Virus record (IMG/VR): IMGVR_UViG_3300037132_000109
Location: 1-36,367 of that record
Reading direction: 5' to 3' (one strand)
From: a virus
Length of the DNA: 36,367 nucleotides
Part shown: piece after piece, positions 1 through 36,367 of the stretch
How the letters are laid out: every line of letters begins with the position of its first letter
How positions within the stretch are numbered: the stretch's first letter is position 1
Position numbers and translations under genes: made by a program
The notes under the pieces: generated by a model
What the model saw: the letters and a program-made list of their open reading frames with translations, nothing else
What the model was told of the DNA's origin: nothing
Database searches by the model: none

Positions 1-266
1 ATCCATTCATACTTAAACATCTTCACATTACTCATCACCAACGCACTGGTAAAAGGTTGTGAGGCAGTTAAAACTATCGCACCATTGTCTTTTATTATTC
101 TTTTATATTGTTCCCACAATGGCTCAAAGGGAATTATGGTGTCCCAATGGCACGAAGTCGTTCCATAAGGTAAATCACATAAAATCATATCAATACTGTT
201 ATCAGGTATCTCTTTCATTACTTCTAAACAGTCGCCTTGTATGATTTGATTTTCTTTCATATCCAT
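1..266 (-). CDS. DNA methyltransferase (N6-adenine or N4-cytosine type), N-terminal part, cut by window edge
   Basis: The reading frame starts at an ATG at 266 (a second in-frame ATG is at 260) and runs off the left edge, giving 88 codons. The N-terminus reads [20 protein letters not shown], followed by DLPYGT and then [11 protein letters not shown]. This is the usual opening of N6_N4_Mtase proteins, with the catalytic (D/N)PP(Y/W)-type motif near the N-terminus, here as DLPY, and the next strand of the SAM-binding fold after it. Such enzymes methylate adenine N6 or cytosine N4 in DNA; in phages they usually protect against restriction. It is the last gene visible in the leftward module. Target base and specificity cannot be told from this part. 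Confidence 0.85.
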
Positions 267-332
267 TCTTTATTCATTATTCATTGTATTACGATTGTAC
301 AATGGTGCAGATTTTACACTGCGGTTAATAAA

Positions 333-536
333 TTATTTAATAATCTTATCGGCAAATTCTAGTAATTGTTCAATCTCTTTTTGTGATTCATCTATCAATT
401 TTTGTTCTTTTCTTATATCGTCATATATTTCTTGTGGCGACATACTACAAGTATTATAAGTTCTTTTTAAGAAACGACTATCCTTTCCTGATAGAGGGAT
501 ATTTGCGTATTTTCTAAAAAATAAATGTAATTCCAT
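333..536 (-). CDS. small hypothetical protein, 67 aa
   Basis: I do not recognise this protein. It is short and charged; the C-terminal half, from about residue 34, is rich in Glu, Lys, Gln and Ile and looks like a single long helix or coiled coil (EEIYDDIRKEQKLIDESQKE-like pattern). The N-terminal half has a basic patch with Arg and Lys. It lies between the methyltransferase and a very short possible gene that overlaps its start by 23 nt, in the tightly packed leftward module. Start ATG at 536 is the only good one. Confidence 0.5.
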   Translation of the reverse strand: MELHLFFRKYANIPLSGKDSRFLKRTYNTCSMSPQEIYDDIRKEQKLIDESQKEIEQLLEFADKIIK

Positions 537-609
537 TTTGTTTATATTTAAGTGGGTTTTCTTTTATATCTTTCCAATCTCTTGGACAAACTGAATCATC
601 TTCATTCAT
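514..609 (-). CDS. possible very small protein, 31 aa
   Basis: An ATG at 609 opens a 31-codon frame ending at 514. The peptide starts MNEDDSVCPRDWKDIKENPL and ends in a hydrophobic ITFIF. It fills the gap between the repeat protein (whose frameshifted form ends at 641) and the 67 aa gene, and it overlaps the latter by 23 nt. The tight packing and the non-random composition (CPRDWKDI) favour a real small gene, but 31 codons is too short to be sure. Confidence 0.3.
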   Translation of the reverse strand: MNEDDSVCPRDWKDIKENPLKYKQNGITFIF

Positions 610-640
610 CTTTTTTATTATTATACGCACAGTTGATAAA

Positions 641-724
641 TTATTCTGTAATTTTTGCTTTGTAAGTCTTATTTTCGATAGTTACTGATACTTCTTGCCC
701 AACTAAACTTTCAACTTCTTTTTT
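641..724 (-). other. possible -1 ribosomal frameshift site (A AAA AAG at 718-724) and 25-codon extension
   Basis: On the minus strand the zero frame of the hexapeptide-repeat gene reads AGA AAA AAG AAG, so the heptamer A AAA AAG is in the phase used by dnaX-type -1 frameshifting. After the slip, the frame continues for 25 codons to a TAA at 641-643. The added peptide includes SLVGQEVSVTIENKTYKAKI. This aligns by eye with the C-terminus of the neighbouring gene (SLSGKEVTVTLDGKSYTAII), which argues that the extension is coding. A one-base assembly error in the A-run would look the same. Confidence 0.5.
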
Positions 725-1344
725 CTTTTCTTCTCAATAGGAGTAATTTCATAATCTCCAAGTACATATTGATTTTTCCAATAAGTAGTTCCTGTTTTAT
801 CTGTAATATCTTTTATTTTTCCTGAATCATCTCCACCGATAAATCTACCTTTAGTATATGAAAATTTACCACAGACCCAAGCATTACCAGAGACATAAGC
901 ATCACCAGAGACTTGAGCATCACCATAGACCTGAGCATTACCACAGACCTGAGCATCACCAGAGACATAAGCATCACCACAGACCCAAGCATCACCATAG
1001 ACCTGAGCATCACCACAGACCCAAGCATTACCAGAGACATAAGCATCACCAGAGACTTGAGCATCACCAGAGACCTGAGCATTACCACAGACCTGAGCAT
1101 TACCACAGACCCAAGCATCACCAGAGACATAAGCATCACCAGAGACTTGAGCATCACCAGAGACCTGAGCATCACCATAGACCCAAGCATTACCAGAGAC
1201 CTGAGACAAATTTTCTTCTTTTTCTATATAACCTCCAAATTCTCCTTTTACAATACTACCAAAACTCTTTTCAGCTTTTATTTGAAACAATGTTTTTCCG
1301 AACAATTCTATTTTTTTATTTGTTAATACGTATTTCTTTTGCAT
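703..1344 (-). CDS. hexapeptide-repeat (V-x-G-[DN]-A-x) beta-helix-like phage protein, 213 aa
   Basis: After a 48-residue N-terminal domain (KSFGS..KGEFGGYIEKEENLS) there are 18 uninterrupted copies of a six-residue unit V[SCY]G[DN]A[QYW] (residues 49-156), then a C-terminal part with GRFIGGDDSGKI and YWKNQYVLGDYEI. The repeats predict a regular parallel beta-helix. The same head-repeat-tail plan is common in phage and bacterial proteins of unknown function. Many units carry Cys (VCGNAQ, WVCG), which would stack along one face. The zero frame ends in a run of Lys at KKRKKKLKV, directly after a canonical A AAA AAG slip site; a -1 shift would add 25 residues homologous to the end of the neighbouring gene. 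The function is unknown. Confidence 0.75.
   Translation of the reverse strand: MQKKYVLTNKKIELFGKTLFQIKAEKSFGSIVKGEFGGYIEKEENLSQVSGNAWVYGDAQVSGDAQVSGDAYVSGDAWVCGNAQVCGNAQVSGDAQVSGDAYVSGNAWVCGDAQVYGDAWVCGDAYVSGDAQVCGNAQVYGDAQVSGDAYVSGNAWVCGKFSYTKGRFIGGDDSGKIKDITDKTGTTYWKNQYVLGDYEITPIEKKRKKKLKV
877..1200 (-). repeat. tandem 18-bp repeat, 18 units
   Basis: An 18-bp unit with local variants (on the plus strand GCATCACCAGAGACCTGA and relatives) is repeated 18 times without spacers and encodes the six-residue beta-helix unit. Because the period is a multiple of three and the unit lacks stops in several frames, long open frames appear on both strands here; they are by-products. Near-identity between units suggests recent expansion or ongoing length variation. 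Confidence 0.9.
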
Positions 1345-1349
1345 AGTGT

Positions 1350-1712
1350 TTATTTAATTATTGCCGTATAAGACTTTCCATCAAGTGTTACAGTTACTTC
1401 TTTACCTGAAAGTGATAATTCTTCATTTACTTTTATTCCTGTTATTTCAAAAAATATTTCTGGTGTAAAATTTGGAAGTGTCATAAAGAATTTCTTTTGT
1501 TCTTCAGTTGCTCTTGCCCAATATTCTTTCCAAGCATCTTTGTAATCTAAAGTCTTTAACATTCCATCCATATTTTTAGTATCAGTATTCTGTTCACTTT
1601 CTGGCAAGTCTTTATAATCTATCCATTGGCAAGTGTGTAAGTCTGGATATACGATTATATTTTTATTAAATTCTGAATAAGTTATATCACTGTCTTTGTT
1701 GAAAAATCTCAT
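1350..1712 (-). CDS. phage protein with C-terminal domain shared with the repeat gene; likely frame-disrupted N-terminus
   Basis: The intact frame gives 120 aa: WIDYKDLP, then YKDAWKEYWARATEEQKKFF, LPNFTPEIFFEITGI, and a C-terminal SLSGKEVTVTLDGKSYTAII that resembles the end of the adjacent hexapeptide-repeat protein. I recognise the AWKEYW...FF..LPNF...F.EITGI stretch from phage proteins that begin with NxGxxN repeats. In frame with this gene and upstream of its first ATG, the DNA encodes NTGIDNSGNYNSGWFN and then NEPKMRFFN, exactly such a repeat start. The matching ATG at 1794 is separated from it by a run of nine A and is one base out of frame. So the true gene is probably 1350-1794 with a frame problem at the A-run. 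The function is unknown. Confidence 0.65.
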   Translation of the reverse strand: MRFFNKDSDITYSEFNKNIIVYPDLHTCQWIDYKDLPESEQNTDTKNMDGMLKTLDYKDAWKEYWARATEEQKKFFMTLPNFTPEIFFEITGIKVNEELSLSGKEVTVTLDGKSYTAIIK

Positions 1713-1794
1713 CTTTGGCTCATTAGTATTAAACCAGCCACTGTTGTAGTTGCCACTGTTGTCTATTCCTGTGTTATTTTTTTTTGTCTGTCAT
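1713..1794 (-). other. probable N-terminal part of the 1350-1712 gene, out of frame at an A9 run
   Basis: The minus strand reads ATG ACA GAC AAA AAA AAA TAA from 1794. Removing one A from the nine would connect this start to NTGIDNSGNYNSGWFN, which is in frame with the downstream gene and contains NxGxxN units. With the start at 1794 the gap to the upstream gene (ending at 1827) shrinks from 114 to 32 nt, in line with the packing elsewhere in this module. Transcriptional slippage, a real mutation or a homopolymer assembly error could each explain it. Confidence 0.5.
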
Positions 1795-1826
1795 ATTTTT
1801 ATTTATCTACTTATAAAGTTATTTAA

Positions 1827-2741
1827 CTAATTTGCCACTATTGGATTTGGTATTGTATTTGTTCTTGTATTTATTCCATTAACTAAACAATTTTGCATAT
1901 AAGACAAATACTGGCTTGGAGTCTGACCTACTATATCGTGTTCTGTATTTATCACATAATCATAAACAATTTGACTTAATGCTGGTGTAGTTTCAATTTT
2001 GATCCCATAATTTACTTTAAAGGAATCATTTGGATTTGCCTGAGAATCTAAAAATGCACCAGATGTTGCCATTGAAGATAGAGGAACTGCTGAAATTACA
2101 ATCTGGGTTATTTCTGAATAATCTTGAATGGTAGTATTACAATTGCCTGACAAAACAAGGCTTATAAGTTGTTGAACTTCTGGTGGTGGATTCCCATAAT
2201 AGGTTAGTGTTGGAGTATTTGTAGCCATAAAAGATGGCTCATCTATGGAACCTACAAACCACCACGCTTGTGAAATATCTGGATTGTTTGGTTCTTGTGG
2301 TGTTGGTGCTGAAGCTATAACTGGCTGTTGAACTACAGTTGTTTGTTCAGTAATGGCTGTTCCAGTTACACTGGCTTGCTCTTGTGCTATTTGTCCTGCT
2401 GTAAGATTGGAACCAGAAGTATTTGCTCCTGCCGATACAACAACTTCTGTTGTGGTTGGTTGAACAAAAATAGCCACAGGAGTTGCTACAACTGTAGTTA
2501 TTACAGGAGTGCTTATAGCACTCGTTGTAGTGGCTTTATTTTGGTTTACAACAGGCTTTGTAACTGTAACCACAGATTTGACTGTTGGCTTTGTTTTTAC
2601 TACAACTGGCACAATTTTAGTGGTAGTTGCAACTGATATACTTATTGTTGATGTAGCTTGGGTAGTAGGAACTTTTACAACTTCTTTATGAATTGTAAAT
2701 ATGCCTGATATAAAAACCCATATAATTAAAAATATTTTCAT
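1827..2741 (-). CDS. exported Thr/Val-rich protein of unknown function, 304 aa
   Basis: The N-terminus MKIFLIIWVFISGIFTIHKE is a signal peptide or membrane anchor. It is followed by a long low-complexity stretch (residues about 24-150) of Thr, Val, Ser, Ala and Pro, including TTQATSTISISVATTT, likely an extended stalk. From about residue 155 a more ordered domain follows (QAWWFVGSIDEPSF..., PPPEVQQLISLVLSGNCNTT, YLSYMQNCLVNG); its two Cys could form a disulfide outside the cytoplasm. There is no lipobox. The style resembles secreted proteins of Parcubacteria-like organisms rather than virion proteins. It sits 4 nt upstream of nothing structural, inside the leftward accessory module. Possible roles are cell-envelope modification or superinfection exclusion; both are guesses. 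Confidence 0.6.
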   Translation of the reverse strand: MKIFLIIWVFISGIFTIHKEVVKVPTTQATSTISISVATTTKIVPVVVKTKPTVKSVVTVTKPVVNQNKATTTSAISTPVITTVVATPVAIFVQPTTTEVVVSAGANTSGSNLTAGQIAQEQASVTGTAITEQTTVVQQPVIASAPTPQEPNNPDISQAWWFVGSIDEPSFMATNTPTLTYYGNPPPEVQQLISLVLSGNCNTTIQDYSEITQIVISAVPLSSMATSGAFLDSQANPNDSFKVNYGIKIETTPALSQIVYDYVINTEHDIVGQTPSQYLSYMQNCLVNGINTRTNTIPNPIVAN

Positions 2742-2745
2742 ATTA

Positions 2746-2961
2746 TTATGGCATTAAACTTATAATAAAGTTCCACAGACTAAATGGAGCTTTTGTAATT
2801 CTTTCTTTAAACTCTTTTGGATTTCCACAAGAACTAAAATCATTTTCAATTATATCTAATATTTGAGCTTTTCTCTTTATTGCTTCCTCATTCCTATTCT
2901 TTATGCTCTGCTTGAATATTGGATGACTTATTATTTGTCTCTTCGTCATTTGCTTGAGCAA
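2746..2961 (-). CDS. small hypothetical protein, 71 aa
   Basis: I do not recognise this protein. It is basic at the N-terminus (MTKRQIISHPIFKQSIKNRN) with a helical middle and a hydrophobic C-terminal end (FSLWNFIISLMP). It begins inside the 3' end of the upstream gene; the overlap is 68 nt from this start, or 53 nt if the second ATG at 2946 is used. It ends 4 nt before the exported protein gene, which suggests translational coupling. Confidence 0.45.
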   Translation of the reverse strand: MLKQMTKRQIISHPIFKQSIKNRNEEAIKRKAQILDIIENDFSSCGNPKEFKERITKAPFSLWNFIISLMP

Positions 2962-3196
2962 TACTATTCTCCATTAATATTTCTGGATCTAGCTTGCTAT
3001 AATTTATAACTGATTCTTCAAATACTGACTTGTATAAATTTTTTAAGTCTTCTTTCTCTTGTCCTTCAAATCCATTTATTGATGTATAAAGTTCTGCACA
3101 ATATTCAGACTGATGTTCTATTGTATCTGATTTTTTATTGACAGCTATCTTAGCATGCTTTTTTGCATCCTCAATTAACATTTCTTCATTCCACAT
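2894..3196 (-). CDS. small acidic hypothetical protein, 100 aa
   Basis: I do not recognise this protein. It is predicted to be helical and acidic (MWNEEMLIEDAKKHAKIAVN at the start, then EGQEKEDLKNLYKSVFEESV), with a polar, probably disordered tail rich in Asn, Glu and Ser. Its start overlaps the end of the zinc-finger gene by 11 nt and its end overlaps the next small gene, so the three are likely translated from one message. Confidence 0.5.
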   Translation of the reverse strand: MWNEEMLIEDAKKHAKIAVNKKSDTIEHQSEYCAELYTSINGFEGQEKEDLKNLYKSVFEESVINYSKLDPEILMENSIAQANDEETNNKSSNIQAEHKE

Positions 3197-3431
3197 TTTG
3201 TTGTTTGGTTAAAGTTTCTAATTTTTTCAAGGATCTTATTCTGGCTGGTATAACTTTCTTCAAATTACATTTGTCACAACACAGACCATCTCTTCTACAA
3301 GATACAGAATTGTTTCCTTCTCCTTCAAACTCTTCTTTGCATATACAACAATCATGTCTTTCAACACGAGGTCTGGCATTTAATTTATCCATTGCATCTA
3401 CATCTGGATTTCCTTGTAATGGTTCTTTCAT
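3186..3431 (-). CDS. small phage zinc-finger protein, 81 aa
   Basis: The core reads CCICKEEFEGEGNNSVSC, then DGLCCDKCNLKKVIPARI. The pattern CxxC...GxGNN...DGxCCxxCNxxVIPAR is a widespread small phage family that appears to bind one zinc through two CxxC knuckles; its role is unknown. The first 25 residues have no clear motif. ATG at 3431 gives the full domain. It is part of the leftward run of small genes and overlaps the next gene by 11 nt. Confidence 0.7.
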   Translation of the reverse strand: MKEPLQGNPDVDAMDKLNARPRVERHDCCICKEEFEGEGNNSVSCRRDGLCCDKCNLKKVIPARIRSLKKLETLTKQQNVE

Positions 3432-3476
3432 AAGTTTATTTTATTGTTGATAAAATTATTACTGCTATTGTTAATA

Positions 3477-3788
3477 TTACCCAAGACCAAAACAAAGTAT
3501 AAATTCCTTTCTATTTTTATCTCTTTGTTCCCTCCATTTTGTTTTACTAGGATATCCAAGAAACCATGACTCATAATTTTTTACCAAAGCTAATTCATCT
3601 TCCCAAACACCTCCTGTAATCTCTCCTTCTTCTTCCAAATTATACCAATATTTTTCATCTTCATCATCTGTCTTACAAGTTTTGCCAAATGATTTTATTT
3701 TGCAAATTTGTCCATCAAGTCTGTATGAAGCAGAAGAAGTTTCACCTTTGACAGAAACCTTATCACCTACTTTGAATTTATTTTTCAT
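3477..3788 (-). CDS. small SH3/KOW-like hypothetical protein, 103 aa
   Basis: The N-terminus MKNKFKVGDKVSVKG, followed by a Gly/Asp-rich loop (RLDGQICKIKSF) and a strand ending VWEDELALV, has the pattern of a small SH3-like or KOW-like beta barrel often seen in phage accessory proteins. No catalytic motif is visible. The last 30 residues are basic. It overlaps the end of the upstream 146 aa gene by 11 nt. The fold call is by eye only. Confidence 0.5.
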   Translation of the reverse strand: MKNKFKVGDKVSVKGETSSASYRLDGQICKIKSFGKTCKTDDEDEKYWYNLEEEGEITGGVWEDELALVKNYESWFLGYPSKTKWREQRDKNRKEFILCFGLG

Positions 3789-4218
3789 AATCTTGTTCTT
3801 TTAAAACTACATAATCAACTTGACCATCCAATACACTCCTTGTATAAGTTTCAATTGGCATTCTTTTGAAATTGTATTCTTTCTTGAAATTGAAATTGTT
3901 TACAATCTTCTTTATTGACATCTGGTATATAACAGATCCTGTTGATTGAACAACTGACTTATTTAACTTTCTTGCTCCTGACATTCCTGGTAATGAGTCT
4001 TCACTAAATTTTCTCCATCCAAGAGCTTTCTTTTCTGTATCTGCAAAAAATAACAATATAGTTCCATCTAAACCTTTTCTTTGAGCATACTCTTTTGAAA
4101 AGGTTATAGTGCCATGTTTGGTATTTAATGATACATACTCCTGCAATTTTTCTTTTTGTTTTTGAATTGACTCCAGCTGTATTACTGGAATGAAATTAAA
4201 TTGTGCTTCTCTTGACAT
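3778..4218 (-). CDS. hypothetical phage protein, 146 aa
   Basis: I do not recognise a named family. The N-terminus is charged and helical. The region HGTITFSKEYAQRKGLDGTI followed by LLFFADTEKKALGWRKF resembles the small beta-domain seen in several phage proteins that align with a transcription-factor-like swapped-hairpin (AbrB-like) pattern, but I would not assign it. It is 1 nt away from the 63 aa gene upstream and overlaps the next by 11 nt. Confidence 0.5.
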   Translation of the reverse strand: MSREAQFNFIPVIQLESIQKQKEKLQEYVSLNTKHGTITFSKEYAQRKGLDGTILLFFADTEKKALGWRKFSEDSLPGMSGARKLNKSVVQSTGSVIYQMSIKKIVNNFNFKKEYNFKRMPIETYTRSVLDGQVDYVVLKEQDYEK

Positions 4219-4219
4219 A

Positions 4220-4411
4220 CTATTCTAAGTTATATTTAACTGATAATTGTTGAATTTTCATTCTATAAGCCATCTTACCAAGAACTTTTTCAAACTTTAT
4301 TTTTGTCTTCTCATTCATCATATAAGAATAGAAGTCATCAAAATTTACAGAAGTTCTAGCAATCTCTTCCATTGATTTGAATAACTCATCTCTATCTATT
4401 TGTCTTGACAT
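4220..4411 (-). CDS. small hypothetical protein, 63 aa
   Basis: An all-helical charged protein (MSRQIDRDELFKSMEEIART at the start) with no motif I recognise. It is packed 4 nt after the 55 aa gene upstream and 1 nt before the next gene. Both this gene and the next start with Met-Ser-Arg, but the rest differs. Confidence 0.5.
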   Translation of the reverse strand: MSRQIDRDELFKSMEEIARTSVNFDDFYSYMMNEKTKIKFEKVLGKMAYRMKIQQLSVKYNLE

Positions 4412-4415
4412 AAAT

Positions 4416-4583
4416 TTATATAATGTGAATTATTTTAATAATTTTTATTTTTTTAACATTTATATTGAGTTTTATTGCAAAGTATTCTTTTGCTCTTACA
4501 AGTGCCTCAATTATATTTTCTGCTTCTAACAAAGTGCTATGTTTCTTATCACTTGTATGAGCTATTATTCTGAATGTTTTCAT
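4416..4583 (-). CDS. small hypothetical protein, 55 aa
   Basis: The ATG at 4583 opens 55 codons ending in a TAA at 4416. The sequence MKTFRIIAHTSDKKHSTLLE, then AENIIEALVRAKEYFAIKLN, has the beta-strand plus helix pattern of a small phage protein family in which a short strand is followed by EAENxxEAxxKA. The C-terminus is rich in Ile and Lys. It sits 7 nt after the shifted-frame stop (4591) of the preceding gene and 4 nt before the next start, which supports it. Confidence 0.6.
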   Translation of the reverse strand: MKTFRIIAHTSDKKHSTLLEAENIIEALVRAKEYFAIKLNINVKKIKIIKIIHII

Positions 4584-4636
4584 AATTTTGTTATCTTACT
4601 TTAATTATTTGTTCAGCTTGATAACCTTTCTTTACT

Positions 4637-4849
4637 TCATAGCGATATCCAGAAAATGGAACTAACTTTCTTGTTAAATATTTCTTTTGCTTTGTTCCAT
4701 TGACTTGGTGTTAATCTTCCTATGTAGGAGTCTGGCATTTGTTCTCCATTAGTTTTTAAAAAGTTACAATACCAAGCTTCTCTTCCATCTACATACTGAC
4801 CTTTCTTTATTTGAATGCCAAATTGATAGTACTCTTGTAATTTTCTCAT
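4637..4849 (-). CDS. small phage protein, probably frame-disrupted (full form 4591-4849)
   Basis: The zero frame gives 70 aa, MRKLQEYYQFGIQIKKGQY..., with GRLTPSQWNKAKEIFNKK and an abrupt end in SSIFWISL. A +1 shift around 4680-4690 instead gives KAKE followed by YLTRKLVPFSGYRYEVKKGY and ends at a TAA at 4591, 7 nt before the next gene. The shifted ending reads as a natural beta-rich C-terminus and fits the gene spacing, so the intact protein is probably about 85 aa. An extra A in the AAAGAAATATTT stretch, or recoding, would account for it. The function is unknown. It is the first gene of the leftward operon. Confidence 0.55.
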   Translation of the reverse strand: MRKLQEYYQFGIQIKKGQYVDGREAWYCNFLKTNGEQMPDSYIGRLTPSQWNKAKEIFNKKVSSIFWISL

Positions 4850-4868
4850 AATTTTTATTTTTTACTCC

Positions 4869-4907
4869 TATCGCCTGCTATCCCAATATAAGGAATAACA
4901 GGAGATA
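4869..4907 (-). promoter_or_regulatory. hairpin in the 5' leader of the leftward operon
   Basis: On the minus strand TATC, CCTG, TAT and CC pair in order with GG, ATA, CAGG and GATA; a U-C mismatch, a G-U pair and one bulge interrupt the stem, and the loop is 8 nt. It ends 20 nt before the ATG at 4849. An AGGAG follows the stem but is too far from the start for normal initiation. A regulatory role is inferred only. Confidence 0.35.
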
Positions 4908-5102
4908 AGATATATTGGTTACTAAATTCAATCCATATTTAGTTGTCAAAGAACTTGACTTTTGGAAAGATTAGAAGTAAAGTAATTAGGAATTTGATTT
5001 GATATTTATTCCTTTTTTGCCCTCACAATCTTTCTTAGTAATAAGTATCCCTCTTATTATAATAAAAGGCAAGCAATTTTACGGAAAGTTTTATCCAGAA
5101 AG

Positions 5103-5130
5103 TTGATAACTACTTTTTACGGCTTAAAAT
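5103..5130 (+). promoter_or_regulatory. putative sigma70-type promoter for the RusA-like gene
   Basis: TTGATA (5103-5108), a 16-nt spacer and TAAAAT (5125-5130) match the -35 and -10 consensus at five of six positions each. Predicted start is near 5137, about 90 nt before the ATG at 5228. A GTTGATAAC site overlaps the -35 box, which could be an operator. Confidence 0.5.
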
Positions 5131-5227
5131 AAGCATAGAAAAATGTCAGTTTTACATTTCATTACATCCAGATAGGTAAAAACAGGTGTTATTTGAGGTT
5201 TAAAACAACTCTAAAATCAATACTAAA

Positions 5228-5557
5228 ATGAACACTATAAAAGCAAAACCTTTGAGCGTGAACACAGCCTGGAAGGGCAAAAGATTCAAGACATCTGACT
5301 ACAAAGACTATGAGCAGTTGATGTTCTACTTATTGCCAAAGAAACTGTATATTCCTAAAGGCAAGATATTGCTCAATATAACATGGGGTTTTTCAAGTAA
5401 AGCATCTGATTTGGACAACTGCTTGAAGCCTTTTATTGACATACTACAAAAGTGTTATGGCTTTAATGATAAGATGATATACAAAATTGTAGTAGAAAAG
5501 GTCATAGTAGAAAAGGAGCAAGAATTTATTAAATTTGAATTAAAAGATTATGAGTAG
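5228..5557 (+). CDS. RusA-like Holliday junction resolvase
   Basis: This 109 aa protein shows the RusA family signature: SDLDNCLKPFIDIL (residues 60-73) followed by GFNDKMI (78-84). Asp61, Asp63, Lys67, Asp71 and Asp81 fall at the positions of the acidic metal-binding residues and Lys known in RusA. RusA proteins are dimeric endonucleases that cut four-way DNA junctions; phages use them to resolve recombination or replication intermediates before packaging. Length fits the family (about 100-140 aa). It has its own predicted promoter at 5103-5130 and overlaps the next gene by 8 nt. Confidence 0.88.
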   Translation: MNTIKAKPLSVNTAWKGKRFKTSDYKDYEQLMFYLLPKKLYIPKGKILLNITWGFSSKASDLDNCLKPFIDILQKCYGFNDKMIYKIVVEKVIVEKEQEFIKFELKDYE

Positions 5558-5774
5558 ACCGATATTTTATTACAATTGTTATGGTTGTGGAGGACAGGTT
5601 GAAAGATCTGTTCAAATTAAATATCCAACTCTTTGTATTGTGTGTAGAATGGAGATGAATAGAAAGAAAGCAAATGAAAAAAATCATTTAGACATAAAAG
5701 AAACTAGAAGAAAAAGTAAGATACAATACTTAAAAAATAGAGAAAAAAGGTTGGTAAATAAGGATAAAAAGTAA
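5550..5774 (+). CDS. small zinc-ribbon protein, 74 aa
   Basis: The N-terminus carries two Cys pairs, CYGCGG (residues 10-15) and CIVC (29-32), a likely single zinc site. The C-terminal half is a strongly basic helix (NRKKANEKNHLDIKETRRKS and onward), as expected for nucleic acid binding. The start overlaps the end of the RusA-like gene, so the two are probably co-translated. The precise role is unknown. Confidence 0.6.
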   Translation: MSRPIFYYNCYGCGGQVERSVQIKYPTLCIVCRMEMNRKKANEKNHLDIKETRRKSKIQYLKNREKRLVNKDKK

Positions 5775-5801
5775 TCAACGCATTATCAACTGTTTATCAA
5801 C
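5774..5801 (-). repeat. three direct repeats of GTTGAT(AA) at 11-bp spacing
   Basis: On the minus strand GTTGATAA is found at 5801-5794 and 5790-5783, and GTTGAT at 5779-5774, each 11 bp apart, about one DNA helical turn. The same core recurs on the plus strand at 5102, 6192 and 6204. Regular phasing suggests a protein-binding array such as an operator or replication iterons. Confidence 0.55.
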
Positions 5802-5912
5802 TTTATTTCATGTTGCTTTTTATTTATTTTGGAAGATAATTATCATCACAAGATTGTACAAAAAGAAAATAAAATTAAAAATAGTTTTACTTTCTTTTTG
5901 TTAATATTGCTG

Positions 5913-6045
5913 TTGGGATAGTGGGCTAACTTGTAGCTCCCAATGGATGCCAAACTTAATTACAAGCTCTTTAGGTCTGATGCGACGGGAACAACTAAAG
6001 AATCACTTATAGGAACATCACCAGCCTATAACATTCACAAGAATG
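5913..6045 (+). ncRNA. possible structured RNA, 5' hairpin cluster
   Basis: Four consecutive hairpins can be drawn. TTGGGA/TCCCAA (5913-5918 with 5938-5943) encloses GCTA/TAGC. CTTTAG pairs with CTAAAG (5969-5974 with 5995-6000). TTATAGG pairs with CCTATAA (6007-6013 with 6025-6031). CATTC pairs with GAATG around an ACAA loop (6032-6045), directly abutting the previous stem. Perfect stems at this density in noncoding DNA suggest an RNA. No clear promoter is seen, and the strand is not certain. Confidence 0.35.
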
Positions 6046-6191
6046 ACAAATGTCTAACTCTTGATAGTGGAGATTGAGAAATGCAGAGATAAATCTGACA
6101 AACATTTCAAAATAAAAATGCTGTTTTTACGGCTTTTAAATCTTTCTGCTCCAAGAACAACTAAGAAAGACAAATACCTATTATACAAACA

Positions 6192-6212
6192 GTTGATAAC
6201 TTAGTTGATAAC
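6192..6212 (+). promoter_or_regulatory. two GTTGATAAC sites abutting the structured-RNA promoter
   Basis: GTTGATAAC occurs at 6192-6200 and 6204-6212, 12 bp apart, ending exactly where the TTGACA -35 box starts. The same 9-mer overlaps the -35 region upstream of the RusA-like gene at 5102-5110. Position next to two promoters suggests an operator or activator site. Confidence 0.5.
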
Positions 6213-6241
6213 TTGACAATAAAACTTGACTTTATTACAAT
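6213..6241 (+). promoter_or_regulatory. near-consensus sigma70 promoter
   Basis: TTGACA (6213-6218) is a perfect -35 box, the spacer is exactly 17 nt, and TACAAT (6236-6241) matches the -10 consensus at five of six positions. The predicted start lies near 6247-6249, just before the base-paired segment. No protein-coding start follows for almost 400 nt, so the immediate product should be the structured RNA and tRNA, with possible read-through into the terminase genes. Confidence 0.7.
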
Positions 6242-6246
6242 ATAGA

Positions 6247-6531
6247 GGGATAATTAGCATAGTTATTTGAAATATTGCAGTTTACTGACTCTTTGAGAGA
6301 CAAAATGTGCACAATCCATTTAGGTCTATATGATGCCTTAAAAGCATTGTAGAATCTACTCTTTGAGTTAAGGTTAAATCCAAACACTCTTCCTAATTTG
6401 ATTAGCCCCGAATTAGAAGGAGTCAGTAAGCTACAAATTTGTACGTTATCAGCAACAATTCTGGTAATTAATTGTTGTGTTGGTTCATAACAGCGTCTAT
6501 CCAAAATGCAACATTTGGATGGTGCTGATAA
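6247..6531 (+). ncRNA. putative structured noncoding RNA of about 285 nt upstream of a tRNA
   Basis: Seen directly: a 17-position helix pairs 6275-6291 with 6420-6436, with one mismatch and one G-U. Inside it, a hairpin pairs 6390-6398 with 6411-6419, stacked on the long helix. Another hairpin pairs 6326-6335 with 6344-6352, and its loop CTTAA can pair with TTAAG at 6368-6372 (a possible pseudoknot). At the 3' end a three-way junction is formed by 6446-6454/6523-6531 (9 bp, perfect), 6455-6460/6470-6475 and 6497-6505/6514-6522. A strong promoter lies at 6213-6241 and a tRNA starts 12 nt downstream. It does not look like tmRNA, RNase P RNA or 6S RNA. Phage RNAs such as GOLLD and ROOL are also found beside tRNAs, but I see no sequence match to claim membership. 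Confidence 0.65.
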
Positions 6532-6542
6532 AATATAAATAT

Positions 6543-6614
6543 TGCAGGTGGGAGGTATGGTATTTCGTAAGACTCATAATCTTTATAAAGTCAGTTCAAT
6601 TCTGACACCTGCTA
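6543..6614 (+). tRNA. tRNA with anticodon CAU (Met-type or Ile-type)
   Basis: The cloverleaf is clear in its 3' half. The T arm GTCAG-TTCAATT-CTGAC (6590-6606) has the conserved TTCAA. The variable loop has 5 nt. The anticodon loop is CTCATAA (6573-6579) with U33 and anticodon CAU. The D arm is weak (GAGG/TTTC with two G-U pairs) but its loop has GG. The acceptor stem pairs GCAGGT with ACCTGC; the outermost 1-72 position would be a U-U mismatch. The anticodon stem lacks the three G-C pairs of initiator tRNA. CCA is not encoded. A CAU anticodon can serve initiator Met, elongator Met or lysidine-modified Ile; I cannot choose. Confidence 0.75.
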
Positions 6615-6640
6615 CAACAAAATAAACAATACAATGAATT

Positions 6641-7225
6641 ATGAAAGAAGTCAACAATGAACCGAATACAGAGAAAAGAATAGATGGTATCATGGTTGCT
6701 GATGCAATAAAGAGAAAACTTAAAAAAGGAAAGGACATTGATAACAAAATAAAAATTAAAAATAATATTGTATATAAAAATCCAATTATATATCAATTGA
6801 AAACTGAAGCAGGAAGACCTACAAAAATGACAGAAGCTGTTGTGGCTAAATTATTATGGGCATTTGCAAATGACTATAACAATGAAGAAGCTTGTATTTA
6901 TTCAGGAATTAGTGTATGGACACTTGGAAGATACAAAGAAGAGAATGAAGATTTCGCAAAGCAAATTGAGCTTATAAGAAATAATCCAAATATGATTGCA
7001 AAAACAATCTTAGTGGACTCCTTATTAAGAGGAAATGTGGAGGATGCTAAATGGTGGTTGACTAAAAAGAACAAAGCTGAATTTGGAGAACCAGAACAAT
7101 TGCCAATGGGAGGAACTATGTTTCAACAAACAGAGAGAACTGTTAAGACAGAAGTATCAGAGACAACTATAAAATCAAAGACACTCACCTTATTAAAGCA
7201 AATGAAACCAGATGTACAAATTTGA
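6641..7225 (+). CDS. terS: terminase small subunit
   Basis: This 194 aa protein contains AGRPTKMTEAVVAKLLWAFA (from about residue 56) followed by EEACIYSGISVWTLGRYKEE, the helix-turn-helix pattern used by small terminase subunits to recognise packaging sites. A helical middle and a flexible C-terminus fit oligomerisation and large-subunit binding. The gene directly precedes and overlaps the large terminase gene by 14 nt. The first 50 residues are basic and low in structure; the start at 6641 is the first ATG after the tRNA, though a later start cannot be excluded. Confidence 0.8.
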   Translation: MKEVNNEPNTEKRIDGIMVADAIKRKLKKGKDIDNKIKIKNNIVYKNPIIYQLKTEAGRPTKMTEAVVAKLLWAFANDYNNEEACIYSGISVWTLGRYKEENEDFAKQIELIRNNPNMIAKTILVDSLLRGNVEDAKWWLTKKNKAEFGEPEQLPMGGTMFQQTERTVKTEVSETTIKSKTLTLLKQMKPDVQI

Positions 7226-8954
7226 AGATGTTTACAACTTGTGTCGTGATATGTTCAAAGTCTTCATGGAGGAGATTATGGACTTCAACAATGCACCATT
7301 TCATGATAAGCTAGATGATATCATTTCAAATGTAAAGCTATATTTAAAGATAGCAATAGCATATGCAAGAGGACATGGTAAGACCACTCACTTGTCTGTT
7401 GGTTATCCTTTGTGGAAGATTGCAGGAAATCATAACATAAGAATACTTTTAATATCCAGCACAGCTGCCATCTCTCAACAATCATTAGGAACTATAATGG
7501 CAAACATAGAGAAGAATGAGAAGTATCAAATATATGCAAACTTTATAGATCCTAAGAGACAAGGTGTAATACCTCAATTGAAAGGTAATATCAAAGCAAA
7601 ACAAATGTGGTCTGGTAATCAGATAACAATAGCTAGAGATGATTATAAATTAAGAGATCCTACTATTTGTGCCATTGGAGTATTTGGTTCTATACTTTCA
7701 AAGAGAGCTGATGAAATTATACTTGATGATATAGTCAACCAAGAGAACTCACAGACAGAGGAACAAAGATTAAAAATAATTGATTGGATAAGGACAACTG
7801 TATTGCCTGTATTAGTTCCTGGTGGAAGAATTATATGTTTAGGTAACACATGGCACCAAGATGATTTGATGTCACACTTGTTAAAAGATCCTCAATTTGA
7901 TTACAAAGATAAACAGCCAGCAATCATACACGAGAGCAATCATCCAGAACTATGGGAAGAATGGAAAGGCATTGTTCTAGATGAAACAATTGAGATTGAA
8001 GCTAGAAAGAATAAAGCAGAAGCATATTATCAACTCAACAAGGAAGCTATGGATGATGGAGTTGAAGTGCTTTGGCCAGAAAGATTTACATACAAGGAAC
8101 TTTACTTGATTAGATTATCTGACTCATATTCATTTGCTAGGATGTATCAGTGCGATCCTACTAACAGACCAAATCAACAATTCAAAGATGAATGGTTAGA
8201 GAAAGCTATGATAAAGGGTAAGAGCATGAAACTGCAAGATACCACACCAGATGGAATTGTTTGGGATATTACTACTGATGGTGTTGACTTGGCAATTGGA
8301 GAAGAAAGCAGAAATGATGACACATCAATATTCACTCTTGCTAAAGTAAAGTATTCAAACATTGAGGGTATTAATCCAGGAGACTATGTACCAAGACAAA
8401 TAAATGTAGGCAAGTTATCTCCAAAGGAGACAAGAGACAATATCAAGTTGAGTTATGAATTGCACCAGCCAAAAGGAATAAGAGTTGAATCAGTTGGTTA
8501 TCAGATGGCACTGATAAGAGACTTAAAAGAAGAAAAATCAGGAATGCCAATTACAGCATATCATACAGGAGGAGAAAAGAATGACAGCTCAATTGGAGTA
8601 AACAGCTTGGCTATTATAGCAGAACAAGGAAAGTTAGTATTGCCATTTGACCAATCAGATCCTAGAACGATAAAGATTATAAGTAGATTGATAAATGAAA
8701 TGAGAGCTTATCCTGATGGACACACTGGTGATATTCTTATGTCATTCTGGTTTGCTTTTAGTGAAATGAGAGATTTACAGGGTGGTCGTGTTATTGTTCC
8801 TGGAGCATTCATTGGCAAGAAGCCAGTGGAGAGTGTAAAGGAACTTGAAGATCCTGTATTCAGAAGAGAAGAAGAGAAGAAAGCTGATGTGGCAACTATT
8901 CTTGCACAGAAGGAAGAAAGACAAACATTTAATAGAATGATGCGTAGACATTAA
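7212..8954 (+). CDS. terL: terminase large subunit (packaging ATPase and nuclease)
   Basis: At 580 aa it has the two-domain terminase layout. The ATPase Walker A variant is ARGHGKTT (residues 52-59) and Walker B is DEIILDD (167-173), with the coupling motif near GNTWHQ (211-216). The RNase H-like nuclease begins at DGVDLAIGEESRNDDTS (356-372), with further conserved Asp in HTGDILMSFW around residue 507. It translocates DNA into the prohead and cuts the concatemer. It overlaps the small subunit gene by 14 nt. Length and motifs are typical, and no inteins or breaks are visible. Confidence 0.95.
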   Translation: MYKFEDVYNLCRDMFKVFMEEIMDFNNAPFHDKLDDIISNVKLYLKIAIAYARGHGKTTHLSVGYPLWKIAGNHNIRILLISSTAAISQQSLGTIMANIEKNEKYQIYANFIDPKRQGVIPQLKGNIKAKQMWSGNQITIARDDYKLRDPTICAIGVFGSILSKRADEIILDDIVNQENSQTEEQRLKIIDWIRTTVLPVLVPGGRIICLGNTWHQDDLMSHLLKDPQFDYKDKQPAIIHESNHPELWEEWKGIVLDETIEIEARKNKAEAYYQLNKEAMDDGVEVLWPERFTYKELYLIRLSDSYSFARMYQCDPTNRPNQQFKDEWLEKAMIKGKSMKLQDTTPDGIVWDITTDGVDLAIGEESRNDDTSIFTLAKVKYSNIEGINPGDYVPRQINVGKLSPKETRDNIKLSYELHQPKGIRVESVGYQMALIRDLKEEKSGMPITAYHTGGEKNDSSIGVNSLAIIAEQGKLVLPFDQSDPRTIKIISRLINEMRAYPDGHTGDILMSFWFAFSEMRDLQGGRVIVPGAFIGKKPVESVKELEDPVFRREEEKKADVATILAQKEERQTFNRMMRRH

Positions 8955-9075
8955 AAATATGATTATTTAAAAAGACACATTGAATATGCTAGCCTTGAAA
9001 TATGGAACTGATAAATCTTCCATTCATCATGACCAGATAGTGATAATACTTTAATAGTAATAAGAAAATAAAACA

Positions 9076-9615
9076 ATGTCACATCCAGCACAAAGAAATT
9101 TCTTTAATAGTGTAAAAGATAAATTTCCTAAAAATTTTAAGAATGTAACTGCAATAGACTTTGGCTCACTTGATGTGAATGGTTCATTAAAAGATTTATT
9201 TGAATTGAGCAACTATATTGGAGTAGACATTCATCCAGGAAAGAATGTAGATATAATAAGTCCAGCTGATAAACTAAATAGATTAGAACATCATTTAGAT
9301 TTAGTTGATACTGTTGTATCTGGAGAGATGCTTGAACATGATGAGTTCTGGTTTCAATCTTTAATGAATATGTATGCCATGCTTAAAGATGGAGGACTCA
9401 TGGCAATTTCAGCAGCAGGACCAATGAGAGAAGAACACGGAACAGCAAGAACTACAGGAGATGAAAATTTATGGGGAACAAGTCCTGATTACTATAACAA
9501 TATGTGCAAAGGAAAGTTTGGAGAATTCATAGATACAATCAATAGTAAAAAGCCATTCAAAGATTTATATTTAGAAGATAATGGACTTGATATATACTTT
9601 TATGCAATCAAATAA
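9076..9615 (+). CDS. class I SAM-dependent methyltransferase, 179 aa
   Basis: The motif VTAIDFGSLDVNGS (from about residue 24) is a SAM-binding strand-loop variant. It is followed by YIGVDIHPG, where the acidic residue ends the second strand, then VVSGEMLEHD (motif IV region) and LKDGGLMAISAAGPMREEHG (post-motif). The pattern resembles methyltransferases found with glycosyltransferases in phage and surface-polysaccharide clusters, so a sugar or small molecule is a likelier target than DNA. The next gene, a glycosyltransferase, starts inside its last codons (14-nt overlap). A 121-nt gap without a gene separates it from the terminase. Confidence 0.7.
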   Translation: MSHPAQRNFFNSVKDKFPKNFKNVTAIDFGSLDVNGSLKDLFELSNYIGVDIHPGKNVDIISPADKLNRLEHHLDLVDTVVSGEMLEHDEFWFQSLMNMYAMLKDGGLMAISAAGPMREEHGTARTTGDENLWGTSPDYYNNMCKGKFGEFIDTINSKKPFKDLYLEDNGLDIYFYAIK

Positions 9616-10246
9616 AACAATACACATTATAACAGCATTTAGCAGGAGTCATCTAAAAGATACTCTTATCAATATGCTTTGGCCAATGAGTGTGATATGG
9701 CATCCTGTTTGTAATGAAGGAGATGAAACATTTAAGAAGTCTGCTGAAGACAAAAATAGCTGGATAAAACCTATCTATATTTCAGATATACCAAAAGAAT
9801 GGGACAAGTGTTATGCAAAGATAAACCATTTTATAAACAGTCAAGAAATAAATAATGAGGACTACTACATGATACTCAATGATGATGATGCTATTGAAGA
9901 AAATATAATTGAAGAGATTAAGAAGATGGACAATGACATTGTAGTTGTATCAATGAAGAGAGGAAACCAGACTCCAAAGGAAAGATATTTGTATGATGGT
10001 AGAGAAGCAGCACCACATGGATCGTCTACTTTGATAGCATCACCAGAGAATATGAAAGTTGGAGGAATAGGACCAGAACAAATTGTAATGAAAGGTAAAA
10101 TATTTAAAACATTGCAATATGCAAATTCTTATGTTGCAGATGGATTAATGGCTGAATACATCAAAGCATCCACTTACAGTATTGTTTATAGACCAGAATT
10201 ATTTATTAAGTTTAATTACTTCCAACCAGGAAGATGGAACAAATAA
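9602..10246 (+). CDS. GT-A type glycosyltransferase, 214 aa
   Basis: The N-terminus KTIHIITAFSRS is a typical first strand, and YYMILNDDDAIEENIIEEIK (from residue 88) contains the acidic DDD (94-96) that binds metal and the nucleotide sugar in GT2-like enzymes. HGSSTLIASPENMKVGGIGPEQ lies in the expected acceptor half. The frame is open from an ATG at 9581, but 9602 overlaps the methyltransferase stop in the manner of other junctions here and gives a natural start. It probably acts on a glycan or virion protein together with its neighbours. Confidence 0.65.
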   Translation: MQSNKTIHIITAFSRSHLKDTLINMLWPMSVIWHPVCNEGDETFKKSAEDKNSWIKPIYISDIPKEWDKCYAKINHFINSQEINNEDYYMILNDDDAIEENIIEEIKKMDNDIVVVSMKRGNQTPKERYLYDGREAAPHGSSTLIASPENMKVGGIGPEQIVMKGKIFKTLQYANSYVADGLMAEYIKASTYSIVYRPELFIKFNYFQPGRWNK

Positions 10247-10247
10247 A

Positions 10248-10796
10248 ATGCAATCAGGAAAAAATAACAACAATTATAAAGGAGCAAAAATATCAAGAAT
10301 TGATGGAGATGTTGCATACATTGAATTGTCAAATTCAGAAGAATTTGCTATCATAGACAGAGAAGATATAAAACTAATAGAAGACCAATCATGGAGGATT
10401 ATGAATAATCACGATTCAAGAGGTTATATTGGAAATCTATATGCAGTTGGTAATGGAAATCTTATGCACAGAGTTATTATGAAAGCAAAATACAAACAGC
10501 AATTAGACCATATCAATGGAAATGGACTTGACAATAGAAAAACTAATTTAAGATTTGTTACTCAAACACAGAATAATTTAAATTGTCATAAACCTCATAA
10601 GAAAAAAGATCCATCATTGCCAATGGGAGTTAGTTTTAATGCTAGAAATTGTTCATCAAGACCATACCAAGCAAGAGTGAAAGTTAATAAATATTCTAAG
10701 TATCTTGGTTCTTTTGAAACTGTAGAAGAAGCAAGGAAATGTTTTGTTGAAAATCGTATTAGAGTATATGGCAAAGAATTTGCTCCAAACATATGA
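10248..10796 (+). CDS. HNH homing endonuclease with AP2-type DNA-binding domain
   Basis: This 182 aa protein shows the phage HNH plus AP2 layout. The HNH part has LMHRVIM (His74), QLDHINGNGLDNRKTNLRFV (Asp87, His88, Asn100), then TQTQNNLN. The AP2-like part is MGVSFNARN...YQARVKVNKYSKYLGSF (residues about 126-172). Such genes are mobile nickases that copy themselves into related phages. The upstream frame is open to 10182, but ATG at 10248 just after the previous stop is the sensible start. It is wedged between two glycosyltransferase genes, overlapping the second by 4 nt. Confidence 0.88.
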   Translation: MQSGKNNNNYKGAKISRIDGDVAYIELSNSEEFAIIDREDIKLIEDQSWRIMNNHDSRGYIGNLYAVGNGNLMHRVIMKAKYKQQLDHINGNGLDNRKTNLRFVTQTQNNLNCHKPHKKKDPSLPMGVSFNARNCSSRPYQARVKVNKYSKYLGSFETVEEARKCFVENRIRVYGKEFAPNI

Positions 10797-11821
10797 AAAT
10801 ATTAGCAGTCATACCAGTAATAAACTTATGGAACCAATTCACAGAACAGTGCATTCTTTCAATTGCTAGTGAAAAGAACATTGTTGATGTAATGATTATT
10901 GACAATGCTTCAACTGATAATACTCAAGAGAAATGCAAAGAGATGCTACATGCTTCAGAGATGGTTGAAATGATTAAAGATCCAAAAAGAAACAAATTCA
11001 TATATCAAAGGAATGAGGAAAGATGGTGTGTAGCAAAGAGTTGGAACTATGGAATGAAATATGCTTTTGATAATGGTTATGATTTTTGTTTAATACTCAA
11101 CAATGATACTATTCTTAATAACAAATGCATAGATGCACTTGTAGATAGATTTGAAGTATCAAAATACAATCAAGAAAAGATTTTACTTATTTCTGGCTTA
11201 CACAAACTTATTCTGGACAAGCCAAGAGAAATTATAGATTATGTAGATACTAACACGAGTGTAGTAGAATCTGAATGTACCGATTATGCTCTCTTTATGG
11301 TCGGTAGAGAGTATTATAAGAAGATAGGAATGTTTGATGAGAACTTTAAACCAGCATACTTTGAAGATGCAGATTCAGTTTACAGAATTAAAATATCAGG
11401 ATACAGAAGAATACATTCACCAAGAGCTTTGTTTTATCATTATGGTAGCAGAACACACTTGGGAGCAGAAGCAAGGAAGATTGTATCAGATGTTATGTTC
11501 CTTGCAAATAAGAAATACTATATTGACAAATGGGGAGGTGATATAGGACAAGAGAAATTTATTATTCCCTTTAACAAAACAATTATTATGGAAGAACAAA
11601 TGTTTGATTTTGGACTAGGATTGAATATACTTAAGGATGGTAAAAGGATATGCAGAAAGAATTGGAATGGAAAGGGTCAATTTATTCAATTGCAGATGCC
11701 TGATACAAATAGCAAGATGACACTGCCTTATATTTTTATATCAACAGTGAGTGGAGATTTAGTTCCTTGGTTAGCTTCACAGACAGATTTATTAGCACAA
11801 GATTGGATAGAAGTTAAATAA
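10793..11821 (+). CDS. GT2 glycosyltransferase fused to a C-terminal DUF2829/Tad2-like domain
   Basis: Residues 1-260 are a GT2 catalytic domain: MKILAVIPVINLW, MIIDNASTDNT (34-44), the metal-binding-like ILNNDT (101-106), FKPAYFEDADSVYRI (186-199) and a lipid- or sugar-side helix. Residues 270-342 are a separate small domain: FGLGLNILKDGKRICRKNWN, GKGQFIQLQ, then LVPWLASQTDLLAQDWIEV. This pattern (FGxALxxLKxGKxVxRxxWNGKG ... PWLASQTDxLAxDW) is DUF2829, the family of the phage anti-Thoeris protein Tad2, which sequesters cyclic ADP-ribose signals. ATG codons at 11588 and 11600 could give the small domain separately. The first domain is clear by motif; the sponge role of the second is inferred from family. 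Confidence 0.85.
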   Translation: MKILAVIPVINLWNQFTEQCILSIASEKNIVDVMIIDNASTDNTQEKCKEMLHASEMVEMIKDPKRNKFIYQRNEERWCVAKSWNYGMKYAFDNGYDFCLILNNDTILNNKCIDALVDRFEVSKYNQEKILLISGLHKLILDKPREIIDYVDTNTSVVESECTDYALFMVGREYYKKIGMFDENFKPAYFEDADSVYRIKISGYRRIHSPRALFYHYGSRTHLGAEARKIVSDVMFLANKKYYIDKWGGDIGQEKFIIPFNKTIIMEEQMFDFGLGLNILKDGKRICRKNWNGKGQFIQLQMPDTNSKMTLPYIFISTVSGDLVPWLASQTDLLAQDWIEVK

Positions 11822-11828
11822 TAATAAA

Positions 11829-12011
11829 ATGGAAAATATAATAATCAATTTAAAGAAAGAAGATAAGAAATGGATTGCTAGTGTTGATTTAGGAATGAAA
11901 GGTGCTTTGATGGAGCAAGGAAGAGGATTGATAAGAACATTAGTTTTACTAGCAAAGAAAATTTATAAAACAATCAAAGATGAAAAAGGAAAAGAAGTTA
12001 AAACTAAATAA
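11829..12011 (+). CDS. small hypothetical protein, 60 aa
   Basis: I do not recognise this basic protein (MENIIINLKKEDKKWIASVD at the start, Lys-rich end). It lies 7 nt after the GT2-Tad2 fusion gene and overlaps the next gene by 32 nt. Its start context (TAATAATAAAATG) is typical for this phage. It could be a small helical accessory protein; nothing more can be said. Confidence 0.5.
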   Translation: MENIIINLKKEDKKWIASVDLGMKGALMEQGRGLIRTLVLLAKKIYKTIKDEKGKEVKTK

Positions 12012-12909
12012 AAAAGATGCCAAGCAAACAATTAAAAATAATAAAGACTCCACCAAAGAAGAAAAAATAAAAATACTTAAGCAACCAACCAAAGAAGAAT
12101 TTGGTATAGCTGAAAAGCAGATTGATAATGGACAACCAGAAATGGTTAAGAGAAGTCTTGATAACTTTATATCTACAGTCTCAAAGAGCAAGATTGCTGT
12201 TATAGTTCCATTGATAGGATATTGGTCTGACATAAAAGACAATCAATTAGACTTAGATGTTCTTAAGACAGTTGTTAATAGAATCTATTCTCAGGCTCAT
12301 GAGTTGTCAATTATATTTGTAGCAGATGAGAAGAGATTACCAAAAAAAATATTAAACTATATTGGAGTAAATTCTTTTGCAGGTAATGTTATGGGAGTGT
12401 CAGTTGAGAAAGGATCTTGTTATTCAGAATATATTGAAGAAGGAATGGATGCTGCTATTGAAACTATAGATGCTAGATTTATAATGGTTGTCAATCCATG
12501 GGTAATGCTTCAAGAACATTCAATAGATGAAATGGCAAATAGACTTAACAGAAGTGATGTCATGGTAGTTTCTGGATACAATATAAGAAATGAAATAAAG
12601 CCAGAAATGTTTGATGAAAAGATATTTGCAATACCACAAGAAACAAAAGATATAAATATGGACTTTGTTGGTATCAATAGAGTGTGTGCTGAGATGGCTA
12701 AGATTGATACTTCTATAAGAACAAAGAAGTATACTGAAAAAGATTTATGGCAGACTATATACAGAAAAGGTTATGAGGTTATTGTCTCACAAAGAATTCC
12801 TATATATGTTTTTGATATTGATATGAAAGAGATTGAAAGTAAGATGGATTATCAAAGTGATAAAGAAGTTTTTACTAGCAAGTGGGGATTTAATCCAGGA
12901 ATAAAATAA
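11980..12909 (+). CDS. divergent glycosyltransferase-like protein, 309 aa
   Basis: After a Lys-rich N-terminal stretch of about 65 residues, the core begins with SKIAVIVPLIGYWSDI, the first strand of a GT-A fold. HELSIIFVADEKRLP and MDAAIETIDARFIMVVNPWVM follow in the places where GT2 enzymes have their sugar-nucleotide strands. The usual DxD is replaced by VNPW, so it may be inactive or use another geometry. The C-terminal part has YTEKDLWQTIYRKGYEVIVS, as in many GT2 proteins. It belongs to the same glycan block as 9602 and 10793, and its stop overlaps the next ATG (TAATG). Confidence 0.5.
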   Translation: MKKEKKLKLNKKDAKQTIKNNKDSTKEEKIKILKQPTKEEFGIAEKQIDNGQPEMVKRSLDNFISTVSKSKIAVIVPLIGYWSDIKDNQLDLDVLKTVVNRIYSQAHELSIIFVADEKRLPKKILNYIGVNSFAGNVMGVSVEKGSCYSEYIEEGMDAAIETIDARFIMVVNPWVMLQEHSIDEMANRLNRSDVMVVSGYNIRNEIKPEMFDEKIFAIPQETKDINMDFVGINRVCAEMAKIDTSIRTKKYTEKDLWQTIYRKGYEVIVSQRIPIYVFDIDMKEIESKMDYQSDKEVFTSKWGFNPGIK

Positions 12910-13643
12910 TGAAAAAAGAAATACTAGCAAAAGACAATCCCTTGTCACCAGCAACTAAAAAAGCTATTGACACTATCCTTGGAGGTAAAGTTGATTTGCC
13001 AAAGACTGGAGATACAAAGAAGCCTATGGTTGCCAAAGATGATGCACAGTATTTGAAGAACAAGAAACTTGGAACCATGCCAAATGAAAAGATTACTATC
13101 AAAACTAATTCAGGAGCCAGCAAAGAAATAATGCTTGTTAGAGAAGGAACAACAGACAGAGCTCTTGGAGAATTAATGCTTGATGCAAATATGCCAAGAG
13201 AAAGAAAAGACCAGATTGTTGCACAATACTTGTTTGAAAGAGGAAAGGAATCCAGCTCATTTTTAGCTGAATTAATGATATACAAGGGTGCTCATTCAAA
13301 AGAAACTAAGGTATTCAAATCTCAAACAAGATTTGATTTAGAATTATTTATGGATATGATGGTTACTTTGTTAAATGATATGTCAGGAAAGATTGCAAGT
13401 GATATGCATGACAAAACAACTTTGGTGGATGCTTTCACCCATTTGTCTGTTATGATGAAAGAAGGAGCAAATATTATTACCAATAGAATGAATAGAATAA
13501 AAGAAGCACGCATGGCTGAGAAAGGTTATGGCATCTATGTTGATAATGCAGGAAGAACTTACAGTGTGCTTGATAATGATTTAGAAGATATTATTAAAAA
13601 GGATCGTGAAGCCACAAAGGAAGCTTTGGAGGATAATAAATAA
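12909..13643 (+). CDS. hypothetical phage protein, 244 aa
   Basis: I do not recognise this protein. The first 90 residues look flexible and basic (Pro, Thr, Lys). Then there is a helical core with GTTDRALGELMLDANMPRER and VFKSQTRFDLELFMDMMVTL, and a Met-rich amphipathic segment. The C-terminus is charged (DIIKKDREATKEALEDNK). It lies between the glycan block and the Acb2-like gene, with a TAATG junction upstream. It may be a virion-assembly protein, judging only from position and helix content. Confidence 0.5.
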   Translation: MKKEILAKDNPLSPATKKAIDTILGGKVDLPKTGDTKKPMVAKDDAQYLKNKKLGTMPNEKITIKTNSGASKEIMLVREGTTDRALGELMLDANMPRERKDQIVAQYLFERGKESSSFLAELMIYKGAHSKETKVFKSQTRFDLELFMDMMVTLLNDMSGKIASDMHDKTTLVDAFTHLSVMMKEGANIITNRMNRIKEARMAEKGYGIYVDNAGRTYSVLDNDLEDIIKKDREATKEALEDNK

Positions 13644-13647
13644 AAAT

Positions 13648-13839
13648 ATGAGTTTTCAACATATAAAACCAACAGATAAACAATTAGAGGTTATGCAAGA
13701 CTTTAGAGACATTTTTGAAAATCTATCTGGCATAATCAAAAACGATGTAAAAGATTCAAGAGGTAGAGCTTTGTGTTTAACAAAATTAGAAGAAGCAGCA
13801 TTTTGGTTAAACAAAGCAATAACTAAGAATGATAAATAA
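13648..13839 (+). CDS. Acb2-like (Acb2/Tad1 hairpin family) anti-defence sponge, 63 aa
   Basis: The protein reads MSFQHIKPTDKQLEVMQDFR, then DIFENLSGIIKN and DSRGRALCLTKLEEAAFWLN, KAITKND. The pattern H.P...Q...M...R..F..L...(D/N)SR..AL.LTKLEEA.FW.NKAI..N is the one I know for the small helical-hairpin family that includes anti-CBASS protein 2 (Acb2). Acb2 binds cyclic di- and trinucleotides and stops them from activating CBASS effectors; related members bind Thoeris signals. Length fits. The frame is open from 13606, but ATG at 13648 after AATAAAAAT gives the family N-terminus. Ligand specificity cannot be read from sequence. Confidence 0.72.
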   Translation: MSFQHIKPTDKQLEVMQDFRDIFENLSGIIKNDVKDSRGRALCLTKLEEAAFWLNKAITKNDK

Positions 13840-13840
13840 T

Positions 13841-13993
13841 ATGAAGTACGAATACGAAGTAGCAACTCCAGAAGTAGGTAAAGAAAGACAAACTCTTAAT
13901 GAGTTAGGAAAGATGGGATATTCAGTTGTGGGTGTTGTATATAATCAATACTCTGGTAGAACAACTTTCTATTTACAAAAAGAAATCAAATAA
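13841..13993 (+). CDS. DUF4177-like small protein, 50 aa
   Basis: ATG at 13841, one base after the Acb2-like stop, opens 50 codons ending in TAA at 13993. The sequence MKYEYEVATPEVGKERQTLN, ELGKMGYSVVGVVYN and a C-terminal TTFYLQKE follow the DUF4177 pattern (YEYKV...LNELGxxGWELVGV...YLFKR). Such proteins are short beta-helix-beta folds with no known activity. Its tight linkage to the Acb2-like gene may be functional or only reflect late-operon packing. Confidence 0.6.
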   Translation: MKYEYEVATPEVGKERQTLNELGKMGYSVVGVVYNQYSGRTTFYLQKEIK

Positions 13994-13994
13994 T

Positions 13995-14228
13995 ATGACA
14001 GAACTAGAAATATTAAATTCAGAGTTTGGAGGAATAAAGATAAAGGATATGACTGCGATGCAATTCTTTCAGTGGCTGTCAAAGAAATTAAATGGTGTTG
14101 TTAATGCTTCATCAGAGATAGTTGCCTTGAATACACTGCTAACATTTCCTCCCATGTCAAAGACTTATCCAGAAGGTGAAAAGATAAAGATAATACAAAA
14201 ACTTATTAAAAATAATATAAAGATATAA
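13995..14228 (+). CDS. small hypothetical protein, 77 aa
   Basis: I do not recognise it. ATG at 13995 follows the previous stop by 1 nt; an in-frame ATG at 13926 would overlap the preceding gene completely and is less likely. The protein has a helical core (MTAMQFFQWLSKKLNGVVNA) and a Lys/Ile-rich C-terminus. It ends directly before the next ATG. Confidence 0.55.
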   Translation: MTELEILNSEFGGIKIKDMTAMQFFQWLSKKLNGVVNASSEIVALNTLLTFPPMSKTYPEGEKIKIIQKLIKNNIKI

Positions 14229-14609
14229 ATGGCTAAAAATTCAAATAGATATGTTAAGTGTGAGATAACAGGAGAATTCATTCCAGAGAGTGAATCAGAG
14301 ACTGTTAGAATTAATATTACTAAAAAGAAAGGAATAAATTTTAAAGTTGTTCCTGTTGATTTTGTTTCAAAAGAAGTTGCCAAAGAAGATACAGAAGAGC
14401 AAACAATTGTAATTCCTCAAGTAAAGATAAATAAAACAAAACCAGTAGATCCGAATAGTTGGGATGATGTAGTTGGAAAGGCAAATCCAAAAGTTACAGA
14501 AGTTAGAAAGAAAAAGAATTTGGTGCCTGGAGCTTTTAATGGATTGTTTATTGGTCCTGACGATCCAGAATTTGAATTAAAGGGAGCTAAAGAAAAAAGA
14601 AGAGTATGA
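14229..14609 (+). CDS. hypothetical phage protein, 126 aa
   Basis: The start RYVKCEITGEFIPESESETV resembles a short treble-clef-like or beta-hairpin N-terminus (one CxxTG), but no second Cys pair follows, so zinc binding is doubtful. The middle is Val/Ile/Lys-rich with predicted strands. The C-terminus has NLVPGAFNGLFIGPDDPEFE and a basic end. It starts immediately after the previous stop and overlaps the next gene by 4 nt. The function is unknown. Confidence 0.5.
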   Translation: MAKNSNRYVKCEITGEFIPESESETVRINITKKKGINFKVVPVDFVSKEVAKEDTEEQTIVIPQVKINKTKPVDPNSWDDVVGKANPKVTEVRKKKNLVPGAFNGLFIGPDDPEFELKGAKEKRRV

Positions 14610-15205
14610 TTAAAAAAAGACTACCAATTGAACAGTTGAGAGAAGCAAAAATAATAGCAGATGAGATGCTTAAGAAGAAAGGTGTTATTGCTAGAGATAG
14701 TATCATAAATGCTATTGAAAAAGATCCTAATGCTCCAATGCTTCCAGGAATTCCATCTTATCTTCCTCATGAGTGGACTATAGCAGCAGGTCAACTTATG
14801 CTATATAGAATTACAAAAGCATGGATGTCTCTTAATAAAAACAATAATAGAGAAATTGAAAAGATTGATAAGTTCTTTATTTATATTTTAAAGAGACTTA
14901 AGGAAGAAGAAAGCAAATTTAAAAAGGATGAGAAGAAAATGTCAAAGTTAATTAAGAAAGTTAAGAATGTACCAATACTATCAGAAGTATTTGCACCAAC
15001 AAGAAACAAAGAGACAGCTTATGCTTTACAAAAGTTCTTTGCAGATAGTTTTGCAGTTGCCATTGTATTGAAGAGAAATGATACTACTAGCAGTTATATT
15101 GATTGGTTCCTAAATGAGTGGACTGTATCAATGATTGGTTTATGGCACAGAAACAATGAAAATGAAAAACTACAAAACAATATTGATAAGAGTACCAATA
15201 AGTAA
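14606..15205 (+). CDS. hypothetical helical phage protein, 199 aa
   Basis: It is all helical and basic. A notable hydrophobic segment is LPHEWTIAAGQLMLYRITKA (from about residue 52), and a central coiled-coil-like Lys/Glu stretch (RLKEEESKFKKDEKKMSKLI) follows. FADSFAVAIVLKRND and WFLNEWTVSMIGLWH are later amphipathic segments. I do not recognise a family. It overlaps the following HTH gene and lies just upstream of the portal, so a head-assembly role is possible but unproven. Confidence 0.5.
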   Translation: MIKKRLPIEQLREAKIIADEMLKKKGVIARDSIINAIEKDPNAPMLPGIPSYLPHEWTIAAGQLMLYRITKAWMSLNKNNNREIEKIDKFFIYILKRLKEEESKFKKDEKKMSKLIKKVKNVPILSEVFAPTRNKETAYALQKFFADSFAVAIVLKRNDTTSSYIDWFLNEWTVSMIGLWHRNNENEKLQNNIDKSTNK

Positions 15206-15488
15206 TTCTATAGATTTATCAGACATAGAAGAAACTACATCTGGTCTTGAATACAATGAGAATTCTGATAGACTTGAATTGAACAGAATGCTCAATGATG
15301 AAGAAGCTCATCTATCTATGGATGTTGAGAACTCTTTCTTTGGTTTGAGTAAATTGCAGTCTACCATTATAGCATTTAAAGGTATGGGATATATGAGTTG
15401 TGAGATAATAGAAATACTACAAATCAGCAAAAGAAGATATTACACAGAGTATGGTAATCTTAGGAAAGTATTGAAAAGGGAAAAATAA
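15162..15488 (+). CDS. small protein with sigma-region-4-like helix-turn-helix, 108 aa
   Basis: The C-terminal 45 residues, LSKLQSTIIAFKGMGYMSCE then IIEILQISKRRYYTEYGNLRK, follow the sigma70 region 4 or LuxR-type helix-turn-helix pattern (LxxxQxxIIxxxxxGYxxxEIxxxLxISxxxYxxxxxxLRK). The N-terminal half is acidic. It could bind DNA to time late genes, or be a packaging protein with an HTH. ATG at 15162 is preferred; ATGs at 15135 and 15156 are in frame but lie deeper in the previous gene. Its last codons are part of a sequence repeated at 22172. Confidence 0.5.
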   Translation: MKNYKTILIRVPISNSIDLSDIEETTSGLEYNENSDRLELNRMLNDEEAHLSMDVENSFFGLSKLQSTIIAFKGMGYMSCEIIEILQISKRRYYTEYGNLRKVLKREK

Positions 15489-15517
15489 TAAAAATTATAG
15501 TAAACTTAAAGTAACAG
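15472..15517 (+). repeat. 46-nt sequence upstream of the portal gene, repeated at 22172
   Basis: TGAAAAGGGAAAAATA, then an A/T stretch, then AGTAAAcTTAAAGTAACAG, is found here and again at 22172-22217 with only a few differences. Both copies lie just upstream of a gene start, 17 and 9 nt before the ATG. This could be a duplicated promoter or translation leader. Confidence 0.5.
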
Positions 15518-15533
15518 ATAACTAATTAAAATA

Positions 15534-17945
15534 ATGGCAAAAAAAGCATCTATCAAAAAAGAAGTTAAACCATCAGGTATTGCACCAATGTTTCCATTCA
15601 TCAAACATAGTAGCAAAACTACTTCAGTAAGATCTTTGTCTTTTGATAATAGAAAGCAGAGAAATGCTAAGATGATAAATAAAGGAATGTCCAAGCCTGG
15701 AAGTGTTTCTTTTGATACTCTTAGAAGAATTGCTGTGTCTGTTCCTATAATTAGAATATGTATTACTGTACTCAAAGAAAAAATATCAAAAACAAAATGG
15801 CAGATTAAGAGCATAGATCCTTTGAAAGAACCAGACAAAGAACAATTAGCTAAGCTTGAAGAATTGTTTAAACATCCTAATCATAATGATGAAACATTTA
15901 GAACTCTTCTTGATAAAATGCTTGAAGACTTATTGGTACTTGACTCTGTGTCTCTTGAAAAGACTAGATATCCAAATGGAGAACTAGCAGAACTGCACTT
16001 TATAGACTCTGCAACTATCAGACCTGTATTTGACCAGCAAGGAAATCAAGATCCTATTATAAGCATACCAGGAGTAAAAGGACAAGTAGAACTACCAGTG
16101 TCTTATGTTCAAGTTATGGACAACTCATCTTATGGTGGACCAGAGTCTGGAGAAATAGTTGCTGCTTGGCCAAAGAAAGATTTTATACATTTTCATATGC
16201 ATCCACAAGGATCTATGGAAAACTTTGGATATGGTTTGTCTCCAATTGAAGGAATCCTTTCTGTTATATCAAACTTGCTTAATGTAGATAACTACAATAG
16301 TACTTATTTTGAAGAAGGATCTTTTCCTCCAACTCTTATAAATTTCAAAGGACAAATGACTCAAGCAGACTTGGAAGCTGCTAGAGAATATATATATTCA
16401 GAAATGAATGGAAGCTTTCATAGACCTGCAGTTTCAGCTGGAGGAGAAATGGAAGTAATAAAGATTAAAGACCAGAACAATTCAGATATGCAGTTTATGG
16501 AATTCTATGAATTCTTAGCAAGACTAGCTTCTGCATCTTATGGTTTGTCTGGACAAGATGTTGGACTTATAGATGATTTAAATAGAGCAACATCAGAAAC
16601 TCAAGTAGCACTTTCAGAAGAGAAAGGATATGGCTCAATATTGCACTTAATTAAAGAAGTGTTGAATCAAGAAATTATCTGGAAAGACTTTGGATTTAAA
16701 GATTTAGAATTTGATTGGATGGTTGATGACAGAACAGATCCAGAAACAATTGGAAGAATTACAGACTTAGCTCTAAGAAATGGAGTAATGACAATTAATG
16801 AATCAAGACAAAAAATGGGATTAACTCCATATGGTGAATGGGCAAATGAGCCAATGCTATTATCAGGAGATAAATATATTCCTATGTCACCAGAAGCTCA
16901 ATCAAAAGGAGAAACTAAAGAAGAAGGAACTGTTGGTAATGAAGAAAACTATAAAGACCAAGAAATTAAAAAGTCTATAATGACTATGGATGGTTATAAG
17001 ACATGGATGGATGATAGAGGATACTCACAACCATTTATCTGTTTCAATATAATATCTCAAAACGGAATTGTAATAAAACCTCCTGTTGCAGTAAATATGA
17101 TGAGTCAAAATCTTGAAATAGAATTATCAAACAAATTAAGTGAGTTGGGACTCAATGTTCCCACTATAAGAAAGGTAAATTATAATGATTGCATAAACTT
17201 ATTACCATCAGAATCTGTTAAATGTGAATTTGAAAGATATATTACCATGACATCAGAGTATGATTCAGAGAAGTGGAAAGCTAGAGGTCTAGGTTCAAGA
17301 AAGTTTGACTATTATTTAGTTAGTGATTATATATATGGTTATAATTTAGATAGTCAATTAGTATTAAAAGATATGAATAGAGATCCTGATAGTTATCATC
17401 AAGCCATAAAAGATTTGGCAAATTTATGGTTAATTGAAAAGGAATTAATTCTTGGAGATAGAAGAGTAAACCAATACATAGTAACTCCAAATAAAAGAAT
17501 ATTTGGATTTGATTATCAATTTAAGGGAGATATAAATAGATGGAAAGATTCAAGTTCGTCAATTCAAAAATATTTTGAAGGTGCTCCTGAGATTTTAAAA
17601 TTATTTAATTCACTCATTGAGAATAAAAATATAAATAAATCTTCTAATATAAAACAACCTGATTCTATAATAGATTCTGAAAATGAATTTAAAGATAGTC
17701 CTGTTATGTTTGGAGAACTTATTAAAGACGATAAGGCTAGAATTAATATAAAAAACATATTTAAAAATTGGAGTGAATCAAACATAGTTAAATATAATTT
17801 ATCTGAATTATTTTATACATATGATTATAATCAAGCCTTAAAGTCTTTAAAGAATTTTTCAAAAAATAAACCTGAATCATATGGAGGAATAGTTACCTTA
17901 AAAGATGAAAGAGGAATTAAATATTGTGTTTTTGTAAAAAATTAA
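15534..17945 (+). CDS. portal protein with kinase-like C-terminal extension, 803 aa
   Basis: Residues about 40-450 are an HK97-type portal: VSVPIIRICITVLKEKISKT, LEELFKHPN, DLLVLDSVSLEKTRY, DFIHFHMHPQ, GYGLSPIEGI, and the C-terminal wing and stem with a TINESRQKMGL motif. The portal is the dodecameric DNA gate of the head. Most portals end near 450-500 residues; this one continues for about 300 more. In the extension, GIVIKPP (511-517), an ELSNKLSELGLNVP helix, LVSDYIYGYNL (hinge-like), LGDRRVNQYIV (640-650) and IFGFDYQFKGD (656-666) occur in the order of a small-molecule or PI3-kinase-like fold (ATP-Lys, Glu helix, hinge, catalytic GDR-x-x-[NQ], metal-binding D). This domain call is an inference. 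Confidence 0.88.
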   Translation: MAKKASIKKEVKPSGIAPMFPFIKHSSKTTSVRSLSFDNRKQRNAKMINKGMSKPGSVSFDTLRRIAVSVPIIRICITVLKEKISKTKWQIKSIDPLKEPDKEQLAKLEELFKHPNHNDETFRTLLDKMLEDLLVLDSVSLEKTRYPNGELAELHFIDSATIRPVFDQQGNQDPIISIPGVKGQVELPVSYVQVMDNSSYGGPESGEIVAAWPKKDFIHFHMHPQGSMENFGYGLSPIEGILSVISNLLNVDNYNSTYFEEGSFPPTLINFKGQMTQADLEAAREYIYSEMNGSFHRPAVSAGGEMEVIKIKDQNNSDMQFMEFYEFLARLASASYGLSGQDVGLIDDLNRATSETQVALSEEKGYGSILHLIKEVLNQEIIWKDFGFKDLEFDWMVDDRTDPETIGRITDLALRNGVMTINESRQKMGLTPYGEWANEPMLLSGDKYIPMSPEAQSKGETKEEGTVGNEENYKDQEIKKSIMTMDGYKTWMDDRGYSQPFICFNIISQNGIVIKPPVAVNMMSQNLEIELSNKLSELGLNVPTIRKVNYNDCINLLPSESVKCEFERYITMTSEYDSEKWKARGLGSRKFDYYLVSDYIYGYNLDSQLVLKDMNRDPDSYHQAIKDLANLWLIEKELILGDRRVNQYIVTPNKRIFGFDYQFKGDINRWKDSSSSIQKYFEGAPEILKLFNSLIENKNINKSSNIKQPDSIIDSENEFKDSPVMFGELIKDDKARINIKNIFKNWSESNIVKYNLSELFYTYDYNQALKSLKNFSKNKPESYGGIVTLKDERGIKYCVFVKN

Positions 17946-17949
17946 AACA

Positions 17950-18240
17950 ATGTACAATAACGGTGGTAATAATTGTGGAAGATGCATTATACAAGAAACT
18001 GGAGTTCCTCAGAACTTGAGTGGATCTATTCCTTGTGTCAGATTAGATTTGAGAGCAGATGTAAATAATACAGGAGATATAATTGTTGGAGGCAATTCAG
18101 TATCACTTAGTCCTGTAATTGGAATACCCATACATGCAGATGAAATATATAACTTAGATGTAATTGCAGATGTCAAGAATGTTGTTGTGGTCGGAACACA
18201 AGGAGATGTGATAGTTTATTCTTGGTGGAAAGGATCTTAA
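17950..18240 (+). CDS. small beta-rich virion-type protein, 96 aa
   Basis: It starts with a Cys/Gly/Asn-rich NNGGNNCGRCIIQETG and continues with strands VRLDLRADVNNTG, IIVGGNSVSL, GIPIHADEIYNLDVIADVKN and a Trp-Trp end. I know the GNSVS...GxxIxADExxxLDxxxDLxxVYVxG pattern from small phage proteins encoded near the portal or capsid genes, possibly decoration proteins. It lies 4 nt after the portal gene. Confidence 0.6.
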   Translation: MYNNGGNNCGRCIIQETGVPQNLSGSIPCVRLDLRADVNNTGDIIVGGNSVSLSPVIGIPIHADEIYNLDVIADVKNVVVVGTQGDVIVYSWWKGS

Positions 18241-18244
18241 AATT

Positions 18245-18505
18245 ATGGGTAGCAATAGAATACAAATTAAATCAAAGGGTGGAGTTGGTAGTGGCTTTCA
18301 ACCATTGTCAATTACTTCTGGAGTGGTTGATGGAACTAATCAAGATTTTACTTTTCAAGATAATAAAAAACCAACTTATTTAATTATAGATAATGGTGCC
18401 TACGAAGAAAATGATAGATGGACTTGGAATGGATTGACATTCACTGCAACCACAACACCAGCACCACAAAGTACTTTAACAGCCATGATTTATGTAACAG
18501 CTTAA
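18245..18505 (+). CDS. small beta-rich structural-type protein, 86 aa
   Basis: A compact beta-sandwich-like sequence: PLSITSGVVDGTNQDFTFQD, then KPTYLIIDNGAYEENDRWTW, NGLTFTAT and a hydrophobic end. The GxxxxFTF...P..VxxDG...W..G.T.T pattern is common in short phage head- or tail-decoration domains. It is packed 4 nt after the previous gene and 3 nt before the secreted fibre-like gene. Confidence 0.55.
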   Translation: MGSNRIQIKSKGGVGSGFQPLSITSGVVDGTNQDFTFQDNKKPTYLIIDNGAYEENDRWTWNGLTFTATTTPAPQSTLTAMIYVTA

Positions 18506-18508
18506 TAT

Positions 18509-21500
18509 ATGAAAAAAATAATTACATCATTAATATTGGCAACACTCTTATTCCTTCCAAACTTTGGAATTGCTAGCAATCCACAAACAACAGTTCCTAT
18601 TGCTCCAGGAAGTGGATATTGTTTGATGTCTGGCAGTAATGGACTTTATATAGCTTCAAGTACAGCTTGTAGTTCTGGAACTTTGATGTGGGGAAATATA
18701 ACAGGAACATTATCTAATCAAACAGATTTATGGAACCAATTATTATCCAAACTAAGTACAACAACTGCTGCTAATACTTACTTGTCTTTAATAGATGCAT
18801 CATCAACATATCTTTCAATTGCAAATGCAACTTCCAGTTACATGACATTTAGTTACGCTTCATCAACTTACGCTTCGACAACTTGGGTGAGTGCAACATT
18901 CATTCCACTTTCAGCTTCAACTTCACTTTCATATATTCCTCTAGCATCTTCTTCACTTTACTATCTCGCTTCAAATCCAGCAGGATATATAAGTTCAACA
19001 ACTTCAAGTTTATTGAACTATCCAACTTATGACTATGCAAGTTCTACTTATTTAACTATTGCAACTGCAACTAGTGAATATATCCCATATATTTTAAATG
19101 GTTATTATATTGGAATTTTTGATACTTCCAACCAAAACTATTTTTCAAACGGAGCTGGAAACAAAACAATGACAGGACAAATGAATTTTGGAATAGGTTT
19201 GTATTCTTTGAACAACAATACGACAGGTTCAGAAAATACAGCTTACGGTATGGAAACTCTTAACGATAACACTACTGGTTCGCAAAATGTCTCTATTGGT
19301 GCGTATAATATGAATGATAGTCGTAGTGCAAGCCAAAATACAGCAATCGGATATTCAAATCTAGACGCAATACAAACTGGAAGTAACAATACCTCTGTCG
19401 GATATAATGCTGAAAATTTGGTTATAACTGGTTCACACAATACTACTGTTGGTTCAAATTCTTTGGAATCTGGAAATGGATATTATAATACATCGGTTGG
19501 TGATAGTTCTTTATATCATAGTACGGGAGCATACAATATAGCTTTAGGTTCTTATGCTGGATATTATGCGACAAACACATCAAATGAATTATTCATAAAT
19601 AATAATCAAACAGGAAGTTATCAAAATGATAAGACACATTCAATTATTTATGGAGTAATGGATGTCAGTTTAGCTGACCAAATATTGTATTTGAATGCTT
19701 CCACTACGATAGCAACCACGACAACTTTAGCTTTAATACTTCCAAATATTAAGAATTCAATTTTAGGAACTGATGCAAATGGAAATGTTATTGCGACATC
19801 AAGTTCTGTAAACTTGTCAAATTATATGACTTTTGCTTATGCGACTTCAACTTACTTGCCTTTAGCCAGTTCATCATTATTTCTTTTAAATAGTGCATCT
19901 ACTTCACTTGCATATGTTCCGATAGCATCCTCATCTCTATATCTTTTGAATTCTGCTTCAACATCTTTGGCATACATTCCTATTGCTTCTTCATCTTTGT
20001 ATTATTTGAATTCAAACCCAGCCGGCTACATCACTGCCACTTCAACTGCATTTATTCCGTTCGCTAGTTCATCTCTTTATTATTTAAATAGCAATCCGTC
20101 AAACTACATCACAGCAACTTCCACCGCTTTCATTCCTTATGCTTCAAGTTCTCTTTATCTTCTCAATTCTGCAAGCACGAGTTTGGCTTATATTCCAATA
20201 GCATCGTCTTCATTATTTGCAACTTCGGGAACACTTTTGAGCTATATGACTTACAGTTATGCTTCTTCCACCTATGCAAGCACGACTTATGTCAATAATA
20301 CATTTTTGACATTATCTGCTTCAACATCTCTTGCTTATATTCCATCGGCCAGCTCGTCTTTGTATCTTTTAGTTTCTGCCAGCACTTCATTGCCATTCAT
20401 TCCGTCTGCTTCTTCAACTTTGTATGTTCCTTATACAGGTGCAACTACAAACGTGAATCTCAACAATCAATCTCTTTCAAATGTCAATACTCTTGGAGTT
20501 AATACAGGTGGAAGTTATCAATACAACGGTTATGTAATAGCAGAAGCAAGCACAACACTCAATAATTATTTCTTTGGCAGAGCAGGAAATCTGACGATGA
20601 CAGGTTCCAACAACACTGCAAATGGTTATTATGCTCTCGTCTTCAACACCACAGGTGGTTACAACACCGCAAATGGCGATTTTGCTCTCTACTCCAACAC
20701 CGCAGGTTCTTACAACACTGCAAATGGTTATTATGCTCTCGTCTCCAACACCGCAGGTTCTTACAACACTGCAAATGGTTATTATGCTCTCTACTCCAAC
20801 ACCGCAGGTTCTTACAACACTGCAAATGGTTATCAAGCTCTCTTATCCAACACCACAGGTTCTTACAACACTGCAAATGGTATGAATGCTTTATTTAACT
20901 TAAGTGGTAATTCATCAGTAGCTTTGGGATATGATGCAGGTCAATATGCAACTTCTACAAATAACGAACTCTTTATAAATGATTACGATACAGGAAGTTA
21001 TGTAGGTGACAAAACAAAATCTCTTATCTACGGTCAATTCAATACTGCTACATCTTCTCAACAGCTTACAGTCAATGGAACATTAACTGATTATGGAGAA
21101 ACAGTTCAGGGAAATGAACACCTTACTGGTGGACTTTATGATTCTACAAATGCTACAGGCACAACAAGACAAATACTTACATCAACAGGGACATCTACCA
21201 TTTGGACAAAACAGAGAATGACTATTCAAATTTTCACATCTGGCTCAGGAACATATACAACTCCTGCTGGAGTTGCATATATTGAAGTAAAAATGGTTGG
21301 AGGTGGAGCAGGAGGTGGAAGTGCGAATGGTGTTGGAACAAGTGGAGCAACTTCAACTTTTGGCACAAGTTTTTTAACAGCAGGTGCAGGTTGGGCAGCA
21401 GTTTCAAATAGAGCCAGTGCGACTAGTTCTGCAACTATTGGAGCAGGTGCAATAGGTGTTGCACTTGGAGGTGGAGCTGGACAAGGAGGAAGTTATACTG

Positions 21501-21838
21501 CAAATACTACTGCTGGAGAAACAGGAGGTATGGGTGGTTCAACTCCATTTGGTGGTGCTGGTGCAGGAGGTTCAAATGCGGCTACTTATGGAATTGGAAC
21601 TTCTGCCACTCCAAATTCTGGTTCAGGAGGAGGTGGTGCTGGTGGTTTAAATACAAGCGGTGGTAATAATGCTGGAAGTGGTGGAGGATCTGGCGGTTAC
21701 ATTGATGCTTATATTACTTCTCCAGCAACATCTTATTCTTATACAGTTGGCACGGGAGGAAATGGTAATACAAGTGGCACAACAGGTGCAGGAGGAAATG
21801 GAGGTTCAGGATTTATAGAAGTAATAGAATATTATTAA
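18509..21838 (+). CDS. secreted fibre-like protein with YadA-like head repeats and glycine-rich C-terminus, 1109 aa
   Basis: Residues 1-22 are a Sec signal peptide (MKKIITSLILATLLFLPNFG, IA, cleavage before SNP). Then follow long Ser/Thr/Ala/Tyr-rich repeats such as SASTSLAYIPIASSSLYLLN, a first block of diverged SxNTxxGxxSL units (about residues 225-365), a second STSLAYIP block, a block of nearly identical 17-residue units NTANGYYALYSNTAGSY (from residue 702), FINDYDTGSY, and finally TYTTPAGVAYIEVKMVGGGA, a glycine-rich region ending SGFIEVIEYY. The head-type units resemble trimeric adhesin left-handed rolls, and the glycine-rich end resembles phage receptor-binding tips. A signal peptide is unexpected in a tail fibre. 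It may be exported to the host surface or derived from a host adhesin. Confidence 0.75.
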   Translation: MKKIITSLILATLLFLPNFGIASNPQTTVPIAPGSGYCLMSGSNGLYIASSTACSSGTLMWGNITGTLSNQTDLWNQLLSKLSTTTAANTYLSLIDASSTYLSIANATSSYMTFSYASSTYASTTWVSATFIPLSASTSLSYIPLASSSLYYLASNPAGYISSTTSSLLNYPTYDYASSTYLTIATATSEYIPYILNGYYIGIFDTSNQNYFSNGAGNKTMTGQMNFGIGLYSLNNNTTGSENTAYGMETLNDNTTGSQNVSIGAYNMNDSRSASQNTAIGYSNLDAIQTGSNNTSVGYNAENLVITGSHNTTVGSNSLESGNGYYNTSVGDSSLYHSTGAYNIALGSYAGYYATNTSNELFINNNQTGSYQNDKTHSIIYGVMDVSLADQILYLNASTTIATTTTLALILPNIKNSILGTDANGNVIATSSSVNLSNYMTFAYATSTYLPLASSSLFLLNSASTSLAYVPIASSSLYLLNSASTSLAYIPIASSSLYYLNSNPAGYITATSTAFIPFASSSLYYLNSNPSNYITATSTAFIPYASSSLYLLNSASTSLAYIPIASSSLFATSGTLLSYMTYSYASSTYASTTYVNNTFLTLSASTSLAYIPSASSSLYLLVSASTSLPFIPSASSTLYVPYTGATTNVNLNNQSLSNVNTLGVNTGGSYQYNGYVIAEASTTLNNYFFGRAGNLTMTGSNNTANGYYALVFNTTGGYNTANGDFALYSNTAGSYNTANGYYALVSNTAGSYNTANGYYALYSNTAGSYNTANGYQALLSNTTGSYNTANGMNALFNLSGNSSVALGYDAGQYATSTNNELFINDYDTGSYVGDKTKSLIYGQFNTATSSQQLTVNGTLTDYGETVQGNEHLTGGLYDSTNATGTTRQILTSTGTSTIWTKQRMTIQIFTSGSGTYTTPAGVAYIEVKMVGGGAGGGSANGVGTSGATSTFGTSFLTAGAGWAAVSNRASATSSATIGAGAIGVALGGGAGQGGSYTANTTAGETGGMGGSTPFGGAGAGGSNAATYGIGTSATPNSGSGGGGAGGLNTSGGNNAGSGGGSGGYIDAYITSPATSYSYTVGTGGNGNTSGTTGAGGNGGSGFIEVIEYY
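20612..20917 (+). repeat. 51-bp tandem repeat, six units, in the fibre gene
   Basis: Units start at 20612, 20663, 20714, 20765, 20816 and 20867. The middle units are almost identical at the DNA level (AACACTGCAAATGGTTATTA followed by TGCTCTC...TCCAACACCGCAGG), and the last is degenerate. Such near-identity is a substrate for copy-number change by recombination. GC content is higher than in the neighbourhood. Confidence 0.9.
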
Positions 21839-21839
21839 A

Positions 21840-22097
21840 ATGGAAAATTTAATAGATAAAAAACAAGATAGCGAATTGCAGAAACATATTGAAGATAACA
21901 AACATGATTTTGCTTCTTTGAATAGAAAAATTGATATTTTAATTCGTAATGACGAAGAAACAAGAAAAGCGACAAAACCGATACTTGATGTATTTACGAC
22001 AGCTTCAACTTTAGGAAAATGGCTTATGGGAGTATTAGTTTTTATTTCAATTTTGATAGGAATAATTTTTGAATTATTTAAAATATTTAAAAAATAA
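21840..22097 (+). CDS. holin-like small membrane protein, 85 aa
   Basis: An acidic, soluble helical N-terminus (DKKQDSELQKHIEDNKHDFA then NRKIDILIRNDEETRK) is followed by one clear transmembrane helix, LGKWLMGVLVFISILIGIIF, and a short basic tail KIFKK. Cytoplasmic N-terminus, one membrane span and a positive end are typical of phage holin or holin-accessory proteins of the XhlA or DUF type. No endolysin gene is seen in this window, so the lysis role is inferred. It starts 1 nt after the fibre gene. Confidence 0.5.
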   Translation: MENLIDKKQDSELQKHIEDNKHDFASLNRKIDILIRNDEETRKATKPILDVFTTASTLGKWLMGVLVFISILIGIIFELFKIFKK

Positions 22098-22117
22098 ATT
22101 GGATAAAAATTCATTTA

Positions 22118-22163
22118 CTCAAAATACTGAGACAATGAAGAATTTAACTGAGGTAGTTTTGAG
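22118..22163 (+). terminator. hairpin after the holin-like gene, possible weak terminator or processing site
   Basis: CTCAAAATAC (22118-22127) pairs with GTAGTTTTGAG (22153-22163): 7 plus 3 bp with one bulged G, enclosing 25 nt. It lies in the 128-nt gap between the holin-like gene and the next gene. No U-tract follows, so it is not a standard intrinsic terminator. Confidence 0.3.
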
Positions 22164-22171
22164 AAAATAAA

Positions 22172-22217
22172 TGAAAAGGGAAAAATATTTAAAATAACAG
22201 TAAAATTAAAGTAACAG
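22172..22217 (+). repeat. second copy of the sequence found upstream of the portal
   Basis: This is the partner of 15472-15517. It keeps TGAAAAGGGAAAAATA and AGTAAAaTTAAAGTAACAG and ends 9 nt before the ATG at 22226. In the first copy the opening bases code for the end of the preceding gene, here they do not, so conservation is not due to shared coding. Confidence 0.5.
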
Positions 22218-22225
22218 TAATAAAT

Positions 22226-22801
22226 ATGTCTAAATTCACACAAGTATATAAAGATATAAGAGGTATGATACAAGAAGAGCACGAAGGTGCTGATAAGTAT
22301 AACTCTATTGGTGATAAATTTCATGAAATGGCAGAGCAAGAAGAAGAGCATGCAGAAACTCTTGAAGAAATAGATGCAGAGAAGATGGGTGTTGAAGGAG
22401 CTGGTGGTATACCTAATTCAAAACTATCAGAGCAAGATTTAGAGACTAAAAAGACTCAAGAAGATAAAACAAAATTGAAACAATTAAAGCAATCTCTTTC
22501 AAATTTAAAAAATCAAAGAGTAAATGCAGAAAATGATGATACTATTAAAGAGCTTGAAGAAGAAATTGATAAACTTGAATCAAAAGTAAATAAAGCAGGA
22601 GATGTTATCACTAACACACAAGACAAACTTGAAGATCTTGGAGACAAGGCTGAAGAAATGAAAACAGCAGATGAAGTAAATGGAGTTATTAATCAAATTA
22701 AAGCAGTACAAGAGAAAAGACAAAAAGCTCAATTGAAGATGAGAGGACAACCAACTACTAAAGCATTTAAAGAGAATTGGAAACAAACAAATGGAAAATA
22801 A
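22226..22801 (+). CDS. helical phage protein with ferritin-like N-terminus and coiled coil, 191 aa
   Basis: The first 50 residues, with EEHEGADKYNSIGDKFHEMA and EQEEEHAETLEEI, have the spaced Glu/His (E-x-x-x-A and EEEH) of a small ferritin-like helical pair found in phage proteins near the capsid genes. Metal binding is possible but not shown. From about residue 75 a long Lys/Glu/Leu coiled coil follows (LKQLKQSLSNLKNQRVNAEN and onward). It overlaps the protease gene by 11 nt, consistent with a scaffold or assembly role in the head. Confidence 0.5.
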   Translation: MSKFTQVYKDIRGMIQEEHEGADKYNSIGDKFHEMAEQEEEHAETLEEIDAEKMGVEGAGGIPNSKLSEQDLETKKTQEDKTKLKQLKQSLSNLKNQRVNAENDDTIKELEEEIDKLESKVNKAGDVITNTQDKLEDLGDKAEEMKTADEVNGVINQIKAVQEKRQKAQLKMRGQPTTKAFKENWKQTNGK

Positions 22802-24461
22802 AAACTTATTTACAATAGCAGAAGGAGACTTTGGATTTAAATTCTTTATAGAGAAAGCTGTTCCTTTAATGGAAGATGGAGAAATGATAATAACAGGAAT
22901 TGCAAGTACTGCAAATATTGACCATGACAATGAAAAGATGTCTGTTGAAGCAATGTCTGATATGGTTGCTATAATAAATGAAAAATCTGTACCATTGAGA
23001 TTGGAGCATTCAAAAGAGGATAGTGCTATTATTGGTTCTGTATTTAAATCTTGGTTAGATGAAAGAGACCAGATGTGGATTAAGGCTCGTGTTGATAAAA
23101 ATCATCCAGCCGGTTCAATATTGTATAGTGCACTTAAAGGTGGAGCAAAAATGGGATTGTCAGTTGGTGGTAGAGTTAAGAAAGCAGTAAAAGAGTTCTC
23201 AGAGAAAACAGGTAGAGCAATTAAGACTTTTTATAATGTGTTACTTGATGAGGTATCAATAACTCAAAGACCTGCAAACTATGATGCGTGGTTATTTAGC
23301 AAGAGTCAGAAGAGTGAGATAACTGCTAGAGATATGATACTTGATAAAGGTACATTTTATAAGCAGTTTGTTTTTGAAAATCAACAATTGGATTATATGC
23401 AAGCATTTGCAAAATCAATTGATGAAAATGCATGGCAAGAGGTCAACGAGCCAGCAATTATTAATAATTTAATTAAAAGTATGAGCAAAATAACAAAGGA
23501 AGAGAAAAAGGATACTGCTGAAAAAGCAGAAGAAACAATGGAAACAAAGGACAAGGCTGAGACAAAGGAAACTAAAGAAACTGTCAAAGCAGAAGAAACT
23601 GAAACTAAAGAAAAAGCAGAAGAAACTAAAGAAGATACCAAGAAAGCAGAGGATGCTAAAGAAACAAAAGAAAAATCAGAAGAAGAAAAAGAGACTAAGG
23701 AAAAATCTGAAGATACTAAAGAAACAAAAGAGAAAGCTGAAGAGACAAAAGATGAAAAATTCAAGTCAATAGTTGCAGAAGGATTCAAGACTATGGCAAA
23801 GGCAATTGAAGATATTAAAAATAAGATGGATGAAAAAGAAACTTCTAAAGCAGAAGAGGAACCAAAAGAGAAAGCTGAAGAAACTGAAACTAAGGAAAAA
23901 GCTGAAGAAGACAAAGAAGCAGAAAAAGCAGAAGAGACTAAAGAGAAAACAGAAGACAAGAAAGAGACAGAAGAGAAAGCTGAAGATAAGAAAGAAGACA
24001 AAACAGAGACAAGTGAATATGCAATTCAATCTTCAATGGGTAAAATGCAAGCAATAATCAAAGCTATGGAAGGTGAAGATACTTCTGATAAGGTTACAAA
24101 GTCAATAAACAAAGATGTTACTTTAGATGAATTTGTTATGGCAATGGCAACTGCAATTGAAAAGATGTCAAACAAAATTCAAGCTAATGGACTTTCAGTT
24201 CCAGGATTCAAAAAGAGTATTGTTGAAAGTTTAAAGAATGATTCAGGAATTCAAGATGTTATCAAAGATATGATGGCACTTCCTGGACTTAAGAAATCAG
24301 TTTCTGTTGGAGTTCCTTATATGGTTATGAAAGATGGACAAAGATTTGCTTTGACAGCTTCTGTACCAGAAGAAACTATAATTAAGAAAAGTCAAGATGG
24401 AAAGAAAGCAAGTTTTAAAGATATCTACAAAGAAAAATATTCTTCAGTAGATAGTGAGTAG
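22791..24461 (+). CDS. prohead maturation protease (XkdF/S78-like) fused to scaffold-like region, 556 aa
   Basis: Residues 30-170 match phage prohead proteases of the XkdF/HK97 type: IITGIASTANIDHDNEKMS, SVPLRLEHSKED (His73), IKARVDKNHPAG, KMGLSVGGRVK (Ser124) and LLDEVSITQRPANYDAWLF. His and Ser are the likely catalytic residues. About residues 235-420 are an extremely Lys/Glu/Thr-rich segment (KEKAEETKEDTKKAEDAKET-like), which is expected of an internal scaffold that is digested during maturation. The C-terminal 140 residues are helical and may bind the capsid protein. It sits directly upstream of the major capsid gene, the classic order. Confidence 0.82.
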   Translation: MENKNLFTIAEGDFGFKFFIEKAVPLMEDGEMIITGIASTANIDHDNEKMSVEAMSDMVAIINEKSVPLRLEHSKEDSAIIGSVFKSWLDERDQMWIKARVDKNHPAGSILYSALKGGAKMGLSVGGRVKKAVKEFSEKTGRAIKTFYNVLLDEVSITQRPANYDAWLFSKSQKSEITARDMILDKGTFYKQFVFENQQLDYMQAFAKSIDENAWQEVNEPAIINNLIKSMSKITKEEKKDTAEKAEETMETKDKAETKETKETVKAEETETKEKAEETKEDTKKAEDAKETKEKSEEEKETKEKSEDTKETKEKAEETKDEKFKSIVAEGFKTMAKAIEDIKNKMDEKETSKAEEEPKEKAEETETKEKAEEDKEAEKAEETKEKTEDKKETEEKAEDKKEDKTETSEYAIQSSMGKMQAIIKAMEGEDTSDKVTKSINKDVTLDEFVMAMATAIEKMSNKIQANGLSVPGFKKSIVESLKNDSGIQDVIKDMMALPGLKKSVSVGVPYMVMKDGQRFALTASVPEETIIKKSQDGKKASFKDIYKEKYSSVDSE

Positions 24462-24576
24462 TAGTTATATTTTGAAAACCTTTGGAGATAAATTGAGATA
24501 AGCTAGGAAAAGTCAAAGTCCTTTCGCTCACTGCTCCTAAGTTCTATATTATTAGTTTTAATTATTAGTTAATTTT

Positions 24577-25629
24577 ATGAGTAAAGATATTAATGGAAAG
24601 ATAGATAGTGCTCTTGATAAATTTTCAAAAGCAGTAAATGTTTCAGGCTTTGGAGGAGGAGTTGCAAACTCTCTCTTGTCAAGACAAGACTTGGAATCTG
24701 CAATAGTTGTTTTGTCAGACAGACAAACACCTTTTAGAGATAGAGTTTCAAGAATGAAAGGAGAAGGTCTCGCACACCTTTGGAACCAGAGAACTATGTT
24801 GAGCACAGTTGCTGGAGGTCCATTTGGTTTAGTGAATTTGTTCTATGCTGATGGAGATGTACCACCATCAACAGATCCAACTTATGTTCAAAAGACTGCT
24901 GCTTACAAGTACATGGGTACTACAGCTGTTATTACTGGACCTATGATTGCTTCTGGTCGTTCTTATATTGATATTGAAGCAGAAATCGCAGAAGCTTCAT
25001 TGAGAAGAATAATTCAATGTGAAGAATGGGCAGACTTTAAGGGAGATTCTTCAATCAATACATTATCATACGATGGATTTGATGTTCAAATTTCAACTAA
25101 CATTGTAAACAATGCTGGTGCTGCTTTGACAGCTTCTGGAGTTACAATTCCTCAGATAGATAAATGTATTAAATTGGTCAGACTTCAAGGAGGTAGCCAT
25201 TTGGATGCAATCTACTGTTCATACGGAATTCAAAATGTTATCAATCAGATAGTTGCTGCTTCTGCTAGATACTTCATTCAGTTAGATTCAAAAGAGAATT
25301 TGATTACTGCAGGTGACCATGTTACAGCTTATGCTTCAGCAATTGGACAAGTTCCAGTTATTGGAGACTTCTTCTGTAATCCAGCGATCCCTTATGCTGC
25401 TAATCAAGCAAGCTCTTCAGGTGCACAAGGTTATGCTGCTTCATCAATTTATCTATTGAGACATGATGAACAAGGAGTGCAAATGGTAGACTTGGTACCA
25501 CTAGGAAGAACTGAATTAGCTAAACTTGCAGATACTGTAAGATTCTATATCAATCAATACACGATTCTTGCTCTTAAGGCAGAACCATGGGTTGCTGTTC
25601 TAGAAAATGTGGCTGATCCCATCGTATAG
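24577..25629 (+). CDS. major capsid protein, HK97 fold
   Basis: This 350 aa protein follows the protease, as expected. Features include an N-terminal helix, DRQTPFRDRVSRMKGEG, the extended-loop region with HLWNQRTMLSTVAGGPFGLV, a central ASLRRIIQCEEWADFKGDSS, the P-domain helix IPQIDKCIKLVRLQGG with AIYCSYGIQNVINQIV, and a C-terminal strand TILALKAEPWVAVLENVADP. The end (LALKAEPWVAVLENV) is typical of this capsid group. No extra N-terminal scaffold domain is present, because the protease carries one. It is preceded by a 115-nt untranslated gap and followed by a pseudoknot-like element. Confidence 0.9.
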   Translation: MSKDINGKIDSALDKFSKAVNVSGFGGGVANSLLSRQDLESAIVVLSDRQTPFRDRVSRMKGEGLAHLWNQRTMLSTVAGGPFGLVNLFYADGDVPPSTDPTYVQKTAAYKYMGTTAVITGPMIASGRSYIDIEAEIAEASLRRIIQCEEWADFKGDSSINTLSYDGFDVQISTNIVNNAGAALTASGVTIPQIDKCIKLVRLQGGSHLDAIYCSYGIQNVINQIVAASARYFIQLDSKENLITAGDHVTAYASAIGQVPVIGDFFCNPAIPYAANQASSSGAQGYAASSIYLLRHDEQGVQMVDLVPLGRTELAKLADTVRFYINQYTILALKAEPWVAVLENVADPIV

Positions 25630-25650
25630 TTGATTTAACAATTTAATAAA

Positions 25651-25709
25651 TTGTCCTTGCTCGGGTATTCTCCTTTCCGAAAATACCTGAGCAAAAGGAA
25701 AGGGGACAA
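25651..25709 (+). other. predicted RNA pseudoknot between the capsid gene and an endonuclease gene
   Basis: TTGCTCGGGTATT (25657-25669) pairs with AATACCTGAGCAA (25682-25694), 13 bp with one G-U. The 12-nt loop contains CCTTTCC (25672-25678), which is perfectly complementary to GGAAAGG (25697-25703) just 3' of the stem, an H-type pseudoknot. TTGTCC (25651-25656) and GGACAA (25704-25709) add an outer stem flush with both. No U-tract follows on either strand, so it is not a usual terminator. It lies 21-87 nt after the capsid stop. Confidence 0.6.
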
Positions 25710-25717
25710 ACAAAAAT

Positions 25718-26134
25718 ATGGAAAAAGAAAGTACATTAAAAAATAGTAGAGGAAGAAAATTTGGATTTAAAATGACAGATTCACAGAAAGAGCATCAAAG
25801 AAATATGATACTTGGAAATAAAGCTTCCAAAGAGACAAAAGAAAAAATGAGAGAAACGGCACTCAATAGAAGGATGTCAGGAGAAAATAATCCAAACTGG
25901 AAAGGAGGAAAGGATAAAAAAACCATACAAGAGAGATTGGCAGGAAGACCAAAATCTAAAATATGTGAAATTTGTGGTTCTAATAAAAGAATATGTTTTG
26001 ACCATGACCATGTAACAAATAAATTTAGAGGTTGGCTTTGTATAACTTGCAATTTTGCTTTAGGATTAGTTAAAGACAATAAAAATACTTTAAAGTCCAT
26101 GATAAAATATTTAGATAAAAATCCATGCTTATAG
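25718..26134 (+). CDS. homing endonuclease: NUMOD3-like plus endonuclease VII-type HNH, 138 aa
   Basis: The N-terminal part has basic NUMOD3-like DNA-binding segments (GRKFGFKMTDSQKEHQRNMI, SGENNPNWKGGKD). The C-terminal part, CEICGSNKRICFDHDHVTNK then FRGWLCITCNFALGLVKDN, is the recombination-endonuclease-VII type HNH domain with two CxxC zinc pairs and the DHDH catalytic centre. Such genes are free-standing mobile endonucleases. It is inserted between the capsid gene and a glycosyltransferase, overlapping the latter by 10 nt. Confidence 0.88.
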   Translation: MEKESTLKNSRGRKFGFKMTDSQKEHQRNMILGNKASKETKEKMRETALNRRMSGENNPNWKGGKDKKTIQERLAGRPKSKICEICGSNKRICFDHDHVTNKFRGWLCITCNFALGLVKDNKNTLKSMIKYLDKNPCL

Positions 26135-27321
26135 AAATTAAAAATACCAAAGCAAGTTCTGTTTTCATGGATAATGTATTTTATGAAACAAAAAAACCAA
26201 TAGAAGTACCATTTTCTATTGCTATGAAATTAAGCAAAAGAGTTTCAGTTGATTTTATAGATTTTGCTAGTAAAGAATACAATCCAGAACACTGGAATAA
26301 AGATAAATATCTAATTTTTAGTACCAATATAGATGCTATATCTGGATGGGGAAATCTTGGATATAGTTTTCTTAAATACAGTCCAGATCTTAGGATATCT
26401 TTGTCTGGAAATTCAAATGGAATAAATGATTCAATATCAAGAAGAGCTTTGAGTGAAGAAATAAGAGAAGATGGAGCTTGTGTATGGTGGGAACAACCAA
26501 GTGAAAAGTTTTTAACATCTCCATTCAAAAAGAATATTTCTATATTGATGTTTGAAACAACTTTAGTTCCACCTAGCTGGGTTGCAAGATTAAATACTTT
26601 TTCTGCTCTCATAGTTCCTTGTAAACAAAACAAAAAGATGTTTGAAGATAGTAGAGTTAAGATTCCAATTCATGTAGCTCCACTCGGAGTTGATTTGAAA
26701 AGATTTTATCCTCTTGAGAGAAGTAATAAAACATTTACTTTTGGACATATGGGTTTCTTGAGTACTAGAAAAGGAACAGACATGCTTGTAAAAGCATTCT
26801 TAGAAGCATTTCCTAATAAGGAAGATGTAAAACTCATTTGTAAAACATCCCATAATCAGTATCACTACATGGTAAAGGACAAAAGAATTGAAGTACAAAT
26901 TGGTCCTGTTACTCACGAAGAGCTTATTGAAAACTTTTTTAAGAAAATAGATTGTTTTGTTTTTCCAACTAAAGGAGAAGGATTTGGTTATCCTCCAATT
27001 GAAGCTATGGCAACAGGAGTGCCAGCTATATGTACAGGATGGTCTGGTCCAGAAGAATTTTTAGATAAGAAAGATAGTTATATCCTTGATTATAAGTTAA
27101 TTGATGCTGAAGATTTTACAAAAAATATATACAAAGAAGATTGTGGTCAATGGGCAATGCCAGATTACAATCAACTAGTTAAATATTTAAGACACTGTTA
27201 TACTCACCAAGATGAAGTAAAAGAAAAAGGTGCAATGGCAGCTAAAAGAGTTGCAAAGGATTGGGGATGGGAAAAGAGAATTAAAGAGTATCACAAAATA
27301 ATAGATAAGTACCTAAAATAA
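26125..27321 (+). CDS. GT4-family glycosyltransferase (GT-B fold), 398 aa
   Basis: The C-terminal half is classical GT4: IHVAPLGVDLKRFYPL, FTFGHMGFLSTRKGTDMLVK, then FVFPTKGEGFGYPPIEAMAT followed by GVPAICTGWSGPEEFL, which contains the E-x7-E nucleotide-binding motif. The first 60 residues (SSVFMDNVFYETKKPIEVPF and onward) look like a separate small beta domain. GT4 enzymes transfer sugars from nucleotide donors with retention of configuration. Located in the capsid region, it may glycosylate virion proteins or host surface sugars. The acceptor is unknown. Confidence 0.85.
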   Translation: MLIEIKNTKASSVFMDNVFYETKKPIEVPFSIAMKLSKRVSVDFIDFASKEYNPEHWNKDKYLIFSTNIDAISGWGNLGYSFLKYSPDLRISLSGNSNGINDSISRRALSEEIREDGACVWWEQPSEKFLTSPFKKNISILMFETTLVPPSWVARLNTFSALIVPCKQNKKMFEDSRVKIPIHVAPLGVDLKRFYPLERSNKTFTFGHMGFLSTRKGTDMLVKAFLEAFPNKEDVKLICKTSHNQYHYMVKDKRIEVQIGPVTHEELIENFFKKIDCFVFPTKGEGFGYPPIEAMATGVPAICTGWSGPEEFLDKKDSYILDYKLIDAEDFTKNIYKEDCGQWAMPDYNQLVKYLRHCYTHQDEVKEKGAMAAKRVAKDWGWEKRIKEYHKIIDKYLK

Positions 27322-27331
27322 ATCAACATAT

Positions 27332-28306
27332 ATGTCAAATGAAATAAAATCAGGAAATATCACAACAGGAAATATCACACCCAGTGGAGCAAGAAAAAAA
27401 ATTGCTGTTGATAATCCATATGTAACAAAAGATGATTTTATTAACGATCCTATTGCTTTGGGACTTGGTATTACTACTTCAAGTGCAATGTATTCAAATG
27501 GAACTCTTGATAAAATATTGTTAAGAGCATCTGCTGAAGTAAATAGAATATGTAGAAGATATTTTGATACTCAAACTATAGATGAAACAAAAACTGGATT
27601 CAGAGCTCAACCATTCAATCCTCAATTAACAACTGTTGTTTTAAATAACAGACCTTATAGAACTATAAATTCTATAAATATACAAGTTCTTAAATGGTTC
27701 TTGCCAATTATAGTGTCTGGACCAAATTCATACTTACAAGATTTTCCTGATTATGGCTATTACAAGATAGTTCCTTTACTTTCATCATCAGGACAAGGTT
27801 ATGGATCTCCAATTCCTGCTGCTATTCTTGATAGAGTGGCTCTAGGAGTTCTTTGGACTAACTATACTTTTGGTTATGGTACTGATATCACAGATATGGA
27901 ACTTACTCAACCAGTTGGAAATGTTGATTTAAAGACCTTTCAAGCTCCTCTAGGAAGCAGATTAATTGCTCCTGACCAAACTCTTGTTGTTAAGATTGCA
28001 GGTGTGGCTACGACCAATTATACTGTTGATTATCCTAATGCAATCATTACTTTAGGAGCAGTTATAACTGCAGGACAAGATGTAACTGCTGATTATATAA
28101 GCAATGAGTCTGTTCCTGCTGATATTAAATATGCAACCACACTTTTGGCTGCGTATCACATTGGTCAAAGTGCTAGTAATCCATTAGGAGCTGTTAGTTT
28201 AGGAATTCAAACATATAATGTTAGTTATGGAGAACTAAATGGTATTAAGAAACAAGCTGATGAGTTATTGGGACCTTATATAAAGAGAGATTTCAAAATT
28301 ATATGA
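27332..28306 (+). CDS. head-tail adaptor (gp6-like connector), 324 aa
   Basis: ITTSSAMYSNGTLDKILLRA followed by SAEVNRICRRYFDTQTIDET is the helical signature of phage head-tail connector proteins (two helices with a conserved Arg-Tyr/Phe). The C-terminal ADIKYATTLLAAYHIGQSAS and YGELNGIKKQADELLGPYI complete the helical bundle. The middle (about residues 110-240) is a large beta insertion, so the protein is longer than the usual 100-200 aa. It ends with a 4-nt overlap to the next connector gene. Confidence 0.75.
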   Translation: MSNEIKSGNITTGNITPSGARKKIAVDNPYVTKDDFINDPIALGLGITTSSAMYSNGTLDKILLRASAEVNRICRRYFDTQTIDETKTGFRAQPFNPQLTTVVLNNRPYRTINSINIQVLKWFLPIIVSGPNSYLQDFPDYGYYKIVPLLSSSGQGYGSPIPAAILDRVALGVLWTNYTFGYGTDITDMELTQPVGNVDLKTFQAPLGSRLIAPDQTLVVKIAGVATTNYTVDYPNAIITLGAVITAGQDVTADYISNESVPADIKYATTLLAAYHIGQSASNPLGAVSLGIQTYNVSYGELNGIKKQADELLGPYIKRDFKII

Positions 28307-28671
28307 TAGACTTTTTATTTAATGAATCTGTAATAGTAAAAAGAAGACCTGGATTAGGATCCAGTTCTGGTCAAGCTAGTCGGGATAGTTTTAATAATCC
28401 TTCCTACGGACCACCAACAGCAGGATGGACAACTGTATATCCTTCATTGAAATGTAAATTAGCTTTTTCTGGAACTCCTATAGAATTTGCACCTACAGGA
28501 GAGCGTGTGAAACCTCAAGGAGTAATGTACTTTTCATCAGATAACCAATTACAGCATGAAGATAGAATAATTACAAGTAATGGAATTGAATATGTGGTTA
28601 CAAGTTTACAATATGCTTATATGACACCAAATGTCATAGACCATTCAGAAGCTACGGTGGAGCTCCCCTAG
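28303..28671 (+). CDS. head-tail stopper-like protein, 122 aa
   Basis: It starts with FLFNESVIVKRRPG and contains a beta-barrel pattern with GVMYFSSDNQLQHEDRIITS, NGIEYVVTSLQYAY and a final strand EATVELP. This resembles stopper proteins of the SPP1 gp16 or HK97 gp8 type, which close the portal channel and dock the tail. Position after the adaptor and before the tail genes supports it. Confidence 0.65.
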   Translation: MIDFLFNESVIVKRRPGLGSSSGQASRDSFNNPSYGPPTAGWTTVYPSLKCKLAFSGTPIEFAPTGERVKPQGVMYFSSDNQLQHEDRIITSNGIEYVVTSLQYAYMTPNVIDHSEATVELP

Positions 28672-28681
28672 AATAAAAATT

Positions 28682-29380
28682 ATGTCAACAAAAAAAGGAA
28701 CAAAAAGACCAGATGTTGTAGAAAGGAACAAAAGCCAATCAATGAGAATGGTTGTTTCTAATACTTGGAAAAATAAGGACAATACACTGAGAAAGAAAAA
28801 AATTGGAATATCAAATTCAATTTCTCTAAAAGGAAAGCCATCAAATTCAAAAGGAAAACATTGGAAATTGTCAGAAGAAGATAAAATGAAATTGAGAGGT
28901 AGAACTCCATGGAACAAAAATCTCACAAAAAATAACAGTGAAAAAGTTAGGATATATTCTGAAAAATCCGGAAAGACTAGAAAAGAAAGAGGTTCTCAGA
29001 AAGGAGAAAAGAATGCAAAGTTTGGCAAACCAGATCCAGCCAGCAGAGACAGAATAATAAGAACTATGCAGTCTGGAAAAATGAGTGTGAATACAAAACC
29101 TGAGATGAAAATGAAAGAGATATTAGAAAAAGCAGGAATACACTTTGAAAGACAGAAAAGAATAGGGAGATATTTAGCAGACTTCTTTATTTCTGAATAT
29201 AATTTAATCATAGAATGCGATGGTGATTATTGGCACAATAGACCAGGAGCACAAGAAAGGGACAAGTTAAGAGATGCTGAAATAAAAGCAATGGGTTATG
29301 ATGTTATAAGATTTTGGGAGCATGAGATAATGAAAGATGAATTGGATGTAATAGGTTGTTTGGCAATAGAATTACCATAA
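28682..29380 (+). CDS. EDxHD/Vsr-like homing endonuclease with NUMOD3 repeats, 232 aa
   Basis: The first 145 residues are basic with NUMOD3-like segments (NSKGKHWKLSEEDKMK, GRTPWNKNL, GEKNAKFGKPDP). The C-terminal nuclease has TKPEMKMKEILEKAGIHFER, IGRYLADFFISEYNLIIECD and GDYWHNRPG, then a helix and DVIRFWEHEI. The E...D...ECDGxYWH layout is that of Vsr-like PD-(D/E)XK homing nucleases (EDxHD group). It interrupts the connector module; its stop and the next start share an A (TAATG). Confidence 0.85.
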   Translation: MSTKKGTKRPDVVERNKSQSMRMVVSNTWKNKDNTLRKKKIGISNSISLKGKPSNSKGKHWKLSEEDKMKLRGRTPWNKNLTKNNSEKVRIYSEKSGKTRKERGSQKGEKNAKFGKPDPASRDRIIRTMQSGKMSVNTKPEMKMKEILEKAGIHFERQKRIGRYLADFFISEYNLIIECDGDYWHNRPGAQERDKLRDAEIKAMGYDVIRFWEHEIMKDELDVIGCLAIELP

Positions 29381-29598
29381 TGAATAAATTTAAACAAAAT
29401 TGGATAGAGAAAAATGAACACTCAGAAGATACTTTTGAATATCATGTTCATGTTAGATTGACAAATGGAGATGAATTTGATTTAGATGATACTGTTAAAG
29501 CTCTGACATCTTATGATGCTTCAAAAAAGATAGAGAGATTGTTATCAGATAGATATCCAAGAGCAAGATTTAGTAAATACAGCATAACCAAAAGATGA
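29380..29598 (+). CDS. small hypothetical protein, 72 aa
   Basis: A short protein, MNKFKQNWIEKNEHSEDTFE, with predicted strands (YHVHVRLTNGDEFDLDD) and a helix (ASKKIERLLSDRYP). I do not recognise a family. The open frame extends to 29356, but ATG at 29380 overlapping the previous TAA is the better start. It overlaps the MuF-like gene by 4 nt and is probably a connector-region accessory protein. Confidence 0.55.
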   Translation: MNKFKQNWIEKNEHSEDTFEYHVHVRLTNGDEFDLDDTVKALTSYDASKKIERLLSDRYPRARFSKYSITKR

Positions 29599-30035
29599 AT
29601 TTCAAAAACTTCTACAAAGGAATAATGAATGATTTACCAGAAAATGAAATGTTCTGGAAGTCAAGCACAACTGCTCTTACTATAAAAGAACTGCAAGAAG
29701 CACAAAAGTTGATATTTGATTTACAAGCTAAAGGACTTCCTTCAAGTAAAATTATTGCAAAGTTACAATTATGGAATACCAAACTTACAGAGAAATATAG
29801 AGCAGAGAGAGTTTTCTTTACAGAAGTCAAGAGAAAAGAAAGTCAACAAGTGGCAGATGCAGGAGAAAAATTAGATCTTGATAAATATAGAGTTATTCTT
29901 TCACCACATGCATGCCCTATTTGTAGAAAAATAAGTAATGATGGTAAGAGAATATATGATGCAAATGATATAGCTGATGCAAAAGAGATCCCTCCATATC
30001 ACCCAAATTGTTATTGCATATTGATACCAAAATAA
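29595..30035 (+). CDS. minor head protein, MuF C-terminal domain-like, 146 aa
   Basis: The C-terminal part ACPICRKISNDGKRIYDAND followed by PPYHPNCYCILIPK is the phage Mu F / SPP1 gp7 signature, in which CxxC and HPNCxC Cys and His form a zinc-like cluster. The N-terminal helices (IKELQEAQKLIFDLQAKGLP) are typical of the same family. MuF-type proteins sit inside the head near the portal and affect DNA ejection. The protein is shorter than many MuF proteins and corresponds to the minimal C-terminal form. Confidence 0.75.
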   Translation: MNFKNFYKGIMNDLPENEMFWKSSTTALTIKELQEAQKLIFDLQAKGLPSSKIIAKLQLWNTKLTEKYRAERVFFTEVKRKESQQVADAGEKLDLDKYRVILSPHACPICRKISNDGKRIYDANDIADAKEIPPYHPNCYCILIPK

Positions 30036-30039
30036 TTAT

Positions 30040-30516
30040 ATGAGAAATTTTAAATTTAATACAGACAAATTAGAGAAAACAATAAAAAATCTCAATGGGG
30101 AAATTGAGAAAGTCTCTAAAACATTGCAAAAAAGAACACAGCAAGCAACTAATATTGTGTATATAGTTGCAACTGCAAAGAGAGCTAAAATATCTAAAGA
30201 AGAATACAAAGCATCATCTAATCAATACATGAGAAGAATTAAAGAAGGTAAGAGTGCTGGTAAAATGAAAGCTTATTATGTTTCAGATCCAAATGCAACA
30301 GTAGGAGTTCCAGTTGATACAGGAGCACTTCAAGAAAGTATAAAACAGGAAGTTGTAAATAAGGGAGGAAAATGGCAAGGTAGAATTTTTACAGACAACC
30401 CTTATGCAAAAGCAATAGAATATGGAACTTCAAAAATAGCACCAAGATCTTTTATGAGATCTGCATTATCAGAACAGTCGGGAGTAGTCAAGTCAATATT
30501 TAATGCAAAAATGTAA
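30040..30516 (+). CDS. HK97 gp10-like tail-completion protein, 158 aa
   Basis: VPVDTGALQESIKQEV and YAKAIEYGTSKIAPRSFMRSAL are the HK97 gp10 signature (xDTGxLxxSI ... YAxxxExGTxxxxxxPFLRPA). These proteins sit at the head-tail joint. The N-terminal helix (KLEKTIKNLNGEIEKVSKTL) is usual, and a Lys-rich insert with KEEYKASSNQYMRRIKEGKS is not typical. Stop and next start share an A (TAATG). Confidence 0.82.
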   Translation: MRNFKFNTDKLEKTIKNLNGEIEKVSKTLQKRTQQATNIVYIVATAKRAKISKEEYKASSNQYMRRIKEGKSAGKMKAYYVSDPNATVGVPVDTGALQESIKQEVVNKGGKWQGRIFTDNPYAKAIEYGTSKIAPRSFMRSALSEQSGVVKSIFNAKM

Positions 30517-30926
30517 TGAATGAAATAATACAAAAAATTATATCCGTTTTAACAAATGATTCAGCACTTACTGCAATAGTTCCTGCTACAAATATTTTTG
30601 TAGGTCCAGTTGACATTGTTGAAGAAACTCAAAATGGCTTGTATCTTCCACAGATAAACATACATGTAATTACAGAAGTTTCCAGGACAGTTCCTTTAAA
30701 TACTCGAGACACCACATTGCAGTTAGATATTTGGTCAAGAAATAGTCAACTTGAGGTCGTTCAGGTTTATGAATTGATTATTACGGCATTGAATTATTCG
30801 TCAGCAGACCAATCAACCGCTCATATATATTGGGAGAGGTTGAGTGGAACTTCTGATGATTATGAAAGTGACAGAAGAATATTTCATAGGAGTATGACTG
30901 TGGTCGTATGGAGTCAGAAGCCATAA
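30516..30926 (+). CDS. tail terminator / tail completion protein (DUF3168-like), 136 aa
   Basis: The sequence has an N-terminal helix (IIQKIISVLTNDSALTAIV), LYLPQINIHVITEVSRT, DTTLQLDIWSRNSQLEVVQV with a helix after it, and a last strand FHRSMTVVVWSQ. This is the DUF3168 / gpU-like fold of proteins that cap the tail tube. Position between gp10-like and tail tube genes agrees. Confidence 0.75.
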   Translation: MNEIIQKIISVLTNDSALTAIVPATNIFVGPVDIVEETQNGLYLPQINIHVITEVSRTVPLNTRDTTLQLDIWSRNSQLEVVQVYELIITALNYSSADQSTAHIYWERLSGTSDDYESDRRIFHRSMTVVVWSQKP

Positions 30927-30952
30927 TTTATTAGTTTAATAAAAAAAATATC

Positions 30953-31141
30953 ATGATTAAAGAAATAGTAGTAAGGTTTGAAGATGGTTCAGAAAAGAGT
31001 TTTGCAAGTTTTGAAGAAGCAATTGAAAATACAGTAGGAGTAGAAGCATTGCCAGAAACAGAAGATGCCAAAGAGGAAGTTTCATCAGAAGAAACTCCAG
31101 TTGTAGATGAAGTCGCATCTACAGTTGAGGAAAGTTTATAA
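30953..31141 (+). CDS. small acidic protein, 62 aa
   Basis: The first 25 residues form a short beta-hairpin pattern (IKEIVVRFEDGSEKSFASFE); the rest is a Glu/Ser/Val-rich acidic tail (PETEDAKEEVSSEETPVVDE). Similar short genes between tail terminator and tail tube are frequent and of unknown function. Start context TAATAAAAAAAATATCATG lacks a Shine-Dalgarno sequence. Confidence 0.5.
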   Translation: MIKEIVVRFEDGSEKSFASFEEAIENTVGVEALPETEDAKEEVSSEETPVVDEVASTVEESL

Positions 31142-31160
31142 GTTTAATTATTAAAATATT

Positions 31161-31631
31161 ATGGGAAGTTTTCAAACAGCAGGTAATACAGTAACACAAA
31201 GGAATGTATTCAATACAGGTACAATTGACTTTGGTGGTAATAGGTTAGTTGACATTGATAATATTACATTGTCAATAGAATGGTCAACAATGGGACTTTA
31301 TGTCTTGAATTCAATCAAACCACAAGATTTGGTTAGACATACACAAAAGATAACAATGTCAGGAAAGGCAAAATCATTTCCTGCAGAATTAGTAACAACA
31401 ACATTGGGTTCATCTGCATCAGGAACACCTAATGAAATAGATACACTCGATGGACAAGCAACACTACAAAATCCAGTTGTTACATTATTTGATAGAGAAA
31501 ATAGAGAAATCCAATATCAGTTCTCAGGAGCATTATTCAAATCATCAAAGTTGACAGCAGCAAATGAAGCTTATGCAGAGTTTGATTTTGATTTAGAAGC
31601 AATGGATATAGCAATACTATATACAGAATAA
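31161..31631 (+). CDS. major tail tube protein, 156 aa
   Basis: Position (after the tail terminator, before the chaperone pair) and a beta-rich pattern fit the tail tube: GTIDFGGNRLVDIDNITLSIEW, QKITMSGKAKSFPAELV, PVVTLFDRENREIQYQFSG and a closing EFDFDLEAMDIAILYTE. Tube proteins form stacked hexameric rings. Absence of any sheath gene next to it supports a non-contractile tail. Confidence 0.7.
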   Translation: MGSFQTAGNTVTQRNVFNTGTIDFGGNRLVDIDNITLSIEWSTMGLYVLNSIKPQDLVRHTQKITMSGKAKSFPAELVTTTLGSSASGTPNEIDTLDGQATLQNPVVTLFDRENREIQYQFSGALFKSSKLTAANEAYAEFDFDLEAMDIAILYTE

Positions 31632-31635
31632 ATTT

Positions 31636-32049
31636 ATGGAGAGCAAAGACCAAACAATGTATAAGATAGTTAATCCAGAATTTACTTTTGAATTCAATGG
31701 TAAAGAATATAGAATTCGAAAAGCAAATATGGATAAAGCAATAGCTTATCATCAAAGAATACAGAACACTAAAGATCTTCCTGGAAAAGATTTTAAACTT
31801 GTTTGCTATTGTATTTATCTTGTATTAAAAGATAAGGAGCCAGACTTGACAGAACAAAATATAATTGATAATACACCAGCAGATTTAGACATTTTGGAAT
31901 GCCTTACAACACTGGGTTTTATCTCCCCGAAGAATATGGAGATAGGGAGAAAGGTGGAAGAGAATCTAACAAAGAAACTGACTACAGACAACTCTTCTGC
32001 ACCCTCATTGATAGAACAGGATGGACACCAAGTCAAATCAGAGAATTAA
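31636..32049 (+). CDS. tail assembly chaperone, short form (gpG-like), 137 aa
   Basis: The protein is helical and charged: PEFTFEFNGKEYRIRKANMD, KAIAYHQRIQNTK, FKLVCYCIYLVLKDKEPDLT, LDILECLTTLGF. It is the gene just before the tape measure and overlaps an out-of-frame downstream frame by 151 nt, the arrangement of lambda gpG/gpGT. Most ribosomes would finish this short form. These chaperones bind the tape measure and bring tube subunits. ATG at 31636 follows the tube gene by 4 nt. Confidence 0.75.
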   Translation: MESKDQTMYKIVNPEFTFEFNGKEYRIRKANMDKAIAYHQRIQNTKDLPGKDFKLVCYCIYLVLKDKEPDLTEQNIIDNTPADLDILECLTTLGFISPKNMEIGRKVEENLTKKLTTDNSSAPSLIEQDGHQVKSEN

Positions 32050-32183
32050 CTTTTGTTCAAATAATTGAGTTGTCCAAAGGTTGGTCAAAAGAGGTTGACA
32101 AAAAGAGAGAACTTGATTATCAGGATTTGGAACTGTTCAATATTGCTTCGGGAATACCAATAAAATATATTAAAAAAAAATAA
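31636..32183 (+). CDS. tail assembly chaperone, -1 frameshift product (gpGT-like)
   Basis: In zero frame, codons CTG GGT TTT at 31912-31920 contain the slip heptamer G GGT TTT (31914-31920) in correct phase. A -1 slip continues as YLPEEYGDREKGGRESNKET, then CTLIDRTGWTPSQIRELTFV, and ends at 32183, the base before the tape measure ATG. The extension (..DRTGWTPSQIREL..VIELSKGW) has the T-domain look of long chaperone forms. The joint product would be about 182 aa. The frame without the slip has only an out-of-context ATG at 31899, so frameshifting is the natural explanation. Confidence 0.8.
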
Positions 32184-33815
32184 ATGTCAGTACTTGATAC
32201 ATTAGAAATAGTTGTCAGTGGAGATTACTCAAGTCTTCAAAGTGCTCTTATGGGTGCTCAGAATACTATTAGTAGTTTCATAAGCAAAGTATCTACCCAA
32301 AAAATTGATTGGAGTAAACTTTTTGGTGGTCAAGGTTCAGCATCTCAAGCAGGTTCATCAACTGCTACAAAAGTAGCATCTCAGAAAATGGATATTTCTT
32401 CAGCAGTCGTTAATATTGCATCTGCATCATCTAATTCTGCAACATCATTGGTTCCAGGATTATCAACTTCAAGTGCAGCAGCAGGACCAACAGAATTGGC
32501 AACTGAAGCAGAACCACTTGTTGAAGGATTAGGGTCTTTATTAACTCCATTATTAACAGCATTGCCAGGATTAATTGCAACTGCTCTTACATCTATAATT
32601 TCAGCTGGAATTTCAGGTGCTATAACAAATCAGCAATCTTCACAAACTAATGCAGTTGCTGGAGTGACAGGAAATGCTGCTACAGGAAGTATTGCAGGAG
32701 CACAGACAATTGCAATGAGCACTGGACAAAATCAACAAGATATTCAAAAAGCAATTAATGATTCGACAGGTGCATTCAATACACAAGCAGATGCAATTAC
32801 TTATGTTACCGAAGCAGCAGACTTGGCTGCAGAAGGATATGGAAATTTTAATGATATAATTTCTAGTACACTTCCAATAATGACACAATTTGGAATTACA
32901 ACTGGTCCAGCTGCAACAACAATGATGAATGAATTGATGACTGCTGCTAGTGGTGCAAAAATGACTGTTAATGATTTTGCAACTAGTTTTAGCCAATTTA
33001 TTCCAGCCTTAAAATTGGGTGGCACAAATGCTTCAAATGTAGGAGATGCATTTTCCACCTTTAGTGGTATTATCGAAGCCTTTGGTGGAGGAGCAAATGG
33101 ACTACCAACTGCAGAATCAGATTTTACAGCACTTGCAGATGCAGTTTCTAAAGGTGGAGATCCTATTACAACTATGGCAGGAGGTATGGATAAATTAAGA
33201 GCTGATATTGCAGATGGAAAGATGGGTTTAGCAATGAAAGCTATTGCAGATGCAGCTACAACAATTGCTGGAACAGCAGGAGGTATGCAGGAAGTTGAAC
33301 AGGCATTTGGATTAACTGTAAAACAAGCAAACGACCTTATTGATACAAAAGATAAGTGGAAAACTATAATGGACAATACTCAAACCATTGCTGGAAATAT
33401 AGCTCTTGCTGAAGAAGGTGTAGGAACCATAAATGATAGACTGTCCACACAAATAACATTTCTAACTCAATTAGCTAAACTGTGGGCAACAGTAAGTGTT
33501 GCAATGCAAGGAGGTGTTGCTCAACAATCAACTTCAGGTCAGAGTGATTTAGGTGGAATGGCGATGGGAGGTGTCACTACACCAATGATGAGTGGTAATG
33601 TTGCGAGTAGTCTTAATGATTTGCCAGCTGCACCAAGTGATATTGATACTTTAGTAGCAAAATTAAGTGGTGCAATAATATCAGGTATGCAAACGGCAAG
33701 TTCTACTAATAATTCATCTACAACTATTAATCAAAAAAATAACATTTCAATTCCAGCAGGTCAAGTTGGAAGCACTACTACAGATCTCTATAACAGTGTG
33801 TTTGGTTCAATATAA
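32184..33815 (+). CDS. tail tape measure protein, 543 aa
   Basis: N-terminal LEIVVSGDYSSLQSALMGAQ and a Ser/Ala/Thr-rich helical segment are followed by hydrophobic stretches (LTPLLTALPGLIATALTSII) and a TP901-type core: GITTGPAATTMMNELMTAAS, GAKMTVNDFATSFSQFIPAL, FSTFSGIIEAFGGG, DALxxGGDPITTMAGGMDKL-like, and EQAFGLTVKQANDLI. It sets tail length and leads ejection. At 543 residues it is short; with about 0.15 nm per residue this implies a tail of roughly 80 nm. It starts directly after the chaperone stop. Confidence 0.85.
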   Translation: MSVLDTLEIVVSGDYSSLQSALMGAQNTISSFISKVSTQKIDWSKLFGGQGSASQAGSSTATKVASQKMDISSAVVNIASASSNSATSLVPGLSTSSAAAGPTELATEAEPLVEGLGSLLTPLLTALPGLIATALTSIISAGISGAITNQQSSQTNAVAGVTGNAATGSIAGAQTIAMSTGQNQQDIQKAINDSTGAFNTQADAITYVTEAADLAAEGYGNFNDIISSTLPIMTQFGITTGPAATTMMNELMTAASGAKMTVNDFATSFSQFIPALKLGGTNASNVGDAFSTFSGIIEAFGGGANGLPTAESDFTALADAVSKGGDPITTMAGGMDKLRADIADGKMGLAMKAIADAATTIAGTAGGMQEVEQAFGLTVKQANDLIDTKDKWKTIMDNTQTIAGNIALAEEGVGTINDRLSTQITFLTQLAKLWATVSVAMQGGVAQQSTSGQSDLGGMAMGGVTTPMMSGNVASSLNDLPAAPSDIDTLVAKLSGAIISGMQTASSTNNSSTTINQKNNISIPAGQVGSTTTDLYNSVFGSI

Positions 33816-33825
33816 TACAATAATT

Positions 33826-34266
33826 ATGAATATAGTACAAAGTTTTATACAATTAGATGGTTATAATTATATGGTTAAACAAGGCACATATACTAGAAAT
33901 TGGCAAAGACAATTTACAAGTACTTTGGCTGCTAATCTTATTCGTTTAAATTTTGTAGATAGAGGTCCTGGATATATGTATTATGAATTAACATTACAGT
34001 TGGTCCAATGGAAACCTGGAACAATTGGTTATAAAGCTGGAATTACACAAACTGTTATAGAACAGATGCAAAATCTTGAAAATTCTTACATGAAGATTTC
34101 AACTCCTATACCTTATTTAGATCCATTGGGCAATTCTCCTGAAGGAAATGCAAATGTTTATTTTACAAATCTCGTCCAGACCTTTCCTCAATTTTCTACA
34201 AGTGAAAATGTTTATATAGAAGTTCAAATAGAATTAACAGAAGCAGTAGGTTTAACAATAACATAA
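33826..34266 (+). CDS. tail-associated beta-rich protein, 146 aa
   Basis: The sequence has beta strands and no recognised motif: FIQLDGYNYMVKQGTYTRNW, RLNFVDRGPGYMYYELTLQL, VQWKPGTIGYKAGITQT and an ending EVQIELTEAVGLTIT. It could be a distal tail or baseplate-ring protein by position after the tape measure. The open frame extends to 33766, inside the tape measure gene; ATG at 33826, after its stop, is preferred. Confidence 0.6.
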   Translation: MNIVQSFIQLDGYNYMVKQGTYTRNWQRQFTSTLAANLIRLNFVDRGPGYMYYELTLQLVQWKPGTIGYKAGITQTVIEQMQNLENSYMKISTPIPYLDPLGNSPEGNANVYFTNLVQTFPQFSTSENVYIEVQIELTEAVGLTIT

Positions 34267-34314
34267 TACAGTCGGTGTATTATTTATTCAAGTTTTATTA
34301 ATTAATTAACAAAT

Positions 34315-34734
34315 ATGAGTATAGCATTCACAAAAATAAATAAGTTCGTTCTAAATGTGGGTAGTAAAGTTTTTAACTTAGCAACAGATCAATTAGCAGT
34401 AGCATTGACAAATACTTTACCAGTAGTTGGAACAGCAAATCAACTTTCTGACTTGGTAAGTGTAATTCCTGGAACTAATCTTTCAGGAACAAATCCATTC
34501 TATCTTACAACTACTTCCTTTACACAAACTTCAGGAACAGCCACTTTGATAGTTGGCACATTGACTTTGACAGCTACAGGAGCAGTTGGTCCATTTCAAT
34601 ATGCAGCAATATATTCTGTAACAGCAACAAACCATGAATTGATAGGATTCTATGATTATGGTTCACCAGTAACTATGGTAGCAGCAGATACATTTATAGT
34701 AACAGATCCAAGTGGAATATTGACATTGGCTTAA
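34315..34734 (+). CDS. small beta-rich virion protein, 139 aa
   Basis: The opening AFTKINKFVLNVGSKVFNLA, TDQLAVALTNTLPV and the later GTLTLTATGAVGPFQYAAIY, SVTATNHELIGFYDYGSPVT, then AADTFIVTDPSGILTLA follow a phage family in which a KF...VH.LG.DTLKVALTNTAP start precedes a beta sandwich. Members are encoded among head and tail genes and are thought to be structural. Preceded by a 48-nt gap. Confidence 0.65.
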   Translation: MSIAFTKINKFVLNVGSKVFNLATDQLAVALTNTLPVVGTANQLSDLVSVIPGTNLSGTNPFYLTTTSFTQTSGTATLIVGTLTLTATGAVGPFQYAAIYSVTATNHELIGFYDYGSPVTMVAADTFIVTDPSGILTLA

Positions 34735-34748
34735 TAAAAAAATAAAAT

Positions 34749-36367
34749 ATGGCAAATAGATATTGGGTAATAGATTCAGGAAATTGGAATGCCGATGATA
34801 CAACTCACTGGTCTGATACAGATGGTGGAGATGGTGGATTTTCTGTACCTACATCTTCGGACAATGTAATATTCAATGCCAATTCAGGAGCTGGTTCTTA
34901 TTCAGTAACAGTTGCTGCAGATGTTTCTTGTTTAAATATTGATTTTACAAATCCAATTTCTGGAGTTTTGACTTTTGATCCAAGTGGCAACAGAACAATG
35001 CATGTTTATGGAAATTTTACAATCCATTCAAATATAACTTTTGTTAGTACAGGTCCAAGTCTTGTTATGTTTGAATCTAATTCTCTTGGAAATACAATTA
35101 CTACTAATGGAATTACTTTAAGTGCAATTTATTTCAATGGTACAGGTGGATGGACTTTGCAAGATAATATAACAACAAATTATTCTTCATCTCCATCTTT
35201 TAGAGTAGAACATGGTACCTTTAATTCTGGAAATAAAAATATCACGTGTACAGGATTCGTTTCTAACAATACTTTTACAAGAAGTATCACGTTAGGAACT
35301 TCTACCATTACAACTAATTTAGCTTATGGATGGGATACAACTCAAACAACAGGTTTGATATTTTCAGGTACCTCTTCAATTATATCTTTGACTTCTAACA
35401 ATTCTGCTTTTTTCGGAGGTGGATTAACTTATGGAGAAGTTGATTTTAATGGAGCTGGAACAAATAATGTGGTAACAGGTTCAAATACAATAGCAACTTT
35501 GAATGCTTCTGTAGTAGCAAAGACAATAAAATTTGCAGCTGGAACAACTCAAACAATTGGTAAATGGGGAATTTCTGGAGATACAACTCATACAATTACC
35601 ATTACAAGTCCTACAACAGGAACTCATACACTAACAAAATCAGGTGGTGGATTAGTGTCTGCTGATTATCTAAATATTCAACACTCAATAGCAACTCCAA
35701 CAAATAATTGGTTTGCGGGAACTCACAGTACGAATAATCAAGGGACAACGACAGCTGGAAGTGGTTGGGTATTCTCAATTCCTGGAATGGTTTTAGATGC
35801 TGGTTCATTTTCTTTAACAGGACACGATATAAATATACTTGCAATCAATGTTCCTAAACTTACATTTAGAAATAATATTGCACCTTACAATTTATTAGAT
35901 TCAATATCTTTTTCACAATCATCTCCATCAGGTTCAACTCTTCCTATTTTACAAGGAAACACATCAAATCCAGTTACTTTTAGAATATACAATAATTTTA
36001 ATTTGAGAGCTGGAATTCACACAGCTATAAATGTTTCTTTGAGTACTTTTGATGATGCTACAGGTGCTACTGCAAATAAGTCTGTATGTTCTCAACAATG
36101 GATAAAATTATATCAAACTGGATTTGGACAATCTTCTGTTACTCCTGGAGCATTTACTTATTGGAAAAGTGATTATAAAGCTGTTGGAGGAATTTCAAAT
36201 ATATTTTCTCCTGATAAAAGTAGTGGAGGTGCATTAAGTCCTCAAATAGCAGCAGGATCTGACCAAAATGGATGTGGCTTTATAGAAGTTACAGCTTATG
36301 CAGAAGTTCCTAACAATGCTGGATTCCAAGATAATTCATTTGCTTTAATAGTTAATTATGAATATAT
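34749..36367 (+). CDS. large beta-rich tail fibre / adhesin, N-terminal 539 codons, cut by window edge
   Basis: ATG at 34749 opens a frame without stops up to the right edge. It begins ANRYWVIDSGNWNADDTTHW, the GxWxxxxTxHW motif known from many phage and bacterial surface proteins (RYWVGGTGxWxxTxHWS..SGGxGGxSVPTS). This is followed by VPTSSDNVIFNANSGAG and long Thr/Ser/Asn-rich strands (TFDPSGNRTMHVYGNFTI, GLIFSGTSSIISLTSN), typical of a beta-helical fibre. A G..T.FG.S.VTPG region near the end suggests another module. No signal peptide is present, unlike the 18509 protein. It is probably a receptor-binding or side fibre. Confidence 0.7.
   Translation, partial: MANRYWVIDSGNWNADDTTHWSDTDGGDGGFSVPTSSDNVIFNANSGAGSYSVTVAADVSCLNIDFTNPISGVLTFDPSGNRTMHVYGNFTIHSNITFVSTGPSLVMFESNSLGNTITTNGITLSAIYFNGTGGWTLQDNITTNYSSSPSFRVEHGTFNSGNKNITCTGFVSNNTFTRSITLGTSTITTNLAYGWDTTQTTGLIFSGTSSIISLTSNNSAFFGGGLTYGEVDFNGAGTNNVVTGSNTIATLNASVVAKTIKFAAGTTQTIGKWGISGDTTHTITITSPTTGTHTLTKSGGGLVSADYLNIQHSIATPTNNWFAGTHSTNNQGTTTAGSGWVFSIPGMVLDAGSFSLTGHDINILAINVPKLTFRNNIAPYNLLDSISFSQSSPSGSTLPILQGNTSNPVTFRIYNNFNLRAGIHTAINVSLSTFDDATGATANKSVCSQQWIKLYQTGFGQSSVTPGAFTYWKSDYKAVGGISNIFSPDKSSGGALSPQIAAGSDQNGCGFIEVTAYAEVPNNAGFQDNSFALIVNYEY

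Follow-up and report, generated by a model that had tools for sequence, protein, structure and literature searches.

A stretch of about 295 nt between a promoter-like site and a tRNA (6247-6542, Table 1) is tentatively read here, at a little less than an even chance, as an accessory, lineage-specific phage noncoding RNA, which would be transcribed on the plus strand from 6248, freed by 5' processing of the tRNA, and would act in trans. An earlier annotation made from the letters of the DNA (hereafter, the sequence-only reading) had proposed a structured RNA with its own promoter at this place. That proposal largely holds and gives the best reading in view of the thermodynamics, the preference for the plus strand, and the exact fit between the predicted start and the tRNA, the orphan structured RNA being credible although unproven.

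Genomic setting

The window (the whole 36,367-nt stretch of DNA analysed here) has a G+C content of 33%, with minus-strand genes at 703-4849 and plus-strand genes from 5228 onward. Along the plus strand, a RusA-type resolvase gene (5228) and a small ORF (5550) are followed by a gap of 770 nt and then by the tRNA, the terminase small (TerS) and large (TerL) subunits, the portal and the head genes, which bears out the claim that a tRNA and terminase genes lie directly downstream of the RNA. The best match of TerL among 50,697 phage records is only about 27% identical, and thus the phage is far from those described. Two scans of bacterial genomes for the host gave no match. Also, a visible Shine-Dalgarno is rare at the 43 gene starts across the window, A/T-rich stretches preceding most of them as judged by eye, and the host lineage may make little use of this signal. 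Elsewhere, the minus-strand gene at 703-1344 is a beta-solenoid repeat gene of the YdcK type with a bactofilin match, its product being 213 versus 231 aa long in two phages.

Table 1. Positions in the window of the predicted RNA, its parts and the neighboring features.
Feature	Positions	Strand	Detail
Virus record IMGVR_UViG_3300037132_000109 (IMG/VR)	1-36,367		window = full 36,367 nt
11-bp palindrome AGTTGATAACT, first copy, putative operator	6191-6201	+	exact copy
11-bp palindrome AGTTGATAACT, second copy	6203-6213	+	12 nt on; overlaps -35 hexamer by one base
Promoter-like TTGACA-17-TACAAT	6213-6241	+	predicted start ~6248; 11 of 12 consensus positions
Whole predicted noncoding RNA (from the predicted start up to the 5' end of the tRNA)	6247-6542	+	MFE -77.8, z -4.4 (6247-6540)
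5' hairpin (predicted)	6248-6268	+	9 bp, 3 of them G.U; mean pair probability 0.87
Multibranched domain (predicted)	6275-6436	+	closed by 19-pair helix 6275-6294/6417-6436; z -4.30, 0/100 shuffles
Multibranched domain, inner arms	6298-6327, 6329-6351, 6365-6389, 6393-6416	+	predicted fold
3' domain (predicted)	6437-6540	+	helices 6437-6443/6534-6540 and 6446-6454/6523-6531; z -3.59, 0/100 shuffles
3' domain, arms	6472-6493 (uncertain), 6497-6522	+	predicted fold
tRNA-Met (CAU), initiator-like	6543-6615	+	1:72 mismatch, A11:U24; called by ARAGORN (as tRNA-Met) and by Rfam (as tRNA)
Terminase small subunit (TerS)	6641-7225	+	phrog_4102, E 7.1e-14
Terminase large subunit (TerL)	7212-8954	+	phrog_38, E 2.8e-65

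Promoter-like site and adjoining palindromes

The promoter that had been assigned to the RNA is present and ranks first among the 16 promoter-like sites of 4700-6800, but its hexamers alone are at chance level window-wide, with 3 of equal quality in the window against a shuffle mean of 3.07 and 39 of 60 shuffles reaching 3. The site becomes more credible because AGTTGATAACT palindromes adjoin its -35 box. Three exact copies of AGTTGATAACT occur in the window (5101, 6191, and 6203), each of them in a noncoding gap that precedes plus-strand genes, the copy at 5101-5111 preceding the RusA gene. For GTTGATAAC, 3 occurrences were found against a mean of 0.32 expected, a count that none of 100 shuffles reaches, whereas with one mismatch allowed in AGTTGATAACT the enrichment is less striking (4 found versus 1.59 expected; 5 of 100 shuffles reach 4). 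The two copies of AGTTGATAACT at the -35 box support a regulated promoter as a candidate assignment, and the copies are likely the sites of a phage regulator. A search for the Bacteroidetes-type promoter TAnnTTTG gave no signal, with 62 occurrences versus 55 expected.

Predicted fold and its significance

The minimum-energy fold of 6247-6540 contains 92 pairs in 12 helices. The first helix opens at 6248, 7 nt downstream of the -10 box, and the last closes at 6540, leaving 2 nt to the tRNA. The long helix described in the sequence-only reading (6275-6291/6420-6436) pairs at 16 of its 17 positions, with one C.A mismatch and one G.U, and 2 helices as good occur in the window, against 0, 0, 0, 0, 1, 3, 0, 0, 0, and 0 in ten whole-window shuffles (mean 0.4). 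The stacked hairpin (6393-6400/6409-6416) indeed sits directly on this helix, with a mean pair probability of 0.99. As for the three-way junction proposed at 6446-6531, its outer helix (6446-6454/6523-6531) consists of nine perfect pairs with a mean probability of 0.92, but its third arm is uncertain (6472-6479/6486-6493, at 0.51).

The folds of 6247-6540 and 6247-6615 agree, and thus the tRNA leaves the RNA fold undisturbed. When the transcript is extended into terS (to 6725 or beyond), the 9-bp outer helix is predicted to fall to a probability of at most 0.01. According to this model, the helix would most likely give way to a pairing with the first part of terS, provided that the RNA has not been cut or folded beforehand. 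A switch between the outer helix and a pairing of 6448-6459 with terS 6692-6703 is not claimed, given that about 0.6 such pairings are expected by chance by a rough hand estimate. Moreover, a pairwise comparison of 4850-5227, 5774-6246, and 6247-6542 for duplicate RNA domains gave similarity at chance level.

The stability of the fold is unusual but not decisive, and its genome-wide signal is modest. Across 247 windows of 294 nt with 20 shuffles each, 6247-6540 has the lowest z and ranks first. In a denser scan of 1204 windows of the same length, based on a regression on dinucleotides, it ranks second with a z of -3.69, behind an AT-rich neighbor within the same region (5611-5904), and the most extreme shuffled window attains -3.96. 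Also, the region does not stand out in a scan with 140-nt windows. Since one shuffled window is more extreme and the boundaries 6247-6540 were chosen by eye in the sequence-only reading, thermodynamics alone does not decide the matter. A stretch devoid of function, either an AT-rich spacer whose good folding is accidental or the remains of decayed genes or elements, would be consistent with that shuffled window, with coding windows in a sister phage that score similarly (18229-18522 of G001, described below), and with the absence of homologs in all searches. However, the two domains are independently significant, shuffles of 6247-6540 never reach its fold (0 of 200 for the energy of -77.8, and 0 of 100), and chance folding would not foresee an exact fit between the predicted start and the tRNA, which makes this explanation quite improbable.

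Strand preference and repeats of the gap

The plus strand of 6247-6540, the strand of the tRNA and terS, has the better fold of the two (z -4.63 versus -2.66 for the minus strand); the reverse-complement energy of -69.3 includes non-standard pairs and was left out. This comparison bears on the possibility that the gap acts as DNA, that is, as a packaging (cos/pac) or replication region between the RusA and zinc-finger-like genes and terS, where inverted repeats would serve proteins and any RNA folding would be incidental. A gap next to terS is a usual place for a packaging or replication site, and the 770-nt gap does adjoin terS. Besides, TTATCAACT and its inverted copies are concentrated in noncoding gaps, 3.9% of the window accounting for 6 of the 8 copies, and 5780-6212 folds equally on both strands (z -4.36 and -4.41). 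Nonetheless, these repeats fall outside 6247-6540, the strand preference just given tells against it, and 12 of the 92 predicted pairs are G.U, which are not stable in DNA; a DNA-level site is therefore regarded as very unlikely for the stretch.

Upstream of the promoter-like site, a 430-nt stretch is bounded by inverted repeats at 5783-5802 and 6191-6211, each arm holding two TTATCAACT copies. An AT-rich hairpin is found inside it at 5858-5901, and its interior (5880-6180) folds at chance level (z -0.95).

Coding potential and known RNA families

Seventeen stop-to-stop frames of at least 30 codons overlap 5775-6542, of which 15 have a negative coding score and 2 score 0.06, the 32 genes used for training ranging from 0.03 to 0.57. 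An 89-aa minus-strand ORF has no match in Pfam or PHROG. These frame scores and database negatives rule out protein coding on either strand of 6247-6540, in agreement with the earlier statement that no ATG-started protein fits there; all frames of the gap look noncoding, and the minus-strand coding alternative is likewise unsupported. An Rfam search, proposed as a check in the sequence-only reading, returned the tRNA as the sole match, both for the whole window at the gathering threshold and for 5750-6660 up to an E value of 10, so all families of Rfam 15 except tRNA are ruled out.

The tRNA as a possible 3' boundary

In the sister phages, a copy of the tRNA lies directly before terS, where ARAGORN misses it (L088 2875-2946). 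In an ungapped alignment of the tRNA of the window with that of G001, 19 of 20 stem pairs are kept in each and 8 of the pair changes are compensatory, and because of this the tRNA at 6543-6615 is taken as real on comparative grounds. Initiator tRNAs are marked by a CAU anticodon, a mismatch at position 1:72, A11:U24, and three G:C pairs in the anticodon stem. Position 1:72 is U.U in the window and A.A in the sister, A11:U24 is present in both, and the three G:C pairs are absent, the stem having 1 G:C in the window and 2 in the sister; the tRNA is probably initiator-like. Its 5' end would provide, via RNase P, a natural 3' end for any RNA transcribed in front of it. A tRNA beside TerL is not general, being present in 1 of the 60 distant TerL loci examined (of 80).

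Relatives and search for homologs

Two sister phages, G001 (41,660 nt) and G002 (26,026 nt), were found by means of a joined set of conserved TerL fragments, whereas single-sequence scans with TerL and with TerS found nothing and a search with the HNH gene led only to the same two phages. The TerL of the sister phage is 61% identical to that of the window. A comparison of 1-3350 and 7212-29380 of the window with G001 and G002 reveals extreme mosaicism, some parts being 97-100% identical and others 46-61% at the protein level, and genes of 99-100% identity adjoin genes of 46-61%.

Both sisters keep the tRNA, the TerS slot, and TerL, but the RNA is absent at that place, where G001 has only a short unstructured gap before the tRNA (13620-13932 minus, z +1.57). 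This absence speaks against the RNA being essential for packaging or being a leader that the terminase genes require. No DNA match to 6247-6542 was found in G001, G002, or G003 (the record of locus L091), and the single-sequence covariance models R1 and R2 gave no match on pieces of G001 and G002 or on locus L091. Over 13 sources, both models found below an E value of 1 only the window itself, their minus-strand self matches coming from the arms, which are palindromic. Another set of 97 loci, made up of 79 with a distant TerL and 18 of the 24 with RusA, gave 0 matches to R1 and 1 to R2, at E 0.21 (L078), which is taken as chance.

Other searches agree with this picture. A distant DNA search of phages returned only 24-26-nt matches at E ~1, taken as chance, and a distant search of plasmids with the RNA region, as well as blastn of that region against the retrieved loci of relatives, gave no homolog. 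Scanning all IMG/VR viral contigs for the motif GTTATCAGCA-N47-77-TGCTGATAA yielded 44 contigs, none of them window-like between the arms; nearly all of these matches lie inside open frames and look like chance. TerL relatives comprise 5 loci reached via window fragments and 5 via an alignment of the window with L088. One of the relatives, L095 (TerL 50% identical), lacks a tRNA call, and its terminase genes come after another gene, with no structured or RNA-sized gap seen in front of them. The 24 loci of RusA relatives belong to unrelated phages and hold a tRNA in 0 of 24, with no terminase match and no RNA match, and Rfam found no RNA family on the sister loci. Then, the predicted RNA is known from one genome only, searches by DNA, covariance model, and motif alike having given no homolog.

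A different structured leader is present in G001 (22970-23255, equal to L099 9171-9456), 286 nt long with a z of -5.6. It lies behind a promoter-like TGTACA-16-TATAAT and directly before the first gene of a plus-strand operon. The opposite strand of the same gap is also structured (22443-22840 minus, z -3.88). In addition, G001 holds a 256-nt noncoding gap (34521-34776, L100) whose G+C content is 41%, the phage itself being AT-rich, and which is strongly structured on either strand and has no Rfam match.

This first leader is relevant to the main rival explanation, in which the late operon would have 6247-6542 as its structured leader, acting in cis, and the nascent RNA would act on its own RNA polymerase or on downstream expression. 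By analogy with the putRNA of HK022, which suppresses pausing and termination, the long plus-strand run from 6641 would be read through its action. The unit is placed as such a leader should be, immediately after a promoter-like site and where a long series of plus-strand genes begins, and the G001 operon likewise begins with a promoter-like site and a structured stretch before its first gene, its opposite strand being structured too. On the other hand, the G001 leader differs in layout from the RNA of the window and shares with it neither sequence nor modelled structure, the tRNA-terS-terL genes of G001 have no structured stretch in front, and the fold in the window stops at a tRNA and not at a gene. 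A cis-acting leader thus seems somewhat unlikely.

Proposed origin of the RNA

In the trans-acting reading, the promoter at 6213-6241 would drive transcription from about 6248, controlled by a protein bound to the two adjacent AGTTGATAACT palindromes on its upstream side. One transcript would continue through the initiator-like tRNA, terS, and terL, which is the simplest arrangement because the predicted start and the tRNA bound the unit and no terminator-like site was found between 6248 and 6640. RNase P cleavage at the 5' end of the tRNA (6542/6543) would free a folded RNA made of the 5' hairpin, the multibranched domain, and the 3' junction domain, and this free RNA would act in trans during infection, as may be supposed for ROOL and GOLLD. 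Since the sister phages do without the RNA at that place, it would probably be accessory and not part of packaging.

The new RNA class suggested in the sequence-only reading is possible, no Rfam family besides tRNA being matched, but the RNA is known from one genome only. A more specific version, a new class of phage RNA whose ends would be set by a regulated promoter and by processing of an initiator-like tRNA, its release being coupled to the start tRNA and to the onset of the terminase genes, is considered unlikely. If true, a compact 295-nt RNA fused to an initiator-like tRNA and absent from the sisters at the same site would constitute a small system in which to test the reason for the association of structured RNAs with tRNAs in phages, and whether such RNAs are released by tRNA processing. 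If instead the RNA acts in cis, it would suggest that a late phage operon is controlled through RNA.

Comparison with known systems

Within openly accessible papers, nothing on point was found about a structured RNA beside terminase genes. The packaging RNA of phi29, to which the sequence-only reading had pointed, contains a three-way junction, and phi29 packages with an ATPase and this pRNA rather than with a TerS/TerL pair. The likeness consists of a phage-encoded RNA with a three-way junction near a packaging gene. However, the window has both TerS (phrog_4102) and TerL (phrog_38), the pRNA family of Rfam is unmatched, and the RNA is missing at this place from two sister phages whose TerL is homologous, so the comparison is not supported.

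The put RNA of HK022 is far shorter than the unit described here. It is a structured RNA lying in the promoter-proximal part of a phage transcript, and it acts on early genes (PMC9378689). The resemblance is that of a promoter-proximal structured RNA on a long phage operon, the promoter being assigned here by consensus only, and the difference is that put acts on early genes whereas a late operon is proposed here.

ROOL is a homo-oligomeric RNA cage, its lengths exceed the ~295 nt of the unit, and to our knowledge neither ROOL nor GOLLD has a known function. Their covariance models did not match the window, either over its whole length at the gathering threshold or over 5750-6660 up to an E value of 10, and the whole gap (5775-6542, 768 nt) still has no GOLLD match. 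Both are described as noncoding phage or prophage RNAs often near tRNA islands; many GOLLD members exceed 800 nt, some GOLLD linkers contain tRNAs, and a Met-tRNA adjoins GOLLD env-38 (PMC12286853). GOLLD differs from the unit in being often >800 nt with a conserved 3' region, as against ~295 nt upstream of a tRNA, and ROOL differs in its tRNA islands, as against a single tRNA. Then, although the family models do not match, the part of the earlier comparison that stands is the setting: like ROOL in that description, the predicted RNA would be a phage RNA near a tRNA, and like GOLLD, a noncoding phage RNA beside a tRNA, which in this case is the tRNA-Met at 6543-6615.

Follow-up and report, generated by a model that had tools for sequence, protein, structure and literature searches.

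The window analysed here, 36,367 nucleotides of viral DNA in all, encodes on its forward strand a single open reading frame in which a GT2 glycosyltransferase (GT) is followed by a Tad2-like domain (Table 1). Pfam matched Glycos_transf_2 (PF00535) at residues 6-122 (E=2.6e-11, 44 bits against a cut-off of 23.3) and Tad2-like (PF11195) at residues 272-341 (E=3.4e-21 to about 1e-22, 76-80 bits against a cut-off of 25), the latter match spanning model positions 2-73 of 73 and thus being essentially complete. A chance origin is ruled out for both matches. An earlier note on this DNA had described an N-terminal GT2 enzyme and a C-terminal DUF2829/Tad2-like domain, with both sets of motifs in one uninterrupted frame, and had proposed a profile search of the C-terminal region. 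That search returned PF11195, the former DUF2829; the two Pfam families bear out the fusion, LKDGKRICRKNWNGKG and PWLASQTDLLAQDW are both present in it, and the two ATGs that the note had pointed to (11588 and 11600) are in frame.

In the full-length structural model, the GT-A and Tad2 domains are separated by a stretch (residues 259-267) whose pLDDT falls below 50. Since PFNK (residues 259-262) marks the end of the GT family, the linker has a length of about 7 residues. The parts of the protein are known, their arrangement is a new domain architecture, and both domains look intact.

Table 1. Position, strand and supporting evidence of the features in and around the fused frame (residues are those of the fused protein).
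Feature	Position	Strand	Evidence or remark
GT-Tad2 ORF	10793-11821	+	ATG start, 342 aa, open without interruption
GT2/GT-A glycosyltransferase domain, residues 1-262	10793..11578	+	PF00535; GT-A fold neighbours; 87% identical GT in L001
GT NND motif, residues 103-105, DxD-type region	11099..11107	+	N103 in 14/15 and D105 in 15/15 relatives
GT EDAD motif, residues 191-194	11363..11374	+	E191 and D192 in 15/15, D194 in 14/15 relatives
Linker TIIMEEQ, residues 263-269	11579..11599	+	pLDDT <50 at 259-267; L001 stop at residue 262-263
Tad2-like (PF11195) domain, short form, residues 270-342	11600..11818	+	PF11195; Z 12.3 to SPO1 Tad2
ATG at the common stand-alone Tad2 start place, possible internal start	11600..11602	+	20-21 aa before WNG
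WNGKG motif, residues 291-295, beta1-beta2 loop	11663..11677	+	W, N, G invariant in 41 relatives
WLASQTDLLAQDW motif, residues 326-338, beta4-alpha3 loop and alpha3	11768..11806	+	W, S, D, D invariant in 41 relatives
SAM-dependent methyltransferase, same cassette	9076..9615	+	phrog_32762, E=6.6e-34
Neighbouring gene, GT-A-like by motif ILNDDD (by eye)	9581..10246	+	no Pfam match
HNH endonuclease, probable centre of recent transfer tract	10248..10796	+	phrog_99, E=3.5e-28; identity profile
Small downstream ORF	11829..12011	+	L001 counterpart directly 3' of GT
Diverged GT-like cassette gene	11980..12909	+	E=3e-6 to GT HMM
GT4 gene	26125-27321		Pfam

The two domains of the fused protein

The N-terminal half belongs, as far as profile, fold and motifs can tell, to the GT2 family: the profile match, the GT-A fold and the catalytic acidic motifs are all present, and sugar transfer itself is predicted. 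The fold neighbours of this part of the full-length model have E values of about 1e-10 and include RmlT, WrtF and TarS. Foldseek lists for the full-length model contain GT matches only; one domain can fill such a list, so they are silent on the Tad2 part. Between the window and L001, one of two syntenic viral contigs (L001 and L002), GT residues 1-221 have a dN of 0.023 and a dS of 0.257, and the domain is judged from these rates to be under purifying selection. It probably works in a glycan-modifying cassette that includes a methyltransferase, two GT-A-like neighbours and a GT4. The closest known enzymes are phage GT2s of packaging-region glycan cassettes, those of L001/L002 being 87% and gp015 of Synechococcus phage S-CBS4 about 32% identical to the window's GT. 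The methyltransferase, GT and HNH neighbours in these cassettes are similar to those in the window, whereas the GTs themselves end at PF(N/G)(K/L) or similar and have no Tad2 domain.

The C-terminal domain was modelled separately with AF2 (window positions 11588-11818, alignment of 41 sequences), with a pLDDT of 92.4 and a pTM of 0.79. In VIA-align comparisons, the model superposes on SPO1 Tad2 (8sme) with Z 12.3 at 1.9 A over 74 residues and on Myroides Tad2 (ModTad2) bound to hisADPR with Z 12.0, and the best row outside Tad2 has a Z of 6.5. All solved proteins nearest to it are Tad2 or AcrIIA7: across SPO1 Tad2 (8sme/8smf), ModTad2 (9eib) and HgmTad2/AcrIIA7 (8kbi), the predicted fold is alike at Z 11-12. 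With AcrIIA7 as an anti-CRISPR protein, itself Tad2-like, the likeness is one of sequence relationship only. The window's domain and the solved Tad2 proteins have in common the pocket motifs WNGK, W, SQTD, LA and DW, and in an alignment with the Tad2 of Bacillus phage SPO1L3 the WNGK, W, SQTD, L, A and DW positions are identical. The Tad2 pocket is formed by the beta1-beta2 and beta3-beta4 loops, strand beta4, the beta4-alpha3 loop and helix alpha3 (PMC12043709). Placed on these elements through the DSSP string of the model, that is by prediction and not from ligand coordinates, the pocket residues are conserved in the Tad2-like domain. The earlier note had staked its reading on a DUF2829 match, a Tad2 fold and the retention of the pocket residues, and none of the three failed; the structure prediction that it had proposed, run on the full protein and on the domain, gave a single-chain fold that is Tad2-like.

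The domain differs from the solved Tad2 proteins in its length and its context. It has 73 residues against 88-104 in the solved Tad2 proteins listed (one construct has 158), it is fused to the C-terminus of a GT, and it is a putative binder. All the solved Tad2 proteins listed carry, between beta2 and the strand after it, an additional segment (the beta2-beta3 insert) that is absent from the window's domain, and the model has no helix at that place, so that the feature of the cyclic-dinucleotide (CDN) subtype is missing; this insert characterises the CDN-binding subgroup of Tad2 and does not define PF11195. Within Tad2, the insert is reported to bind cyclic dinucleotides at a site distinct from that of gcADPR (PMC12043709, a review). 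The short form may therefore keep the TIR-signal pocket and be devoid of the dinucleotide site. Short forms with the SKMTLPYI core are frequent in phages, where most of them are small genes of their own. Those of Mycobacterium phage Curiosium (gp4), Acinetobacter phage XC38 and Aeromonas phage Ahp1 are 51-61% identical to the window's domain, with the same SKMTLPYI...PWLASQTD type of core and no insert, but they are separate genes of about 72-78 aa without a GT. In phage Ahp1, a gene for nicotinamide phosphoribosyltransferase (1852-3231) begins about 115 bases downstream of the short-form gene (1501-1737 of the locus).

Distribution of the fusion among relatives

In L001 and L002, the order of genes is the same as in the window: methyltransferase, GT-like gene, HNH endonuclease, GT, small ORF and GT-like gene. 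The two contigs are identical over the 10.8 kb compared and therefore count as one independent case. Their GT matches that of the window at 87% identity over residues 1-261 and ends at residue 262 (KTSFNL, then the stop codon), and the small ORF comes directly after it; in the window, the two genes are separated by about 240 bp that encode the Tad2 domain. PF11195 had no match on either contig, both of which may be incomplete.

The nucleotide identity between the window and L001 is very uneven. In the backbone it is mostly 60-75%, with further blocks of higher identity at 9300-9900; over the HNH gene (10200-10900) it rises to mostly 96-100%, is still 91-97% up to about 11400 and drops to about 64% near 11500. 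The HNH gene has a dN of 0.014 and a dS of 0.009. This pattern of identity looks like a transfer of the homing-endonuclease type, with a tract from about 10200 to 11450 that would have replaced most of the GT and ended some 150 bp before the junction. Two more free-standing endonucleases lie among the structural genes of the window, an Endonuclease VII (25718-26134, E=9e-15) and a DUF559/MTES_1575/Vsr-like protein (28682-29380, E=1.5e-18).

The pairing of the two domains was searched for from both sides. None of 41 viral relatives of the GT (some of them near-duplicates) ends in Tad2 or has a Tad2 motif within 3 kb. Conversely, a GT HMM that recognises the window's own frame with E=8e-98 detected no GT of the window's type in any of the 152 Tad2 frames taken from 160 viral loci. 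We thus rejected the idea that GT-Tad2 is a recurring architecture. The annotated features of the phage matches listed, many of which are labelled only "hypothetical protein", include no GT-Tad2 pair, and the two Nitrospirota matches, with open frames of 97 and 109 aa, contain no GT fusion. No second contig spanning the junction came up in a DNA pattern search over the GT tail, PADLOC had no match on the window, and a literature search returned no paper joining Tad2, glycosyltransferase and Thoeris. A "terminase" annotation over one Tad2 match was dismissed, since it lies on the opposite strand. From these comparisons the fusion appears to be local to the lineage of the window, with one sequence carrying it.

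The relatives of the Tad2 domain are mostly separate phage genes, as expected from the earlier note's description of Tad2/DUF2829 as usually small and stand-alone. They commonly begin at an ATG located 20-21 residues ahead of WNG, a position that ATG 11600 matches exactly. Some Tad2-like domains (the proteins of phrog_1048 and phrog_872 and those of L094, L159 and L183) are, like that of the window, C-terminal to a partner, which in these proteins is a small, uncharacterised domain (roughly 50-75 aa) and in the window an enzyme of 260 aa. The recurrence of N-terminal partners in other phages implies that the Tad2 domain tolerates them. One such domain, with the pattern ..YIGTKLINA..DENGADEGYLVEY..GYxSWSPKxVFExAYR, recurs before Tad2 in many phages (L094, L159, L183, L212 and others). 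In L105, where the Tad2 match is at 2501-2707, the N-terminal part resembles, by eye only, a degenerate second Tad2-like copy.

Origin and role of the fusion

We consider the fusion to be probably, though not certainly, real, and our preferred explanation, which we hold at little better than even confidence, is a lineage-specific fusion of a GT with a short-form Tad2 in which the GT keeps its role on glycans and the Tad2 tail is a passenger signal sponge. The GT of L001/L002 stops at the junction and ATG 11600 is at the canonical start, which suggests that a stand-alone Tad2-like gene would have been inserted just behind the GT stop; with the loss of this stop the reading frames would have merged, leaving the sponge as a C-terminal tail. 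The GT would retain its usual glycan-modifying role, while the tail would oligomerise like other Tad2 (Thoeris anti-defence 2) proteins, which as homotetramers have their ligand pockets between protomers, and would sequester, without chemistry, a TIR-derived nucleotide signal (gcADPR, His-ADPR or related), thus acting as a tethered equivalent of Tad2; ATG 11600 might provide a second, small product. The short-form gene of Ahp1 near a nicotinamide phosphoribosyltransferase gene fits an NAD-linked counter-defence and, as a single case, lends it weak support.

The fusion may also be apparent, if an assembly error of one base has fused a GT whose end is at about 11573-11615 with an overlapping stand-alone Tad2 gene that starts at ATG 11600 or 11588. 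Any single indel within 11560-11599 would split the fusion, which makes such an error possible: the GT stop would then fall beside or just inside the Tad2 start, in agreement with the place where the GTs of the relatives stop and with the canonical position of ATG 11600. Among the viral contigs searched, moreover, one contig alone covers the junction. Yet the frame continues through PFNK, the C-terminal consensus of the GT family, so the error would be confined to roughly 20 bases after it, and the longest run near the junction is only AAAA. We regard an assembly error as unlikely, if a serious contender. A further reading takes the fusion as real and the Tad2-like domain as a module that binds nucleotides or sugar nucleotides, or that oligomerises, in the service of the GT and not as a defence sponge. 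The location of the domain in a glycan cassette and the use of nucleotide sugars as donors by GTs speak for it, as does the short form itself, which is devoid of a segment found in all solved Tad2 and for which we know of no solved structure or ligand. Against this, relatives carry the same GT without the domain, the domain's own relatives are mostly stand-alone phage proteins, and its pocket motifs are the same as in a functional anti-Thoeris Tad2, all of which leaves a dedicated GT module rather improbable.

A dual output, in which a free sponge translated from ATG 11600 (or 11588) accompanies the fusion and may assemble with its tails, would be compatible with the retention of the canonical start and with a partial GGAAG upstream of 11600. 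Starts in this phage, however, are not marked by Shine-Dalgarno pairing, and the value at 11600 (-3.3) is only at the lower quartile of the background, so we give this possibility a small chance. As for the functional tie drawn in the earlier note, in which glycosyl transfer destroys the bound ligand or the enzyme targets the sponge, the comparisons do not sustain it: syntenic phages that have no Tad2 carry the same enzyme at the corresponding place of the operon, and the linker between the two domains is of low confidence. A tail that captures the TIR signal for a GT that modifies it or anchors the sponge at the site of defence, making the fusion a working counter-defence enzyme with a catalytic or localised sponge, is accordingly very unlikely. 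That the GT glycosylates and thereby destroys the captured signal, or brings the sponge to a particular site, has the physical linkage alone in its favour and seems more doubtful still, as phages devoid of Tad2 have a GT with 87% identity to that of the window and the pairing does not recur; we know of no GT2 that acts on TIR-type signals. There is no sign of a new joint action of the two halves.

If the preferred, lineage-specific fusion is real, the Tad2-like family gains a large enzyme partner, and a stage in the assembly of phage counter-defence genes has been caught, namely the arrival of a small sponge gene behind a housekeeping gene, followed by the fusion of the two. The fusion alone does not demonstrate a new mechanism. 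The finding also highlights the short form of Tad2, common in phages.

Other features of the window lie outside the fused frame. The clear genes have almost no Shine-Dalgarno signals before their start codons, a hint that the host may rely on initiation signals of another kind. The portal protein (15534-17945) has 803 aa and extends about 320 aa past the portal match; this extension, which had no Pfam match and no convincing sequence match in the PDB, includes a kinase-like looking stretch (ILGDRRVNQYIVTPNKRIFGFDYQF). On the reverse strand, positions 703-1344 encode a protein of 213 aa made mostly of short repeats (VSGDAWVCGDAQ..), of which the long open frames in the other reading frames are a by-product.
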